In this document: in pieces, positions 1 through 64,000 of the stretch
Position numbering within the stretch: the stretch's first letter is position 1
Layout: each line of letters starts with the position of its first letter
From: an uncultured Bacilli bacterium
Lineage (GTDB): Bacteria; Bacillota_I; Bacilli_A; RFN20; CAG-449
Direction: 5' to 3'
Assembly: GCA_944332075.1 (NCBI GenBank)
Contig: CALVJL010000001.1
Span: 67,787 to 131,786, forward strand
Length of the DNA: 64,000 nt
Made by a program: the position numbers and the translations under genes
The notes under the pieces: model-generated
Databases searched by the model: none
Told to the model about the DNA's origin: nothing
What the model saw: only the letters and a program-made list of their open reading frames with translations

Positions 1-799
1 CGTATTCATAAATTGCTAACGCTTCATCACCATTCATCAATAAAATCCGATTGCCTTGATAAGGCAAGAATAATTGTTTTCCATTTTTGATATCTTTAAC
101 CATCTTTTCATCAGCAACAACTTTAGGATATTTAATAAAATTTTCGATTGGCAATAAATCATTAATAGTCAAATCTTCAATCTTTTTACTCTCGGAAAGA
201 AAATGAGTTCCGATTCTAGTTCTGACTAAAGATTTTAGATGACCGACAGTGTTTAAGGCTAAGGCGATATCATAGCCTAATGACCTAATATATGTGCCCT
301 TACTAACCGATGCAAAGAAAGTAATTTCCTTATCATTATAATTTTTCAACTCTAGTTTGCTAATATAGACTTTACGAGATGGTATTTCTACATCAATATT
401 TTTTCTGGCATATTCATAAAGAGGGATTCCATTTTTCTTTAAAGCAGAATATTTAGGTGGTGTCTGAGTGATTTCACCAAGAAATTTTTTAAATGTGTTT
501 TCAACATCGTCTTTTGAGATATTTCCCACTTCTTTTTCATTGATGATTTTGCCATCTAAATCTAAAGTATCTGTTTCTTTTCCTAAACTAAGGACGGCTA
601 AATAATCTTTATCATCATCTTCAAGAAACGGGATGGCCTTTGTCGCTTTGCCAAGACAAACAATTAATAATCCTTCGGCAAATGGATCAAGAGTGCCAGT
701 ATGCCCCATCTTTTTTTCAGAAAACTTTCTTTTTAAAGTCCTAATAACATCAAAAGATGAGCAACCTTTTTCTTTATTAATTAAAAATATACCGTCCAT
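1..799 (-). CDS. truB: tRNA pseudouridine-55 synthase TruB (3' end cut by window edge)
   Basis: Makes pseudouridine 55 in the T-loop of elongator tRNAs. The translation starts MDGIFLINKEKG and carries the TruB hallmark GHTGTLDPFAEGLL near residues 32-45, where the Asp is the catalytic residue, followed by the KYSALKKNGIPLYEYAR segment and SKGTYIRSL. The ATG at 799 has a Shine-Dalgarno-like AGGTGA about ten bases upstream. Only about 266 codons are inside the window; the C-terminal part lies left of base 1. In related Firmicutes truB directly follows rbfA; here a gene on the opposite strand sits between them and truB appears to have its own promoter (TTTTCA, 17 bases, TATAAT at 823-851). Confidence 0.95.
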   Translation of the reverse strand, partial: MDGIFLINKEKGCSSFDVIRTLKRKFSEKKMGHTGTLDPFAEGLLIVCLGKATKAIPFLEDDDKDYLAVLSLGKETDTLDLDGKIINEKEVGNISKDDVENTFKKFLGEITQTPPKYSALKKNGIPLYEYARKNIDVEIPSRKVYISKLELKNYNDKEITFFASVSKGTYIRSLGYDIALALNTVGHLKSLVRTRIGTHFLSESKKIEDLTINDLLPIENFIKYPKVVADEKMVKDIKNGKQLFLPYQGNRILLMNGDEALAIYEY

Positions 800-802
800 A
801 AG

Positions 803-851
803 TTGCAAATCACCTAGCAATAATTATAATAAATAAAGGTAAAAATGAAAA
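803..851. promoter_or_regulatory. Overlapping divergent promoters for truB and the TtcA-like gene
   Basis: On the plus strand TTGCAA (803-808), a 16-base spacer and TATAAT (825-830) lead to the ATG at 845. On the minus strand TTTTCA (846-851), a 17-base spacer and TATAAT (823-828) lead to the truB ATG at 799. The two -10 hexamers overlap, so the two polymerases should compete for the site. Read by eye only. Confidence 0.45.
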
Positions 852-1990
852 TGATTAACTCACTTAAACATATCCTTTCTCTTGTCAGCAAAGCTGATTA
901 CGAATTCTCGCTTATTGATGACGGCGATAAAATTGCCGTCGGTGTTTCTGGAGGTAAAGATTCAATGCTTATGCTCAAAGCATTAAAGCTTTACTCTTTA
1001 TTTCCAAACAAAAATTTTACTTTTTATGCTGTATTCCTTGATTTAGGATTTGGAAACGTCGATCAAGAAACATTAAAAACTTTCTGCGAAAAAGAAAATA
1101 TTCCGTTGCATATTGAAAATTCAACTGATGTTTATCAAATTCTCAAATGTCATAAAAACAAAAACGGACATTTACCATGCTCAATTTGTTCAAGAATGAA
1201 AAAAGCTGCGATTAACAAGGTCGCTCATGAACTAAACTGCAATAAGGTTGCTTTCGCTCATCACTATGATGACGCTTTAGAAACTCTTTTAATGAACTCT
1301 ATCTATGGAGGAAGGCTTGCAACTTTTGCCCCGAAAATGCATTTAGAAACAACGGATTTAACCTTTATTAGGCCGTTTATTTTAGTGAGGGAAAAATATA
1401 TAATTTCCGCGGTAAAAGCAAATCAAATTCCGGTTATAAAATCCGCTTGCCCAAACGACCACATCACTATGCGTGAAGAGTCAAAGCAAATGTTATCATC
1501 TCTTTATCAAAAATATCCTGAATCATATCAAAACTACTTTAATTTATTACTTGATGATGAGCATTTTGATTTATGGTTTGATAAAAAAATGTTCCCATTA
1601 GGCAATCATTTAACCGCGATTAAAGCGCGTACTCAAGAAGACATTTTAACCTGCTATTACTTATTTAAATCGGTTGTCGATGAAAATAGTCTCAATCAAA
1701 ATACCCTTCTTTATTTAGTTAGAAAAGAAGGTAACCCATATTTAGCTTGCGAAATAAGAAAAATTGCTGAAAAAGAATATCTGATAACTAAGGTTTCTAG
1801 TGAATGCCTAGATATGCAAAATCTACTTTCATATATTGAATATGATCTTGCAAAAAAGAGTAATCCGTTAATATTTCATCTCTCAGATAATCTAAATGAC
1901 GATTTCTTTGAAAGAAACGGCTATAACAAACTTACAAAAACAAAAGTTATTAATTATGTAATGCGTTATCGCCCATCGCTAAACAAATAA
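845..1990 (+). CDS. TtcA-like tRNA thiolation enzyme with an extra GNAT-like C-terminal region
   Basis: TtcA-type adenine-nucleotide alpha hydrolase, the family that makes 2-thiocytidine in tRNA with a [4Fe-4S] cluster. Visible: PP-loop SGGKDS (residues 35-40), CSIC pair (C112, C115), FAHHYDDALETLLMN (137-151) and a third Cys in SACPND (C202), which matches the CxxC-plus-Cys cluster ligands of TtcA. The core ends near residue 250. Residues about 251-381 are not part of TtcA; the ending LSDNLNDDFFERNGYNKL looks like the last strand and helix of a GNAT acetyltransferase. The ATG at 845 follows an AAAGGT; the ATG at 851 is an alternative. It lies alone on the plus strand between truB and rbfA. 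The thiolase core is well supported; the exact modified base is inferred. Confidence 0.85.
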   Translation: MKMINSLKHILSLVSKADYEFSLIDDGDKIAVGVSGGKDSMLMLKALKLYSLFPNKNFTFYAVFLDLGFGNVDQETLKTFCEKENIPLHIENSTDVYQILKCHKNKNGHLPCSICSRMKKAAINKVAHELNCNKVAFAHHYDDALETLLMNSIYGGRLATFAPKMHLETTDLTFIRPFILVREKYIISAVKANQIPVIKSACPNDHITMREESKQMLSSLYQKYPESYQNYFNLLLDDEHFDLWFDKKMFPLGNHLTAIKARTQEDILTCYYLFKSVVDENSLNQNTLLYLVRKEGNPYLACEIRKIAEKEYLITKVSSECLDMQNLLSYIEYDLAKKSNPLIFHLSDNLNDDFFERNGYNKLTKTKVINYVMRYRPSLNK

Positions 1991-2016
1991 AAAATGAAGG
2001 TGTAAGCCTTCATTTT
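1991..2016. terminator. Bidirectional terminator between the TtcA-like gene and rbfA
   Basis: Stem ATGAAGG (1994-2000) / CCTTCAT (2007-2013) with loop TGTAAG, flanked by A- and T-runs so it can stop transcription from both sides. The rbfA TGA (2010-2012) lies inside the stem. Confidence 0.75.
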
Positions 2017-2354
2017 TCATCATCATTAATATCTTTAAGAATCTTATCAATTCTTTCGTAACGATCAATTAAATCATCTTTGAAAAAAGCGATTTCTGGC
2101 ACTTTATAAATGTCCATCTTTTTAGCTAACGAACTTCTAATAAAACCTTTAATATGATTAAGTTCATTTAAGGCTTGATCCGTTTTGTCCTTTTCCAAAT
2201 GCGAGACATAAACCTTGGCTAAAGAATTATCCTTATTAACAACAACATCATTAACCGAGACTAATTTCATCATTGGATCTTTTAATTCAAAAAGAATGAT
2301 ATCTGAGATATTTTTTTTAATGAGCATTGCGATGCGCGGACCTTTTTTCGCCAT
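2010..2354 (-). CDS. rbfA: Ribosome-binding factor A
   Basis: Small KH-fold protein that matures the 30S subunit, acting at the 5' end of 16S rRNA. 114 residues, the usual length. The start RIAMLIKKNISDIILFELKDP and the middle AKVYVSHLEKD ... LNHIKGFIRSSLAKKMDIYKVPEIAFFKDD follow the RbfA pattern (single KH fold, conserved R-x-x-L-A and P-x-I-x-F). It begins two bases after the infB stop and is the last gene of the rimP-nusA-infB operon; a terminator hairpin overlaps its stop codon. Confidence 0.95.
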   Translation of the reverse strand: MAKKGPRIAMLIKKNISDIILFELKDPMMKLVSVNDVVVNKDNSLAKVYVSHLEKDKTDQALNELNHIKGFIRSSLAKKMDIYKVPEIAFFKDDLIDRYERIDKILKDINDDEK

Positions 2355-2356
2355 AA

Positions 2357-4210
2357 TTATTGCCTCTCAACAAGACGAACTTCGAAGGCTTCAATAATGT
2401 CTTCTTCTTTTTCGTCATTATAATTTTCGATAGTGATTCCGCATTCAAAGCCTTTCTTGACTTCACTAGCATCATCTTTTTCTCTTCTTAAGGATTTAAT
2501 TTTCGAAGTATAAATAACAACACCGTTTCTAATAATCCGGCATTGAGCACCTCTTTTAACCGATCCTTCTGTAACATAGCAACCAGCGATTGTACCGACT
2601 TTACTAAAAGTGAAAATCTGTCTTACTTCAGCTTGACCCAAAATAGTTTCTTGTTCAACTGGTTTCATCATGCCCTTCATCGCATTTTCAATTTCTTCGG
2701 TTAAGGCATAGATGATATCATGAAGATGGATTTCCACCTTTTCTTCTTGAGCTTTTTGTCTAATCGCAGCATTAGGACGGATATTAAATCCGTAAATAAG
2801 AGCCTTTGATGCCGCGGCTAAAGCGATATCGGATTCGGTAATGGTTCCAGTTTGGGCATGGATAATATTGATCTTTACTCCATCGACTTGAATCTTATTA
2901 AGAGAAGATTTTAAAGCTTCAACTGAGCCAGTAGTATCAGCTTTTAAAATAATATTAACATTCTTGATGTCTCCATCTTGAATTTGTTTAAATAATTCGT
3001 CAAGAGAAGCAGCAGGACCCTTATTTAATGTTTTATCTCTTTCGCGAAGTTGACGCTTATCTGCGATTTCACGGGCTTCTTTCTCTGATGAGAACGCCAT
3101 AAAGTGGTCACCAGCTGATGGAACATTTTCAATACCAGTAACGACAACCGGTGTTGAAGGAAGAGCAGTGGAAATGTTTTGACGATATTCATTTACCATT
3201 CTTCTAACTTTACAATAATAGTTTCCGATAACTAAGGAGTCACCGACTTTTAATGTACCATTTTGAATTAATAACGTAGCCTTAGGACCTTCGTTACGGT
3301 CAAGAGAAGCTTCAATAACCGAACCTAAAGCATAACGGTTTGGATTAGCTTTTAACTCTTTTAATTCAGCAACAACCAAGATTGTTTCAAGTAAGTTGTC
3401 AATACCGATTTTCTTCTTTGCTGAAACTTTAACAAAGATTGTACTTCCTCCCCATTCTTCAGGGATTAATTCATATTGAGCGAGTTCATCATAGACTCTT
3501 TCAATATTTGCAGTCGGTTTATCAATCTTATTGATAACGACAATGATTGTAACATTTGCGGCTTTTGCGTGATTGATAGCTTCAACAGTTTGCGGCATGA
3601 CCCCGTCATCAGCAGCGACAATGATTAAGGCAATATCAGTAACAGCAGCTCCGCGGGCACGCATCTGCGTGAAGGCTTCATGGCCAGGAGTATCTAAGAA
3701 AGTGATTTTCTTGCCGTTAATTTCTTTTTGGTAAGCACCGATTTGTTGAGTGATTAAACCTGCTTCCTTATCGGCGACATGGCTATCGCGGATTGCATCG
3801 ATTAAGGTAGTTTTACCGTGGTCGACGTGACCCATAACACAGACTACAGGTGGACGTTCGACTAGGTCTTTTTCGTCATCATGAATAACGATATTTTCAA
3901 AATCTTCCTTATCAACAGCTTCCTCTTTTTGGAAATCATATCCATATTCGACACAAATTTCCGCAATCAAATCATCGCTTAATGTTTGATTAATATTGAC
4001 CATTTTCTTCTGTAAGAAAAGGAAACGGATAATATCAGTCGGGTTGAGATTTAATTGTTTTGCTAATTCTCCGACTGTAACGTCTCCGGTATATTTAAAA
4101 ACGCCTCCGTTGACTTTACTTTTATTAGTCGGAACTTTTTTATTTTTATCGAAGGTAGGGACATTGCTGGCCCGGGCTTGACTTTTATTATTCGGTTTTT
4201 TATTTCCCAT
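2357..4210 (-). CDS. infB: Translation initiation factor IF-2
   Basis: GTPase that places fMet-tRNA on the 30S subunit and drives 50S joining. 617 residues, short for IF-2 because the N-terminal linker is reduced to about 45 Lys/Asn-rich residues before one IF2N domain ([20 protein letters not shown], about 46-95). GTPase motifs follow in order: [10 protein letters not shown] (G1), DTPGHEAF (G3), NKIDKP (G4), SAKKKIGID (G5), then domains II, III and IV. The ATG is preceded by GGAGAG. Position after ylxQ and before rbfA is the classical arrangement. Confidence 0.97.
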
Positions 4211-4262
4211 ACAAATCTCTCCTTTCTTAATATAAATGTCAGTTGTGTGATAGAGAAGATAA

Positions 4263-4577
4263 CTATTGATTATCTTCGCTAAGTTTTTTTATTTGTGAAG
4301 CGATGTTATGATCCATAACACCGACGCAAGCTACTTCATTTTTACTAAATAGTTCACCAAGTTCACTTTTCGAAAATATGGTAACTGTTGGAACTTGATA
4401 ATAAGCTGCTTTCTGTCGATATTTTTTATCTTGATTCTGCGCAATATCGGAAGCCAAAACTAAAATGTCGACTTTATTAACCATCATTTTCACAATGGCG
4501 CTTTCACCAAAGCACAATTTTCTCGCAGCATAAGCAAATTGAATTAGACTGGCGATTTTATTTTGTAATGAGTTCAT
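4263..4577 (-). CDS. ylxQ: L7Ae/L30e-family ribosomal-associated protein (YlxQ)
   Basis: Small RNA-binding protein of the L7Ae/L30e/S12e fold, found in the nusA operon of Firmicutes; its exact role is not settled. The sequence IASLIQFAYAARKLCFGESAIVKMM ... VDILVLASDIAQNQDKK is typical. I chose the ATG at 4577 (MNSLQ, 104 residues), which has GAGGAA five to six bases upstream, over ATGs at 4589 and 4598. With this start it overlaps ylxR by 20 bases, so the two are translationally coupled. Confidence 0.85.
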   Translation of the reverse strand: MNSLQNKIASLIQFAYAARKLCFGESAIVKMMVNKVDILVLASDIAQNQDKKYRQKAAYYQVPTVTIFSKSELGELFSKNEVACVGVMDHNIASQIKKLSEDNQ

Positions 4578-4818
4578 ATAATTCCTCATAGATTTCATTT
4601 GGGACTTGCATCTTAAATGCTTTGTCTAGCAAATGATTCTTTTTACACTTATCGATTGCTTCTTGAGATTTAGAAAGATATGCGCCACGACCATTTTTCT
4701 TTCCAGTCAAATCGATAGAGATTTCACCTGATTTATTTTTGACAATTCTGATGAGCGAATTTTTATCGAGCATCTCGTTAGTTGCGATGCAACGCCGTAA
4801 AATAGGATCTTTAGCCAT
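4558..4818 (-). CDS. ylxR: YlxR family RNA-binding protein (DUF448)
   Basis: 86 residues with the family hallmarks RRCIATNEMLDKNSLIRIV and GRGAYLSKS. The fold is a small nucleic-acid-binding domain; reports in other bacteria link it to RNase P or transcription control, so function is left open. Its ATG shares bases with the nusA stop (TAATG at 4816-4820), which implies coupled translation. Confidence 0.9.
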   Translation of the reverse strand: MAKDPILRRCIATNEMLDKNSLIRIVKNKSGEISIDLTGKKNGRGAYLSKSQEAIDKCKKNHLLDKAFKMQVPNEIYEELYELITK

Positions 4819-6497
4819 TATTTATCGTCGTAGTATTGATCGAATTGATCGTAATCGATCTCATCATCATCGTCATAATCTTCTTCAGCTTCTTCAGCTT
4901 CAAGTTCAGCGAGTTCATCCTCAGTATACATATCTTTTCTAGGAGTGAATCTCTCTTCTTTCTTTTCTTCTTTTTCGTCTTTTTCCTCTTCAGGTTTTTT
5001 CTTCTTTTTGGAAACAGGTGCTTGAGCTTTTTGTTTCTTTTCTTCATCGATTTGTTTTTCTAAATCTGAAAGAGAAACATGGTCTTGTAAGATGACAGGT
5101 TTGAATTCTACAGGTGTTTCTTCAACCTTAACTTCTTCTTTTTCACTTTCATTAGCAGGAGCTGCTTCTTCTACTGGAGTATCTAAAGTTTCTTCTTCTG
5201 ATGAAGTTTCATTTTCCAGTGATTCATCATCTTCATATTCTTCATCATCTTCAATATCATCAGCTGATGCAGTAAGAGAAGCTAAAGTCTGTTTACGCTT
5301 TTCTTCATCTTCCTTGCTCTTTTCAATCATCGCAAGTCTCTTCTTTTCCTTGACGAGTTCATCGTTTTGTTTCTTAAGTTCTTCAACTGGTACAAAATCA
5401 ATATTTTCTTCAACAGCTTCAGAATATTCTTTAATGTCAATCTTACCACCGGCTAATTTAACAGCTAATCTAGCATTGACACCTTTTTTACCAATTGCAA
5501 CTTTTAATTCACCATCTTTTACAACTGCAATATAACTTCCATCTCCGTTATCCTTGACTCCGACGACATGGGCTGGTTGTAAACATTCAGCAATAAATAA
5601 TCCCTTGAGATCATAATATTGAATAATATCAATTTTTTCGTGGTTTAATTGAGCGCAAATCTTTTGAATCTTGCTTCCGCCTGGTCCAATGCAAGCTCCA
5701 ACAGGATCAACATTAAAGTCATTTGACATAACAGAAACTTTACTTCTCTCACCAGCTACTCTCGCTATATCTTTGATAATAACAGTGCCGTCATAAACAT
5801 CACGGATTTCTTCTTCAAATAATCTTTTTAAGAAACCTGGGCAAGCACGAGAAACAACAATTCCTTGTTCAGAATTACCAATACCTGATAAGTAAACTTT
5901 TAATTGTTGACCTGGACGAATAGTCTCAATTTCGTCACCAATCATCTCTTTGCGAGGTAAGGTGACAAATGTTCTGCCAATATTAACAGAAACGAAACGT
6001 TTGCCTGGATCGATGTTATCAACTGTTCCAGTGATAAGTTCATCGATTTTATCTTTGTAAATCGCATAAATAGCGGCTTTTTGAGCTTCTTTAATTTTTT
6101 GAACAAAAACAGTTTTTAATTTTTTAACTTCTGGGACACCAAAATCAGTTAAAGGAACTGCAAATTCCATAACATCACCGATTTTTGCATCAGATTTGAT
6201 TTCTTTAGCATCTTCAAGAGAAATTTCAATTGCGTCATCTTCAACATCTTCAACGACATTTTTAAGATTAAAAATTGAAATATCCCCGCTATCGATATCA
6301 ATATTGACTTTAACCATTAAATCTGGTAAGCCTTCGACATGTTTCTTTTTAACAACTGTTTCAATAGATTCAGCCAAGAGACGGGCGATTTCTTCTCTAG
6401 AAATACCATATTCTTCTTCAAAAGCTTCAAAGGCTTCTAACATGCTCTTGACATCAATTCCGTTGATTCGGTTATTTGATTTCTTTCTTGCTGGCAT
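4818..6497 (-). CDS. nusA: Transcription factor NusA with a long charged C-terminal tail
   Basis: Binds RNA polymerase and RNA to control pausing, termination and antitermination. 559 residues. In order: N-terminal polymerase-binding domain (about 13-135), S1 domain (GTVDNIDPGKRFVSVNIG, about 155-215), KH1 with GACIGPGGSKIQKI, and KH2 with AIGKKGVNARLAVKLAGG, ending near residue 365. Firmicute NusA usually stops around there. Here about 190 further residues follow that are almost entirely Glu, Asp, Lys, Ser and Thr, ending in a run of Asp/Tyr. The tail is in frame, keeps the reading frame to a normal stop, and ends exactly where ylxR begins. Confidence 0.95.
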   Translation of the reverse strand: MPARKKSNNRINGIDVKSMLEAFEAFEEEYGISREEIARLLAESIETVVKKKHVEGLPDLMVKVNIDIDSGDISIFNLKNVVEDVEDDAIEISLEDAKEIKSDAKIGDVMEFAVPLTDFGVPEVKKLKTVFVQKIKEAQKAAIYAIYKDKIDELITGTVDNIDPGKRFVSVNIGRTFVTLPRKEMIGDEIETIRPGQQLKVYLSGIGNSEQGIVVSRACPGFLKRLFEEEIRDVYDGTVIIKDIARVAGERSKVSVMSNDFNVDPVGACIGPGGSKIQKICAQLNHEKIDIIQYYDLKGLFIAECLQPAHVVGVKDNGDGSYIAVVKDGELKVAIGKKGVNARLAVKLAGGKIDIKEYSEAVEENIDFVPVEELKKQNDELVKEKKRLAMIEKSKEDEEKRKQTLASLTASADDIEDDEEYEDDESLENETSSEEETLDTPVEEAAPANESEKEEVKVEETPVEFKPVILQDHVSLSDLEKQIDEEKKQKAQAPVSKKKKKPEEEKDEKEEKKEERFTPRKDMYTEDELAELEAEEAEEDYDDDDEIDYDQFDQYYDDK

Positions 6498-6517
6498 AGT
6501 AATTTTTCTAACTCCTT

Positions 6518-6991
6518 TTAAATTTTTACAGTCAGTTTAGCTTTAGCGATATTGCTAGTCTCGATTTGTACTGTTTTTTCTCTAGTTTTAACGCGGTATG
6601 TCAAGGTAATAGTTTCACCATTGACTTCTTTTAAATATCCGTGATAGATATTTTCACCATCGACAGGATTAATCAAACGCATTTCAAAATAGCGGTCGAT
6701 TAATTTTGGAAGATAGGATAAATCCTTGATTTCTTTTTCTGCGCCTGAAGTTGAAACATCAAGCGAGTAATTATCTTGAATTAAATCTGCCTCATCGAGC
6801 TTTTTGCTAATCTCATCTGAAATAAGGCAGATATCATCTAATGTCATGGAAGAAAAATCATCGCGTTCGACATAGATGGTTAAGATATTTTCTTTACCTT
6901 TTCTTTTATAAGAAAGTAAATCGATATGACAACCTCTTTTACTAAGCAAAGGGGCAATCAATCCGCTTAAGGCATTCTCTAATTCACTCAA
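6518..6991 (-). CDS. rimP: Ribosome maturation factor RimP
   Basis: Needed for 30S subunit assembly. Reads LSELENALSGLIAPLLSKRG ... YVERDDFSSMTLDDICLISDEIS ... YSLDVSTSGAEKEI, the RimP N-terminal domain with the conserved L-D-V-S-(S/T)-x-G. I chose the TTG at 6991 (157 residues) because a strong GGGAGGTG sits six bases upstream. An in-frame GTG at 7033 would lie inside a terminator-like hairpin and is rejected. First gene of the nusA-infB operon. Confidence 0.92.
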   Translation of the reverse strand: MSELENALSGLIAPLLSKRGCHIDLLSYKRKGKENILTIYVERDDFSSMTLDDICLISDEISKKLDEADLIQDNYSLDVSTSGAEKEIKDLSYLPKLIDRYFEMRLINPVDGENIYHGYLKEVNGETITLTYRVKTREKTVQIETSNIAKAKLTVKI

Positions 6992-7010
6992 AACCAACAC
7001 CTCCCTTTTC

Positions 7011-7035
7011 AAAATAAAAAGTGGGAATCCCACTT
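7011..7035 (-). terminator. Terminator-like hairpin in the rimP-nusA leader (attenuator candidate)
   Basis: On the minus strand AAGTGGGA, one T, TCCCACTT is followed by TTTATTTT, then the rimP ribosome-binding site. This is an intrinsic-terminator shape placed before the first gene, as expected for an attenuator. In Bacillus subtilis the nusA operon leader is known to be autoregulated by NusA-dependent termination; applying that here is inference. Confidence 0.6.
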
Positions 7036-7156
7036 CTTACATTTGTATAAATGAATCGAAGACATAACAATCACTTGTTACGCACCTATAATACTATTTT
7101 TTTAAATTCTTTGCACCACTTTTTTTATTAGAATAAACTTTTCTGTTTCAAGGCAA

Positions 7157-7190
7157 GAAAAAAGCCTAGAAAAAGGGGAAAATCTAGGCT
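7157..7190 (-). terminator. Terminator downstream of tRNA-Thr
   Basis: Minus-strand stem AGCCTAGA (7183-7190) / TCTAGGCT (7163-7170) followed by a T-run. It separates the tRNA transcript from the rimP operon. Confidence 0.8.
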
Positions 7191-7201
7191 AATTTTCATA
7201 A

Positions 7202-7275
7202 TGGTGCCCCCTCGCAGAGTCGAACCACGCACGGATCCTTACCATGGATCTGTTATACCGATTAACTAAGGGGGC
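7202..7275 (-). tRNA. tRNA-Thr (anticodon GGT), CCA encoded
   Basis: 74 bases that fold as a full cloverleaf: acceptor GCCCCCT/AGGGGGC, D stem GTTA/TAAC, anticodon stem GATCC/GGATC with loop ATGGTAA (T33, anticodon GGT, reads ACC and ACU), variable loop CGTG, T stem CGTGG/CTGCG (two G-U pairs) with loop TTCGACT, discriminator A and encoded CCA. Confidence 0.95.
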
Positions 7276-7306
7276 AACAAGCAGTCAGATTTCGCACTGC
7301 CTTTAT

Positions 7307-7336
7307 ATACTAACAAACACCTATCATGTCTGTCAA
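7307..7336 (-). promoter_or_regulatory. Promoter of tRNA-Thr
   Basis: TTGACA (7331-7336), 18-base spacer, TAGTAT (7307-7312), about 30 bases before the tRNA 5' end. Confidence 0.55.
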
Positions 7337-7368
7337 CAAGAAATTTTAGTTTTTTACGTTTATTTTGT

Positions 7369-8658
7369 TTATTCAACTATTTCGCCGAATAAATCATAAC
7401 TTTCGGCGTCAATAATTTTAAATTTTACCATTGTAGCAATTTCTAATGGATGATCCGAATAAACATAAATTTTTCCATCGATATCATCAGGAGCGTTGAA
7501 TTCATTACGGATTAGATAGGCTTTTCTTTCTTCATCAAACCCGATGATCAAGCCATCAGTAACAACACCAATCCGTTTTTGATTATTTTCATAAGAAATT
7601 TTTTCTTGAGCTTTCATAACTCTCTGATAACGTTTTTGTTTTACTTTTTCGGGAATTTGATTAGGCAAAGTAGCTCCGACAGTTCCGTCTTCTGGAGAAT
7701 AGGTAAAACAACCGAGATGATCAAAGCGCACTTCTTTCATAAAGTCGATTAATTCATCAATATCTTCTTCCGTTTCACCAGGATAGCCAACAATTAATGT
7801 TGTTCTCAACAAGCAATGCGGGACTCTCTGGCGAATTTTTTTGAATAAAGAAACCAAGAAAGCTTTATCTCCGCGACGGTTCATCGCTTTTAAAAGATGA
7901 TCGGAGCAATGCTGAATAGGAATATCAAAATATGGGGTAAGGCGTTTTTCGCTTCCGATTAAGTCGATTAATTCATCGCTAATTTCATCTGGATAGAGAT
8001 ATAATAGGCGAATATATTCAAATTCTTGGATTTTTAATAGTTCTTTTAATAAAGAAACGATATTAACATTTTTTAAATCTTCTCCATAACGCGTTGTATC
8101 TTGAGAAATTACGACAAGTTCTTTAACTCCTTTAGCAGCAATATCTTTTGCTTGTTTCAACAAATCTTCTGGGAGATAAGAATGGAAACGTCCTCTAATT
8201 AAGGGAATCGCGCAGTAATGGCAGCAATTATTACATCCTTCTGATATCTTTAAATATGCGGTATATGGAGGAGTTGATAAAACGCGGTTAACGAAAGTGA
8301 AGTCACCTTTGAATTCTTGTTTTTTCAATGCCTCGCGAACTTTTTCAGCAAAATGAGGATAATCAGCAATACTTATAAAGAGATTGACTTCTGGAAGTGC
8401 TTCTTCAAGTTCTTTTTGATAACGTTCAACTAAACAGCCGGTAACAATTAAAAATTTATGATATGACGCCATTTCTAAAATTGTATCAATGGATTCTTTT
8501 TTAGCGTCGAGAATAAATCCACAGGTATTAACTAAAATAATATCAGCATCTTGAACATCATTAACAATTTCAATATCGTTACTTTGAAAAAGATACGCTA
8601 TAGCTTCTGAATCAACGCGGTTTTTCGCGCAGCCTAAGGAAACAATACCTATTTTCAT
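7369..8658 (-). CDS. rimO: Ribosomal protein S12 methylthiotransferase RimO
   Basis: Radical-SAM enzyme that adds a methylthio group to the conserved Asp of ribosomal protein S12. 429 residues. The N-terminal MTTase domain begins IGIVSLGCAKNRVDSE, with the other two cluster cysteines in VNTCGF and VTGCLV; the radical-SAM cluster motif is EGCNNCCHYC (CxxxCxxC), followed by IPLIRGRFHS. The C-terminal part is a TRAM domain. The VDSE start and the GAT-PNQIPE region favour RimO over MiaB. It overlaps the NUDIX gene by four bases. Confidence 0.93.
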   Translation of the reverse strand: MKIGIVSLGCAKNRVDSEAIAYLFQSNDIEIVNDVQDADIILVNTCGFILDAKKESIDTILEMASYHKFLIVTGCLVERYQKELEEALPEVNLFISIADYPHFAEKVREALKKQEFKGDFTFVNRVLSTPPYTAYLKISEGCNNCCHYCAIPLIRGRFHSYLPEDLLKQAKDIAAKGVKELVVISQDTTRYGEDLKNVNIVSLLKELLKIQEFEYIRLLYLYPDEISDELIDLIGSEKRLTPYFDIPIQHCSDHLLKAMNRRGDKAFLVSLFKKIRQRVPHCLLRTTLIVGYPGETEEDIDELIDFMKEVRFDHLGCFTYSPEDGTVGATLPNQIPEKVKQKRYQRVMKAQEKISYENNQKRIGVVTDGLIIGFDEERKAYLIRNEFNAPDDIDGKIYVYSDHPLEIATMVKFKIIDAESYDLFGEIVE

Positions 8659-9155
8659 TTTTCTTCCTCCAAACTATCAATAATCACCTTTTCCCGGCGA
8701 TATATAATTTTACTAATTTTATTTTCCGGGTTAGCGAGAATTCTTTTAACTTCATCAAGAGGAATAAAAGTCATGTCTTTAATGAAATCATTTTCATAAG
8801 CCTCACGATGAAAATTTCCCTTACCGATTATTTTACAAAGAAAATAATGCGAGATATTATGTCTTAATAAAAGATTATAATCATCTTCAACTAATCCTAA
8901 GTATTTTATTACTTCAATTTTTAATCCGCATTCTTCTTCTACTTCTCTTTTTACGCATGAGATAAGATCTTCGCCTTCATTTACTCCACCGCCAGGTGTT
9001 TCAATATAACTAGCTTGACCAAACATATCATCTCGATAGATTTTTTCAAAAAAAACTTTATTATCATCAATGATAATCGCCCTAGCGATTAGACGATTGA
9101 CAAAGCTATCTTTAACCAATGGGTATTGATCATCTTTAAAATTTCCGTAAGCCAT
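8655..9155 (-). CDS. NUDIX hydrolase
   Basis: 166 residues with a complete Nudix box: GGGVNEGEDLISCVKREVEE continuing into ECGL (pattern G-x5-E-x7-R-E-V-x-E-E-x-G). It hydrolyses some nucleoside diphosphate linked to another group; the substrate cannot be read from the sequence. Start codon shares bases with the mnmA stop (TAATG), and its own end overlaps rimO, so it is part of dtd-mnmA-NUDIX-rimO. Confidence 0.88.
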   Translation of the reverse strand: MAYGNFKDDQYPLVKDSFVNRLIARAIIIDDNKVFFEKIYRDDMFGQASYIETPGGGVNEGEDLISCVKREVEEECGLKIEVIKYLGLVEDDYNLLLRHNISHYFLCKIIGKGNFHREAYENDFIKDMTFIPLDEVKRILANPENKISKIIYRREKVIIDSLEEEK

Positions 9156-10309
9156 TATTCTTCCTCTAAGAAAGTTGTATGCTTTCTTTTTCCGCGATAA
9201 TAAATTTCTTCAATAATTCCGCCGCCTAAGCATCTATCGCCGTCATAAAACACCGCAGCTTGCCCAGGAGTGACACTTTTTAACGGAGTTGAAGAAATTA
9301 TTTCAACCGTATCATCGGAAATAAACCGGTATTGAACCATATTATCTTTTTGACGGTACCGGAATTTGACCCCGGCATTAGTAAATTCAGTCGGTTTTGT
9401 CTCACCGAGGAAGTTCATTTCTTTAACGATTACTCGATCAGAAAGCAAATATTCATTCATTTCGCCTTGCGAAACATAAAGAATATTTCTCTTTACATCC
9501 TTAGCCACGACAAACCATGATCCGCTTTGCTGACCATGAATTCCGCCGATACCTAAACCTTTTCTTTGACCTAAAGTATAATAGAGAACTCCTTCATGCT
9601 TGCCGATTACTTTATGAGTATTAACATCGACGATATCGCCTTCTTTGGCTGGAAGATAATTATTCAAAAATTCTTTAAAATTTCTTTCTCCAATAAAACA
9701 AATCCCGGTCGAATCCTTTTTATCAGCAACTGGTAAATCTAATTCATGAGCAATTTTTCTAACTTCGTCTTTTGTAATATCGCCAAGAGGAAATAAACTA
9801 TCTTTAAGCTGTTCAAGCGAAACCTGCGATAAAAAATATGTTTGATCTTTATTTAAATCTTTCGCTTTATAAAGATAAGCCTTTCCGTTATCATCGATTT
9901 TTTTTGCGTAATGTCCCATTGCAATACAATCAAAGCCTTTTTCAAAAGCAAATTTTCTAAAGGTTTCAAATTTAATAAATTTATTGCAAAAGATGTCCGG
10001 ATTAGGTGTTCTACCCTTTTCATATTCTTTCAAGAAATAAGTGAAAACATAGTCCCAATACTCTTTGACAAAATCAATTCGATAAAGAGGAATATTCAGT
10101 TTTTCAGCAACCTTTTTAGCATCTTGATAATCCTTTTCCTGAGGACATATATCATCATTAATTGTCGGATTGCCAAGGTAATCATTATTAAGTAAACTAT
10201 CCCAGTTACGCATAAAACCGCCGGCCACCTCATAACCTTGCTTTTTTAATAAGTAAGCAGCAACCGCAGAATCAACGCCTCCTGAGAGACCGATTAACAC
10301 TTTTTTCAT
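9155..10309 (-). CDS. mnmA: tRNA-specific 2-thiouridylase MnmA
   Basis: Makes 2-thiouridine at the wobble base of Lys, Glu and Gln tRNAs. 384 residues. PP-loop GLSGGVDSAVAAYLL (8-22), MGHYAKK, first catalytic Cys region NPDIFCNKFIKF (Cys of the N-P-D-x-x-C motif), FLSQVSLEQL, second catalytic Cys DSTGICFIGERNF, and the C-terminal beta-barrel. Overlaps dtd by four bases. Confidence 0.95.
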   Translation of the reverse strand: MKKVLIGLSGGVDSAVAAYLLKKQGYEVAGGFMRNWDSLLNNDYLGNPTINDDICPQEKDYQDAKKVAEKLNIPLYRIDFVKEYWDYVFTYFLKEYEKGRTPNPDIFCNKFIKFETFRKFAFEKGFDCIAMGHYAKKIDDNGKAYLYKAKDLNKDQTYFLSQVSLEQLKDSLFPLGDITKDEVRKIAHELDLPVADKKDSTGICFIGERNFKEFLNNYLPAKEGDIVDVNTHKVIGKHEGVLYYTLGQRKGLGIGGIHGQQSGSWFVVAKDVKRNILYVSQGEMNEYLLSDRVIVKEMNFLGETKPTEFTNAGVKFRYRQKDNMVQYRFISDDTVEIISSTPLKSVTPGQAAVFYDGDRCLGGGIIEEIYYRGKRKHTTFLEEE

Positions 10310-10758
10310 CCTAACAAAACCTCACTATCTATCATTATCGTCGTTGGCCCATCATTAATTAAATGGACTTTCATATCCGCTCCGAAAACACCCGTAGAAA
10401 CTTTATAACCCTTACTTTTTACATAGCTAACCGCATACTCATAAAGGCTTTTTGCTTTTTCACCTTTAAGCGCTGTATTAAACGATGGTCTTCGACCTTT
10501 TTTATAATCAGCATATAGAGTAAATTGACTAACTAACATTACTTCGCCTTGACAATCGTCAAGCGAAAGATTTATTTTTCCATTTTCATCAGCGAATAAG
10601 CGCAAAGATAAAGCTTTATCTAAACATTTTTCAATAATAGAAGGATTATCGCCTTCTTGAAATCCAATAAGCAACAAAAAGCCTTTTCCAATCTTGGAAA
10701 AGACTTTCTGATCAATTTCAACTTGGGAAGATTTCACTACCTGCAATAAGATTCTCAT
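10306..10758 (-). CDS. dtd: D-aminoacyl-tRNA deacylase
   Basis: Removes D-amino acids mischarged on tRNA. 150 residues, the usual length. The two active-site motifs are present: MLVSQFTLYADYKKGRRPSF (S-Q-F-T) and LINDGPTTIMIDS (N-x-G-P-x-T/V). First gene of the dtd-mnmA-NUDIX-rimO operon. No clear Shine-Dalgarno, and a -10-like TATAAT lies only about ten bases before the ATG, so the leader is very short. Confidence 0.95.
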   Translation of the reverse strand: MRILLQVVKSSQVEIDQKVFSKIGKGFLLLIGFQEGDNPSIIEKCLDKALSLRLFADENGKINLSLDDCQGEVMLVSQFTLYADYKKGRRPSFNTALKGEKAKSLYEYAVSYVKSKGYKVSTGVFGADMKVHLINDGPTTIMIDSEVLLG

Positions 10759-10767
10759 AACGTAATC

Positions 10768-10810
10768 ATTATAATGAGATATCTCTTGCCGGGCAATGTT
10801 TATCTCATAA
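10768..10810 (-). promoter_or_regulatory. Promoter and nested inverted repeat between thiT and dtd
   Basis: TTGCCC (10791-10796), 17-base spacer, TATAAT (10768-10773) precedes dtd. The same stretch contains two nested inverted repeats: TAATGAGATA (10772-10781) with TATCTCATAA (10801-10810), and inside it TTGCC (10786-10790) with GGCAA (10792-10796). No T-run follows, so it is not an ordinary terminator. Confidence 0.4.
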
Positions 10811-11381
10811 CCGGGTAGATTTTATTTAATCTAGCTAATGGATAATATAAAACTAATAAAATAATTAAGTCGATAAAATATGTCGGAGCAATATAGGTGA
10901 TATTATAAGCAAATGAGCCAGCCCAAGGTGTATCATAAGCTAAAGTACCAGAAACGACATGTGATAAATAACGAATAACAAATACTAAAGTTACTGATAG
11001 AATGATATAAATATATGGATCAGCTGAATGAACAACTCCGTCACCTTCATCAGTAAAAATAAATTTTCTAAATAATCCTGCTAAACCAATTGCCCCAAAC
11101 GGAATAATATAGTCAAAGAAGGCTGAAATCGCACCATATTGGAAAATATATCCGTCATAAAGCCCTTGAGCTAAACCATAAATAATTCCGCCGCAGATAA
11201 ATCCTTTAATCGCACCGTGGCGATATGCGATGAAGAATAACGGGACCATAGCAAAGCCGATTGATCCGCCATTAGCGCCAACCTTTATTTCGCAGAACAT
11301 GCCAAGAACAATAGCAAGAGCTGTGAAAATAGCCATCTCGCACATATCATAAACCGAGATGAGTTTTTTCTTTTTTGTCAT
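10800..11381 (-). CDS. thiT: Thiamine transporter ThiT (ECF substrate-binding subunit)
   Basis: 193-residue membrane protein with about six hydrophobic segments; it captures thiamine and works with a shared ECF energy module encoded elsewhere. Sequence marks are MAIFTALAIVLGMF, GGSIGFAMVPLFFIAYRHGAIKG and the late SHVVSGTLAYDTPWAGSFAYNITYIAP stretch, which carries thiamine-contact positions in ThiT. A TPP riboswitch with its own terminator lies directly upstream, which confirms the substrate. Transcribed alone. Confidence 0.93.
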   Translation of the reverse strand: MTKKKKLISVYDMCEMAIFTALAIVLGMFCEIKVGANGGSIGFAMVPLFFIAYRHGAIKGFICGGIIYGLAQGLYDGYIFQYGAISAFFDYIIPFGAIGLAGLFRKFIFTDEGDGVVHSADPYIYIILSVTLVFVIRYLSHVVSGTLAYDTPWAGSFAYNITYIAPTYFIDLIILLVLYYPLARLNKIYPVMR

Positions 11382-11396
11382 AATTTAATTCCTCTC

Positions 11397-11428
11397 TAAG
11401 AAAAAAGCTTTCCTAGGTAAAGGAAAGC
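11397..11428 (-). terminator. Expression-platform terminator of the TPP riboswitch
   Basis: Minus-strand stem GCTTTCCT (11421-11428) / AGGAAAGC (11407-11414) then six T's, between the aptamer and thiT. Thiamine pyrophosphate binding is expected to favour this hairpin and stop transcription. Confidence 0.8.
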
Positions 11429-11435
11429 AAAAAGT

Positions 11436-11530
11436 TCAAAAGTATTCCTTCCGCTAGCATTACCTAGATCAAGTTTGGTCGAATCACTATCTAGATTCCT
11501 CTCAGCCCAGTTATACTGAGCTCCCGTAAA
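11436..11530 (-). ncRNA. TPP (THI-element) riboswitch controlling thiT
   Basis: The minus strand shows the conserved aptamer blocks in order: GGGAGCTC (P1 side), GGGCTGAGAGGA (the CUGAGA pyrimidine-sensor motif), GACCAAACTTGATCTAGG, and GGTAATGCTAGCGGAAGGA (the 3' block). The 5' edge is placed just before ACGGGAG near 11527. Response to thiamine pyrophosphate is established for this RNA family. Confidence 0.95.
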
Positions 11531-11531
11531 T

Positions 11532-11560
11532 ATAGTAAACGATATCGTTTCTTATGTAAA
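11532..11560 (-). promoter_or_regulatory. thiT promoter with a perfect palindrome in its spacer
   Basis: TTTACA (11555-11560), 17-base spacer, TACTAT (11532-11537), just upstream of the riboswitch. The spacer carries the perfect 14-base palindrome AAACGATATCGTTT (11537-11550), a shape expected of a dimeric repressor site. Confidence 0.5.
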
Positions 11561-11567
11561 TATCAAC

Positions 11568-12014
11568 CTAACGGAAGATAAAGATTTTTCTGCCTAGATA
11601 ATTAATTACTAACCCGATAATGGTCATAATAATTCTTGCGACAATATAAGGCACTGGAAGCAAATCGCTCAAGAGATAAATACCTAAATAAGATAGTAAT
11701 AAAACAAATACTCCAATTAAGGTAAATACTAAAAAGTCGCGAACGCTTTTACCCTCTTTTTCATCTTTTTTATTTTTATAAACAAAAATAACAGATAATA
11801 TATAATTGATAATTAAGCCAACAATAAAACCAAAGGTTGTCGCTAAAGCTTTTTCAATATGCCAGTTACCGAGAATAATCTCCGGTAATAAGTATTCTTC
11901 GGAAATAAAACTGACCGTCCAGTCAACTAACGTCGCTAATCCGCCAACAATCAAGAAACGAAAGATTTCCCAAATTAAATCGCGATGTTTTAAATACAAT
12001 TCTTTTAACTTCAT
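11568..12014 (-). CDS. GtrA-family membrane protein
   Basis: About 148 residues from the ATG at 12014 (MKLKELYLKHRD); a longer TTG start at 12050 is less likely. Four hydrophobic segments, with the family start FRFLIVGGLATLVDWTVSF and end VARIIMTIIGLVINYLGRKIFIF. GtrA/DPMS-type proteins are thought to flip undecaprenyl-linked sugars across the membrane. It lies 71 bases after the nucleotidyltransferase gene and is the last gene of the cluster at 11568-17541, so it may be co-transcribed. Confidence 0.85.
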   Translation of the reverse strand: MKLKELYLKHRDLIWEIFRFLIVGGLATLVDWTVSFISEEYLLPEIILGNWHIEKALATTFGFIVGLIINYILSVIFVYKNKKDEKEGKSVRDFLVFTLIGVFVLLLSYLGIYLLSDLLPVPYIVARIIMTIIGLVINYLGRKIFIFR

Positions 12015-12085
12015 GCCTAAAATCTTACTCCCATAATTTGAAATAGTCAATTGAAGATTTTCAAAGATAACAATTGTCTAAAATA

Positions 12086-13183
12086 TTATTCAATTCCGAA
12101 TTTAATTAAATCATCATCTTTGCTTTCAACGCTTAAAACTCTATTTAGTTTATCCCTTTTTGTAAAAAGCAAGCTAATAAAATGATGGATATAGGCAAAA
12201 GGAATCAAAATAATAGAACGGGAATAAGGATATTTTTCAAATAGCAGATGCAAAGGGATAAAAACCTTTTTTAACAAATAGACAAACTTGTTATCCTTTG
12301 AATGGGCAAATTTGTTTTTATTGACATCATTTTCCTTTCCAAAACCATGTATTCCTGAACGCAAAGAATAATTAATCAATTCTTCAATGTCATCGCGTTT
12401 ATAGTATTTCATTCCGCATTGAATTAGCTGCTCTGGATTATATTCAAAAATATATTCTAGTTCATTAATAATCGTATTAAAAAAATCACTAATCTCTAAT
12501 TCATTAACATATGAAATAATTTTTTGATAGTTCATTTTTTTCTTAGTCAGCATTAAATAAACATCTCCGAGTTCACGTACTCCCGCTCCGGATTTTAAAT
12601 GTTTATGGTAATGCATCAATAAAAAAACAAAATGATATTCATCTTCTAGATGGCAGCGATATCCCTCACAGCTTTTAATATATTTGAAAGGATTATGGAA
12701 AAATTTATCGCCTTTTTCACCTTCTTCTAAAAGTTGATGATGAAGTTCGGCATAAGATTTATCGTAAACATATTCCGCGTGGTGTTTAGCTATCGAATCG
12801 AGAACAAAAGAGTTTTCTTCTAATAATTTCCGAGCTTTTAGATAATCTTTGCCGTCAACGCAAAAATCAATATCGCCAGATAAGCGAAGATTTCTATCAT
12901 CATATAAAGGAAATAGTTCATAACCTTTAAAGAAGAAATATCTAATTTGATTCGCCGAGAAAATATCAGCAATTTTTTCAGCTATTTCGTCGTATTTTTC
13001 ATGTAAAACAAACGAAGAAAGATAATATTTCTTAAAACGCGAATCATTAGATACTTTATATAAATAAGGCAAAAAAGTTTGCTCAGAAATAATTCTCATC
13101 TGATTTTTTAATTCTTCATCAGAAGGAAGTGTTATTTTTCTATTTTGAATGCCAGCCGAAAATAAATTTAAAATAAAATTCAT
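12086..13183 (-). CDS. Nucleotidyltransferase-family protein (NTP_transf_5-like)
   Basis: 365 residues. The N-terminal half has RYFFFKGYELFPLYDDRNLRLSGDIDFCVDGKDYLKARKLL, in which GDIDFCVD (about 99-106) is the metal-binding Asp-x-Asp of the nucleotidyltransferase fold; HAEYVYDKSYAELHHQLLEE and HYHKHLKSGAGVRELGDV are also family-like. Members sit in RiPP and cell-envelope clusters next to PqqD, HprK-like kinase and ABC exporters, and some lasso-peptide loci use one for tailoring. Overlaps the ABC gene by four bases. The substrate is unknown. Confidence 0.75.
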   Translation of the reverse strand: MNFILNLFSAGIQNRKITLPSDEELKNQMRIISEQTFLPYLYKVSNDSRFKKYYLSSFVLHEKYDEIAEKIADIFSANQIRYFFFKGYELFPLYDDRNLRLSGDIDFCVDGKDYLKARKLLEENSFVLDSIAKHHAEYVYDKSYAELHHQLLEEGEKGDKFFHNPFKYIKSCEGYRCHLEDEYHFVFLLMHYHKHLKSGAGVRELGDVYLMLTKKKMNYQKIISYVNELEISDFFNTIINELEYIFEYNPEQLIQCGMKYYKRDDIEELINYSLRSGIHGFGKENDVNKNKFAHSKDNKFVYLLKKVFIPLHLLFEKYPYSRSIILIPFAYIHHFISLLFTKRDKLNRVLSVESKDDDLIKFGIE

Positions 13184-14748
13184 AATTCACCTAAATCTAA
13201 AATTTTTACATCGCTTGGTAAAATTAAATCATGATGAGTAATAATCATCTTTGATTTATTTATCGCAAGTAAATTATTAACAATCTGATTTTCAGTATTT
13301 TTATCAAGAGAAGAAGTAAATTCATCAAGAAGTAAAATTTCTTTATCAAGAAGCAAATTAATCGCTAAAAGTATTCTTTGAATTTGTCCGAGAGAAAGCC
13401 CACCGCCTCTTTCATAAAGAGGTGTATCTAATCCTTTTTCTTTTTGCATTAATTCATCATAAATACAGGCAGTTTTTAATGCCGCGACAATTTTTTCTTC
13501 ATTCGCATCATTCACGAATAAGGCAATATTTTCTCTAACTGTTCCAGAGAATAAAATATTATCTTGAACAACATATGAAAACAAACCATACACGTTGGAT
13601 AATGGATATTTCTCTCCATTAGATATCACATCAAGTTCTCCACTTTTTGGTTTTAAAAATCCTAAAAGTAAATTAAATAATGTCGATTTTCCGCGTCCAG
13701 ATGGTCCTTTAATAATCAATGTCTCGCCTTTAGAAAAAGTAAATGACAAATTTTTAAAAATCGGATAATCAAAATCAAAGCAAAGGTCTTTTACTTCAAT
13801 TTTTTCAAAATCGCTTATTTCAATTCTTTGGTAATCGTTAGGAAGCGACAATAATTTATCAACTCTAGCTTTACTTACTTTATAAGCATTGTAACGCGAT
13901 AACAATGATCCAAATCCAGAAATAGGACCTTCAAAATAAGAAACGAGCATCGTAAGTGTTGTTAATTCGCCAAAAGATATTTTATCATTAGAGATAAGAT
14001 AAGCTCCAAAAATAACGGCTAATGCTGATATCAAATTTAAAAATAGTGAAAATCCCCCACTTCCAATAATTGAAAGAAAGTTACGTTTATTTTTAATTCG
14101 ATAGTTATCAAGCATTTTTTGATCGAGCAATTTAGAAAAATTCGTCTCGGCATCATTAGCCTTTATCATCTTGATATTTTCGTAACTTTCCTGCATAAAA
14201 GCATTAACTTTTCCATCGCTTTCCAATGCTGCTTTATGAAATTTTTTTAAATAGGAAGAATAGATTCTTGAAAGAAGAAATGCAATGACTGCAATTGCTA
14301 ACAAAACTAATAAAATCTGATAAGAAATAATTGCAATCGCAGCAATAGCTAATACAAACCGCGAGCCATAAAGAAAAAGTGAAGGTATAATTTCACTGAC
14401 ACCGGTGTTAATATTATTAACATCATTAAGATAAATATTCGAAAGTTCTCCGCTATGATAAGCGCGTAATGATGTAAGATCTTTTTTTAAAAGATTATCA
14501 TATATCTCTTTCTTCAGATGAACTTCAACTCTTAATGATAATTTATTTCTAATCATCAAAGCGACAATAGAAATAGCGATTAAAACAATGATAATGGAGA
14601 GAAATAGAATAACTAACCAAACCAAGGGCTTTTTTGCGACTGCATTATCAATTAAATAGCGAGCCAAAAATGCCTCAGCAATTAAAAGCGAGGAACGAAT
14701 AACGTTGATTATTGATAAAATAGTTAATGATAATTTAAGATTTTTCAT
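13180..14748 (-). CDS. ABC exporter, fused membrane and ATPase domains
   Basis: 522 residues. The membrane domain (1-300) has about six hydrophobic segments and the usual YDNLLKKDLTSLRAYHSGEL coupling-helix region. The ATPase domain has Walker A GPSGRGKST (about 345), signature LSLGQIQR (about 450; Leu replaces the usual Gly at the third position of LSGGQ), Walker B ILLLDEFTSSLD (about 472) and switch His in ITHHD. No N-terminal C39 peptidase domain. It sits between a SipW-type peptidase and a nucleotidyltransferase, which points to export of a small peptide or modified product. Confidence 0.88.
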   Translation of the reverse strand: MKNLKLSLTILSIINVIRSSLLIAEAFLARYLIDNAVAKKPLVWLVILFLSIIIVLIAISIVALMIRNKLSLRVEVHLKKEIYDNLLKKDLTSLRAYHSGELSNIYLNDVNNINTGVSEIIPSLFLYGSRFVLAIAAIAIISYQILLVLLAIAVIAFLLSRIYSSYLKKFHKAALESDGKVNAFMQESYENIKMIKANDAETNFSKLLDQKMLDNYRIKNKRNFLSIIGSGGFSLFLNLISALAVIFGAYLISNDKISFGELTTLTMLVSYFEGPISGFGSLLSRYNAYKVSKARVDKLLSLPNDYQRIEISDFEKIEVKDLCFDFDYPIFKNLSFTFSKGETLIIKGPSGRGKSTLFNLLLGFLKPKSGELDVISNGEKYPLSNVYGLFSYVVQDNILFSGTVRENIALFVNDANEEKIVAALKTACIYDELMQKEKGLDTPLYERGGGLSLGQIQRILLAINLLLDKEILLLDEFTSSLDKNTENQIVNNLLAINKSKMIITHHDLILPSDVKILDLGEL

Positions 14749-15161
14749 TAAATTTTCCTCAATTTAATTATTAAGTAACGAAGAAAGCGAAAACGCCAAA
14801 AGAAAAGATAGATGCGATATTTTTTATCTGAAAACAAAACTTTCTTTTCGTTAATAATAACATAGTTAGCTTTGGCAAGAATCTGATCTTCACGAATATT
14901 TTTTTCAATTTTTGTTTGATGGTCACCGAGAAGAAAGAACTTATTCTTCTTCACTTTAAAAATTCTATGCAATACGTATTGTCCGTTATCGCGAAGATAA
15001 AAAACAATATCATTTTTCTTTAAGGCAAATGGTTTGCTTAATACAACTAAATCACCCGTATGAAGGAATGGCTGCATTGAAGTTCCGTTGATCGGCATAA
15101 TAAAGACTTTATCTTGTTCGAGAGCCTCTTTTAAACCATCAACAAAAAAATTAATCTCCAT
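14748..15161 (-). CDS. S26-family signal peptidase (Ser-His, SipW-like)
   Basis: 137 residues from the ATG at 15161. The catalytic Ser is in NGTSMQPFLHTGD (S28), followed by DIVFYL and YVLHRI (H65). The His-Arg in place of the bacterial Lys matches the SipW/eukaryotic-type Ser-His dyad. A hydrophobic C-terminal segment (IYLFFWRFRFLRYLIIKL) probably anchors it. It overlaps pqqD by 11 bases and abuts the ABC gene. Its substrate, perhaps the product carried by the cluster, is not visible. Confidence 0.82.
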   Translation of the reverse strand: MEINFFVDGLKEALEQDKVFIMPINGTSMQPFLHTGDLVVLSKPFALKKNDIVFYLRDNGQYVLHRIFKVKKNKFFLLGDHQTKIEKNIREDQILAKANYVIINEKKVLFSDKKYRIYLFFWRFRFLRYLIIKLRKI

Positions 15162-15420
15162 AAACAATATTAAGTGTCTTCAGCTGATTAATTGTCACGA
15201 TGATATCTTGCTTAGCTTTTTCTTTGCTAACATCATATTCAGCAACCATCTTTTCGGTTATATCATCGATGGAAAGATTATTCATAACACCCTCGACTAT
15301 CAAAAGGGATGTCGGGTTTAAAGTAATGACTTTTGAATAATCGACACTTTTTTTACTTTGGCGAACTAGCAATGCTTCATCACCAACTTTTTTAATCACA
15401 TAATCTGTATTAAATTTCAT
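15151..15420 (-). CDS. PqqD-like peptide-recognition protein
   Basis: 89 residues from the ATG at 15420, chosen because GGAGG lies six bases upstream. The pattern VIKKVGDEALLVRQSKKSVDYSKVITLNPTS ... GVMNNLSIDDITEKMVAEYDVSKEKAKQDIIVTINQL is the PqqD fold (winged helix, RiPP recognition element), which binds leader peptides in many RiPP systems. Overlaps both neighbours, so expression is coupled to the HprK-like and peptidase genes. Confidence 0.85.
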   Translation of the reverse strand: MKFNTDYVIKKVGDEALLVRQSKKSVDYSKVITLNPTSLLIVEGVMNNLSIDDITEKMVAEYDVSKEKAKQDIIVTINQLKTLNIVYGD

Positions 15421-16243
15421 AATCATCCTCCAAAACTTTCTTTAATGTTAGCACCGCTTCTTGAGAAATGTCACAGGATAAAGCATAAAAGTTTACTGAA
15501 GAGAGAATCTTATCAGTCACTTCATCCCAAATTTCCTTTGCTAACATAAATGAAGTATTAAGAATATGCGGAAGCAACTTAATAAAACCATCTTTTGGTT
15601 TTACTTTAGAAGCAGCATTTTTACCTCTACTTAATAAAACTATACCTTTTAAAGGGACAATTAAATTATTGTCAATTAAAGATTTTCCAGAAAAAGGATT
15701 TGGGTAAATAAGCAATTGATTATCTTTAAGCAAGATTAAATTCTTATCATCATTTATCGTCGTAACATTACAATACTTCCGCCACAAATCTGCATGTGTA
15801 GATTTTCCTGTTCCTGATGAAGCTACGAGTAAATATCCATTACCCTGATACGCAAACGATGAAGAATGGATGAGTATACCTTTTTTTCTTTTAAAAACAA
15901 AATAGAGAAAAGCATATTCACACATTAAATATTCACTGGCGAATGTTTTGAATTTTTCATCTATATAAATCGTCGCATTGTTTTCGTGATAAACGATAAT
16001 TCCTAAGGTTTGTTTATCAGCAGTCATTTGCTTTTGATAGAGATATTCTCCTTGATATATTTCATAAAAAGCTGATGAAATAATTTTTTCATTAGGTAAA
16101 GAAGGTAATGTTGAAGTAAACACCACTTTGATAACAACATCACCCTCTGCTTCACTTTGATATTTTTGGAGCTGAGAAATCATTTTTAATGAATGGACAA
16201 TAAATTGAAAATTTACCTCGCCAATCAAGCAATTTATAATCAT
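15410..16243 (-). CDS. HPr kinase-like protein
   Basis: 277 residues. Residues 1-120 are poorly conserved; the rest has the HprK-like core: ILIHSSSFAYQGNGYLL, P-loop ASSGTGKST (141-149), TTINDDKNLI with the acidic pair, and PNPFSGK. Bona fide HprK phosphorylates Ser46 of HPr; this protein lacks the usual HprK N-terminal domain, and its neighbours suggest phosphorylation of a peptide or small molecule, as shown for kinases in some lasso-peptide clusters. It starts inside the phosphorylase stop (ATGA). Confidence 0.8.
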   Translation of the reverse strand: MIINCLIGEVNFQFIVHSLKMISQLQKYQSEAEGDVVIKVVFTSTLPSLPNEKIISSAFYEIYQGEYLYQKQMTADKQTLGIIVYHENNATIYIDEKFKTFASEYLMCEYAFLYFVFKRKKGILIHSSSFAYQGNGYLLVASSGTGKSTHADLWRKYCNVTTINDDKNLILLKDNQLLIYPNPFSGKSLIDNNLIVPLKGIVLLSRGKNAASKVKPKDGFIKLLPHILNTSFMLAKEIWDEVTDKILSSVNFYALSCDISQEAVLTLKKVLEDDYEI

Positions 16244-17541
16244 TCAATAACCTCGTAAATGAGTTTTGATGGTTCAACTACTTCATCGCTAAAAGCATAG
16301 GCATCGTGAATAAGTTGCTCCGCTTCAGCAAACTTTTCAAAGTTTGTATAAATATAAGCCAAAACATCGCCTTTTTTCACCACATCACCAACTTTTTTAG
16401 TTAAAGTAATACCGCTAGCATAATCAATCGAATCTTCTTTTTTAGCTCTGCCAGCACCTAAAAGCATCGCGCCTTCGCCAATTTTTAAAGCGTCGATAGC
16501 TTTAATATAGCCATCGTGCTTTGAAATAAGTGGTTTAACTATTTTTGCTTTAGGGAACTTGTCAGGATTATCAATATAAGTAGGATCCCCGCCCTGAGCT
16601 TTGACCATCTCTTTTAATTTAGCTAAGCCCTCACCGGAAGCAATATGCTCTTTAATAAGTTTTTCCCCTTCAGTTACTGTTTTACTAATGTTTGCTTGAG
16701 TTAAAATAATTCCGCCTAATCTCACGCATAAGGTCTCAAAGTCTTTTGGACCATGACCTCTTAACGTATTAACCGCCTCAATAACTTCTAAAGCATTACC
16801 GATATTATTGCCAAGCGGTTCGTTCATATCGGTAATAACCGCTTTAGTGTTTTTATTGAAGGCTTTGCCAATCTCAACCATTAACGAAGCAAGTTTTTTC
16901 CCGTCCTCTAATGTTTTCATGAAAGCCCCATTACCAAACTTAACATCAAGAAGAATAGTATCCGCATTAGCCGCGAGTTTTTTCGACATAATTGATGAAG
17001 CGATTAACGGGAGGGAATCAACTGTCGCAGTAACATCTCTTAAAGCATAAAGTTTTTTATCAGCAGGAACTAAATTTTGACTTTGACCAATAATAGCAAT
17101 ATTAATATCATTAACCTGTTTGATAAATTCTTCACTGGTAAGATTAATTCTCATTCCCTTAATTGATTCAAGTTTATCGAGAGTTCCACCGGTATGTCCT
17201 AATCCCCGTCCAGACATCTTTGCTACCTTAACTCCGCAGCTTGCAACCAAAGGAAGTAATGCTAACGAGGTTTTATCACCGACTCCACCTGTAGAATGCT
17301 TATCAATTTTTACACCTTTTATTTTGCTTAAATCGATTATATCACCTGAATGTAACATCGCTTCAGTCAACGCAAAAGTTTCTTCTTTGGTCATCGAATT
17401 AAAGCAGATAGCCATTAATAAGGCTGAAACTTGATAATCCGGTATTTCATTATTGACGTAACCTTTAATAAAAAAATTGATTTCTTCCTTGCTTAAAGGA
17501 AGGTTGAGTTTCTTTTTTTCGATAATTTCTGTCATTAGCAT
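16240..17541 (-). CDS. pdp: Pyrimidine-nucleoside phosphorylase
   Basis: Cleaves thymidine, uridine or deoxyuridine with phosphate. 433 residues with KIDKHSTGGVGDKTSLALLPLVA (phosphate-binding signature), KMSGRGLGHTGGTLDKLESI and IIGQSQNLVPADKKLYALRDVTATVDS, and a C-terminal barrel with GDVVKKGDVLAYIY. Length and motifs suit Pdp/DeoA. An extended -10 (TGC-TATAAT) lies upstream at 17566-17574. It leads the cluster with the HprK-like, PqqD and ABC genes, an unusual partner for nucleoside salvage. Confidence 0.92.
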   Translation of the reverse strand: MLMTEIIEKKKLNLPLSKEEINFFIKGYVNNEIPDYQVSALLMAICFNSMTKEETFALTEAMLHSGDIIDLSKIKGVKIDKHSTGGVGDKTSLALLPLVASCGVKVAKMSGRGLGHTGGTLDKLESIKGMRINLTSEEFIKQVNDINIAIIGQSQNLVPADKKLYALRDVTATVDSLPLIASSIMSKKLAANADTILLDVKFGNGAFMKTLEDGKKLASLMVEIGKAFNKNTKAVITDMNEPLGNNIGNALEVIEAVNTLRGHGPKDFETLCVRLGGIILTQANISKTVTEGEKLIKEHIASGEGLAKLKEMVKAQGGDPTYIDNPDKFPKAKIVKPLISKHDGYIKAIDALKIGEGAMLLGAGRAKKEDSIDYASGITLTKKVGDVVKKGDVLAYIYTNFEKFAEAEQLIHDAYAFSDEVVEPSKLIYEVIE

Positions 17542-17565
17542 AATTAATCTCTCTCTTTCTAGTAC

Positions 17566-17574
17566 ATTATAGCA
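17566..17574 (-). promoter_or_regulatory. Extended -10 promoter of the pdp cluster
   Basis: TGCTATAAT reads on the minus strand about 25 bases before the pdp ATG. No good -35 is visible, which fits an extended -10 promoter. Confidence 0.4.
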
Positions 17575-17585
17575 AAGAAAATGAT

Positions 17586-17615
17586 GAAAAAAAACCAGAC
17601 ATTATTGTCTGGTTT
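17586..17615 (-). terminator. Terminator of rex
   Basis: Stem CCAGAC / GTCTGG (17595-17600 and 17607-17612) followed on the minus strand by a run of eight T's. The rex stop codon (17602-17604) lies in the loop. Confidence 0.8.
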
Positions 17616-18237
17616 CATTTAAATGACGCGATAAGATAACTAATGACGAAGCCATATTCTCATTTTGAACGATGATATTCTTGCTCACATTTAATTTAGT
17701 CGGAGCAAAATTCCAAATCGCTTTGACTCCGCTATTGACAAGATTATCGCAAGCTTCTTGAGCATGAACAGCCGGAACTGTAATAATTCCCACATGAATT
17801 TCATGTTTTTTGCAAAAAGAAGATAATTCTGACAATGGTTTAATTACATATCTGCCAACTTTTTGATTGACCTTATCAGGATTTTTATCAAAAGCTGCAA
17901 CAATTTCTAATCCGTACTCAGCAAATCCTTGGTAATTAAGCAAAGCTGTACCCAATGAACCGACACCGATTAAAACTGATTTATTATTATTTTTCATTCC
18001 TAAAAATAAAGAAATATCCGTCAAAAGCTCATCGATTTCATAGCCGACTTTTGGTTTACCGCCAGTACGTGAAATCAAAGCTAAATCTTTTCTGACTTGA
18101 ACATCATTTAGTTCTAATCCTTTAGCGATTGCTGTCGATGAAAGATAGACTTCACCCTGTGCTTTCATCTTTTTTAGATAGTCTAAATAAAAAGGAATTC
18201 TTTTTAACGTGTTTTGTGATATATATACTTTTCCCAT
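17602..18237 (-). CDS. rex: Redox-sensing transcriptional repressor Rex
   Basis: Senses NADH/NAD+ and represses fermentation and respiration genes when NAD+ is high. 211 residues. N-terminal winged helix (TLKRIPFYLDYLKKMKAQG ... STAIAKGLELNDVQVRKDLALIS), Rex-type linker GGKPKVGYEID, and Rossmann domain with VLIGVGSLGTALLNYQGF and AAFDKNPDKVNQ. Monocistronic, with its own terminator. Confidence 0.93.
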   Translation of the reverse strand: MGKVYISQNTLKRIPFYLDYLKKMKAQGEVYLSSTAIAKGLELNDVQVRKDLALISRTGGKPKVGYEIDELLTDISLFLGMKNNNKSVLIGVGSLGTALLNYQGFAEYGLEIVAAFDKNPDKVNQKVGRYVIKPLSELSSFCKKHEIHVGIITVPAVHAQEACDNLVNSGVKAIWNFAPTKLNVSKNIIVQNENMASSLVILSRHLNETRQ

Positions 18238-18287
18238 ATCTCTATTTTAAATCTTTTGATACTTTTCTTTCAATACTTTTATATCGA

Positions 18288-18926
18288 TTAGATACCGATG
18301 ATTCCTAGTAATTCATCAAAAGAAGAAATACTATATTTCGCCATTGGATTTGCTTTTTGCGAAAATAAACAAGTATCAAATCCTCCATTAATTCCGCTTT
18401 CGATTCCAACTAAAGAATCTTCAACGACAAGCAAATCTTTTTTTGGTAAATTAATTTTTTCTGAGGCAATCAAAAACGCTTCTGGATCCGGTTTAGGTTC
18501 TTTGATATCTTTGCCGCTAACGATTATTGAAAAATATTTTTGCATTTTAGTTTTTTCTAGCAATTCCTCGGCATGCCTACTTGAAGAAGCAATCGCCATT
18601 TTTACTCCTGCATTCTGCAATTTTTTTAAAACTCTAATAACTTTAACTGAAACAAAATTTTCATCTATATTTTTCAAATATTGTTCATAGTAAAAATCTT
18701 TCTCGGCAATTAACCGTTTTTGATCACTTTCATCAAGGGTAATTTTCGCATGCTCAAGTATTTTTCTCAAAGCTTCCTTTTTTGATATTCCTAATGTTTC
18801 CTCAAACATTAAATCATATAAAAAGATGTGCTCGTGAAAGCATACTTTCTTCCAAGCTAAATAATGAAGTTTATCACTTGGTAAAATTACGCCATCTAAA
18901 TCAAACAGCACACCTTTATATTTCAT
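18288..18926 (-). CDS. Beta-phosphoglucomutase-like HAD protein
   Basis: 212 residues. HAD motif I DLDGVILPSD with cap residue pattern LHYLAWKKV, motif II ASSSR, the Lys of motif III in GKDIKEPKPDPEAF and motif IV VVEDSLVGIESGINGG. The start and cap match beta-phosphoglucomutases, which interconvert glucose-1-P and glucose-6-P, but other sugar phosphate mutases or phosphatases are possible. It lies 47 bases after rhaD and may belong to the rhamnose operon. Confidence 0.75.
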   Translation of the reverse strand: MKYKGVLFDLDGVILPSDKLHYLAWKKVCFHEHIFLYDLMFEETLGISKKEALRKILEHAKITLDESDQKRLIAEKDFYYEQYLKNIDENFVSVKVIRVLKKLQNAGVKMAIASSSRHAEELLEKTKMQKYFSIIVSGKDIKEPKPDPEAFLIASEKINLPKKDLLVVEDSLVGIESGINGGFDTCLFSQKANPMAKYSISSFDELLGIIGI

Positions 18927-18973
18927 CTTATCACCTTATATCAATTATATAATTTAAGGTGTATAAGATAAAG

Positions 18974-19777
18974 TTAATCAATAATTCCGTGACGGAAATC
19001 AATCTTAAACGCTTTAGCTAAGGTTAATAATTGTTCATTAGTAATTGATTGTAAACGTGGTTTATCACAGATTTTCATATAGATTTCTGCAGCTTTTTCA
19101 ATTGTTTCAATCAATCCGAAAACTTCATCAAGAGTCTTACCTGTGCAGAATAATCCGTGTTGAGCCCAAACAACTGAACGATATTCTTTCATCTTTTCAG
19201 CAGTAGCGATACCGATTTCTTCTCCACCGCAGAGAATCCAAGGTAATACTGCGATTCCTTCTGGGAAAACAACGATGGATTCTGTTTGCATCTTCCAAAG
19301 ATCTTCAGTCCAATGATTAGAATCTAAATCATGAATATGTGTCATGCAAATAACATTTGTTGGATGGCAATGGCAAACTAAACGATGTTTTGGATCAACT
19401 TTTAATCTTTCAATATGACATTTTAAATGAGTTGGTGCCTCGGAAGTTGGTGCCCCACCATCTTTGTAACCCCAAAGTAAACCGAGAGTGTGATTATCAA
19501 TTACTTTAAGAATTCCTAAATTAGTTTCAGGATCTTTGAGGCAGTTTTTGAAATATTTTCCAGTTCCAGTAATAACAAAATATTTACCGACAATTGATGA
19601 CATATCAAAGTTATAAGTAAATGTTCTTTTAACTTTGTCAGTATCACAAACCGATTCTACTTCTTCTTCAGTTAAGATATAAGAAAGGTTACCACCATTT
19701 CTTTCATCCCAGCCATGCTTATATAATAAATCAAGAATTTCTGTTACTTCTTCAATGCATTTGTATCCCATTTTCAT
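18974..19777 (-). CDS. rhaD: Rhamnulose-1-phosphate aldolase
   Basis: Class II zinc aldolase splitting L-rhamnulose-1-P into dihydroxyacetone phosphate and L-lactaldehyde. 267 residues. GWDERNGGNLSY is the RhaD start, the zinc ligands are in HRLVCHCHPTN and VVWAQHGLFCTG, and SEAPTHLKCH carries the phosphate/Glu region. Its ATG overlaps the rhaA stop (TAATG). Confidence 0.94.
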   Translation of the reverse strand: MKMGYKCIEEVTEILDLLYKHGWDERNGGNLSYILTEEEVESVCDTDKVKRTFTYNFDMSSIVGKYFVITGTGKYFKNCLKDPETNLGILKVIDNHTLGLLWGYKDGGAPTSEAPTHLKCHIERLKVDPKHRLVCHCHPTNVICMTHIHDLDSNHWTEDLWKMQTESIVVFPEGIAVLPWILCGGEEIGIATAEKMKEYRSVVWAQHGLFCTGKTLDEVFGLIETIEKAAEIYMKICDKPRLQSITNEQLLTLAKAFKIDFRHGIID

Positions 19778-21018
19778 TAATCTCCTCTTTTAAGTAAAAC
19801 TTCTTTTTCATATTTTTTGATTTCATCAAACCAAGATTTATCACCGACAACATTTTGTCTCTTGCAATATTCTTGCCATACTTCATCAAATGGTAAATCT
19901 TTAATTTCTTCTTGCATAACCATTAATTCAGTAAACTTAGCTTCATCTTGCAATTTTGCAAAAGTTTCCCAAGGTGTTAATAGAGCTTTAAGAAGTGCTT
20001 TTTCCATGTTTCTGCTACCAATAATTAAAGCAGCAACTCTATTAATTGAAGCATCGAAATAATCAAGACCGATATAAGCTCTATCAAGAGCATTGCATTT
20101 AACTAATTCATTAGCGACATCTTGTAAATCATCGTTTAATCTTAAAACGTGATCTGAATCCCATCTAACTGGTCTTGAAACGTGGAAAGCTAAACGCGGA
20201 GAGAATAATAGTAGCGATGAAATTTTATCAGCGACATTTTCAGTTGGATGGAAATGGCCGGTATCAAGTAAGCAAAGAACATTATTCTTCATCGCATATG
20301 AAAGGTAGAATTCATGTGATCCGGTTGTATATGATTCAACACCGATTCCGAATACCTTGCTTTCGACAGCATCATCTTCATATTCGCGGTCAACCTTAAC
20401 GCTAAAGATTTCATCAAGAGATTCTTTTAATCTTCTTCTTGGTCCTTGTCTATCAGCAGGAACATCTTTTAATCCATCAGGAATCCAAATGTTGCAAAGT
20501 GATCTTTGTTTTAATTCCTTACCAAAATATTCAGCAATTTTTCTAGAATTGATACAGTGACGAATCCAGTAATCGCGAACTTCTTTCTTTGGTGAAGATA
20601 AAGTTAAATTATCAACAACCATCGGTGAAGAGAACATCGTTGGGTTAAAATCTAATCCTAAATTTCTCTTTTTAGCATATTCAACCCAAGCTGCAAAATC
20701 TTCTGGTTGGATATCCGCGCGGTCGACATCTCTATCAGTGACTAAATATGTAGCATGCAAATTAATTTTTTTCTTACCAGGAATAAATTTTAAAGCTTCA
20801 TCAAGATCTCTTGTCAATTCTTCAAAATTTCTTGCTCTTCCTGGATAATTGCCAGTTGTTTGAATACCGCCAGATAATGGTCCAGCATGCTTTTCAAATC
20901 CGATAACATCATCGAGCTGCCAGCAATGAATAGAAATAGCGACATCCTTTAATGTATCAAGAGCCTTTTCGACATCGACACCATAGCTCTTATAAAGGTC
21001 AATAACTTCTTTTTTCAT
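19777..21018 (-). CDS. rhaA: L-rhamnose isomerase
   Basis: Converts L-rhamnose to L-rhamnulose with Mn2+. 413 residues, the normal length. The family start VAISIHCWQLDDVIGFE, the PGRARNFEEL segment, NLHATYLVTDRDVDRADIQPEDFAAWVEYA, and the metal-ligand regions GVESYTTGSHEFYLSYA and CLLDTGHFHPTE are present. Starts right after the rhaB stop. Confidence 0.95.
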   Translation of the reverse strand: MKKEVIDLYKSYGVDVEKALDTLKDVAISIHCWQLDDVIGFEKHAGPLSGGIQTTGNYPGRARNFEELTRDLDEALKFIPGKKKINLHATYLVTDRDVDRADIQPEDFAAWVEYAKKRNLGLDFNPTMFSSPMVVDNLTLSSPKKEVRDYWIRHCINSRKIAEYFGKELKQRSLCNIWIPDGLKDVPADRQGPRRRLKESLDEIFSVKVDREYEDDAVESKVFGIGVESYTTGSHEFYLSYAMKNNVLCLLDTGHFHPTENVADKISSLLLFSPRLAFHVSRPVRWDSDHVLRLNDDLQDVANELVKCNALDRAYIGLDYFDASINRVAALIIGSRNMEKALLKALLTPWETFAKLQDEAKFTELMVMQEEIKDLPFDEVWQEYCKRQNVVGDKSWFDEIKKYEKEVLLKRGD

Positions 21019-22398
21019 TTAAACCTCCTTAATTTCAAAAGAATCTTTGACTAATTTTCTTGCTTGTTTAATATCTTTAATTTTATGATCAGCGATTAAC
21101 TGAACTAAAATATTACCTATCGAGGTAGCTTCAGTCGGTCCAACAAAAACCTTTTTACCCAGATAATGTTTTGTAAGTGTAGAAAGATGCAAATCTTGTG
21201 ATCCTCCACCGATAATATAGAGTTCATCATACTGCTTGCCGGTAATTTTCTCAATTTCGGTAAACGCGCGCTTATATTCATTAGCCAATGAATGATAGAT
21301 AACGCTCAAGACATCTTTTAACTCAAGAGGCTGATCAAAGCAGGAATTAACTGCATCTATCATCGATTTTGGGGCTAAGAATTTATCATCATTTACATCA
21401 ATAATTCTTTCAAACGATGATGTCTTAGCTAAAGCGATTAACTCTGGGAAGGAAACCTTTCTTCCTTCCTTTGCTGAAACTTCTCTTCTAACGTTTTGAA
21501 GCATCCATAAACCCATAATATTCTTTAAAAAGCGATATGTTTGGTAAGCTCCACCTTCATTGGTAAAGTTGTGTTCCATACTAATTTTTGAAAGAATAGG
21601 CTTTTTATTTTCCGTACCGATTAATGACCAAGTCCCCGATGAGAGATATACTTCATCTTTCTCGGAAGGGTAAGATAAGACAGCAGAAGCTGTATCATGC
21701 GAGGCGCAGAGAATTACTTTGCAATCAAATCCAACTTCTGAAGCGATTTCTTTGCTAAAATGGCCTAATAACGTTCCCGGCTCAACAATCTCAGTAAAAA
21801 GAGATTTGTTTAAACCAAGGCTTTCAATTGCATCAAAATTCCAAGTTTTAGTTTCTGCATCAAGTAATCCAGTTGTAGAAATATTTGAATATTCATGTCC
21901 CTTTTTACCGGTTAAGACGAAACTTAAATATTCTGGAATCATCAAAAATGTACTTGCTTTGTCAAGTCTACCGTTTTTCTTATCAGCATAGAATTGGTAG
22001 ATTGTGTTAAATTTTTGAAATTGAATACCGCTATGAGAATAAAGCTTATCAAATGGATAAATCTTATGCACTTCATCGATAACATCTTCTGTTCTACTAT
22101 CGCGATAAGCATAAACCGGATAAATAATTTGATCTTGTTTATCAAGCAAAACGTAATCAACTGCCCAAGTATCAATTGCCAAAGTGGTAGGTATCTTGTT
22201 AATTTCATGGCACTTTTTAATACCGTTGATAACCTCTTGACGAAGATGGTCAATATCCCATGTTAAATGATTATCCTTTTCACTGACATTATTCTCGAAT
22301 CGGTATATTTCCTCAAGGACAAGTTTTCCGTCGACAATTGAGCCAAGAATATGACGGCCCGAGGAAGCACCAATATCGATAGCTAAGTAGTATTCCAT
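21019..22398 (-). CDS. rhaB: Rhamnulokinase
   Basis: FGGY-family kinase making L-rhamnulose-1-phosphate. 459 residues. YLAIDIGASSGRHILG (ATP loop), LAIDTWAVDYVLLD (catalytic Asp region), SHDTASAVLSYP, and YIIGGGSQDLHLSTLTKHYLGKKV. First gene of rhaBAD, with GGAGG six bases before the ATG, an extended -10 and a cre-like site upstream. No rhamnose mutarotase or transporter gene is in the window. Confidence 0.95.
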   Translation of the reverse strand: MEYYLAIDIGASSGRHILGSIVDGKLVLEEIYRFENNVSEKDNHLTWDIDHLRQEVINGIKKCHEINKIPTTLAIDTWAVDYVLLDKQDQIIYPVYAYRDSRTEDVIDEVHKIYPFDKLYSHSGIQFQKFNTIYQFYADKKNGRLDKASTFLMIPEYLSFVLTGKKGHEYSNISTTGLLDAETKTWNFDAIESLGLNKSLFTEIVEPGTLLGHFSKEIASEVGFDCKVILCASHDTASAVLSYPSEKDEVYLSSGTWSLIGTENKKPILSKISMEHNFTNEGGAYQTYRFLKNIMGLWMLQNVRREVSAKEGRKVSFPELIALAKTSSFERIIDVNDDKFLAPKSMIDAVNSCFDQPLELKDVLSVIYHSLANEYKRAFTEIEKITGKQYDELYIIGGGSQDLHLSTLTKHYLGKKVFVGPTEATSIGNILVQLIADHKIKDIKQARKLVKDSFEIKEV

Positions 22399-22422
22399 AA
22401 TAACCTCCTTATCTTCATCTTT

Positions 22423-22451
22423 ATTTTACCAAAAAATGTAAGCGTTATTAT
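22423..22451 (-). promoter_or_regulatory. rhaBAD promoter with cre-like catabolite site
   Basis: Extended -10 TGGTAAAAT on the minus strand (22423-22431). ATGTAAGCGTTATTAT (22436-22451) matches the CcpA cre consensus WTGNAARCGNWWWCAW with one mismatch (T for C at position 14). Its place over the -35 region suggests glucose repression of rhamnose use. Confidence 0.5.
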
Positions 22452-22460
22452 ATAACTATC

Positions 22461-22490
22461 TTGCACTCATTTATAATTATTTTGTAAAAT
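22461..22490 (+). promoter_or_regulatory. Promoter of the AraC-family regulator
   Basis: TTGCAC (22461-22466), 18-base spacer, TAAAAT (22485-22490). The ATG at 22497 is only six bases past the -10, so the mRNA may have no leader. Confidence 0.4.
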
Positions 22491-22496
22491 ACATAT

Positions 22497-23345
22497 ATGC
22501 ATAATCGTTTTCCTTTATTTTCTGATCAAAGTAATCTTCTCTATATTTCTGAGACGATTATCGATAAAGAATTTTACTCTTCTATGCATTCACATCCGAA
22601 TCTAGAAGTCCTCTTTTTTATCGACGGAGAGGGATTTGTTCGTTCAAGCGAAGAGAAATTAAAAGTTAGTAAGCATGATATAGTTATTATTAATGCTAAT
22701 ACCATGCATTATGAGGATACTAATAATCTCGTACATTTTTATGCCATTGGAATCAACGCTTCGGAAATATTTCTTCATGAAACATTCAAGAAGCAAATAA
22801 TCCACATCAGGCCAGAAAAAAACAATGGTAATGAAATAGAGCTAATATACCGTATGATTTATCAAGAAGCTTCCTTAAAAGTGGAATCATCATTAGATAT
22901 TATTACTTCTCTTTATAAGATACTGCAGACTCTTTTATCAAGGACAAAACCTCTATTCTTTTACACAAAACAAACAGATAAATATTCATCTGTCGTGGCT
23001 TCTACGATGAATATCATCGATAACTATTTTTATTCTGATTTGAAACTAGAGGAAATAGCTGCTCGCTTTTCCATTTCTGTTTCGTCTCTCTGCCACCAAT
23101 TCAAAAACGAAACCAATACTTCATTAATCGACTATAAGCTAAATTGTCAAATAAATGAAGCTAAGAACTTATTAAAAGTAACTGATATGTCAATGACACA
23201 AATTTCATCAGCAATCGGATTTAATTCGTCATCGTATTTTGCAAAAATTTTTAAATTAAAAACCGGTATGACACCAAGCCAATACCGGAATAATGCTAAG
23301 AATAAAAATTACAATATTTCCTCAATTTCAACATCATCGCACTGA
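22497..23345 (+). CDS. AraC-family regulator, probably of rhamnose genes
   Basis: 282 residues. N-terminal cupin-like sensing domain (MHSHPNLEVLFFIDGEGFV ... HDIVIINANTMHYEDTNN) and C-terminal pair of helix-turn-helix motifs (LEEIAARFSISVSSLCHQFKNET and MTQISSAIGFNSSSYFAKIFKLKTGMTPSQYR). Divergent from rhaBAD across a 98-base gap, which makes it the likely rhamnose-responsive activator. No Shine-Dalgarno precedes the ATG. Its last 37 bases overlap a gene on the other strand. Confidence 0.88.
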   Translation: MHNRFPLFSDQSNLLYISETIIDKEFYSSMHSHPNLEVLFFIDGEGFVRSSEEKLKVSKHDIVIINANTMHYEDTNNLVHFYAIGINASEIFLHETFKKQIIHIRPEKNNGNEIELIYRMIYQEASLKVESSLDIITSLYKILQTLLSRTKPLFFYTKQTDKYSSVVASTMNIIDNYFYSDLKLEEIAARFSISVSSLCHQFKNETNTSLIDYKLNCQINEAKNLLKVTDMSMTQISSAIGFNSSSYFAKIFKLKTGMTPSQYRNNAKNKNYNISSISTSSH

Positions 23346-23647
23346 ATTGCTAACGCATCATCAATTTTAAAAATACCATCGACAAATGTTGTTTTCGATG
23401 CAATATATGGATTGCGAAAACGCGATATAATTTTGTTTAACGAAGAAAAATAATCATCGCTTAACGACTTCAAATTACGAAAAATAAAGTGGAAAGATAA
23501 TCCTTTAAACTCATTGGTAACACCATCATTATCCATAGAAACAATCTCGCAATCGAGATGAAGAGAATTACCAACCAAACGGAGATATGTTACCCTCGCG
23601 TTCTTGAAGTCAAAATATTCAGCGAATTTTTCTAAAGTTAACACCAT
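23309..23647 (-). CDS. Hypothetical protein
   Basis: 112 residues, no family recognised. Looks like a small soluble alpha/beta protein (VTYLRLVGNSLHLDCEIVSMDNDG ... LSFHFIFRNLKSLSDDYF). The ATG is preceded by GGTGAT at a good spacing. The end overlaps the AraC gene by 37 bases tail to tail. Confidence 0.55.
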   Translation of the reverse strand: MVLTLEKFAEYFDFKNARVTYLRLVGNSLHLDCEIVSMDNDGVTNEFKGLSFHFIFRNLKSLSDDYFSSLNKIISRFRNPYIASKTTFVDGIFKIDDALAIQCDDVEIEEIL

Positions 23648-23723
23648 ATAATCACCTTTATTTCATTATAAAGGAAAATTTTCAACAATAAAAGATAAAG
23701 GACGCAACACTTTTATAAAATAG

Positions 23724-23750
23724 AAAAAGTAAGGCAAAACCTTACTTTTT
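23724..23750. terminator. Bidirectional terminator at the end of the aldehyde dehydrogenase gene
   Basis: AAAAAGTAAGG (23724-23734) / CCTTACTTTTT (23740-23750) with a five-base loop. It includes the last codons and stop of the dehydrogenase. Confidence 0.75.
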
Positions 23751-25112
23751 TCCAATCTTTGTAATTGAGTGAAGCATTTTTAATTTCTTTTCTGTATATG
23801 GAGGATATTTAGTTTGGACTTCAATTCTTCCTTTTTCATAAACAGCTTTTTCGTGAGAAAAAATTCTAAACGAATACTTTCCGTGATATGAATTGAATCC
23901 TGCTTTTCCAATACCTCCGAATGGCAGATGATGGTTGGTTAACATCATGATGCAATCATTAATTCCCAAAGACCCAGCCGCGACATTCTCTTCAAAATAA
24001 GTAATTTCTTTTTTATCAGAAGAGAAAATATAGCTTGCTAATGGGCGATCCATTTTTCGAATGATTTCGACAGCATCATAGAAATTATCATACTCAACAA
24101 TTGGTAATAATGGTCCAAATATTTCTTCTTGCATTATTTTATCATCAAAAGCGACATTATCAATAACCGTAGGTTCTAAATATAAGCCGTCGTTTTTGCC
24201 GCCAAAGACAACTTTGCTCTGATCAATTAATCCTAATAAACGATTAAGTTGCTTTTCATTGACGACATGGACAAAATCTTTGCTAAGCACATCATCATCA
24301 AAATACCCTTTGCGAATTTCAGCAATAATTTTTTTTATTAATTGATCCTTTACTTTTTTATCGACATAAACATAATCAACCGCAACACAAGTTTGACCAG
24401 CATTTAAAAATTTTGCCCAAGTGATACGATGAGCTGCAATATCTAAATCTGCAGTAGCAGTAACAACGCAAGGCGATTTGCCACCTAATTCTAATGTTAA
24501 TGGAGTCAAATGATGGCTTGCTTTTTCCATTACGATACGTCCAACATTTGTTGAACCGGTAAAGAAAATATAATCAAAAGGTAAATCTAATAATTCTTGA
24601 TTTTCTTTTATTCCGCCAGTAACTACTGAGAAAAGTCCATCTTCAAAATAATCTGAAATTACACTTAATACTTCTGCCACCTTTGGTGCATATTCACTAG
24701 GTTTTAGTATTACAGTGTTTCCAGCTGCCAAAGCACCAATTGCAGGGACTAAGGCTAATTGCAATGGGTAATTCCAAGGAGCAATTACTAAAGCTACACC
24801 ATATGGTTCATAGTAAAGATGGTTTTTTGATGGAAAATTAAGCAAATTTGTTCCAACTTTTTTACGTTTACTTAATGATTTCAAATGTTTCAAGAAATAG
24901 TCAATTTCCATTATACACATCGATAATTCCGAGGCATCAACCTCAAATTCCGATTTGTTTAAATCGTCCTTGAATGCTTTATAAATGTCTAAGCGGTGGT
25001 CATTGAGAGCTTTTTTTAATGTTTTCAAGTTCTCTTTACGAATATTTATGTCTTTAGTACGTGATGCAGCAAAATACTGTTGCTGTAAAGAAAATAATTC
25101 TGGTATCGTCAT
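23742..25112 (-). CDS. Aldehyde dehydrogenase (class 3 type)
   Basis: Oxidises an aldehyde with NAD(P)+. 456 residues from the ATG at 25112, which has GGAGG five bases upstream; the longer reading from 25169 would run inside addA. Visible: VALVIAPWNYPLQLALVPAIGALAAGN, TGSTNVGRIVMEKA, LELGGKSPCVV (catalytic Glu), NAGQTCVAVDYV (catalytic Cys), EEIFGPLLPI and the class-3-type end HLPFGGIGKAGFNSYHGKYSF. The short form and this ending fit ALDH3/YwdH-like enzymes for fatty or aromatic aldehydes. Last gene after addB-addA. Confidence 0.9.
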   Translation of the reverse strand: MTIPELFSLQQQYFAASRTKDINIRKENLKTLKKALNDHRLDIYKAFKDDLNKSEFEVDASELSMCIMEIDYFLKHLKSLSKRKKVGTNLLNFPSKNHLYYEPYGVALVIAPWNYPLQLALVPAIGALAAGNTVILKPSEYAPKVAEVLSVISDYFEDGLFSVVTGGIKENQELLDLPFDYIFFTGSTNVGRIVMEKASHHLTPLTLELGGKSPCVVTATADLDIAAHRITWAKFLNAGQTCVAVDYVYVDKKVKDQLIKKIIAEIRKGYFDDDVLSKDFVHVVNEKQLNRLLGLIDQSKVVFGGKNDGLYLEPTVIDNVAFDDKIMQEEIFGPLLPIVEYDNFYDAVEIIRKMDRPLASYIFSSDKKEITYFEENVAAGSLGINDCIMMLTNHHLPFGGIGKAGFNSYHGKYSFRIFSHEKAVYEKGRIEVQTKYPPYTEKKLKMLHSITKIGKK

Positions 25113-25114
25113 AA

Positions 25115-28100
25115 CTACCTCCAATCTATTTTTTTGTAGTAACCATCTATTAACGAATAAAGGTAACATCTAGAATCTTTATTAAATACTCTTAAAATAT
25201 AATCATGATATACCTTCAATTGTTTTAGATAGGCAGCATCATCAAGATGCTTTAGTTTGTAGTCTATTATAAAGCAATTATCATTGTCAACAATCAATAA
25301 ATCAATAATACCCGAAGCGATTTCATCTGAAAATTGATACTCCTTATAAAAATGAGGGTTTTTCAAATTTTTTATGATATATGACGACAGAAACTTTTCA
25401 ATGTAACCGCGATATTCTGTTTCAATTAAATTGAAATCTGGATTCGTAAAATCAATCAATTCGAGATAAAAATGTAACTTTTCCCCTAAATTTAATAATT
25501 TATCATCAGAAGAGAAAGAAAGTTGTTTGCTCGCGCGAACATCGTCTACTTTTGTTCTATTAATGTCAATTTTATCTAAGTGAATAGTTTTTTGTGAAAT
25601 GGAAACATTCTTTCGATTGAACATTCCACCTTTAATTTCTTTTTCTTCGATTTGAAAATAATCTTTATCAGCTAAGAGAAGACTACCTAAACAATTAAAT
25701 TGTCCAATGATATATTCTTTTTCGAGAAGTTTCTTTGGAAGAAGAAAATAGAGTTTTTCCTTTGCCCTAGTAAGTTCAACATATAATAGTCTTATTTTTT
25801 CGGAACGGTCAGCTAATTTATCTTTTTTCATCAACTCATCACCTAAATAGGATTTGCTTAAATCATGTTTAGGGAAACTAGCCATTCCATTACTAGAAAT
25901 ATAGAAGGTTTCTTTAGCATCAACATCGTTAAATTTACTAGAAAGTCCAACGCAATAGACGATAGGAAATTCTAATCCTTTCGATTTAAAAATATTCATG
26001 ATTTTAACTGCTTCAAAAGATGTTGATGAAGAAGGCACTTCTAACTTTAATTCATATTCGCGAATTTTATCAAAATATGTTATAAACTCATCTAGTGTAT
26101 ATCCATTTTCACATAAGCTTTTAATCAGTGATAAGAAATAGTCGAGATATTTTTCTGATGCAGTAATATCACCGAGATTGACTAATTTTGAATAAAATCC
26201 AAGTTTTTCGACTAAAGCAATAATTAGTTCATAAAAGGATAAATATCCATGCTTGACAATACTATTAATTTTATCAGTAACTAGGTGGTAATCATTATTC
26301 TTTAAAGAATTGAAAAGCACTTCATCGCTTAAGGAAAAAAGATAACTTCTCCCTAACGAAAGATATGCATGCTTGAAGACATTTGAAGAAAAATCATTTT
26401 CAAATAAACACTTAATCATTTTAAGTAATGACGAAAATACCATTATCAAGTGATTATCGATAATATTTTCGTTGCTTTCCATAAATAATGGAATCTGATA
26501 GCTAGCAAATACTTTTTGGAAAGTAACAAATTCGGTTCCACGATCGGCAAGAATACAGAAATCAGATAATTTTGCCTTTCTTAAAATCGGCTTATTATTC
26601 ACGTATTCCATGACTTCAAAGCCAGAATTTATCTTAGAAATTATATCTTCACAAATCAATGAAGCTTCTATTTCACTCTTTTTTAAATGACGAGATTGAT
26701 ATTTTTCTTGGTCATAACTGATTATTAAGCTATGATATGAAAAATCACTATATTTATAATTTGCATAATCTTGATTCCCAGTATTAATATGATGGTCTTT
26801 TAGATAATTGGCTCCGCCCATTTCCAAAGTCATAATCTTTTCGAAAAGATGATTAATATCTTTTAAGACTTCATCGCGCGAACGGAAATTATCGCTTAAG
26901 GAAATTAACTCGCCTCCGATATGATTTGAATATCGAGCGAACTTATCTATAAAGATTTCTGGAGTTGCATTTCGGAAACGATATATACTTTGTTTTACAT
27001 CGCCGACTTGATATACATTATTATTACTAATTAAAGCTATAAAATTTTCTTGTAATGATGAGGTATCTTGGTATTCATCAATCATGATGGTTTTAAAACT
27101 ATTTTTTAACTCTGAAGCGATTTCTGGATGCGTTTTAAGCAAAGTAATACCTTTTTTAGCTATATCAGAAAATGAATAGAGATGCTGTTTATTTTTGTAT
27201 TCTTCTAATCTTCTTTTTAATTCTTTACATGTCTTTACAAGGAAGGCAGCAAACACTCGGTTATCATTGTTTTCCCGATGAACATCTTCTTCCAATTGAT
27301 AATTTTTAAGCATTACCATTATTTCATTTTTTAAGGCTTTTATCTGTTCAATTAATTTCTTGTCTTCGACATTATTTGAAGATGGCAAACGAAAATTTAT
27401 CGAGGCGACTTTTTCATCAAGCGTTGAACTAGAAAAATATTGATTTAAACTTTTTTGCATTGATAAAGCATATTTTTCATCACCAGTTTCACTTGCTAAA
27501 GCCAAAAGATCTGATATTTTTTCATCCAATAAATCTGAGTAATTTTTTATTCTAGCAAGAATTGTTTCCTTGCTAAAACTATCGAGAAAATTATCGTAGA
27601 ACGCCTCTTCATCATCGCAAGCATCAGCTTTTTTAAGAATTTTTAAAACTAGCGAAGAGAGAGTCTTATCGTCTCGGTAGCAAAATACTTCAACCATTTT
27701 TTTAAATGTTTCATCGGTTTGATAAAGACTAGCGAACATATTTTCGATTTCTAATTTTAAAAAGATTTCTAAAACATTACTATCGATGATATTTATCTCA
27801 TTTTCCATATTTAAAAGATAGTGATATTTTTTTATAACTGCATAAGAAAATGAATCAAATGTCGAGATATAAGCGTTATCAACTTTCATCGCCTCTTCTT
27901 TATTAATGGATAATAATTTCTTTTTAATACGCGCTTTCATTTCATTGGCAGCCAATTTAGTAAAAGTCAATATTAAAAAATCTTCGATATGGTATCCTTT
28001 TTCTTCAATTAAATAACGGACTCTTTCTGAAAGGACTTGCGTCTTACCAGATCCCGCTCCTGCTGACACAAGGCAGTCAGATGATGAAAACTGATAAGCT

Positions 28101-28126
28101 TTCTTTTGATCTTTAGTAAAGTTCAT
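25115..28126 (-). CDS. addA: ATP-dependent helicase/nuclease subunit A
   Basis: Unwinds and degrades double-strand break ends for recombination together with AddB. 1003 residues. SF1 helicase motifs: Walker A SAGAGSGKTQVL (about 20-31), ILTFTKLAANEMK, IMIDEYQDTSSLQ, VGDVKQSIYRFRNA, NIFKSKGLEFPIVYCVG and LLYVELTRAKEKLYFL. The C-terminal nuclease has ASGIIDLLIVDNDNCFIIDYKLK (PD-(D/E)xK). It overlaps addB by four bases. Shorter than the roughly 1230 residues usual in Bacillus. Confidence 0.94.
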   Translation of the reverse strand: MNFTKDQKKAYQFSSSDCLVSAGAGSGKTQVLSERVRYLIEEKGYHIEDFLILTFTKLAANEMKARIKKKLLSINKEEAMKVDNAYISTFDSFSYAVIKKYHYLLNMENEINIIDSNVLEIFLKLEIENMFASLYQTDETFKKMVEVFCYRDDKTLSSLVLKILKKADACDDEEAFYDNFLDSFSKETILARIKNYSDLLDEKISDLLALASETGDEKYALSMQKSLNQYFSSSTLDEKVASINFRLPSSNNVEDKKLIEQIKALKNEIMVMLKNYQLEEDVHRENNDNRVFAAFLVKTCKELKRRLEEYKNKQHLYSFSDIAKKGITLLKTHPEIASELKNSFKTIMIDEYQDTSSLQENFIALISNNNVYQVGDVKQSIYRFRNATPEIFIDKFARYSNHIGGELISLSDNFRSRDEVLKDINHLFEKIMTLEMGGANYLKDHHINTGNQDYANYKYSDFSYHSLIISYDQEKYQSRHLKKSEIEASLICEDIISKINSGFEVMEYVNNKPILRKAKLSDFCILADRGTEFVTFQKVFASYQIPLFMESNENIIDNHLIMVFSSLLKMIKCLFENDFSSNVFKHAYLSLGRSYLFSLSDEVLFNSLKNNDYHLVTDKINSIVKHGYLSFYELIIALVEKLGFYSKLVNLGDITASEKYLDYFLSLIKSLCENGYTLDEFITYFDKIREYELKLEVPSSSTSFEAVKIMNIFKSKGLEFPIVYCVGLSSKFNDVDAKETFYISSNGMASFPKHDLSKSYLGDELMKKDKLADRSEKIRLLYVELTRAKEKLYFLLPKKLLEKEYIIGQFNCLGSLLLADKDYFQIEEKEIKGGMFNRKNVSISQKTIHLDKIDINRTKVDDVRASKQLSFSSDDKLLNLGEKLHFYLELIDFTNPDFNLIETEYRGYIEKFLSSYIIKNLKNPHFYKEYQFSDEIASGIIDLLIVDNDNCFIIDYKLKHLDDAAYLKQLKVYHDYILRVFNKDSRCYLYSLIDGYYKKIDWR

Positions 28127-30318
28127 TCTTCATCACCCTCCTCTTCTTCCGGCGTTAGATAAATATTATCTTCATAATCGTGATAACAAATATCTTTAAA
28201 TGCGCAATATTCGCAGGAAATATTCTTATTTTTTAAAATTTTTGGATTAATAGTAAATTCACCTTTTTCAATTAAGGTAACACATTCATTTAATTTTTTC
28301 TTAGCAATATCAATATATGACAAAAATTCTTCTTTTTCGGTAATAGCTACTTCTTTTTTCCTGCCTTTTCGCCTAATAAAAGATTCGTTACCTTCAATTA
28401 TCGCTGGATCGTCTAATGTTATTCCGTTTAGTAGCAAATAATCATAATCATCTTTCTTATAATCTTTCGAAAGTATGCGTTTTATATAAAGACCAGAGAG
28501 CTCACTAGATTTAAAAGAAGAATTTTGAGTTAACAAATAATACAGAGGTAACTGCAAAGACAAGCCAAATTCTAATTGATTTTTATCAAAGACAAAGTCA
28601 CTGGTTTTATAGTCTGTAATAATATAGTGATTATTACCTGCGCAAATTAAATCTATTTTGCCGATTAAAAGCGATTTATCATCAATCTGATAACTATATG
28701 ACCCCTTCTCCGCATAGTGATATTTAAGCGGTGATTTTTCAAAAAATACTTTTTGCTGTTCAACAGCCTTAACTAAAGGTGTTTCGAGCATGCTGATTAA
28801 GAAATAATCGCGCGGGGAAAGATTATTGACCAAATAAGATAAAAATGATTTGACTTCATCTTTAACCAAATCCTCCATCATTTGGTGAGCAATTGTACCA
28901 ATCACCGAAAAAATAGTATCTTCATGATCATCAATTTTTAGAATATTCGAAAGATAATAATGGAAAGCGCAATGAAAGAATAAATCAATTGAGGTATATG
29001 AAAGAACAATTTTATCAATTGAAAAAGAAAATTTTTGAAAGGCATGCTGATAATTGCGATATGGATAATCTTTTTCATCTAATTCAGCAATATATGGTGA
29101 AATATAAGAAAATTTCTTCTTATCATCAAAATGTTTGCCTAAAAAATAATTAATATGTTCCTTTGAGAAAAAAATATCCTTAAACTGATATTTTTCTTTT
29201 TTAATCGATAAAATTTCAATTAATGGTGAAATGTAATATTGTTCTTGATAGTTCTTTTCTGAAAAAGAAAGATAAACATGTTCAAGAGAAAGTAAAATAT
29301 GTTTGATTTTTTCTAATTCTAAAATCGTATTTTCATGCGAAGTCAACCTACATAATGCAGTTTTTTCTTTATCAGAAAGAAAATCATCATCTTTGCTATT
29401 AGACGGATATTTTTCTAATCGAAAATCAGGGATAAGAATATAGTCATCAAAATTTGTTTCATCAAGAGAAACACAAGCAATATCACCGTCTAAAGGAAAT
29501 GACATTTTTTTAGCGAAAAAACTCAGAAAAGGTAATATTTCATCAGCATTAAGGCAGTCTTTTTGTTTAAGATACTTAGCAATTAATTGATTAAATAAAT
29601 CTGAATTTTTTATATCTGCAATAACTCGTTTATAAGTAGTTTCAACATCACCAGAATATTCTTTCAAAAACAACTGAAAATCATCGCTATAATAATATTT
29701 TTCAAAATTATTACTAAAAAAGGTAAAAGGCAATAATGAATTATACTTGAGAAGAGACAAAAAATAATCACTATCACAGACAACTTTTATTTTGTTTGTA
29801 GGAATACCTTTTTTCAAAAGTTCACCGATTTGCTCAATCAAATAACGAATTTCATCTTCGCGTGATTCAAAAGAATAATACGATAAAGAATCTGCATTAT
29901 TTTCTTCATAAAAATTATAAGAAAGCTTATGCAAATCAAGAAGTTTAAGCAATTCTTTATTATATTTTTGATATTTTGGGAGGTAGATATTTCCCCGTTT
30001 TAGAAATTCGACATATAGCTGATTGACATTAATGCATCCTTCATTAATTAATTTTTCTCGGATTGATAATAGTTCATCAATATGCTGACTTACATTAGAT
30101 TTCAAAAAGAATAAATTGTCATTTATTTCTGAAGCATTTGCAAACGAATGTGTCAGACGATAAAGCGCGATTAAACTAGCATCATTACCATAGTATGAAA
30201 GATTAGAAAAAAGCTCTTTTTCAGTTAGAGCTTTAAAATCTTTTCTAGGATTTTTATTTCTATGGTCGAGCAAAATTTTTTTATCAAAAGACGAAACAAC
30301 GTAATAATCCTTATTCAT
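28123..30318 (-). CDS. addB: ATP-dependent helicase/nuclease subunit B, short form
   Basis: 731 residues against roughly 1150 in Bacillus AddB. The C-terminal nuclease is clear: SYTSIDLFFHCAFHYYLSNIL (first iron-sulfur Cys near 450), GKIDLICAGNNHYIITDYKTSDF (PD-(D/E)xK) and CEYCAFKDICYH (last cluster Cys residues near 700). The N-terminal half is diverged and I see no GxxGxGKT Walker A, so ATP binding is probably lost. Overlaps plsC by eight bases and addA by four; the operon is plsC-addB-addA-aldehyde dehydrogenase, behind the LacI-family gene. Confidence 0.85.
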   Translation of the reverse strand: MNKDYYVVSSFDKKILLDHRNKNPRKDFKALTEKELFSNLSYYGNDASLIALYRLTHSFANASEINDNLFFLKSNVSQHIDELLSIREKLINEGCINVNQLYVEFLKRGNIYLPKYQKYNKELLKLLDLHKLSYNFYEENNADSLSYYSFESREDEIRYLIEQIGELLKKGIPTNKIKVVCDSDYFLSLLKYNSLLPFTFFSNNFEKYYYSDDFQLFLKEYSGDVETTYKRVIADIKNSDLFNQLIAKYLKQKDCLNADEILPFLSFFAKKMSFPLDGDIACVSLDETNFDDYILIPDFRLEKYPSNSKDDDFLSDKEKTALCRLTSHENTILELEKIKHILLSLEHVYLSFSEKNYQEQYYISPLIEILSIKKEKYQFKDIFFSKEHINYFLGKHFDDKKKFSYISPYIAELDEKDYPYRNYQHAFQKFSFSIDKIVLSYTSIDLFFHCAFHYYLSNILKIDDHEDTIFSVIGTIAHQMMEDLVKDEVKSFLSYLVNNLSPRDYFLISMLETPLVKAVEQQKVFFEKSPLKYHYAEKGSYSYQIDDKSLLIGKIDLICAGNNHYIITDYKTSDFVFDKNQLEFGLSLQLPLYYLLTQNSSFKSSELSGLYIKRILSKDYKKDDYDYLLLNGITLDDPAIIEGNESFIRRKGRKKEVAITEKEEFLSYIDIAKKKLNECVTLIEKGEFTINPKILKNKNISCEYCAFKDICYHDYEDNIYLTPEEEEGDEE

Positions 30319-31108
30319 CCTTTTTTACCTCATAATTGAAATGTAGATATGGCGTATTTTCTGGATAAAATTCTTCTAAAGTTTTTTTCATTGCCTCGAA
30401 AGAACTTTTGGAAAGCATCTTTTCGTTTTCTTTACGGTCTAAATTTTTATCTGGATAAATAGGATCTAACACTTTGATAACCGGATAAACATGGTTTTTC
30501 AAAATTCGGCCCTTCCGGAACATTACAGTCATAGGAATGACCGGTTTATTGCTTCTACTAGCAAAGCGGAATGCTCCTTCATAAAATGGACGTAATCCCG
30601 GATAATAAGGCCATAAAAAACCTTCAGGAGCCACGGCGATAAAGCCGTTATTATCTAAAATATCATCAATAGTTTTTAGAAAATTTTTATGAGCTTTAAA
30701 TGATGTCGGAATTGGAACGCAATTAACATATTTCATAAAAAAGCGAGCGATTGGTACACCAAAAGATTCTTCTAAAGTTAATATTTTAATAAAAGAAAAT
30801 CGCGTAATCAAAGCATCAATCATAACAATATCCATAAAATTGACATGATTAAATATGACGACTCCACCTTCTTTTTTTATTTTTTTAAATTTCTTTTTGT
30901 CAATAATTTTCACATGCTGAAAAACATAAAAATAAAAAGTAAAAACGACGCATGCGATAAATAAAATCGTATAAGAAAAGGCTTTTTGAAAGAAGCCTTT
31001 TGGAACGAATTGATATTTTTCGTCGCACTTAAAACCCTTGCCGGTATTAACTTGGGCAATATGTTGGGCAAAATTATCTTCCGGATAGGATGTGTGCTTA
31101 TTTTTCAT
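30311..31108 (-). CDS. plsC: 1-acyl-sn-glycerol-3-phosphate acyltransferase-like protein
   Basis: 265 residues. One hydrophobic N-terminal segment (TILFIACVVFTFYFYVF) then the acyltransferase motifs NHVNFMD (H-x4-D), FVPIPTSF-like CVPIPTS, VAPEGFLWPYYPGLRPFYEGAFRFA (the Glu-Gly-x-x block) and KPVIPMTVMF. Makes phosphatidic acid at the membrane in this family. It lies just after the LacI-family gene and overlaps addB. Confidence 0.85.
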   Translation of the reverse strand: MKNKHTSYPEDNFAQHIAQVNTGKGFKCDEKYQFVPKGFFQKAFSYTILFIACVVFTFYFYVFQHVKIIDKKKFKKIKKEGGVVIFNHVNFMDIVMIDALITRFSFIKILTLEESFGVPIARFFMKYVNCVPIPTSFKAHKNFLKTIDDILDNNGFIAVAPEGFLWPYYPGLRPFYEGAFRFASRSNKPVIPMTVMFRKGRILKNHVYPVIKVLDPIYPDKNLDRKENEKMLSKSSFEAMKKTLEEFYPENTPYLHFNYEVKKDE

Positions 31109-31113
31109 AAAAA

Positions 31114-32139
31114 TTATTTAGCTTTACGAGTTGAATTTCTTTCAATAATTGATGAATAGAATGGATATACTCTTGTTTGTAATGATTTAGAAAGAAGTTT
31201 GGTTAGCATTCTCATTGCAATTGAGCCAACTTCATACATATCGACATCGAAAATAGTCAGTGATGGTCTAACAATTTGAGAATATTTTGTACCGATGATC
31301 GATATAATCTGTACCTCTTCTGGCACATTAATATTTGAATCACGAGCAGCATTTAATACTCCGCATGCGATAGAATCACGCGGGCTAATATAGAATCCAA
31401 AATTATTTCTATTCTTAAAGATATCTAAGAATTGCTGATAGGTTTTTGTATAAGAATCTTGAATGTCTAATACTTCGAAAAGATCACCTTTTCCAATTTT
31501 TTCACATTCATTTTTGGCTACATCAACCAACGAATTCATCAAGGCGCCATTTCCATCAGTCATTTTTAAAAAGACTACCTTTTCTTGTCCTCTTTCAAAA
31601 TGCATACGAATAGTTTCTCTTAAAGTTTCTTCATATTTTAAAGGAATTGAAGCAACATTTTCACCAGTTAAATCTCTGCCGATAACAGCAACTGGCACTT
31701 GATAAGAAGCAAGTTTAGCAATATCAGCTTCAGTCAATTGGTCATCAAAAATAACAACTCCATCAACATTAGATGAAATAACTCTTTCAACAACTTCTGA
31801 AGCTTGCTCTTGAATTGGTGATGTGACAAATAATGTTGTACGATATCCATAAATCTTAGCAATATCTGTCATACCTGATAACATATTAGCGACATATGAA
31901 TACATCGCTGATGGAATAACAATACCCACATTAGTAGTAAAAGATTTTGCTAATCCCTGAGCAATAGCGCTTGGCTTATATCCAAGTCTCTCAATTGTTT
32001 CAAGAACTTTTCTCTTAGTTTCCTCAGTGACATTGTCTTTATTATTAATAACTCGTGATACTGTAGCTAAAGAATAGCCTGATTCACGTGCGACCTGATA
32101 AATGGTCACTCTTTTTTTCATATAATCTTCCTGACTCAT
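31114..32139 (-). CDS. LacI-family regulator, CcpA-like
   Basis: 341 residues. Helix-turn-helix and hinge RVTIYQVARESGYSLATVSRVINNKDNVTEETKRKVLETIERLGYKPSAIAQGLA are close in wording to CcpA, followed by the periplasmic-binding-like core VGIVIPSAMYSYVANMLSGMTDIAKIYGYRTTLF. CcpA binds cre sites with phosphorylated HPr; the cre-like site before rhaB fits, but a sugar- or nucleoside-specific LacI regulator cannot be excluded. AGGAGG lies five bases before the ATG. It follows deoC and precedes plsC. Confidence 0.82.
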   Translation of the reverse strand: MSQEDYMKKRVTIYQVARESGYSLATVSRVINNKDNVTEETKRKVLETIERLGYKPSAIAQGLAKSFTTNVGIVIPSAMYSYVANMLSGMTDIAKIYGYRTTLFVTSPIQEQASEVVERVISSNVDGVVIFDDQLTEADIAKLASYQVPVAVIGRDLTGENVASIPLKYEETLRETIRMHFERGQEKVVFLKMTDGNGALMNSLVDVAKNECEKIGKGDLFEVLDIQDSYTKTYQQFLDIFKNRNNFGFYISPRDSIACGVLNAARDSNINVPEEVQIISIIGTKYSQIVRPSLTIFDVDMYEVGSIAMRMLTKLLSKSLQTRVYPFYSSIIERNSTRKAK

Positions 32140-32222
32140 AAGTCCTCCTAATTAGCAATAGCTCAAATAATTTTTGGAAATATGTGTTGAGGTGAAATAA
32201 ATTCAAATACGGATAAAATCAC

Positions 32223-32873
32223 TTATTTTTTTAAATCTTCCATGATTTTAACACCAGCAGAAGCACCAATTCTCGTAGCACCTGCTTCAATCATAGCTAA
32301 GAATGTTTCTTTGTCGCGAATTCCGCCAGAAGCTTTAACTCGTGCTTTATCACCAACTGTTTGCTTCATTAAACGAACATCGCTAACAGTTGCTCCGCCC
32401 TTACTAAATCCAGTAGACGTCTTAACAAAATCAGCTTTTGCTTTAACCGCTAAAAGACAAGCGCGAACTTTTTCTTCATCAGTTAAAAGGCAAGTTTCAA
32501 GAATTACTTTAAGAATTTTGTCATGACAAACCTCTTTTAAAGCCTTGATTTCTTCATAGACAGTATCATCATTGCCATCTTTTAAATCACCAATAGAGAT
32601 GACCATGTCAATTTCATCGGCACCATCGAGAAGAGCTTCTTTAGCTTCAGCTACTTTACTTGCTTCAGATGTGGCACCTAAAGGAAAGCCAATAACAGTA
32701 CAGACATTGACATCGCTGTCTTTCAATAAAGATGCGCAAAGCGAAACATACCGCGGATTGATGCAAACAGAAGCAAAATCATATTCCATTGCCTCTTTGC
32801 AAAGTTTAATGATATCTTCCTTTGTTGCCTCAGGTTTTAATAAAGTATGATCGATAAATTTATTGTAATTCAT
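32223..32873 (-). CDS. deoC: Deoxyribose-phosphate aldolase
   Basis: Class I aldolase cleaving 2-deoxyribose-5-P into glyceraldehyde-3-P and acetaldehyde. 216 residues. [55 protein letters not shown] and [14 protein letters not shown] (Schiff-base Lys), then [10 protein letters not shown]. It would process the deoxyribose-1-P produced by the phosphorylase at 16240-17541 after mutation to the 5-phosphate. Own promoter upstream. Confidence 0.96.
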
Positions 32874-32893
32874 AAGTGAATCCTTTCTTTCAT

Positions 32894-32923
32894 ATTATAA
32901 GATAAATATTTATAATAAGTAAA
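32894..32923 (-). promoter_or_regulatory. Promoter of deoC
   Basis: TTTACT (32918-32923), 18-base spacer, TATAAT (32894-32899) on the minus strand, about 20 bases before the ATG, with GAAAGGA between. Confidence 0.6.
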
Positions 32924-32996
32924 GAGCGATAGAGATTTCATGAAAAAAATTTTCATAGTTTTCTTTACAAAAAATAAATTAACCTGGAGAACATAA

Positions 32997-33533
32997 ATGC
33001 AATTGAATAATATTACTTTCAAACAAGTTTCTAAAAAAGAATTACCAGCCTATGTAAAAAAAGTTAAATCAGCTTTCGCGCCTGCTTTGAAAAAGAGTTT
33101 TGGTGAAGGCGTCTATATTCCTTCTGATAATGAATTTCTTGAATCATGTCGGTTAGACGGTGCGGAAACATTTTTTATTTATTTAGACAATAAAGAAATC
33201 GGAGGTGCTACCATTATTGTTAGACCAACTAACATTAATTCTCTTGAATTATTTTATATTTTACCACTTCACGAAAATAAAGGATTAGGAACTCTAGTTT
33301 GGAAAGCTATTGAAAAGCGATATCCGAAAACAATTATTTGGAGAACCATAACTCCGTATTTTGAAGAACGCAACATTAATTTTTATATAAATAAATGCGG
33401 ATTCAAAATTGTCGAATTTTTTAATCAATGGCATAAAGAAAACAATCTTCAACAAAGCGACGAAGCAATAACTATTGATAAAGGTAAAGAAAAGTATTTT
33501 TTATTTGAAAAAATAATGAAAAACGAGCAATAA
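32997..33533 (+). CDS. GNAT-family acetyltransferase
   Basis: 178 residues with the GNAT core: GGATIIVRPTNINSLELFYILPLHENKGLGTLVWKAIEKRYP, where ENKGLGT is the acetyl-CoA pyrophosphate loop, then the ending NFYINKCGFKIVEFFNQWH. GGAGA lies seven bases before the ATG. Substrate unknown. Confidence 0.82.
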   Translation: MQLNNITFKQVSKKELPAYVKKVKSAFAPALKKSFGEGVYIPSDNEFLESCRLDGAETFFIYLDNKEIGGATIIVRPTNINSLELFYILPLHENKGLGTLVWKAIEKRYPKTIIWRTITPYFEERNINFYINKCGFKIVEFFNQWHKENNLQQSDEAITIDKGKEKYFLFEKIMKNEQ

Positions 33534-33560
33534 AAAAACGGATATTCCGTATCCGCCTTT
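33531..33560. terminator. Bidirectional terminator between the GNAT gene and rpmF
   Basis: CGGATA (33539-33544) / TATCCG (33550-33555). On the minus strand it is followed by seven T's, on the plus strand by a weaker CCTTTT. Confidence 0.7.
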
Positions 33561-33562
33561 TA

Positions 33563-33625
33563 CACAACCTGTTTGCAGCACCTTTTTATTATGCTAATAC
33601 ATTAATGTACTGCAAATTCAGGCGC
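33563..33625 (-). other. Structured 3' region of the rpmF transcript
   Basis: Inverted repeat CCTGTTTGCAG-type arms at 33568-33577 and 33610-33622, enclosing the palindrome TACATTAATGTA region. It is between the rpmF stop and its terminator, with no ORF. Purpose unknown. Confidence 0.35.
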
Positions 33626-33637
33626 TTTTTTAATCAA

Positions 33638-33811
33638 TTACTTGCTAACGACTTGTTTGCCGCCATAATAACCACATTTAGGGCAAACGCGGTGTGCCGT
33701 GATTGTTGCTCCGCAGTGGCTGCAGGTTGTTAATCCTGTAACAGCGAGGCTTAAATGTGATCTACGCATTCTCTTCGCGGTTTTTGATGTTCTTCTAAAT
33801 GGAACTGCCAT
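33638..33811 (-). CDS. rpmF: 50S ribosomal protein L32 (zinc-ribbon form)
   Basis: 57 residues reading [20 protein letters not shown], then CSHC (30-33) and CPKC (43-46), ending KQVVSK. The start PFRRTSK..KR.RRSH is typical of L32. The two CxxC pairs form a zinc ribbon, the zinc-dependent (C+) form; many Firmicutes also carry a Cys-free copy for zinc shortage, none seen here. AGGAGGTG precedes the ATG. Confidence 0.96.
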
Positions 33812-33849
33812 TGATACACACCTCCTAGATATCTTAAGACACGAGTATT

Positions 33850-33878
33850 ATATTACCCTAGCAAAATAACTAAGTCAA
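33850..33878 (-). promoter_or_regulatory. Promoter of rpmF
   Basis: TTGACT (33873-33878), 17-base spacer, TAATAT (33850-33855) on the minus strand, about 40 bases before the ATG. Confidence 0.55.
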
Positions 33879-33947
33879 TATAATTATTTCGATTTAAAAA
33901 TATTTTTAACTAATATAAGTTTTCATATCATAATAAAAGAAACAAAT

Positions 33948-35375
33948 ATGCATAAAATACCGATGATTCCTTTTATATTGATATTATTTTGTTTCATGGT
34001 AAAATTAAAAAAGAAAGAAACGGTCGATATTATGTGGCATGAATATATTTGGGAAATCCTTAACATTGTGAACAATGTTATTTTAATGTGCATAGGTATT
34101 CCTTTTACTTTACAGCTACTTTACATGTTATTGTTTTGGGTAAAAAAGACAAAATTTCCAAAGAGTGAGAAAAAAGCTAATGTCTGTTATATTATTCCTG
34201 CTCACAACGAAGAAGATGTAATTTATTCTACTGTTAGCAGTCTTATAGAAAAGCAAAAATATCCAAAAGACAAATTATCTGTTTATGTCGTCTGTCATAA
34301 CTGCGATGACAAAACTGCTGAATTAGCTAAAAAAGCTGGGGCTAATATTTTAATTTACAATGATGACAATCCAAAGCATAAAATGGTCGCTTATCCACTT
34401 AACTATGCTTTTGATCAACTCAGAAAATTAAAAAAATACGATTTCTATTTAAGATTAGATGCCGATAATCATGTCAATGATGAATTTACCTCTTTGATGA
34501 ATGATGCTTTTCAAAGCGGAATAGAATTTGCTAGAGGCTATGAATCGGCTTTAAACATGACGCAAAATAGTTTTACCAAGGCATGCGGCCTTTACTATAC
34601 ATTTGATTCGCGTTTTTCATCTAGGGTTAGAGAAAGATTCAATATTGCCGCTCACATCAATGGTCCTGGTATGATGATTTCCTCTAAACTTCTTGAAGAA
34701 ATGAATGGATACAATTGCTTCTCAATAGCAGAAGATGCTGAATTCAATTTTAATGTTATGTTAAAAGGAAAAAAAGGTCACTTTGTTGAGGATGCAGTTG
34801 TTTATGAAGACTTGCCGTCAACCTTTGCTGATACCTATAAGCGCAACAAAAGAATCGCTGCTGGTTCGCGGACGATGTTTGCCCATCAGCTTGGAAAAAT
34901 GTTTTTTAAATTCTTTACAACTTTTCGTTTTTCATATCTAGAAATGGTATTAACCTATTTCTTTAATATTATTTGCGTCTTACTCTGCACTTGGATTCCT
35001 CTCTATTACATCTATGATTTCATATATTTAATGGTCGTCAGAACTGGAAATGTACCTTTAGCGTTGCATGATGCCGCTTTCTATAATAATACCTTAATAA
35101 AAACATTAATTGTTGCCGCCTTGGCGATAGGTATCCTCTTCTTCGTCTGCGGATTGCTGCAAGGATTTATCTTAATTTTATTAGATTATAAAAAGATGGG
35201 AGCAAAAAAAAGAAGAGAGCTCTTTTCAGGAGCATTACTCTTCCCATTCTTTACAGTAATTTATTGCATCACTATCTGTTTTGGCTATTTTTCCAAGGCA
35301 ACTTGGGGCAAAGTTTCTAGAAACATTAACAAACAGAAGATTACTTCCGATATTCAAGATAAAGTATCTGATTAA
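33948..35375 (+). CDS. Membrane-bound family-2 glycosyltransferase
   Basis: 475 residues. A membrane segment near the N-terminus (ILMCIGIPFTLQLLYMLLFWV), then a GT-A domain: CYIIPAHNEEDVIYSTVSSLIEKQKYP, YLRLDADNHV (D-x-D), NGPGMMISSKLLEEM, EDAEFNFNVMLKG and a Q/R-x-x-R-W-like position KRNKRIAAGSR. At least three further hydrophobic segments follow. Resembles processive or polysaccharide-type BcsA-like transferases, but lacks the canonical QxxRW, so a non-processive transferase is likely. The start is uncertain; an ATG at 34032 is an alternative. Overlaps mtaB tail to tail by 35 bases. Confidence 0.83.
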   Translation: MHKIPMIPFILILFCFMVKLKKKETVDIMWHEYIWEILNIVNNVILMCIGIPFTLQLLYMLLFWVKKTKFPKSEKKANVCYIIPAHNEEDVIYSTVSSLIEKQKYPKDKLSVYVVCHNCDDKTAELAKKAGANILIYNDDNPKHKMVAYPLNYAFDQLRKLKKYDFYLRLDADNHVNDEFTSLMNDAFQSGIEFARGYESALNMTQNSFTKACGLYYTFDSRFSSRVRERFNIAAHINGPGMMISSKLLEEMNGYNCFSIAEDAEFNFNVMLKGKKGHFVEDAVVYEDLPSTFADTYKRNKRIAAGSRTMFAHQLGKMFFKFFTTFRFSYLEMVLTYFFNIICVLLCTWIPLYYIYDFIYLMVVRTGNVPLALHDAAFYNNTLIKTLIVAALAIGILFFVCGLLQGFILILLDYKKMGAKKRRELFSGALLFPFFTVIYCITICFGYFSKATWGKVSRNINKQKITSDIQDKVSD

Positions 35376-36603
35376 TAATATTTTTATCGCTTTTAATGTC
35401 AAGAGGTAAAAAATACTCACTTAATCCATGATAAAGTTTTTTCTTTTGATCATAACTTTCAAAAAGAAAATGCATCATCTTTCCGTTCATCTTATCTTGG
35501 TATCTTTGATATAGTTCATTACTTAAAGAAAGAAGTTTTCTAACTCTTTCTTTTTTTACGCTCGCAGGAACTTGATTTTTCATTTTAGCAGCTAATGTTC
35601 CCTCGCGGACAGAATAAGGGAAAACGTGAAGAAATGAAAAATGGCATTTCTTGATAAACTCTTCTGTTTCTGTAAATTCTTCATCCGTTTCTCCTGGGAA
35701 ACCGCAAATGACATCACAAGCTAAGAACACATCATTATCTGCTTGATATAACTTTTCCATTTTAGCTAAAAAATCTTCTTTATCATATTTTCTGTTCATC
35801 CGTTTTAAAACTGTTTCACTACCGGATTGAAGAGGAATATGCAAGTGACGAGCAATAACTGGATTTTCTTTAAAAATAGCTATGAAATCATCATCGATTT
35901 GGCTAGCTTCTATCGAAGAAATTGATAATCTTTCAAGTCCAGGCAATTTAACTAATTTTTTTAGTAAGCCATTAAATGAAGCGTGATTATCTTCACCATA
36001 CGAAGCTGAATCAATTCCGGTCAATATTAATTCTTTATAGCCGTTTTTGATAAGATTTTGGGCTTCGCAAAGAATCTCAGCTTCATCGCGAGAACGGAAT
36101 TTACCGCGAATATACGGGATAATGCAATAAGAGCAAAAGTTATCGCAGCCATCTGCAATTTTAATATTTGCCCGAATATGATCGTCAAAAGATGTAATAT
36201 CAAGCTTTTGATATTCTCTTTCGCGGGTATTTTTATCAACATCGATAATTTGTTTTTGCGTTTCAAAATACTGTTCAATATTTTTTAAAAGATGTGAATG
36301 CTGATTGTTTCCCATCAAAATATCTACACCATCAATGTCTTTAATAACATCTTTATGTAGTTGGCTAGAGCAGCCCATAACAGCAATAATCGCTTCTGGA
36401 TATTTATTATGAAGAGATGAAATTTTTTGACGCGATTTATGTTCAGCCATCGCTGTAACCGCGCATGTATTAACAATAACTAAATCGACATTGTCATCAT
36501 TTTTAGCTTCACAATATCCGTTTTTCAGCAAAATTTCTTTGACTGCTTCGCTTTCATAAGCGTTAACCTTGCAGCCTAAGGTATGCAATAAAAATGTTTT
36601 CAT
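35341..36603 (-). CDS. mtaB: tRNA t6A37 methylthiotransferase MtaB
   Basis: Radical-SAM enzyme converting t6A to ms2t6A at position 37. 420 residues. MTTase domain HTLGCKVNAYESEAV (C11) with NTCAVT (C47) and VMGCSSQ (C78), radical-SAM cluster GCDNFCSYC, and a short C-terminal TRAM-like region. The HTLGCKVN start is the MtaB type, distinct from RimO (SLGCAKN) at 7369. Four-base overlap with rsmE: order nfo-rsmE-mtaB. Confidence 0.93.
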   Translation of the reverse strand: MKTFLLHTLGCKVNAYESEAVKEILLKNGYCEAKNDDNVDLVIVNTCAVTAMAEHKSRQKISSLHNKYPEAIIAVMGCSSQLHKDVIKDIDGVDILMGNNQHSHLLKNIEQYFETQKQIIDVDKNTREREYQKLDITSFDDHIRANIKIADGCDNFCSYCIIPYIRGKFRSRDEAEILCEAQNLIKNGYKELILTGIDSASYGEDNHASFNGLLKKLVKLPGLERLSISSIEASQIDDDFIAIFKENPVIARHLHIPLQSGSETVLKRMNRKYDKEDFLAKMEKLYQADNDVFLACDVICGFPGETDEEFTETEEFIKKCHFSFLHVFPYSVREGTLAAKMKNQVPASVKKERVRKLLSLSNELYQRYQDKMNGKMMHFLFESYDQKKKLYHGLSEYFLPLDIKSDKNIINQILYLEYRK

Positions 36604-37301
36604 AAATCCTCAACTAAATAAGATAAGACGCTCAAAGCGTAAATGCAGGCTGTTTCGCTGCGAAGAATTCTCTTCCCTAGTGTTACTGAGCGATAGTTAT
36701 TTTTTTCAGCAAATTCGACTTCATCACGTGAGAAACCGCCCTCTGGACCGACGATAATTCCAATAGAATCACCGCGTCTAAATACCTCTTTATGGAAAGA
36801 GAAATTATCTTCATTTTCATAAGCTATATAGCCTTTAGAAAATTGATATTTACTTATATCATTAAAGTCAATAATCTTGTTGATTACTGGAACCTTCAAT
36901 CGATGAGATTGCTCACTTGCTTCAAGAGCAATTTTTTGGTAACGCATCAATTTTTTGCTTTCATCTTCTTTTTTTATTTTCATAATGCAGCGCGACGAGC
37001 GAACTAAAATAATTTCACTTACACCGATTTCTGTTGCCTTTTGAATGACTAATTCTAATTTCTCACCTTTAGGTAAGCAATAAAGAAGAGTTAAATTGAC
37101 CGGCAATTCACTATCGTTAAGCGACTTAGAAATCGCTTCATATTTTAAAGGAGAAAGAGATGTTATTAAAAATCTTGTTGCTGTTCCAGCATAAACTATT
37201 TCAAATTCCTCTCCGATATGGCTTCTAACCACTTTAGTTAGATGATGGATTTGTTCATCAGATAATGAAAACTTATCGTTATCGACAAAGTAGCGTTGCA
37301 T
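36600..37301 (-). CDS. rsmE: 16S rRNA m3U1498 methyltransferase RsmE
   Basis: SPOUT-fold enzyme methylating N3 of U1498. 233 residues. N-terminal PUA-like region (QIHHLTKVVRSHIGEEFEIV), then VIQKATEIGVSEIILVRSSRC, GPEGGFSRDEVEFAE and LGKRILRSETACIYALSVL, the trefoil-knot SAM site. Starts at the last base of nfo. Confidence 0.95.
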   Translation of the reverse strand: MQRYFVDNDKFSLSDEQIHHLTKVVRSHIGEEFEIVYAGTATRFLITSLSPLKYEAISKSLNDSELPVNLTLLYCLPKGEKLELVIQKATEIGVSEIILVRSSRCIMKIKKEDESKKLMRYQKIALEASEQSHRLKVPVINKIIDFNDISKYQFSKGYIAYENEDNFSFHKEVFRRGDSIGIIVGPEGGFSRDEVEFAEKNNYRSVTLGKRILRSETACIYALSVLSYLVEDL

Positions 37302-38143
37302 TAGCGATACCTCTCTTTCAACAATTTTATTTCTTCTTTATAACCATCGTTATCATTTGGAGTTTCCAAAACAAATGGTAAATCTCTTAATAATGGATGA
37401 TTGATAATTTTTGTTAATGCTTCTAAGCCTATTGTTCCTAATCCGATTTTTTCATGGCGGTCTTTATGAGATCCCCGCGGGTTTTTACTATCGTTAAGAT
37501 GTATGGCTTTAAGCAAATTAATTCCAATTATCTCGTCAAATTCTTTTAAAACCTCATCTAGATGATTAACGATATCGTATCCCTCATCATTGACATGACA
37601 TGTATCAAGTAAAACACCGATTTTTTCCTTATGTTCTACCTTATTGATAATACTTTTAATCTCGTTGAAGTTAGATCCGATTTCACTGCCTTTTCCGGCC
37701 ATCGTTTCAAGAAGCACTAAGGTTTTTTGATTTGGAAAAATAACCTTATTAAGGATATCTGCAATTAAATCTATTCCCATTTCAATCCCTTGCCCAACAT
37801 GGCTTCCCGGATGAAAGTTATAATAAACTTTATCAATATGCTCTAATGTTTCTAAATCTTCTTTAATGACTCTATAACCGAAATCGCGGACTTTTTCATC
37901 AGACGAAGCTAAATTCATCGTATAGGGAGCATGCGCAATGATATAATCTATATTGTTTTCTTTAGCAAAATCATTAAATTTCTTAATATCATTATAATCA
38001 ACAGTTTTGACGCTTCCACCACGGGGATTTCTCGTAAAATATTGAAAAGTATTACCTCCTAAAGAGATAATCATTTTACCCATAGCTAAGTATCCTTTAC
38101 TTGAAGAAAGATGACAACCAATTTTTAAACTCATATTTTTCAT
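37301..38143 (-). CDS. nfo: Endonuclease IV
   Basis: Zinc enzyme cutting DNA 5' of abasic sites. About 280 residues. [58 protein letters not shown] and [27 protein letters not shown] hold the zinc ligands. I use the ATG at 38143; ATG 38134 and TTG 38146 are alternatives and none has a strong ribosome-binding site. Confidence 0.94.
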
Positions 38144-38240
38144 CAATTTATCTTAGCATAAAAGACAGAAACTGCCCACAGTTTTATTTTCATATTTATC
38201 GATAAATGGTAATATATTTTAAAGCAGATGAGGTGAATTT

Positions 38241-39458
38241 ATGAAAAAATTAAATAAAATGCTAGCTTTAATTGCTTCAATCGGTTTATTAACCGCTTGT
38301 GAAGTAAGATTTTATTTCCCTTGGGATTCTCGTCCGGAGACAACATCTAACGCAAATCCTACTTCGCCTATTACCTCGCAAAGCCAACCAGGTAACATTG
38401 ATTCAATTCCAACCGATAGCGATACTCCGTCTGGAATGATTAAACATGGTAAAAATCTTTATTTACAGGGAAATGAACCTGAGCCAAATGAAAATTTAGA
38501 AATATACTTTTATCAATTAGAAAATTCTCAAAGCCAAAAGCAATCAGCAGATGCCTTCTTTATTAAATACGGCGATGTTGAAGTCTTAATTGATATGGGC
38601 ACAGAAACCATTGGTTCTTATGCGGTTATGCCTTATTTAAAGGAACATAACATAATCGAAGATAATACAATTGAATTGGCCATAAATACCCATGTCGATA
38701 AAGATCATATCGGAGGTTTTGTCGGCAATAGCAACGGAGGAAAATACGATTTAGGATTACTCCGTTCATCATATGATATTTCCGTTCTTTTAGACTCAGG
38801 GTACACGAATGACACTCAGCTATATACTCGCTATGTTTCCTTCAGAGAGGAAAGAATTGCCGCAGGAATGACATATTATTCTTACCAGGAAACAATGACA
38901 AGCGATATCGTGCCAAACGTTTTCTATTTAGGAAGCGATACTTATATCCAAGTTCTAGATACAAAACTATATGAAAACAATTTTGAAGAGGTCAAAGATT
39001 TAAACGATTCTTCTGTTCCTGTCTTATTAGTACATGGAAATAACAAATTTTTATTGATGGGCGACTGCGAGAAAAAAGCCGAAGAAAGAGTTATTGAATA
39101 TAATAATCTATCTAAAGTTGATTTTTTCAAAGCTAATCACCATGGCTCACCAACCAGCAATACTGAAGCTTTGCTTGATATCATCCGTCCAGACTATATC
39201 GTTATTGATTCAACTGCGAGTAACTCCTATAACTTGCCAAAGAAAGAAATAGTCGATCGGTTTTTAAAATATACTGAAAACATCTACGCCCCATTTATCA
39301 ATGGAGGCATTCATATCTATTCTGATAAAACCAATATAACATTTGAATGCGATGGTTTTATTGATTATACAAATAATAAAGAAGGAGAATTGGTCGAAGG
39401 TACACAAGGTCAACCAACGCCTTTGCAAAATACATCTTGGTACCAGACCGCTGTATAA
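38241..39458 (+). CDS. Secreted metallo-beta-lactamase-fold lipoprotein (ComEC-like)
   Basis: 405 residues. Lipoprotein signal with lipobox LTAC (Cys20), a Ser/Thr/Pro/Asn linker to about residue 65, then an MBL domain: DAFFIKYGDVEVLIDMGTE, NTHVDKDHIGG (151-159, the HxDxDH form also seen in ComEC), LLVHGNNKFLLMGDCEKKAEE and FKANHHGSPTSNTEALL, the ComEC-type ending. So it is an extracellular, membrane-anchored hydrolase; ComEC relatives act on nucleic acid or phosphodiesters. GAGGTG precedes the ATG. Two bases separate it from the metalloprotease gene. Confidence 0.85.
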   Translation: MKKLNKMLALIASIGLLTACEVRFYFPWDSRPETTSNANPTSPITSQSQPGNIDSIPTDSDTPSGMIKHGKNLYLQGNEPEPNENLEIYFYQLENSQSQKQSADAFFIKYGDVEVLIDMGTETIGSYAVMPYLKEHNIIEDNTIELAINTHVDKDHIGGFVGNSNGGKYDLGLLRSSYDISVLLDSGYTNDTQLYTRYVSFREERIAAGMTYYSYQETMTSDIVPNVFYLGSDTYIQVLDTKLYENNFEEVKDLNDSSVPVLLVHGNNKFLLMGDCEKKAEERVIEYNNLSKVDFFKANHHGSPTSNTEALLDIIRPDYIVIDSTASNSYNLPKKEIVDRFLKYTENIYAPFINGGIHIYSDKTNITFECDGFIDYTNNKEGELVEGTQGQPTPLQNTSWYQTAV

Positions 39459-39460
39459 AA

Positions 39461-40948
39461 ATGAAAAAGAAAATACTATTATTGAGTACAATTGCTACTC
39501 TATTTACATTAACGAGCTGTCAAGGAATTTTTCCTAGCAAAGAAATCATTTTTTCTCCAAATGAAAGCAATGCTGAAATTTATGAGGGGTATTATAAACC
39601 AAAGGAATTACGCTTAAATTATCAAGATGTCAACAAGACCACATCTTGGGTTACATCACTTTCTACCGGTGAACAAAACCTTTTGATTGTTCCTGTTAAG
39701 TTAAGCGATGGTCCAGTTTGGACAGAAGCGATGCTTAACCGCCTTCATAATGCATTTTTCGGAAGTGATATTGCTCCCTACTATTCGGTAAAAGAATATT
39801 TTCAAACTTCAAGTTATGGAAACTTAAATATCGGCGGCACTATTCTTGATCCAGTAACTTTAAATTATACAGTTGCCGGCTTAAATGCTTATAGCGAATC
39901 CGCTTCCGAAATTGTTGCTTCGGCATTCAATAATAGTAATATCAGCGTTCCTAACGAAAGTCAGTTTGATTTAAATAATGACCATTTATATGATAATACC
40001 ATTTTTATTTATTCTAATGATTTTGCATATGATGGAAGTGGAGCGTATTGGGCCTGGTGCACCAATACAGTAAGCTATGGTAGCCGCAATTATAACGTTA
40101 ATTCCTATATGTGGGCTAGTTATAGTTTTATGGATACCGCTTATGATGATTATTTTGGTGAAGAAACAGCGATGAACGATCCAATAAAATATTGTGAAAC
40201 CCATACTTATATCCATGAAACCGGGCATTTATTAGGCTTAGATGATTATTATAATTATGATAATGATGGTTGGGAACCATCAACAGCCTATGATATGCAA
40301 GCTAATAATATCGGCGACCACAACATCTTTTCTAAATTAGCTCTCGGATGGGTAAAGCCATACGTTGTTACTTCTGACTGCGTTATCACTCTTCGCTCAT
40401 CAGCTATTTATCCAGACTGCATTTTAATAAAAAACAAATGGAACGGCTCGGCATTTGATGAATACTTATTAATTGAATACTATACTCCCGATATTTTAAA
40501 TGATCTCGACTCACAGCATCCATATGGATCAATAACCATGATGAAAGAACGCGGATTAAGAGTTTATCACGTAGATGCTAGATTGATTTCTGTCTATAAT
40601 TTTGGAAATAGTTTCATTAAAACCGGAGGTTATACCGATGAAATCGGTGATGGAGCGCTTGTCGGAGCCAGCAATACCCCATCCCGTTCCTATCTAAATA
40701 GCCATGGAAAGGATTTTAAGCTAATTCACTTAATCGACAATAATCATCAAAATACTTATAATAACCGCGGACATTCTATGAAAAAAGAGGATATTCTTAT
40801 CGAGGAAAATAAAACTATAACCCCAGCATATCTTAACGATTATTTCTATTATGGAAGTACCTTCAACGATGGAGAAAAAATCAACTTTTCTTTCACTGGA
40901 AGCAATTATCAAGATACGTCTTGCCAAGTTACAATTTCATTTAACTAA
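39461..40948 (+). CDS. Secreted M6-like metalloprotease lipoprotein
   Basis: 495 residues from the ATG at 39461, two bases after the previous stop. Lipobox LTSC (Cys20). PYYSVKEYFQTSSYGNLNI, IFIYSNDFAYDGSGAYWAW and the zinc site HETGHLLGLDDYY (His252, Glu253, His256, Asp261) match the M6/immune-inhibitor-A family, followed by YDMQANNIGDHNIFSKLALGWVKPYV. Predicted surface protease, coupled with the MBL lipoprotein. Confidence 0.85.
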   Translation: MKKKILLLSTIATLFTLTSCQGIFPSKEIIFSPNESNAEIYEGYYKPKELRLNYQDVNKTTSWVTSLSTGEQNLLIVPVKLSDGPVWTEAMLNRLHNAFFGSDIAPYYSVKEYFQTSSYGNLNIGGTILDPVTLNYTVAGLNAYSESASEIVASAFNNSNISVPNESQFDLNNDHLYDNTIFIYSNDFAYDGSGAYWAWCTNTVSYGSRNYNVNSYMWASYSFMDTAYDDYFGEETAMNDPIKYCETHTYIHETGHLLGLDDYYNYDNDGWEPSTAYDMQANNIGDHNIFSKLALGWVKPYVVTSDCVITLRSSAIYPDCILIKNKWNGSAFDEYLLIEYYTPDILNDLDSQHPYGSITMMKERGLRVYHVDARLISVYNFGNSFIKTGGYTDEIGDGALVGASNTPSRSYLNSHGKDFKLIHLIDNNHQNTYNNRGHSMKKEDILIEENKTITPAYLNDYFYYGSTFNDGEKINFSFTGSNYQDTSCQVTISFN

Positions 40949-40985
40949 AAAAAGCAGGGATTAATTAAAATCTCTGCTTTTTATT
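40949..40985. terminator. Bidirectional terminator between the metalloprotease gene and clpB
   Basis: AGCAGGGA (40953-40960) / TCTCTGCT (40971-40978) with A-run before and T-run after. Confidence 0.75.
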
Positions 40986-43547
40986 TTATTTCATAACTGT
41001 AAAGACATAGTTCTTTCCGTCATAGTCAATGACGACTTTATCTTTGTCTTTAATTTCTTCACCGACGATTTTCTTAGCTAAATCAGTTTCGATATTATTT
41101 TGGATATAACGTTTAATAGGACGTGCACCAAAGACTTTATCATAGCTCTCTTCAGCTATTTCATTACGAGCTTTATCAGTGATAGTCAAGCTAATATCGC
41201 GTTTTTTAAGGCGATCTGCAAGTTGACCAATAAATTTATCGACAATCTTCTTAACGACTTTCTCATCAAGAGAATTGAAGAAGATAATATCATCGATACG
41301 GTTGAGAAATTCCGGTTTGAAATGTTCTTTTAATTCTTCTCTAACTTTCTGACGGTTTTCTTCATCATTACCCTGTAAGAGATATTCGCTACCAATATTA
41401 CTTGTCATAATCAGAATCGTATTTTTAAAGTCTACAACTCTGCCTTGCGAATCGGTCAAACGACCATCATCAAGAACTTGGAGCAAGATATTAAAAACAT
41501 CAGGATGAGCCTTTTCAATTTCATCAAGAAGAACAATTGAGTAAGGTTTTCTTCTAACCGCTTCGGTTAATTGTCCGCCTTCCTCATATCCGACATATCC
41601 TGGTGGAGCACCGACAAGTCTCGAGACCGAGAACTTTTCTATGTACTCAGACATATCTATACGGACAATCTGTTGCTCTGAATCAAAGAGATTATCCGCC
41701 AAAGACTTAGCTACTTCTGTTTTACCAACACCAGTTGGTCCTAAGAAGAGGAATGAGCCTAACGGACGATTTTCATCGTTAACCCCAGCACGGGAACGAA
41801 TAATTGCATCAGAAACTTTTTCCAAAGCTTCATCTTGACCGATAACCCGTTTTTGTAAATTTTCTTTCAAGTGAAGTAATTTACTAGATTCACTTGATTT
41901 TAATTTAGCAACTGGGATACCTGTCCATTTTGCCACGACTTCAGCAATATTGTCGGTTTTAACGACTTCATCAAGCATTCTTCCTTCATTTTGTTTTTCT
42001 TCAAAGGCTTTGATTTCCTTTTCGTATTCTGGAATAGTTTGATATTGCAAACGCGCGGCAGTTTCATAATTTGCATCGCTTAAAGCTTTTTGCAAATCAA
42101 GTTTAGCTTTTTCAAGAGCAGCTTTTGCTTCTTTAGAACGGTTGAGTTCTTCCTTTTCAGACATCCATTTAGCTTTTAATTCTGTCTGTTTACTCTTAAG
42201 TTCACTTAAATCTTGATCAAGTGACGCTAAGGTTTGCTTAGCATAATCGCTAGTTTCTTTTGAAAGAGAAACTTTTTCAATCTCTAACTGTGAAACTTGA
42301 CGGTTAATCTCATCGAGTTCAACTGGCAATGAATCAATTTGCATTCTTACCGATGCACAAGCTTCATCGACTAAGTCGATTGCTTTATCCGGTAAGAAAC
42401 GATCTGAGATATAACGCTTAGAAAGAACAGCGGCAGCGACAAGAGCCTCATCAAGGATTTTAACACCGTGATGCGATTCATAACGTTCCTTTAATCCTCT
42501 AAGAATTGAAATGGTATCTTCCAAAGAGGATTCATCAACCATTACTTTTTGCATTCTTCTTTCGAATGCTGGATCTTTTTCGATGTATTTACGATATTCA
42601 TCAAGAGTAGTAGCACCAATACAGTGGATTTCACCTCTAGCTAACATCGGTTTTAACAAGTTAGCAGCATCCATAGCACCATCGGTCTTACCAGCACCGA
42701 TTAAAGTATGGATTTCATCGATGAACATGATAATCTGACCATTGGATTTCACAACTTCATTTAAAGTTGCCTTCAGTCTTTCCTCAAATTCACCACGGTA
42801 TTTTGCTCCAGCGATTAAAGAACCTAAATCGAGTTCAAAAATCGTTTTATTCTTTAATGAGAACGGAACATCACCCTTGAAGATTCTCCAAGCAAGACCT
42901 TCGACAATTGCCGTCTTACCAACACCAGGTTCACCGATTAAAACCGGGTTGTTTTTACTCTTACGCGACAAAATTTCCATGACACGACGGATTTCTTCAT
43001 CACGGCCAATAACCGGATCAATCTTTCCTTTAGCCACTTCATCAATTAAGTCACGTCCATATTTCTTTAAAACTTCGTACTTTTCTTCAGGTGTCTCATC
43101 ATCGACATGATTTCCTCCACGGATAACATTGATCGCATTGGTGAAATTTTGTTTATTGAAGTTATAAATATTCTTTAATCTTGTAACTAAAGAATGTTTA
43201 TTATCAAATAAAGAAAGCAAAATATGCTCAACGCTAAGATAGCTATCTTTATATTCTTTTTGGTATTTAGAAGCATTGTTGAGTAAGAAATTTAAATCAA
43301 CTGATGCAAAAGGTTCTGCATTAGAAGAAGTTTGCACTTTGCTATCAACTGCTTCGTTAATCGCCTGTTTAACTTCATTGACATTGATATTCTCTTTTAA
43401 ACAAATATTGATTAAAAGCGAATCTTTGTCTTCGATGAAAGCTTTTAACAAATGAGGAACATCGAGATCTGGACTATGTTTTTCTTTAGCTATTTCTAGA
43501 GCTCTATTCAAGCTACTAGCAACTTTTTCAGTAACTTTACCATCCAT
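40986..43547 (-). CDS. clpB: Chaperone ClpB (disaggregase)
   Basis: Hexameric AAA+ disaggregase. 853 residues. N-terminal Clp repeat domain, D1 Walker [16 protein letters not shown] (about 200), coiled-coil M-domain (about 405-525, [30 protein letters not shown]), D2 Walker [16 protein letters not shown] (about 605) and [15 protein letters not shown] end. No ClpP-binding IGF loop, as expected of ClpB. GGAGG precedes the ATG. Two CIRCE operators control it. Confidence 0.96.
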
Positions 43548-43563
43548 AGATTAGCACCTCCTT

Positions 43564-43590
43564 TTAGCACTCTCTATATTCAAGTGCTAA
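43564..43590 (-). promoter_or_regulatory. CIRCE operator 1 (clpB)
   Basis: TTAGCACTC, nine bases, AAGTGCTAA: the CIRCE inverted repeat with one change (consensus second arm GAGTGCTAA). Between the start of transcription and the clpB ribosome-binding site. HrcA repressor site. Confidence 0.9.
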
Positions 43591-43594
43591 GTAT

Positions 43595-43622
43595 AGTATA
43601 GTTCTTTTTTTAGCACTGTCAA
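43595..43622 (-). promoter_or_regulatory. Promoter of clpB
   Basis: TTGACA (43617-43622), 16-base spacer, TATACT (43595-43600) on the minus strand. The -35 lies in CIRCE 2 and the -10 lies just upstream of CIRCE 1. Confidence 0.7.
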
Positions 43623-43636
43623 TAGTCAAGTGCTAA
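43610..43636 (-). promoter_or_regulatory. CIRCE operator 2 (clpB)
   Basis: TTAGCACTG, nine bases, AAGTGCTAA, one arm changed (G for C). It covers the -35 hexamer, so HrcA binding would block polymerase directly. Confidence 0.85.
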
Positions 43637-43680
43637 AATTTTAATTTTTTTTCATCTGTTGAAATAAAAAGTAAAAAATA

Positions 43681-43701
43681 ATTAGAGATAATTAGAGATA
43701 A
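43681..43701. repeat. Short tandem repeat between clpB and queT
   Basis: AATTAGAGAT occurs twice in a row (two 10-base units) within the 170-base intergenic stretch. No gene is seen there. Confidence 0.5.
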
Positions 43702-43778
43702 AGTTTGGTTACTATTAGTATAACTCATTTACAATATTTAAATACGTCTTTTTTCTAATCAAGTTGATTTGGCAATAA

Positions 43779-43801
43779 AAAAGCTTCCTTTTACGGAAGC
43801 T
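43779..43801 (-). terminator. Terminator of queT
   Basis: AGCTTCC (43795-43801) / GGAAGCT (43782-43788) on the minus strand, followed by T's. Confidence 0.7.
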
Positions 43802-43806
43802 ATAAT

Positions 43807-44346
43807 TTAACTATTTTTTAAAGTATTTGTTTGAATCGGTTTTTCAACTAACCCCAAAACCGTAAATAATTTTTTGCAAGGGAAATAGATAATTATACCA
43901 ACTACGTATACTGCGATTAATTCTCCAAGTCCAACCGTTCCAAATAAATACATATATGTACTAGTGTCACCCATACCGAGAATCAAGACACCCGGAACGA
44001 CTAAAGCGTTCATAATGACTGGAGGTAAACCACCGAGAACAATTCTCAGCCAATCATTTTTAATAAGTCTTCCAATAAAGTAGGTCATAATACCTGCTAT
44101 AACAGTAGCTAATGTTCCAAAAATGACATCGTAGATAGTTGATTGAACTGCATTAAAGATTAAACAGCCAAGAGCAACACCGAAGATAGCTTCTGGAAAA
44201 AATAATGGTAATAAGCAAAGTCCTTCGCTTAACCGACATTGAATGGCTCCTGATGCAAACGTCCCTTGTGCAAAGCAAGCAGCAAAGTAAAGCGCAGCAA
44301 TCATAGCAGAAATGGCCATTCTTTTAACTTTCATATTTACTTTCAT
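43807..44346 (-). CDS. queT: QueT-type ECF transporter substrate subunit (queuosine precursor)
   Basis: 179 residues from the ATG at 44346, which has GGAGG four to five bases upstream. Six hydrophobic segments with family-like MAISAMIAALYFAACFAQGTFASGAIQCRLSEGLCLLPLFFPEAIFGVALGCLIFNA. It works with the shared ECF ATPase module. A preQ1-type riboswitch and its terminator lie directly upstream, which supports uptake of preQ1/preQ0 or queuine. Confidence 0.88.
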   Translation of the reverse strand: MKVNMKVKRMAISAMIAALYFAACFAQGTFASGAIQCRLSEGLCLLPLFFPEAIFGVALGCLIFNAVQSTIYDVIFGTLATVIAGIMTYFIGRLIKNDWLRIVLGGLPPVIMNALVVPGVLILGMGDTSTYMYLFGTVGLGELIAVYVVGIIIYFPCKKLFTVLGLVEKPIQTNTLKNS

Positions 44347-44361
44347 GTTTCCTCCTAACAA

Positions 44362-44390
44362 ATAAAAAAGTCAAATGACCCATCTGACTA
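44362..44390 (-). terminator. Expression-platform terminator before queT
   Basis: Minus-strand AGTCAGATG (44381-44389) / CATTTGACT (44369-44377), loop GGT, then six T's. Sits between the preQ1 aptamer and queT. Confidence 0.75.
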
Positions 44391-44415
44391 GAAAGAAACT
44401 AAAAAAAAAGTTAAT

Positions 44416-44456
44416 CCCTAGTTTTGTTTAAAGACAGGATGGTTTCGAACTGTCTA
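44416..44456 (-). ncRNA. preQ1-I-like riboswitch controlling queT
   Basis: Minus strand: stem AGACAG (44450-44455) / CTGTCT (44432-44437), loop TTCGAAACCATC, and the A-rich tail TTAAACAAAACTAGG that forms the pseudoknot in preQ1-I aptamers. Layout and tail match the family; the loop sequence is divergent. Neighbouring queT and terminator support the call. Confidence 0.75.
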
Positions 44457-44473
44457 GGCTTGTGCCTTAAATA

Positions 44474-44501
44474 AATATACTAGATTAATAAAAAAATTCA
44501 A
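44474..44501 (-). promoter_or_regulatory. Promoter of the preQ1 riboswitch-queT transcript
   Basis: TTGAAT (44496-44501), 16-base spacer, TATATT (44474-44479) on the minus strand, about 20 bases before the aptamer. Confidence 0.5.
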
Positions 44502-44550
44502 GTAAAATTAATTTTAAAAGTGTATACTACACCATAGAGGAGATTATTTT

Positions 44551-45177
44551 ATGGTAAAAGTAGTAGACCACCCATTAATTCAAGTCAAATTAAACATCAT
44601 GCGTGATGAAAGAACCAAATCTAAGGAATTTAGAGAAAATCTTGATGAAATCGCATCGCTTATGTGCTTTGAAGTTTTCAGAGATTTAAAAGTTCATGAA
44701 GAAAAGGAAACTATCACCACCCCAACTGGAGCTGTTCTTCCAAAATTAAAACTTGATTACAAAATCATTTTAGCTCCAATCTTAAGAGCAGGTATCGGCA
44801 TGGTCGATGGAGTTAGAAACATGATTCCAACAGCAAGAATTGGACACATCGGTATGTACCGTGATGAAGAAACAATGATTCCTCATGAATACTATTTCAA
44901 ACTTCCTGTCGTCGATAATCCATTAGTCGTCATCTGCGATCCGATGTTAGCAACCGGTGGCTCTGCCTGCGCTGCTATCTCAGCCGTTAAACAAAGAGGA
45001 TATAAGAATATTCGCTTAATGTGCTTAGTCGGTGTTCAAGAAGGTATTGATGCCGTCACTAAAGCTCATCCAGATGTTGATATCTATATTGCTGCTATCG
45101 ATGAAAAATTAAACGAAAAATGCTATATCTTACCAGGCTTAGGTGACGCTGGAGACAGAATTTTCGGAACCAAATAA
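44551..45177 (+). CDS. upp: Uracil phosphoribosyltransferase
   Basis: Salvages uracil to UMP with PRPP. 208 residues. VVDHPLIQVKLNIMRDERTKSKEFRENLDEIA, ILAPILRAGIGMVDGVRNMIP, the PRPP site VVICDPMLATGGSACAAI and the family ending YILPGLGDAGDRIFGTK are all present. GAGGAG lies about seven bases before the ATG. Divergent from queT. Confidence 0.97.
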   Translation: MVKVVDHPLIQVKLNIMRDERTKSKEFRENLDEIASLMCFEVFRDLKVHEEKETITTPTGAVLPKLKLDYKIILAPILRAGIGMVDGVRNMIPTARIGHIGMYRDEETMIPHEYYFKLPVVDNPLVVICDPMLATGGSACAAISAVKQRGYKNIRLMCLVGVQEGIDAVTKAHPDVDIYIAAIDEKLNEKCYILPGLGDAGDRIFGTK

Positions 45178-45184
45178 TAATCTC

Positions 45185-45217
45185 AAAATAAAGGATGTCT
45201 TGAACATCTTTTATTTT
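45185..45217 (+). terminator. Terminator of upp
   Basis: AAAATAAAGGATGT / ACATCTTTTATTTT, 14-base arms with one G-U pair and loop CTTGA. Confidence 0.7.
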
Positions 45218-45230
45218 GGATTAAACCAAA

Positions 45231-45267
45231 AAAAAGAAGTAGAACTAAATCTACTTCTTTTTATTTT
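45231..45267. terminator. Terminator of the feo operon
   Basis: AAAAAGAAGTAG (45231-45242) / CTACTTCTTTTT (45251-45262), usable from both sides. The stop codon of the last feo gene lies in the stem. Confidence 0.75.
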
Positions 45268-45436
45268 TTCTAATTTTATCGGCCATTTTATCAATATCTT
45301 TAACAAAGCATTTTTTATTGCATCCTAAGCAATCTTCACAGCCAGAACGCTTCTTGAGAAACGAATAGTAAAAGCATAAGACAAAAATAATTATTATAAT
45401 TATTAAAATAATAATAGATACTATAATTCCTATCAT
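45251..45436 (-). CDS. FeoB-associated Cys-rich membrane protein
   Basis: 61 residues: one N-terminal membrane segment of Ile/Leu/Val, then a Cys-rich stretch CEDCLGCNKKC and a Lys-rich end. Small proteins of this shape follow feoB in many Firmicutes and are thought to help Fe2+ transport. It overlaps the feoB stop by four bases (ATGA). Confidence 0.85.
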   Translation of the reverse strand: MIGIIVSIIILIIIIIIFVLCFYYSFLKKRSGCEDCLGCNKKCFVKDIDKMADKIRKNKKK

Positions 45437-47415
45437 ATTATTAACATCACCAGTGTTCCGATTCCATTAATTAATGAAGCTAAAACATACGCGAGTAATG
45501 TCTGATAAGCAATAGCTTTAAACATAGCTTTTCTTGAATTTAATTCTTTGCGCATCGCGCTGATAGCACCTAAGCATGGAGCTGAGAATAAGCAAAAGAC
45601 CATAAAGGCATAACCATTTACGCCATTGAAGAAGGAAAAAATTCCGCTATCAGCAAAAATTAATGATCCATTAGAAACATTATCCGCTAATCCAGCGATA
45701 ACTGCCATTGTTGAGACAATTTGTTCTTTAGCGACAATTCCTAGTAAAGCTGAAACAGTCGCCGCCCATGAAAGATGACCGATAACTGGATAGAATATAT
45801 AAGCGAGTATTGAACCTATTGAAGCTAAAATAGAATTTTCAATATCGACTCCATATTGGAATGTCCAAGAGAAAGAAGTCAAAAACCAAACAATGACCGA
45901 GCAGACAAAGATGATGGTTCCAGCTCTTTTAATAAATGACCAAACCTTTTCTGCTACATCGCGGGTAACATAACGCAAAGACGGTTTTTTATATTCAGGC
46001 AGTTCCAAAATATAATGTTCAGTTTCATCTTTCATATATACTTTTTTAAATAAAATAGCTGATAAAAGAATGATGATTATAGCTAAAAAATATAACGATA
46101 CCGAAGCTAACCAAGCTAATGAGCCAAAGAAGAATGTCGTAAACAGAGTTATCACAGGTAACTTAGCTGAGCAAGGAATGAATGGCGTTAATAAGATAGT
46201 TACCTTTTTTTCCTTTTCATTTTCAATTGTTCGCGCGGTCATGATTCCCGGTACCGAACATCCGGAACCAACGATAAACGGAATAATTGATTTACCAGAT
46301 AATCCAAATTTTCTGAATAATCGATCAAGGAAGAATGAAATACGCGACATATAACCACATGTTTCTAGCACCGAAATACAAATAAACAAAATAATTAGTT
46401 GAGGAATAAAGTTCAAAACCGCTCCAATACCGGTAATAATTCCATCACAGATCAAGGATATCAACCAAGGCCACGCGCTAATTGATTCTAAACCAGATCT
46501 TAATGATGTCTTAATTAAGTCGAATAAGCTTTCGATTAAACCTGTTGTAAAATTTCCCACTAAACCGACTGATAAGAAGTATACTAAGGTCATGATGACA
46601 ACAAAAATTGGAATAGCAGCATATTTATTTAAAAATACTTTATCTAACTTGTCCGATATTGTTTCCTCTTGCCTATCTGAATGAAAGAAAAGGTTTTTAT
46701 TTTTAACGATAAAATTGTATCTTTCATCAGCTATAACTTCATCTAACCCTTTATTATAAATTTTTGTTAGTGATTTGATGATTTGTTCTGCTTCAGGATG
46801 AGCTTTTTTTAAGTAAAGATTGTCTTCTTCCAAAATTTTTAAAGCATTATAACGCTTATTAACGTCGATATTTGGTGAAAGTTCAGTAACAGCTTTTTCG
46901 ATACTATCATCAAATATTTTTAGATTGCTAAGTTGATATTTATCTATTGATTCAAGTGTTTTTATTAACTTATCAATGCCCTCATTCTTTAAAGCTGAAA
47001 CTTTAATAACCGGCATCTTCAAAACTTCAGATAAAATATCTTCATGAACGTGAAACCCTTTTTTCTTAAGTAAATCGCACATGTTTAAGGCAATTACTAC
47101 GCGTTTTCCTAAATCTATTAATTGAGTTGTCAAATAAAGACTTCTCTCAATTGAAGTAGAATCAATAATATTTAGGATAACATCGTATTGCTCATTAAGA
47201 AGAAAATCGCGAGTTATTTTTTCTTCGCTAGTAAATGGATTAAGCGAATAAACTCCGGGAAGATCTATTATTTCTAAGTCCGTACCTTTAACGATACCTT
47301 CCTTCCTATCGATGGTGACACCAGGCCAATTGCCAACCTTTTGATTCATTCCAGTTAAAGCATTAAAAAGTGATGTTTTGCCAGAATTTTGATTACCAAC
47401 TAAACAAACTCTCAT
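45433..47415 (-). CDS. feoB: Ferrous iron transporter FeoB
   Basis: 660 residues from the ATG at 47415, which overlaps the feoA stop (ATGA). N-terminal GTPase: GNQNSGKTSLFNALTG (G1), PGVTIDRKEG, DLPGVYSLNPFTSEE (G3), NMCD (G4). A helical bundle follows, then the Gate domains with VGSGCSVPGIMTART and LTPFIPCSAKLPVIT, in which the conserved cysteines line the path. Moves Fe2+ in. Confidence 0.95.
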   Translation of the reverse strand: MRVCLVGNQNSGKTSLFNALTGMNQKVGNWPGVTIDRKEGIVKGTDLEIIDLPGVYSLNPFTSEEKITRDFLLNEQYDVILNIIDSTSIERSLYLTTQLIDLGKRVVIALNMCDLLKKKGFHVHEDILSEVLKMPVIKVSALKNEGIDKLIKTLESIDKYQLSNLKIFDDSIEKAVTELSPNIDVNKRYNALKILEEDNLYLKKAHPEAEQIIKSLTKIYNKGLDEVIADERYNFIVKNKNLFFHSDRQEETISDKLDKVFLNKYAAIPIFVVIMTLVYFLSVGLVGNFTTGLIESLFDLIKTSLRSGLESISAWPWLISLICDGIITGIGAVLNFIPQLIILFICISVLETCGYMSRISFFLDRLFRKFGLSGKSIIPFIVGSGCSVPGIMTARTIENEKEKKVTILLTPFIPCSAKLPVITLFTTFFFGSLAWLASVSLYFLAIIIILLSAILFKKVYMKDETEHYILELPEYKKPSLRYVTRDVAEKVWSFIKRAGTIIFVCSVIVWFLTSFSWTFQYGVDIENSILASIGSILAYIFYPVIGHLSWAATVSALLGIVAKEQIVSTMAVIAGLADNVSNGSLIFADSGIFSFFNGVNGYAFMVFCLFSAPCLGAISAMRKELNSRKAMFKAIAYQTLLAYVLASLINGIGTLVMLII

Positions 47416-47642
47416 TTGATAACCTCGCATTCTATTTGGCTTAATTCATTTTTTCTTAAACAAAGCTGATATCCTCTTAGCGAGATATCAATTGGATCTC
47501 CCAAAGGAGCAATCTTTTTAATTTCAATAACGACACCAGAAGTGATTCCCATATCAAGAATTCTTCTTTTCAGCAAAGCATTAGCGATGTTAACCTTAGT
47601 AACAACTGCTTTCTGATGTATTTTCAAATCGGTCAAAACCAT
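47412..47642 (-). CDS. feoA: Ferrous iron transport protein A
   Basis: 76 residues from the ATG at 47642, preceded by GAGGGA. SH3-like FeoA domain: KAVVTKVNIANALLKRRILDMGITSGVVIEIKKIAPLGDPIDISLRGYQLCLRKNE. Longer starts upstream run into the promoter. First gene of feoA-feoB-FeoB-associated. Confidence 0.93.
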   Translation of the reverse strand: MVLTDLKIHQKAVVTKVNIANALLKRRILDMGITSGVVIEIKKIAPLGDPIDISLRGYQLCLRKNELSQIECEVIK

Positions 47643-47664
47643 TTTTCTTCCCTCTTTCATAGAT

Positions 47665-47693
47665 ATTGTAGTCATGCGAAAAATGATTTTCAA
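47665..47693 (-). promoter_or_regulatory. feoA promoter with a palindrome over the -35
   Basis: TTGAAA (47688-47693), 17-base spacer, TACAAT (47665-47670) on the minus strand. GAAAAATGATTTTC (47678-47691) is a near-perfect palindrome over the -35, where a Fur- or DtxR-type iron repressor might bind; the match to a known box is only partial. Confidence 0.45.
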
Positions 47694-47728
47694 TAATAAA
47701 GTTAGATATGTCTAACTTATTTTATAAG

Positions 47729-49138
47729 TTATATATTTGAAATATTTAAATAATAATCCGAAATATAGATAGTCATCAATTCATAATCATATGAGAAATA
47801 AATCATATGATGTTCACCATTGCTTATATCAATATTATTAAATGTCTTATCATCTATATTGTAAAGAAGGTAATAATCATAATCTTCCGTCGCCAAAATA
47901 TCATTAGGAGAAATTATATTGTATGGATAATTTATCGCTTTTGTAAAATTATCATCATTAGCGATATTTTCATTTATCACTTCATTGTCGCTTTCTGAAA
48001 ATTTAATATGGCTCAATCTATAATACATAATTTCATTTTCTGAAGTAATATCGCCGTAATCGCGGTAAACCATCGTTTCAACATATGAAGGTGTAGGCGT
48101 TTCTAAACCGATAGTTTCACAGATTTGCAAATAATATTGTTCATCGTGAATAAAATTATCTTTATAAATAAAAGTAAATGATCCAAATAAAGAAATAATT
48201 AATGTAAAAACGATACCGCTAATTAAATTTTTAGTAGTTTTGACTTCGCTGACTCTTCCATAAATTGCAAAAAGTATATTAATGATTGGAACTGGTAAGA
48301 AAAATAATAGAATATAAAAATTTTTAATAACATATGCAAACTCATTGATATGTCTATTTGCATAGATTGATAACTCGACAATTAAGAAAAAAGAAGCAAA
48401 AAAGGTTACTAAATTAACAATATAAAGAATTAAAGAAACTTTTCTAATTTTATTGCTTTTTACACTTCCACTTGGAGAATAATAATAAAATCTTCCTGAA
48501 GAATATTTCAAAATATCAATTAGATGCTGATCATTTAAATCTTCAAAAGGTAAATAACCTCCATTTTTTCCCTTTCTCAAATATAAATTATTATCCTTAA
48601 TCGAGACAAAATCGATTTCACTATATAAAATATTTTCTTTTAAATATGCTCTTCTATTATCTGCTATATGAACAATTCTATCTTGATAAAACAAAAACAA
48701 ATCTAAAGTTTCTTTTTTTGCTTTTATCGATTTTTTGACATCATTAATCAGCTTTTGTAAATAAGAATAACCTCCTAAAAAAATAAAGATTGCAATAGCA
48801 AAGAATATTATTCCGACATAAAATATATCTTGCAAAAAGACAAATACAAAACCAAGAATAATACATATAATTGAAGAATATAGTAAAATCGTTAAAACTA
48901 TGTTCTTTGAAGAAATAACATTTCTCACTTCGTCTTTTTCACGGATAATTAACGCTGAAGCCGCTAGCAAATTTTCATCATCAAGGTGAAATAATTTTAT
49001 TATTTTTTGTTCATTTTCAAGTGATAATTCATCATTACTATCAATAAAATTATATAGCAGGTTAACATCTATTTGTGTTTTATCTGCAATTAACGATAAT
49101 TTATCGCGATGATTTTTCAATAGTCTTCTTATATCCAT
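47729..49138 (-). CDS. Membrane protein with N-terminal HTH-like region, function unknown
   Basis: About 469 residues from the ATG at 49138; a start at 49174 would overlap the esterase gene by 19 bases. Residues 1-55 (RRLLKNHRDKLSLIADKTQIDVNLLYNFID) look like an XRE-type helix-turn-helix. Two hydrophobic pairs follow (SSIICIILGFVFVFLQDIFYVGIIFFAIAIFIFLGG and, later, SLILYIVNLVTFFASFFLIV with ILLFFLPVPIINILFAIYG), with a soluble part resembling YcxB/PH-type modules between them (LDLFLFYQDRIVHIADNRRAYLKENILYSEI). An acidic C-terminal domain ends it. No family assigned. Confidence 0.6.
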   Translation of the reverse strand: MDIRRLLKNHRDKLSLIADKTQIDVNLLYNFIDSNDELSLENEQKIIKLFHLDDENLLAASALIIREKDEVRNVISSKNIVLTILLYSSIICIILGFVFVFLQDIFYVGIIFFAIAIFIFLGGYSYLQKLINDVKKSIKAKKETLDLFLFYQDRIVHIADNRRAYLKENILYSEIDFVSIKDNNLYLRKGKNGGYLPFEDLNDQHLIDILKYSSGRFYYYSPSGSVKSNKIRKVSLILYIVNLVTFFASFFLIVELSIYANRHINEFAYVIKNFYILLFFLPVPIINILFAIYGRVSEVKTTKNLISGIVFTLIISLFGSFTFIYKDNFIHDEQYYLQICETIGLETPTPSYVETMVYRDYGDITSENEIMYYRLSHIKFSESDNEVINENIANDDNFTKAINYPYNIISPNDILATEDYDYYLLYNIDDKTFNNIDISNGEHHMIYFSYDYELMTIYISDYYLNISNI

Positions 49139-49155
49139 ATTTTCATTATAATGTC

Positions 49156-50520
49156 TTAATGCTTTTTTGACCATTCTAAAAATGATTCTTCATAATTAGA
49201 AATATGATATTCCTCAAATTGAGCATTAGCATTATATATAAAATATTTTATTAAATAGCGAAGTTTATTTCCAAAATACTTATCTGTAACGTCTAAAGAT
49301 AAAAAAGGTGTATCCATATCAAAAAGGATTGGTACGTCTTCAGCATGGAAGTTTGGAAGATTGTTTTTTCGATATTGTGAAGCTACATAATCAAAAATAT
49401 ATTTATATACTGGTCCAGAATAATTATTTATAATATCAAATAATGGTTCACGATATACAAAGTTTGTCATGCCCTCATAAGCCTTTTCTCGAAAAGAGCG
49501 CTCATCTTTAGCAATTTTAAAATGATATAGTTTTGTTAAAAAAGGTAATAAAGCCTCAGGGATATCATTAATAAATAGGTTTGCTTCATTTGACATAGTA
49601 CTAACCAATAGAGGATACTTCAATGCCGGTACTATATCTTTAGGATGTTTTTTTAATATTTTTCCATCAATTATTGGTGAAAAGCAACATCTAGTTTCAC
49701 CAAGTAATCTTACTATTGATTTCAATTTTTGATTGGCTTTAATAATTTTTTCTTGTGAAACAGAAAATAATTTATCAAGATGATATGGATTTATCTTTAA
49801 GTATTTCAAATACCTTTCAGTTATTTTATGACTTTCTTGTTCAGTGAAAAAATGATCAACCGGAGCAGATAATAAAATTGCTTTATTAAAAGGAGCTTGA
49901 TTTTCATAAATGCTCATCAAAGCAAGAATTGAGGTAGCGCCAGCAGATTGCCCCATAACAATGATATTTTCATCATCTCCATCAAAGAAATGAATATTAT
50001 CTTTAACAAATTCCAATGCATTCATTTGATCGATAAGGCCATTATTAATATCAAATCTATCATCTAAATAATTCAAATTTAAAAAGCCATAAAGATTTAA
50101 ACGATAATTAAATGTTACGACAATCGATTCAGTGTCTTTTGCCAAAGTAGATCCATCATATTTCAATTCTTTAGTATCCGATGATTTTGCACCGGTTCCT
50201 CCAGAATTAAACGAACCTCCGTAAATCCATACTAACACCGGAAGTTTTCTTTTTTCTGTTTTTGGAACGAAAATATTTAGGTATAAACAATCTAAAGAAA
50301 TATTTTTCACGCTAAGCATGCCCTTACCTTGAATAGGATTAGTTTTACCGCTTAAAGCTAAATAAGGAGAGGTCGGTAATTTATAAATTCTTTTTGAATG
50401 TTTGAAAGCCATTTTATCAATTGGGGCTGATGCATATGGAATTCCTAAAAATTTGTATACTCCATCAGCATAAAATCCTTCAATTTGACCTAAACTATCG
50501 CAATTCACTATATGTTTCAT
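49156..50520 (-). CDS. Type B carboxylesterase
   Basis: 454 residues. Signature YLNIFVPKTEKRKLPVLVWIYGGSFNSGG (oxyanion-hole loop), GQSAGATSILAL (nucleophile Ser), and the late FHAEDVPILFDMD with the catalytic His. No signal peptide, so cytoplasmic. Substrate unknown. Next to the HTH/membrane gene on the same strand. Confidence 0.88.
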   Translation of the reverse strand: MKHIVNCDSLGQIEGFYADGVYKFLGIPYASAPIDKMAFKHSKRIYKLPTSPYLALSGKTNPIQGKGMLSVKNISLDCLYLNIFVPKTEKRKLPVLVWIYGGSFNSGGTGAKSSDTKELKYDGSTLAKDTESIVVTFNYRLNLYGFLNLNYLDDRFDINNGLIDQMNALEFVKDNIHFFDGDDENIIVMGQSAGATSILALMSIYENQAPFNKAILLSAPVDHFFTEQESHKITERYLKYLKINPYHLDKLFSVSQEKIIKANQKLKSIVRLLGETRCCFSPIIDGKILKKHPKDIVPALKYPLLVSTMSNEANLFINDIPEALLPFLTKLYHFKIAKDERSFREKAYEGMTNFVYREPLFDIINNYSGPVYKYIFDYVASQYRKNNLPNFHAEDVPILFDMDTPFLSLDVTDKYFGNKLRYLIKYFIYNANAQFEEYHISNYEESFLEWSKKH

Positions 50521-50738
50521 AACAATATAATAACCCTAATTTGTTATTTAGTCATTACCAAATTTATGTATAATTGCACATAATTTTTGTACTATTGAAA
50601 AATTATCATATATTAACCAAGCGAATTTTATTTAAATTTGATATGTACAAATAATATATTAATTATTTTTAAATCCATTATTGACATATAAAAAATAAAG
50701 GTCTACACAAAAACAATTTAAAGGGGGACAAATTAATT
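50521..50738. other. Intergenic region between the esterase and the lipoprotein operon
   Basis: 217 very AT-rich bases with divergent starts on both sides. A possible plus-strand -35 TTGACA (50681-50686) is followed at 17 bases by a poor -10, TACACA (50704-50709). AAGGGGG at 50720-50726 serves as ribosome-binding site for the lipoprotein at 50739. Nothing else seen. Confidence 0.35.
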
Positions 50739-53444
50739 ATGAAAAAGACCAAAATTTCTTTGGCTATTTTAGCGTTAGCTGCATCTACAATTCTTGCAGC
50801 TTGTGGCGGAACTACATCAAGTACAACGCCGACAACAAGTGCTGGTGGTGTTTCATCTGGAACAACAGAACCAACACCTGTTACTTCTTCTGCAACATCA
50901 GCGGTAGTTGTTGATCATGAAGAATTAAAAGTAACAAAGCCGACAAAATCGACATATGAATTAGGAGAAGCTCTCGATTTAGCAGGACTTAAAGTTGAAA
51001 AAGTTAGCTATGATGCTGATGATGTTGAACTTGAACGTGTTACTTTATCCGAAGGAGAATATACGCTTTCTCACCCAGGAACAACCGTTGCTACTGGCTT
51101 AACTCTTGATTTTGCTGGTGAAATGCCAATCACTGTCAAAGCTGGTGAATTAACAACAAGTTTCACAATCACTATTAATCCATCGGTTACTGCAGCTTTA
51201 AGAATTACAAAACCAACAAAGAGCGTTTATGTTGTTAGCGACGAACTTGATTTAACTGGTCTTAAAGTTGAGAAAGTTACAACAACCGATACTGGTTCAT
51301 CAAAAGTTGAACCAACAGAAGAAGTTGTTGAACTTAAAGCAGGTGAATATACGCTTTCACATCCTGGTACAACTATCGAAAATGGATTAGTTCTTGATTT
51401 TGCCGGTGAAATGCCAATTACTGTTACTGCTGGTGATTTAAAAGTAAAATTCACAATTACTATTAATCCAAAAGTTACAGAAGAATTAAAAGTTACTCCA
51501 CCAACTAAGACTACCTACGTTCATGGTGAAGCACTTGACTTATCCGGATTAAAAGTTGAAAAAGTTACAACGACTGATAATGGCGGAAAGGCTGAACCAA
51601 CTGTAGTAACAAAAGAATTAACCGAAGCTGAATATACTTTAACTCATGGTGGAACATTCACAGTTACTGATGGTGTTTTATTAGAGAAATCTGGATTAAT
51701 GACTATTAAAGTCACTGCTGGTGATTTAACAGCCTCATTCACTATCACAATTGATTCTGTTGTAACAAAAGCAATTGCGGTTACTAACTTACCTACTAAA
51801 ACTGAATACAAAGCTGGTGAAATATTTGAAACTGCTGGTTTAGTAGTTTCATTAACTACGACAACTGATGGTGAAGCAGTAACAACCGTCTTAGAAGAAG
51901 GAGACTATACCTTAACTATCGACGGACAAGCTGCAGCAACCTATATTTTCCAGCCAACTGAAGAAAATCAAGAATATACAGTAACTGTCACACCAAAAGA
52001 CACAACTATTGCTCCTGCTACATTCGTAGTCACAGCCTCACCTGTTGAAGTTGCTAAATATGGCGTAACCATTGAAGGCTTAGGCGATATGAAGCTTGAT
52101 TGGTGGTATGTCGGAGGAACTGAATGGGTTGTCGATAGGGGTGAACCAATTGAAGACATTACTACCGCTAAATTCAAAGAAGGCGATGAAATTGGTTTCT
52201 CTATTGCAGCTGATTCCCCTTCATATGTCAAATATGAAGATATAGAATTAGAAGGTGCAACATTATTAAATAGAACAACTATTGGTGATGACGAAAAAGA
52301 ATCATTCTACTTCACAGTTAAAACTAGCGATGTTAAATTAATTATTAATAATCTTCGCAGTGAGACCCAATATGCCGGTAAAGAATTTGTTGGAACATAC
52401 ACTGTTTATGATTTATCATCAGGAACAACAGCTCATACATTAGTTGTTGGAGCTGACGGCAAAGTAACATTAGATGATGGTACTAGTTACGAATACACTT
52501 ATGATGAAGCAACTGGCGACTTTGATATGGAATACAGCAGTGTATCACTTGCATATAGCGCTGGAGCTATCTTCTATAACAGCAAATATTTAGGATTCAA
52601 AGACGGAACTCTTTCATCATATTTATACAATTCAAACAGTGAATATCTTGCAGAATTCACTGCTGCTGGAGAAAAAACATTAGTTTATAAGTACTACTCG
52701 TATTTATTAGTTGAAGGTACTGATTTCACCGCAGAATATGCTGGTGAGGATTTATCTGATTTCTCAGTTTTAACATTAACAGCCGATGTTGATGATGAAG
52801 GAGATTCTAGTTTATCAATTGCTATGGGATATAGTGCTGTTGATAGAACTTCAGTAGAAGGAAAACACCTTGTTTATATTGTTCCTGATGGAGAAGGCGG
52901 ATTCACAAGAGAAAAGAAAGATGGTACACAGGGAACATATACTGGTGCAGAAGGTGAACTCGTATTAGATGGTTTCAAAAATTACACATTAAATGGTGTA
53001 AGCGGTACATGCACATATGATAAAAGTTTAGGAATTATCACTCTTGATACTGGAAAAACATATAAAATTGATACCGATGCAATGACATATGAAGAATTTG
53101 AACTCGTTACTTCTGATCCTTGGGCAACATCAACTGCTGAATTTGTTTCAGAAGACGGAACTTTCACTTTTACATTTAGTAACGGAAAAGTTACATTTAC
53201 AGATAGCAAACATTCTTGGCAAGACGAGGGTACCGCTATTTCATATAAGGTTTCTAATGGAAAATTAACATTTGAAGCTACATATGATTATTGGAATGAC
53301 GAATATGCTGAATTTGTATTATTCATCGATTCAAGTCTAGAAACAATCACTGTTTTTGAAGATGTAGTAGCTGAACCATTATATGGTTGGGGAGGCACAA
53401 CAATTATGAAAGCAGGCACTGTCTTTACTTTAGTTACTGAATAA
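50739..53444 (+). CDS. Secreted lipoprotein with four Ig-like (Big_3-type) repeats
   Basis: 901 residues. Signal peptide with lipobox LAAC (Cys22), a Ser/Thr linker to about 60, then four repeats of about 95 residues starting near 65, 155, 251 and 347, each beginning with a pattern like T-x-P-T-K-x-x-Y-x-x-G-E-x-L-D-L-x-G-L. The first three are very similar in DNA, which suggests recent duplication; the fourth has drifted. The remaining 450 residues have no recognised domain but many short beta-like motifs (GTYTVYDLSSGTTAHTL). First of four lipoprotein genes. Confidence 0.88.
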   Translation: MKKTKISLAILALAASTILAACGGTTSSTTPTTSAGGVSSGTTEPTPVTSSATSAVVVDHEELKVTKPTKSTYELGEALDLAGLKVEKVSYDADDVELERVTLSEGEYTLSHPGTTVATGLTLDFAGEMPITVKAGELTTSFTITINPSVTAALRITKPTKSVYVVSDELDLTGLKVEKVTTTDTGSSKVEPTEEVVELKAGEYTLSHPGTTIENGLVLDFAGEMPITVTAGDLKVKFTITINPKVTEELKVTPPTKTTYVHGEALDLSGLKVEKVTTTDNGGKAEPTVVTKELTEAEYTLTHGGTFTVTDGVLLEKSGLMTIKVTAGDLTASFTITIDSVVTKAIAVTNLPTKTEYKAGEIFETAGLVVSLTTTTDGEAVTTVLEEGDYTLTIDGQAAATYIFQPTEENQEYTVTVTPKDTTIAPATFVVTASPVEVAKYGVTIEGLGDMKLDWWYVGGTEWVVDRGEPIEDITTAKFKEGDEIGFSIAADSPSYVKYEDIELEGATLLNRTTIGDDEKESFYFTVKTSDVKLIINNLRSETQYAGKEFVGTYTVYDLSSGTTAHTLVVGADGKVTLDDGTSYEYTYDEATGDFDMEYSSVSLAYSAGAIFYNSKYLGFKDGTLSSYLYNSNSEYLAEFTAAGEKTLVYKYYSYLLVEGTDFTAEYAGEDLSDFSVLTLTADVDDEGDSSLSIAMGYSAVDRTSVEGKHLVYIVPDGEGGFTREKKDGTQGTYTGAEGELVLDGFKNYTLNGVSGTCTYDKSLGIITLDTGKTYKIDTDAMTYEEFELVTSDPWATSTAEFVSEDGTFTFTFSNGKVTFTDSKHSWQDEGTAISYKVSNGKLTFEATYDYWNDEYAEFVLFIDSSLETITVFEDVVAEPLYGWGGTTIMKAGTVFTLVTE
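50931..52040 (+). repeat. Four tandem copies of a repeat of about 280 bases inside the lipoprotein gene
   Basis: Units start near 50931, 51201, 51489 and 51777. The stretch GAATATACGCTTTC and the segment reading FAGEMPITVKAG recur between the first two almost unchanged. Confidence 0.75.
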
Positions 53445-53461
53445 CATAGAACGGAGCCATA

Positions 53462-54319
53462 ATGAAGAAACAATTATTATTCACTTTATTAACCTTGACA
53501 TTATTAACAGCTTGTGGGGGAACAACTTCATCAGTTGCTTCCTCTGCTCCTGTTAGCAGTCCATCATCTACGACAACTTCAGAAGTTTCATCTTCAACTT
53601 CTGATAGTTCTTATTCTGATTTCGACTTATCGTTTAGAGGAATCACCATCGATAATGTTTATGAAGATTATTCATCAGCATCATTTGGTGGAATGCTTGA
53701 GGATATCGGTATTGGAGCTTGGATGGTAGTCGGTGATGAATACACAATTAATGTCGATATTAAAGATCTTTCAGATCAAACCATTTCTGTCGAGTTTGAT
53801 GATCCAAGTATTTGCGAGTATCGACTTGATGAAATTGATGGTCAAAAATCGCAAAAATTAATTCCGTTAAAAACTGGTGGTACTACAATGCGTATCTACG
53901 ACGCTAATCACGATTTAATCTACCGCAATGCGATTAATTGCCGCGTTGCTATTAGAGATATTGATACAATGTTTGAGGTTCTCTACCAAGCTGATTACTG
54001 GGCTGGAGCCTTCTCATCAGCTGCAGGAATCGGTTATTACCGCTTCTCAATGTCATCCGACGAAAACCACAATATCATAACAATATCTGGTCAAGATTCA
54101 GGAATTAGTTACGCACCAGCGCAATTTGAAGTTGATCTCGATAATTATGTCGAATCAGATGTCGAAACTTTCCATACTTTCGACTTCAGTTGCACAATGC
54201 TTACCACCGATACTAGCTTAAATATCACGCATTTTGCTGTATCTTTATCACTTGACACAATCTATGTTTCTGAAGATATCGGAATTCTCGATTTCTTTAG
54301 ACCAGTCTATCTCGATTAA
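53462..54319 (+). CDS. Secreted lipoprotein, unknown function
   Basis: 285 residues. Lipobox LTAC (Cys18), a Ser/Thr-rich linker (residues 20-50), then a compact acidic domain. I recognise no family. Starts 17 bases after the previous gene, with CGGAG upstream. Second of the four-lipoprotein operon. Confidence 0.8.
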   Translation: MKKQLLFTLLTLTLLTACGGTTSSVASSAPVSSPSSTTTSEVSSSTSDSSYSDFDLSFRGITIDNVYEDYSSASFGGMLEDIGIGAWMVVGDEYTINVDIKDLSDQTISVEFDDPSICEYRLDEIDGQKSQKLIPLKTGGTTMRIYDANHDLIYRNAINCRVAIRDIDTMFEVLYQADYWAGAFSSAAGIGYYRFSMSSDENHNIITISGQDSGISYAPAQFEVDLDNYVESDVETFHTFDFSCTMLTTDTSLNITHFAVSLSLDTIYVSEDIGILDFFRPVYLD

Positions 54320-54343
54320 TTAGAAAGGGGATTAAATCAGGAT

Positions 54344-56998
54344 ATGAAAAAAACTAAAATATTAACTTTAGTAGCAATGGCAGCATTATTAGCTGCTTGC
54401 GGAGGAACATCTTCTTCAGTTTCCTCATCATCACAAGGAGGTAGCACACCTTCTACTTCACAAACTCCATCAGTTTCGTCTGAAACTAGTACTGCTACTA
54501 GTTCCCAAGGCGGAAGTTCTTCAACAACTAGCCAAACACCGGTTGAAGAAGAATACCGCGTCAATATCGGAGCAACTATGGGAGGTGTTACTGTAACTAG
54601 CGATAAAGAAAAAGCTAAGGCTGGGGAAGTTATTACCTTAACTGTTACTGTCACTAATAATAGTTATACAGTCACTGGGGTTTTCTATGATGAATCTGCT
54701 TGTACCAAAACAAACGATACCACATATTGGTTCATTATGCCGGATCACCCAGTAACTGTTACTGTTAGAGCAAATGTCGAAGGCGATGTTACTTTACAAG
54801 GCGATATCACTGCAGCTCTTACTGAGGAAAACGGAATTTATGTAGCTAGAAACGTTAGAGTCGATGCTGATAGTGACTTCAATTTAGTCATTAAAAGTGG
54901 TGATACTACCGAAGAACTCGATTCTTTCTCGCTTGATAGATGCAAAACAACTGCGAATATTGAATACTCAAGACAAAATGAATATGCTTTTGAAATTAAA
55001 GGTGGCTGCACATATGATTTCTTCTACGATGTCAATAATGGCGCGCGTCCTTTCTATGTAAGAAGAACTGCTGTAAATTCATTACCTTCTGGTGAAGATT
55101 CACTCTATAGTTTATTTGCTGGATCAATTCTTTCTGAATACACAGTTAACCCTCAAGGTATCACAGCAATTAACTATAAAAATGAAGCTGCTAATGAAAC
55201 TTATCAATGGAAGTTATATAACAATAACACATCATATGCTAAAGTAACTGAAAGCGATAGCACTGGTGCAGTTAAAACTAAGGCTGAAGTTTATACTAAG
55301 CTTGAAGATTCTACATTAACTATTGTTGATACTTATACCCCATCGACTGAAGATGCTTATAAATATGATTACTCTTGCTCGGGTGATTCAAAAAAGTATG
55401 CCGGCCGTTATGTTGTTAGCGATAACGATGAAGATGGTGATTTAACAAGCGATATTGGATTTGAACAATACTCAAATTATGTTAATTCACACACAGCTGA
55501 TTTCGTTCTTAAACAAGGATATAACCACGGCATGGAATCAATTGAAACAGACTTTATGCATTCCTACCGTGTCGGAATGACTGTTGAAGATTATATCAAG
55601 CAAGCTTCAGTTAATATTACCTCCGAAGATACTGCTGAAGGATTTACCACAAAAATTGTCTCTTCAAAAACTTATGATGATACTGGCTCTAATGGTGGAG
55701 TTGGTAAATACCATCTTGAATATCGAGCAACACTTAATTTCAAAGATGACGGAACATTATTATCTGTCGACTATGAGTATAAAACCTTTGATGAATCAGT
55801 GTTTAATTTCACTAATTTTACTTGGCTTAGCGGAGATACAGCTAGTAACTATGCAAATAATGGCAAGTTAGTCAACCATGTCACCGCAACCTATAAATAC
55901 GGCACTGAATCAGCACCTGATTATACATTTGATGTCACACCTTACTTTGTCTCCCAAATCAAAGACCTCAGCGTTAATAATCCAGATGCTGATATTGATG
56001 CCGCTAACAAATTAAATGTCGGTGATGCAGCTGAAGATTATGCCACTTGCACTTATTTACCAGAAACTGCGCTCGATACTTGGCAATATGAATTTCTCTC
56101 TTCTAGTAATGAAAATGTCATCGCTTATGATGATTCATATGTTGAATATGCTGCTATTGGAGATGGAACAACTACATTAACATTTGGTTCTGTCAATGGA
56201 TTAGGAACATCTGCTACAGTTGATGTCACAGTAGCATATACTTATAAATTAAGAAATATTTACCTTTATGAAGATTTCGGAAAATATGCACCTATCACTA
56301 GTTCTTCATCCGCAGAACTCAACGCAGGTACAGTTGCTGAATATGGTTTACAAGCTAAAGAATCTGACCACAACAGTGTCATTCCTCTACCAAGCGATGC
56401 AACACTAGAAGTAATTGAAGGCAGCGATCTTGGTGTTACAGCAACTTTAAATTTTGCAAAAGGAACCATAACTGTCGATGCTAGCAGAGCCTCTGTTACA
56501 AAAGCAAGTGATTTCACAGTCAGATTAAATACTTCATATTATGATCCAGAATGGGTTGATTCGCCAATTGAATTCACATTCACAATTTTACCTGGTGTCA
56601 GCGTTGACGGAATTGTCGGTACATACTTACCTAACGATTCATCTTATGCCGGTGATTCAATCACCTTTACTAAAAATTCTACTTCATCAATTCCAGGATA
56701 TGAAGGAACATTACCTTATATTGGAACAATGACCGCAGACAAGACTTCTTATAGTTTTGCATGGGGAATTAATGAATTAGGTGAAATTGAAACACAATTC
56801 TTAAGTGGCGCTTTACCTGAAGGAGCAATGGTTAATTTAGACCTCGTCTACCACTCAGATACTGAATCACTTGATGTCATCTTCTCTTACTCTGTTATTG
56901 GTGATACATCTGGAGGAGATTTCGGAACTACCTACGAAGTCATCGGCTATTACGATGAAGAAAACTTCCCTGTTTACGTTACTTTCAACAAACAATAG
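54344..56998 (+). CDS. Large secreted lipoprotein, unknown function
   Basis: 884 residues. Lipobox LAAC (Cys19), Ser/Thr linker to about 65, then a repeat-like module ending YWFIMPDHPVTVTVRAN that resembles the tail of InlB B-repeat domains. The rest is beta-rich with no recognised enzyme motif; it contains Asp/Asn-rich turns and IPLPSDATLEVIEGSDLGV-type segments that look Ig-like. GAAAGGGGA precedes the ATG. Third gene of the operon. Confidence 0.82.
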   Translation: MKKTKILTLVAMAALLAACGGTSSSVSSSSQGGSTPSTSQTPSVSSETSTATSSQGGSSSTTSQTPVEEEYRVNIGATMGGVTVTSDKEKAKAGEVITLTVTVTNNSYTVTGVFYDESACTKTNDTTYWFIMPDHPVTVTVRANVEGDVTLQGDITAALTEENGIYVARNVRVDADSDFNLVIKSGDTTEELDSFSLDRCKTTANIEYSRQNEYAFEIKGGCTYDFFYDVNNGARPFYVRRTAVNSLPSGEDSLYSLFAGSILSEYTVNPQGITAINYKNEAANETYQWKLYNNNTSYAKVTESDSTGAVKTKAEVYTKLEDSTLTIVDTYTPSTEDAYKYDYSCSGDSKKYAGRYVVSDNDEDGDLTSDIGFEQYSNYVNSHTADFVLKQGYNHGMESIETDFMHSYRVGMTVEDYIKQASVNITSEDTAEGFTTKIVSSKTYDDTGSNGGVGKYHLEYRATLNFKDDGTLLSVDYEYKTFDESVFNFTNFTWLSGDTASNYANNGKLVNHVTATYKYGTESAPDYTFDVTPYFVSQIKDLSVNNPDADIDAANKLNVGDAAEDYATCTYLPETALDTWQYEFLSSSNENVIAYDDSYVEYAAIGDGTTTLTFGSVNGLGTSATVDVTVAYTYKLRNIYLYEDFGKYAPITSSSSAELNAGTVAEYGLQAKESDHNSVIPLPSDATLEVIEGSDLGVTATLNFAKGTITVDASRASVTKASDFTVRLNTSYYDPEWVDSPIEFTFTILPGVSVDGIVGTYLPNDSSYAGDSITFTKNSTSSIPGYEGTLPYIGTMTADKTSYSFAWGINELGEIETQFLSGALPEGAMVNLDLVYHSDTESLDVIFSYSVIGDTSGGDFGTTYEVIGYYDEENFPVYVTFNKQ

Positions 56999-57007
56999 GA
57001 GAATACA

Positions 57008-58393
57008 ATGAGAAAAAAATTAATCTTATCATTACTTGTCTTATCATCAATCGGTTTAACCGCATGTAATCAAGGTACGACGAGTCTCATGTCAAGTGGT
57101 GAAAGTTCATCTTCGCAAACAAGTATAGTATCAAGTGACAATGTCTCAACAGTTGGCGAAGCTTTACAAGCTTTAAAAACAATTGACTTTGAACTTGTAA
57201 CTATTTCAACCAATGAGGGAAAAGTTTTCGATACTGTCTTTACTCAAGATTTCACTTATGACGCATTAAATAGTCAAGGTTATTTAGTCAAAGATGGAAA
57301 AGTTTATCCATATATTGATGACAATCAAACAATTCGAACTGGTTTAGAATCAACTTTCACTTCTCTCTATGGTCAAGACGGGGCAGTGAGCAATTTCGAT
57401 CTCGATTTATCACTATTGGATTATAGCACTGAAGAAGTGACTTCCTTAAAACGCGATTTTGTTGTACCTATTATCAAAATGATGGGTATAGGGGAAGAAT
57501 ACTACACAACTGTGCTCTCATGCCGCCTTTATCTAGATGGAAATAAAGCAACTGATTTAGGAATTGAAGTAAATGTCGATGGTTCAATCTACCGCGGTTT
57601 AATTCTTGATTATGAAGGGGAATTTGACTACGTTGATGAATTCATCAAAAATGATGCTTTATCCACAATTGACCCATTATTACTGCATGTAAAGGAATTA
57701 TTCGATCAAGATAATTATACTCTTTGCTTATATGATGATGCTTCAACACCAGATACTCCGACATCATATTCATATTTCACTGATGATTACTATATTCAAA
57801 TCTTTACAAATGCTTATATCGCTCTTAATCCATTAGCTCAGTCACAGCAATATGGTTATATGGAAATTCTTAATCCAGATACACCTATTAATGTAAATGG
57901 TCAAGACTTAATCTTTGATGATATTTATATGTTTACTTATAGTGGAAGTTATGAAACTGAAGGAAGCTTAGGTATTTATACCCGTGATAATCCTTCAAAA
58001 CCTGGCTATGCTCAAGGTGCTTTCACTTATCGCTGCACAGATATTTCACAGGTTATGAATTATCCGCGTTACTCATCGCTTTTCTCGTATCTCCAAGTTT
58101 TTGAAGAAACTGAAAGCGAAATAGAGGGAGCGAGAACTTTCTCAACAACTTATCAACCAGTTATCGCTGATATTTTAGATAATTATGGCTTAACCGGTGG
58201 ATTTGATAACTATGGAGGAATTGAAACATTACAGATTATTGATATCCCAGAAAGCAACCGGGCTAATGAACGCGTTATCTTCCGTTTATTAACTCCAGGC
58301 GGAACTGGTTACTATGATCTTGATCACACCAATTTCGGAAGTACAGAATTTGCTCCATTTGAAGATTTAAGGCAATCGCTTAATCTCGATTAA
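57008..58393 (+). CDS. Secreted lipoprotein, unknown function
   Basis: 461 residues. Lipobox LTAC (Cys20), a short Ser/Thr linker, then an alpha/beta domain that starts VGEALQALKTIDFELVTISTNEG. No family recognised. Nine bases after the previous gene; AGGAGA upstream. Fourth and last gene; a terminator follows. Confidence 0.8.
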   Translation: MRKKLILSLLVLSSIGLTACNQGTTSLMSSGESSSSQTSIVSSDNVSTVGEALQALKTIDFELVTISTNEGKVFDTVFTQDFTYDALNSQGYLVKDGKVYPYIDDNQTIRTGLESTFTSLYGQDGAVSNFDLDLSLLDYSTEEVTSLKRDFVVPIIKMMGIGEEYYTTVLSCRLYLDGNKATDLGIEVNVDGSIYRGLILDYEGEFDYVDEFIKNDALSTIDPLLLHVKELFDQDNYTLCLYDDASTPDTPTSYSYFTDDYYIQIFTNAYIALNPLAQSQQYGYMEILNPDTPINVNGQDLIFDDIYMFTYSGSYETEGSLGIYTRDNPSKPGYAQGAFTYRCTDISQVMNYPRYSSLFSYLQVFEETESEIEGARTFSTTYQPVIADILDNYGLTGGFDNYGGIETLQIIDIPESNRANERVIFRLLTPGGTGYYDLDHTNFGSTEFAPFEDLRQSLNLD

Positions 58394-58396
58394 AAC

Positions 58397-58428
58397 AAAA
58401 AGGACTGTTCGTAAGAACAATCCTTTTT
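58397..58428. terminator. Terminator between the lipoprotein operon and the P-ATPase gene
   Basis: AAAAAGGACTGTTC (58397-58410) / GAACAATCCTTTTT (58415-58428), one mismatch, loop GTAA. Serves both convergent genes. Confidence 0.75.
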
Positions 58429-58436
58429 AATTTGCT

Positions 58437-61214
58437 TTATAAAAGTCTGCCATAATGTTTCTTATAGAGATACTTTGCAATCGTAGTTAATATTGAATAA
58501 ATTAAAACAAATATAATCATAAACAATATAAATGACGGATTTATCGGTGAAAAATCAAAGATGGTATTAACGTTTGGAACATAAATAACAAAGAAACCTA
58601 ATAAACAAGAAACAATAATTCCAAGTGATAAAGTAATAGATGGAAACGATTGAATTAAAGGTAATTTTTCGGTTCTTAAGAAAGCATAGACAACGTTTTG
58701 AGTTAATAAAGATTCTAAGAAGAATCCTGATTGGAAAATCGTCATGAATAAAATGAATTCTGGGCTGTTGCTTTCCCAAAGTTTATTAAATTGACTGCCG
58801 ACTGCCATTGGGCAAATATAGTACATCAATAAAGCAAATGTTAACATATCGACAAGAGAAGATATTGGGCCAAAGGTAAACATAAAGTTTCTAATTTGCC
58901 GAGATGAGAAATTTAATGGCTTAAGAATTTGTGATTCATCAACTTTATCAAAAGGAATAACTCCGCATGAGATATCGGTAATGATGTCGAGCAAGATCAA
59001 GTGTAAAGCCCTCATCGGCATAAAAGGAATCCATAAAGCTCCAATCGATTGCGAAATCATGTTACCGAAATTTGAGGAAGTTTGACCCTTAAGATATTTC
59101 ATCATATTAACATAGGATTTTCTGCCTTCGATAATCCCGTCTTTTAAAACCTCTAAATTATTTTCCATCATAACGATATCCGCGGCTTCTTTAGCAATAT
59201 CCGTTGCATCTTTAAAAGAAATACCGACATCAGCCAAACGAAGGGATGGAGCATCGTTGATTCCATCACCCATGAAACCAACGGTATGCTTAAATTTATT
59301 TTCTTTTAAAGCTTTGACAATACGATATTTATCATCTGGGCTAAGTTTATAGAAAATATTATATTCTTCGACTTTATTTTGGAGTTCAGTATCATCCATT
59401 GCAGAAATTTCTTCTCCGGAAAGATATTTAACATTAGTAAATCCAGTTTTTTTTGTAACTTCTAAAGTAGTTTGTAAATTATCTCCGGTTAACACCTTAA
59501 TTTCCACTCCATAATGACGCAAAGAATTTAAAGCTGATTCTGCATTGCTCTTAACTTTATCTTCAAATGATAAAAAGCCTAAAAATGTCATATCTTTTTC
59601 ATCTGAAATATTAACTGTAGCCTTTTCATCCATTTCACGAATAGCTAATAAAATAACTCTTCTTCCCCGTCTTTCCTCTTGATTGACTTTACGAAGAATT
59701 TTTTCTTTAATCTCGTCAGTAAGTGCGATAGCTTCTGTATTATTTCTAAGTTTTACTTTAGAAATGGTCTCAAGCATTTCTTTACAGGCACCTTTAGTGA
59801 TTAAGTACTTTTTCTTATCAGTTACATTTTCTAAAAACACCGATAATCTCTTGCGGTGGAAATCAAATGGCAATTCGTCAATTTTTTGATAATCGGAAGA
59901 AATATCTAAAATATGTGAAGCGTTCAATGAAGAAAAATAAATAATTGATTTATCGATAACTGAACGAATTCCGCTTTGGAAATACGAATTTAAATATGCG
60001 TATTGTAAAACATAATCGTCATCATTATCATCGTCTAAATTAAAGTAATCGCATAAAGTTGAACTCGCTTCGGTTAAAGTACCGGTTTTGTCTGTGCATA
60101 ATACATCCATCGCTCCAAAGTTTTGGATAGTATTAATATCTTTTACAATAACCTTTTTTTCTGACATTTTTAAAGCGCCTTTAGCCAGATTAGAAGCTAC
60201 CTGCATCGGTAATAAGCTCGGCATAATACCAACCGCGACAGTAATAGCAAAGACAAAAGCTTCAATCCATTGATGATAGTCGTTATATCCGCTAATGGTG
60301 ATGCCTGATGGCGAGATATTTATTCCTATTCCGTCTACTAAGAAAACTATCGGCAGCATGATGACTAAAAAAGTAACTAAAAGCTTAGAGACGCTATCAA
60401 TTCCTTTTTCAAATGCTGTTTTTCCTTTTTTCTCAACTACTTTTTTAGCTAATTGACCAAAAATTGTTTTATCGCCAACAGCAATAATTATTCCTTTTCC
60501 TTGCCCAGAAACAATATTTGAACCAGAGAACAATAAGCACTGTGCATCAAAAATTGATGATACATTATCTTCTAACGGCAAATCATTCTTTTCAACCGCT
60601 TCAGATTCTCCAGTCAAGCTCGCCTGAGAAACAAATAAATCTTTTGATTCAATGACTCTAATATCAGCAGGGACCATGTCACCAGCTGACAAAGCGACAA
60701 TATCCCCAACAACCAATTCACTATTTGGAAGTTCAATCTTGGCATTATCACGAATAATAGTTGATGTATTTTCTGATAAAGATTTCAAGGCCTGTGTGCT
60801 TCTAAGAGACTTATTTTTTTGAACAAAGCCAACTAACCCTGACATCAAAATAATAATGATTAAAATAAGCGGCGTAATCCACCAAGTCATTTTCTCTTCT
60901 TGTGAAGATGGAGCAAAATAAGAAACAAGCCCTGAAACTATCGCGACAAAAAGCATTATAAAAATAAATGGTGAACTAAAAGATTCTAATAATCTAATGA
61001 ATACAGTTTCGTCTTTAGCTTTCGATAAGATATTTTTTCCATACTTCTCTTCGCTAGCATTTCTTTCTTCTAATGAAAGGCCCTTATTAGCATCAGAAGA
61101 AAGACTTCGGAGGCACTGATCTTTCGTTAACTTTGCATTTTCAAATAATTCTTTTGAAACATCATTTTTATTGATTAACTCAGTTTTATTAATTTTATTC
61201 TTTTTTAAAATCAT
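58437..61214 (-). CDS. mgtA: Magnesium-transporting P-type ATPase (MgtA type)
   Basis: 925 residues. Cation ATPase N-terminus, actuator ASLTGESEAVEKN, phosphorylation site VLCTDKTGTLTEASS (Asp near 375), ATP-binding LTGDNLQTTLEVT and hinge MGDGINDAPSLRLADVGISF, then the C-terminal membrane helices. GQTSSNFGNMISQSIGALWIPFMPMRALHLILLDIITDIS is the MgtA/MgtB type. GGAGG is seven bases before the ATG. No M-box riboswitch is seen in the 100 bases upstream. Confidence 0.92.
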   Translation of the reverse strand: MILKKNKINKTELINKNDVSKELFENAKLTKDQCLRSLSSDANKGLSLEERNASEEKYGKNILSKAKDETVFIRLLESFSSPFIFIMLFVAIVSGLVSYFAPSSQEEKMTWWITPLILIIIILMSGLVGFVQKNKSLRSTQALKSLSENTSTIIRDNAKIELPNSELVVGDIVALSAGDMVPADIRVIESKDLFVSQASLTGESEAVEKNDLPLEDNVSSIFDAQCLLFSGSNIVSGQGKGIIIAVGDKTIFGQLAKKVVEKKGKTAFEKGIDSVSKLLVTFLVIMLPIVFLVDGIGINISPSGITISGYNDYHQWIEAFVFAITVAVGIMPSLLPMQVASNLAKGALKMSEKKVIVKDINTIQNFGAMDVLCTDKTGTLTEASSTLCDYFNLDDDNDDDYVLQYAYLNSYFQSGIRSVIDKSIIYFSSLNASHILDISSDYQKIDELPFDFHRKRLSVFLENVTDKKKYLITKGACKEMLETISKVKLRNNTEAIALTDEIKEKILRKVNQEERRGRRVILLAIREMDEKATVNISDEKDMTFLGFLSFEDKVKSNAESALNSLRHYGVEIKVLTGDNLQTTLEVTKKTGFTNVKYLSGEEISAMDDTELQNKVEEYNIFYKLSPDDKYRIVKALKENKFKHTVGFMGDGINDAPSLRLADVGISFKDATDIAKEAADIVMMENNLEVLKDGIIEGRKSYVNMMKYLKGQTSSNFGNMISQSIGALWIPFMPMRALHLILLDIITDISCGVIPFDKVDESQILKPLNFSSRQIRNFMFTFGPISSLVDMLTFALLMYYICPMAVGSQFNKLWESNSPEFILFMTIFQSGFFLESLLTQNVVYAFLRTEKLPLIQSFPSITLSLGIIVSCLLGFFVIYVPNVNTIFDFSPINPSFILFMIIFVLIYSILTTIAKYLYKKHYGRLL

Positions 61215-61315
61215 TTCAATGTCCTCCTTTTCCCTGCCTTCTAATCTACTCTATGCCTTAGAAAAGTAGAACATTTTTTTACTATTTTCGATATTTTAAT
61301 TACTTCAAATCACAT

Positions 61316-62229
61316 TTATTGATTGTCTAGATTATTTTTGTGCTTAAATAATGGTTTATCGCTGCTAGTCAAAATTGCTCCGATAATCATTATTGCTAAA
61401 GCTATAACATATTGAAATGTCGGTATTTGAAAAAATAAAATCAAAGAAAATATTGAAGCGACGAACGGATTTATCGCATAATAAGCACTTGTGCGAGCGG
61501 CTCCGATATATCTCTGTGCATAAATATAAAAAAGAATTGATAATCCATAAGCAACTATTCCGACTCCAATTGCAGCAAATATTGTCCAACTAGAAGTAAT
61601 TGTTTCTCCAATAGCAAACCCTATAATTAACGACCCTGTTCCGGAAAATATTCCCTTAATTAAGACAATAAAAATAGGATCAGAATTAGAAGTCTTTTTG
61701 GTGCAATTATTTTCTATTCCCCAGCAAACGGCAGCTAATAAAACAAATAATGAGCCTAACGAAAAATTTAAAGATTCATCATTTTCAAAAGACAAAATTA
61801 AACAAGAAATAGTAATAGTTATTATGCCGAGAATAACCCGTAAAGACATTTTTTCTTTAAATACGACAAAGGCAATTATCGCTGTCATTACAATCTCAAA
61901 ATTATTTAATAATGATACATTTGCCGCTGAAGAATATTTTAAACCATACATCAAAAGTATCGGGGCTGCAATATCAAGAATAATCATTAAGAAAATATAT
62001 ATAAAATCTTTACGTTGAAATTTTGAATTATCAGAAGGTATTTGAAATATTTTTTTACAAGAAAAATTATTATCATACAAACACCTGCTCCTAAATAAAG
62101 AAACCCTGCCATTAAAGTCGGAGCGAGATAATTTAACAATATTTTTGATAAAGGCGATGAAAGAGAATAGCATAAAGCGGCTAAAATCGCTAATGATATT
62201 CCTTTTTTATTAGATTTTTTATCTTCCAT
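61316..62229 (-). pseudogene. EamA/DMT-family transporter interrupted by a one-base frameshift
   Basis: The N-terminus (MEDKKSNKKGISLAILAALCY, SSPLSKILLNYLAPTLMAGFLYLGAG) runs in one frame from 62229; the rest (IPSDNSKFQRKDFIYIFLMIILDIAAPILLMYGLKY to the end at 61316) is in another. Both belong to one ten-helix drug/metabolite transporter. The break is at 62050-62056, a run of seven A's on the coding strand; eight would restore the frame. It could be a real loss, phase variation, a sequencing error in a homopolymer, or ribosomal slippage (A-AAA-AAA in phase). Confidence 0.8.
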
Positions 62230-62502
62230 AATTTTATTTTATTATTATCTAAATAAATTTTGAACAAACGAAAATAGGCGTTGCTTTTACTTTCGGGCAT
62301 TTTATACCCAACGCTAACGCCGTTTACTTGCTCTTGCCGATAAATATCTGCCGCATCTATTGAAATAATCCTATACCTTTTTTCATTTTAACCTAACCCT
62401 TCTATTGCCGTTTTGAGCTAAAATTTAGTATTTCCATTCCCGTTTCGAATCGTATTATGGGGTATCGTATTACAAAAACTTAAAATATTTTATCTGGCAA
62501 TG
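62230..62502. other. Gene-free stretch before the right-edge gene
   Basis: 273 bases with no convincing gene. The part around 62275-62345 is visibly richer in G and C than the neighbours and holds an imperfect inverted repeat, GGCGTT near 62277 with AACGCC near 62323. A -rich tract near 62375 and a partial direct repeat ATCGTATTA near 62451 and 62465 are the only other marks. No terminator seen. Confidence 0.4.
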
Positions 62503-64000
62503 TCACAGCAAACTTTCAATCATAAAAATATATTCGTTTAAATATTTTACTGGATACGGTAAAACCGTAAAAGATTTATATTTAACAAATGTTGCACTCA
62601 TTGTTGATAAAATATTCTCTATTATATTTTCACCAGAAACAACCTCAACTTTATATAAATGCGGAGCACGAATAATCTTAGTATTCATTCCACTCCCCTT
62701 TATTCCTACACTATAATAGGATCCATCTTTATAAAGATTTATATCCACAACACCAGACAAAAATCTACCCCTTGCTTCTTTACTACGACTTAGTATTTCT
62801 TGTTCAAGGATTTCTTGCTCTGGTATCGGATATCTATTTGTTCTTGTTAAGACATTAATATTTCCATCAGTAGACGCAATAATAGTTTTTTCTTTTCCAT
62901 TATTATCAGTTAGATAATCTGAGCATTCGTTTAATATATCAATATCAAATGAAGAAAAATCATCTAATTTGTTATACAATTCAAAACTACCGTTTGGGTG
63001 AATCACTATAAAATAATGCTTCCCGTCTTTTTCCTTCCCAAATATCCAGTCACAAGTAAAGTTGTACGATGCCCAGTTATCTAACGAAATATTTTTTTTA
63101 TTTAAAATGTCATTTTTAATAACAACTTCCTTAATTATAGTGTTTATAATTGCTACGTTGTCATTTATAATTTTTTCTGCGCTATCTTCAACAGTAATAC
63201 ATTGAACTAAAGTTGAACGTTCAAAGTTTTTATAAGGATCAGGATACTCTAATTGTTCATAGTATTCCTTATTGTGAATAAGTAAAATGTTTGCTTTATC
63301 CTTTTCAATTTTTTTACTTATTTTTATATCACAAATACCAATAGCTTCCTGTATTTTATCTGTTAGAGCATTAAATTCTTCTTTATACTCTGCTCCATCA
63401 ACGACGTTAACAAGATTAATTTCCATTTTTTTAATCTCTTCTAACGCATAATTCATAAATAGCTTATCTCGTTCAACACCTATAGTCTTAACAACCTCAA
63501 TCATATCAAATGAGAATTCGATCAGTTTACTATATTTGCTTTTTAATAATTTTAAAACATAATACAAATAGTAAACCTTGTTGTTTTTCAAGTCTTCTCT
63601 ACTCATAGTAAAGAAAGGAATTTCTGCTTTTTTATTATAGATGCCTTTCTTTATATAAACCTCATCTGACTTAATATCAAAAACTCGTTTCAATGAACAA
63701 TTTTTATTGCTAAAAATATATTTTGGATACTCATTTATTTTCTTACTTTTCTCAAACAATGAATATTTGGCAAAAGTAGCAGCCTCGACAAGTATGTTCA
63801 TGTCAACGTCCACATTTATGCCTAAAGCAGTAAAAGAAGTTCTATTTTTCTTCATCCACTCAGGCTTAAAAATATAAAACTTTCCAGTTAAATTATTAAA
63901 GCTTAAATTTTCGGAATTAAAATTGTTCAACGAATACAAAAACAACTTAAATAAAATATAATTAGGAATTTCCGATGAATTAATTCTTTTTACATAAAGT
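62503..64000 (-). CDS. Large unknown protein, 5' end beyond the window; possibly PIWI-like
   Basis: At least 499 codons, open to the right edge (the TTG at 63945 is not a needed start, as the frame continues to 64000). No family recognised with confidence. Faint resemblances: ILLIHNKEYYEQLEYPDPYKN and LVQCITVED recall MID-type domains; the ending LSTMSATFVKYKSFTVLPYPVKYLNEYI recalls the C-terminal L-P-x-P-x-x-x-x of PIWI and pPIWI-RE proteins. Lys/Asn/Ile-rich. Follows a gene-free stretch and could mark the start of an accessory region. Confidence 0.4.
   Translation of the reverse strand, partial: LYVKRINSSEIPNYILFKLFLYSLNNFNSENLSFNNLTGKFYIFKPEWMKKNRTSFTALGINVDVDMNILVEAATFAKYSLFEKSKKINEYPKYIFSNKNCSLKRVFDIKSDEVYIKKGIYNKKAEIPFFTMSREDLKNNKVYYLYYVLKLLKSKYSKLIEFSFDMIEVVKTIGVERDKLFMNYALEEIKKMEINLVNVVDGAEYKEEFNALTDKIQEAIGICDIKISKKIEKDKANILLIHNKEYYEQLEYPDPYKNFERSTLVQCITVEDSAEKIINDNVAIINTIIKEVVIKNDILNKKNISLDNWASYNFTCDWIFGKEKDGKHYFIVIHPNGSFELYNKLDDFSSFDIDILNECSDYLTDNNGKEKTIIASTDGNINVLTRTNRYPIPEQEILEQEILSRSKEARGRFLSGVVDINLYKDGSYYSVGIKGSGMNTKIIRAPHLYKVEVVSGENIIENILSTMSATFVKYKSFTVLPYPVKYLNEYIFMIESLL

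Follow-up and report, generated by a model that had tools for sequence, protein, structure and literature searches.

Three lipoprotein genes, P2, P3 and P4, lie next to one another in a 64,000-nucleotide stretch of DNA from an uncultured Bacilli bacterium (the window) and form a near-obligate module in the order to which this genome belongs. P4 is predicted to be a tandem duplication of the LolA/LprG-type lipid-carrier fold. Because P4 is predicted to fold like bacterial lipid carriers, the trio may aid lipid handling or uptake, and the reading that we prefer, with a probability of about 0.45, is that P2–P4 constitute a cell-surface complex that binds a hydrophobic ligand (a lipid or glycolipid), possibly for lipid scavenging. 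The reading bears on the source of membrane lipids in uncultured gut Bacilli that have lost fatty-acid synthesis. The main rival is a glycan-binding or adhesive complex.

A conserved module of three lipoprotein genes

The genes follow P1, a fourth lipoprotein gene, on the same strand (Table 1). Judged by eye, each of the four translations begins with a signal peptide that leads into a lipobox cysteine, and a linker rich in Ser and Thr comes next. Gaps of 17, 24 and 9 bases separate the genes, a Shine-Dalgarno-like stretch precedes P1, P3 and P4 (weaker for P2), and a hairpin closes the series. Comparison with the congener G001 yields dN/dS values of 0.122, 0.065, 0.125 and 0.084 for P1 to P4, respectively, and all four genes are thus under purifying selection. 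These features agree with the operon-like arrangement of lipoprotein genes proposed in a sequence-only reading, which had named separate promoters with unrelated expression as evidence that would count against it. Promoter-like sites are no commoner than in shuffled sequence (39 compared to 33.8, sd 6.8) and so neither point to internal promoters nor prove a single transcript. No RNA elements were found at positions 49000–60000. Profile searches recovered no catalytic family in P1–P4, in line with the same reading.

Table 1. Genes, predicted domains and terminator-like hairpin of the locus (window coordinates)
Feature	Position	Strand	Description
P1	50739-53444	+	901 aa, ATG ORF; Ig-repeat stalk and C-terminal head; local add-on to module
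P1 residues 62-438	50922-52052	+	four Big_3 Ig-like repeats, 63-74% DNA identity
P1 residues 439-901	52053-53441	+	C-terminal head, without known family
P2	53462-54319	+	285 aa, ATG ORF; lipoprotein of the module; adjoins P3 on its upstream side in relatives
P3	54344-56998	+	884 aa, ATG ORF; multidomain lipoprotein, module core
P3 residues 67-147	54542-54784	+	divergent InlB B-repeat (PF18998 in 17/24 family members)
P3 residues 148-246	54785-55081	+	predicted beta-sandwich, SusE/SusF starch-binding-module-like; Z 7.7, rmsd 2.7, 87 aligned
P3 residues 247-530	55082-55933	+	alpha/beta domain, tentatively LprG-like; Z 6.6, rmsd 7.0, 163 aligned
P3 residues 531-751	55934-56596	+	pair of Ig-like domains of Big_2 / S-layer type; highest Z 8.6
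P3 residues 752-884	56597-56995	+	C-terminal beta domain, BT2262-like, Z 6.5
P4	57008-58393	+	461 aa, ATG ORF; lipoprotein of two LolA/LprG-type domains (predicted)
P4 residues 41-221	57128-57670	+	predicted N-terminal LolA-type domain; 4mxt Z 7.1, RseB Z 7.0
P4 residues 222-461	57671-58390	+	predicted C-terminal LprF/LprG-type domain; Z 9.0, rmsd 4.7-4.8, 169-175 aligned
Hairpin, likely terminator	58396-58429	listed on -	15 pairs, just 3' of P4, between convergent genes

The module is defined by co-occurrence and linkage. Of the 279 genomes surveyed in the order, 48 encode P3, 49 encode P2 and 50 encode P4, and all three occur together in 47, with a Fisher P of approximately 2e-48 or less for each pair, the genomes not being independent of one another. 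For 49 of the 53 P3 copies in these genomes, P2 lies immediately upstream in the same orientation, and for 45 of them P4 is less than 3 kb away; in the named collection, 22 of 24 loci have P2 adjacent to P3 and 18 have P4 within 3 kb. The position and strand of the P4 gene vary between genomes, with its linkage to P3 maintained. Clustering of the neighbor proteins at 26 loci returned P2, P3 and P4 as the only general companions: no other family recurs in more than six loci, and no transporter, envelope-assembly, anti-sigma or sigma gene is a constant neighbor. A sample of 346 genomes from across the class, not all of them necessarily from outside the order, contained no full-length P3 beyond the order and a partial match in G501 only.

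The counts for the order leave out P3 matches weaker than 1.5e-86 (mostly to residues 1–150, along with fragments in G126 and G056). For P2 the cut was made at 1e-13, the weaker matches mostly covering signal and linker, and for P4 partial matches extending to residue ~280 were dropped (a second match in G069 at 3e-27, others at 6e-21 or weaker). A lone P4 was observed in G161 and in G169, where the contig is 9.5 kb long, and P2 in G082 is interrupted by a contig end.

Predicted folds of P4 and P3

Pfam, NCBIfam and PADLOC contributed nothing useful for P2–P4 beyond signal and linker matches, and PDB sequence profiles matched mainly in the same regions, with additional weak S-layer matches in P2. 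The only known family in the trio is the divergent InlB B-repeat of the P3 family. For at least one of the three protein families, which Pfam and NCBIfam leave undescribed, structure prediction now suggests a likely fold.

The model of P4 (pLDDT 80.4, pTM 0.75) predicts, over the whole domain, the clam-shaped antiparallel sheet around helices by which the LolA/LprG-type fold was judged. The best 28 matches in the structural comparison are all LolA-fold proteins with a top Z of 9.0, and the first five align over 168–175 residues at rmsd 4.7–4.9. By Foldseek alone, the first LolA-type match appeared only at rank 28 (E 7e-3, prob 0.98). The two halves of P4 also align to each other by hhalign (95.8%, E 7e-9), consistent with a tandem duplication. 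Pfam assigned no family to the window's copy and no LolA-type family was among the matches of 21 members at E<=0.05, an absence that is weak evidence given the low similarity of this fold.

Among characterized proteins, P4 most resembles the mycobacterial lipoproteins LprG, LprF and LppX of the LolA-fold superfamily, with which it shares the lipoprotein anchor and to which its C-terminal domain aligns over approximately 160–175 residues (Z 9.0 for LprF and LprG, 7.3 for LppX). In contrast to them, P4 would comprise two such domains in tandem, has no family match at the sequence level, and is encoded at loci without a constant transporter neighbor. The N-terminal domain resembles the LolA, LolB, RseB and MucB group in its matches to 4mxt and RseB; those proteins, however, are Gram-negative and contain a single domain or a different C-terminal domain, whereas the tandem P4 comes from a small-genome Bacilli lineage.

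P3 is predicted to be a chain of dissimilar modules. The InlB-like domain suggested earlier is present in the family, where PF18998, with a cutoff of E<=0.05, is found in 17 of 24 members and reaches 8e-8 at best, but the window's own P3 has no such match. Residues 148–246, as predicted, resemble SusE/SusF modules in 4fch (Z 7.7) and 4fe9 (Z 7.3), both below Z 8, with the similarity located at residues 147–242. The match of residues 247–530 to LprG (3mh8, Z 6.6; 3mh9, Z 6.1) is weak by the same measure and partly involves low-confidence regions of the model.

Function of the module and competing explanations

LolA folds are described as having hydrophobic pockets, and LprG as binding triacylglyceride (PMC6363788, PMC10576003). 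The same fold is also used for sensing (RseB) and by enzymes (VioE), according to PMC6363788, and the fold of P4 is therefore no proof of lipid transport.

If the module binds a hydrophobic ligand, the physical complex, its ligand and the direction of transfer, all of which we infer, would be as follows. P2, P3 and P4 would assemble at the outer face of the membrane; in this genus the locus also encodes the Ig-stalk lipoprotein P1. P3 would act as a long scaffold composed of the InlB-like repeat, the SusE/SusF-like sandwich (which may bind glycan), the possible LprG-like domain and Ig spacers, with P2 as its small, near-constant partner. P3 would capture a source of lipid or glycolipid, such as material from host, food or neighboring membranes, and P4, each clam fold of which could hold an acyl chain or another hydrophobic ligand, would take over the lipid and deliver it to the membrane, the cell itself being unable to make fatty acids.

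The genomic background is compatible with such a need. Loss of fatty-acid synthesis in the order RF39 was reported by Nayfach et al. 2019, with incorporation of exogenous fatty acids suggested inside the cell; the relevant passages name no surface step for acquisition (PMC6784871). In our set, a FabF-type synthase is missing in 272 of the 279 genomes, including this one, and DegV/FakB proteins occur in 276, with five copies in this genome. A link between the module and the synthase was considered and rejected (synthase in 0/48 module carriers and 7/231 others, P=0.6). Since nearly all genomes lack fatty-acid synthesis and only 48 of 279 carry P3, the module cannot be the general lipid-uptake route. 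The trio with its predicted lipid-carrier fold is instead a testable candidate for a surface lipid-acquisition step in part of the group; narrow open-access literature searches found no paper matching it. A fuller and distinctly more doubtful version would make it an undescribed extracellular relay of fatty-acid-auxotrophic gut Bacilli, in which P3 docks on a lipid or glycan source, the two P4 domains pass lipid to the membrane, and FakB takes over inside.

PF18998 and Big_3 domains are common in surface-binding proteins. Their presence in the P3 family and in P1, together with the variable number of P1 repeats and the predicted SusE/SusF-like domain, would fit a glycan-binding or adhesive complex, in which P3 and P1 reach outward through InlB-like, Ig and SusE/SusF-like modules and the P4 folds are structural or protein-binding. 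We regard this as rather unlikely: it leaves two tandem LprG-type domains in a near-constant partner unexplained, and the SusE/SusF match falls under Z 8. Although P3, like the Bacteroides starch-binding lipoproteins SusE and SusF, is a lipoprotein with a predicted chain of beta-sandwiches, it has only one module that resembles theirs and no glycan operon. A SusD-like match, named beforehand as evidence against the sequence-only reading, was sought in P1–P4 and not found, and no SusC/SusD pair was seen among recurring neighbors by clustering. Internalin-type and Big_3 repeat surface proteins likewise share domains with P3 and P1, but no leucine-rich repeat family was detected by Pfam in P1–P4, which carry a lipid anchor, judged by eye from the lipobox. 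The co-occurrence, linkage and lack of a catalytic family of P2–P4 partly support the earlier suggestion of a lipoprotein binding complex; the set comprises three genes and an add-on, and the predicted P4 fold favors lipid handling over plain adhesion.

Less probable still is that the module handles lipoproteins, glycolipids or lipoteichoic acid made by the cell itself, during assembly or release, as Gram-negative LolA–LolB do, with no uptake. The tandem folds of P4 do resemble donor–acceptor pairs, and LprG and LolA are described in PMC6363788 as shifting lipids outward or between a cell's own membranes, not importing them; the patchy presence of the module (48/279) speaks against a housekeeping role, as does the lack of a constant envelope-assembly neighbor. 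The least probable reading is an envelope-stress or lipid sensor, in which P4 detects lipid or mislocalized lipoprotein and signals via a membrane partner. RseB and MucB are among the structural matches of P4 (Z 7.3–5.5), and RseB is a LolA-fold regulator of the sigma-E pathway (PMC6363788). Against this, the recurring neighbors include no constant anti-sigma or sigma gene, and secreted lipoproteins, even three of them, could not signal by themselves if no partner spans the membrane.

P1, an addition to the module in this genus

P1 is a local add-on, and the module proper consists of P2, P3 and P4. Homologues of the C-terminal head of P1 were found among 58 genomes only in G001, G002 and G021, along with a weak partial match in G054. 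P1 was rejected as a constant fourth partner, its head profile recovering only the P1 of this genus and that of G021; the four-gene unit first proposed thus reduces to the near-constant trio. Its four tandem Ig-like repeats were correctly recognized from the sequence, as Big_3 (PF07523) matches four stretches with E=2e-14 and 54.1 bits against a gathering score of 21.2. The description of three repeats as nearly identical in DNA did not hold: repeats 1–3 are pairwise 69–74% identical in DNA and 58–66% in protein, and repeat 4 shares 63–67% and 33–43% with them. Given this divergence, a recent expansion is unsupported. Big_3 matches three stretches in G001 and in G002 and none in G021, though by eye the P1 of G001 contains the same four repeat units as that of the window.

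Conservation of the P2–P3–P4 module

The four consecutive lipoprotein genes, P1–P4, lie in a 1.47-Mb genome (G000, 98.75% complete), in which the window spans G000:C1:67787-131786. In agreement with the sequence-only reading of four such genes separated by 9–24 bases, the gaps are 17, 24, and 9 bases, and lipoboxes and Ser/Thr linkers are evident in the translations; a hairpin lies 3' of P4.

Coordinates of the four lipoprotein genes in the window
Feature	Position	Strand	Type
P1 lipoprotein gene	50739-53444	+	ORF
P2 lipoprotein gene	53462-54319	+	ORF
P3 lipoprotein gene	54344-56998	+	ORF
P4 lipoprotein gene	57008-58393	+	ORF

In the named collection, the nearest relatives are uncultured Bacilli and Firmicutes MAGs, Candidatus Alloenteromonas among them, a group that we take to be GTDB order RFN20 or near it. 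A P3 search of 58 relatives revealed full-length homologues well beyond the genus, with P2 immediately upstream and a P4 relative mostly alongside. By profile search of the order's 279 genomes, P3 occurs in 48 (53 copies), P2 in 49, P4 in 50, and all three in 47. Fisher P values (P3/P2, 2e-53; P3/P4, 2e-48; P2/P4, 2e-50) are overstated because the genomes are related. Of the 53 P3 copies, 49 have P2 upstream in the same orientation (two have it far away, and two not on the contig), and 45 have P4 no more than 3 kb away (two have it far away, and six have none on the contig): 21 downstream and nine upstream on the same strand, 14 downstream and one upstream on the opposite strand. The exceptions comprise a 64% complete genome lacking P4 (G245), a locus cut by a contig end (G082), and lone P4 genes with no adjoining P2 or P3 (L103 and L104 in G161 and G169).

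At 24 named loci, P2 is adjacent in 22 and P4 within 3 kb in 18; three lack P4 (L089, L090, and L092), and their genomes hold a second P2–P3 copy with P4 (L097, L096, and L100). Neighbor clustering of 26 loci recovered P3 in 26, P2 in 24, and P4 in 23, and no other family in more than six; compared with the profile search, these BLAST clusters gain a P4 at L082 and lose the P2 of L090 and L092. Across 17 of 19 loci, correlations between the distance matrices of P2, P3, and P4 are 0.92–0.94, as common inheritance would also produce; L084 and L093 were left out, their P2 and P4 being the partners of a different P3 copy. At L047, L089, L090, and L092, two lipoproteins of ~800 residues, weakly P3-profile-like, are encoded in divergent orientation to P2–P3.

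Co-occurrence holds for P2–P3–P4, and P1 is a local add-on of the genus and one further genome, G021, where the order P1-P2-P3-P4 is kept. The Ig repeats of P1 match the Big_3 profile, as expected, but three of them, described as nearly identical in DNA, share just 69–74% identity (repeats 1–3; 63–67% to repeat 4).

Relative to the congener G001, dN/dS is 0.122 (P1), 0.065 (P2), 0.125 (P3), and 0.084 (P4), showing that purifying selection acts on all four. Both dS and dN jump locally at P3 codons 601–800 and P1 codons 601–700 (P3 codons 701–800, 0.75 and 0.14; preceding stretch, about 0.25 and 0.02), which suggests recombination of these domains. The upstream minus-strand gene (49156-50520), carboxylesterase-like by eye, has a dS of 0.71 against about 0.2 to 0.3 for its neighbors, and is possibly an imported divergent allele.

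Predicted folds of P4 and P3

P4 is, by sequence comparison, an internal duplication, its halves matching each other with 95.8% probability (E 7e-9). In VIA-align comparisons of its AlphaFold2 model (pLDDT 80.4, pTM 0.75), rows 1–28 are all LolA-fold: residues 220–456 resemble LprF (4qa8; Z 9.0, rmsd 4.8, 174 aligned), LprG (Z 9.0–8.8), and LppX (Z 7.3), and residues 47–221 resemble 4mxt (Z 7.1) and RseB (Z 7.0). The signal from Foldseek alone was much weaker, with no LolA-type match above rank 28 (E 7e-3, probability 0.98). Elsewhere in G000, a 645-residue lipoprotein (L105:5835-7772) contains two stretches like the P4 N-terminal domain (E 1e-21 and 1e-7).

In the P3 model (pLDDT 78.9, pTM 0.62), residues 531–751 resemble a pair of Ig domains like those of S-layer and Big_2 proteins (Z up to 8.6). 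Other resemblances, to SusE (residues 147–242; Z 7.7, rmsd 2.7, 87 aligned), SusF (same residues; Z 7.3), LprG (245–526; Z 6.6, rmsd 7.0, 163 aligned), and lipoprotein BT2262 (751–883; Z 6.5), have Z < 8 and could be chance arrangements; only the predicted P4 fold and P3 Ig domains are therefore considered firm. The anticipated InlB-like domain (PF18998, divergent B-repeat) matches 17 of 24 P3 members and not the window's own P3.

A possible role in lipid binding

On the favored reading, P2–P3–P4 would form a surface complex for a hydrophobic ligand, probably a lipid or glycolipid (probability roughly 0.45). The LolA-type fold is known; one account describes its pockets as hydrophobic and triacylglyceride as a ligand of LprG (PMC6363788), and in another a transporter probably loads LprG (PMC10576003). 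A narrow literature search turned up no account of a module like this one, in which one of three proteins is a lipoprotein with LolA-type domains in tandem. The FabF-type ketoacyl synthase (PF02801) is absent from 272 of the 279 genomes, G000 included, in a search with 10 of 14 controls positive; DegV/FakB proteins occur in 276, with five in G000. For RF39, in the same class, one account describes loss of fatty-acid synthesis and proposes incorporation of exogenous fatty acids (PMC6784871). Import is a candidate direction of lipid movement, and the most attractive one.

The main difficulty for a lipid ligand is patchiness: the module occurs in 48 of 279 genomes, though a need for lipids is shared by almost all of the order. 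The module could be one among several lipid routes, or be specific to a single lipid source. The next-ranked reading, somewhat less probable than lipid binding, is a complex for glycan binding or adhesion.

Other lipoprotein clusters

The P1–P4 locus is one of several lipoprotein clusters in G000. Further tandem sets of large Ser/Thr-linker lipoproteins occur at L106 (G000:C5:34000-45000), with four consecutive, and L107 (G000:C20). Two more tandem lipoproteins (window 38241-40948) are presumably metallo-beta-lactamase-like and, from an HETGH motif seen by eye, metallopeptidase-like. From translations, 18974-23345 is presumably a rhamnose utilization operon with an AraC-type regulator.
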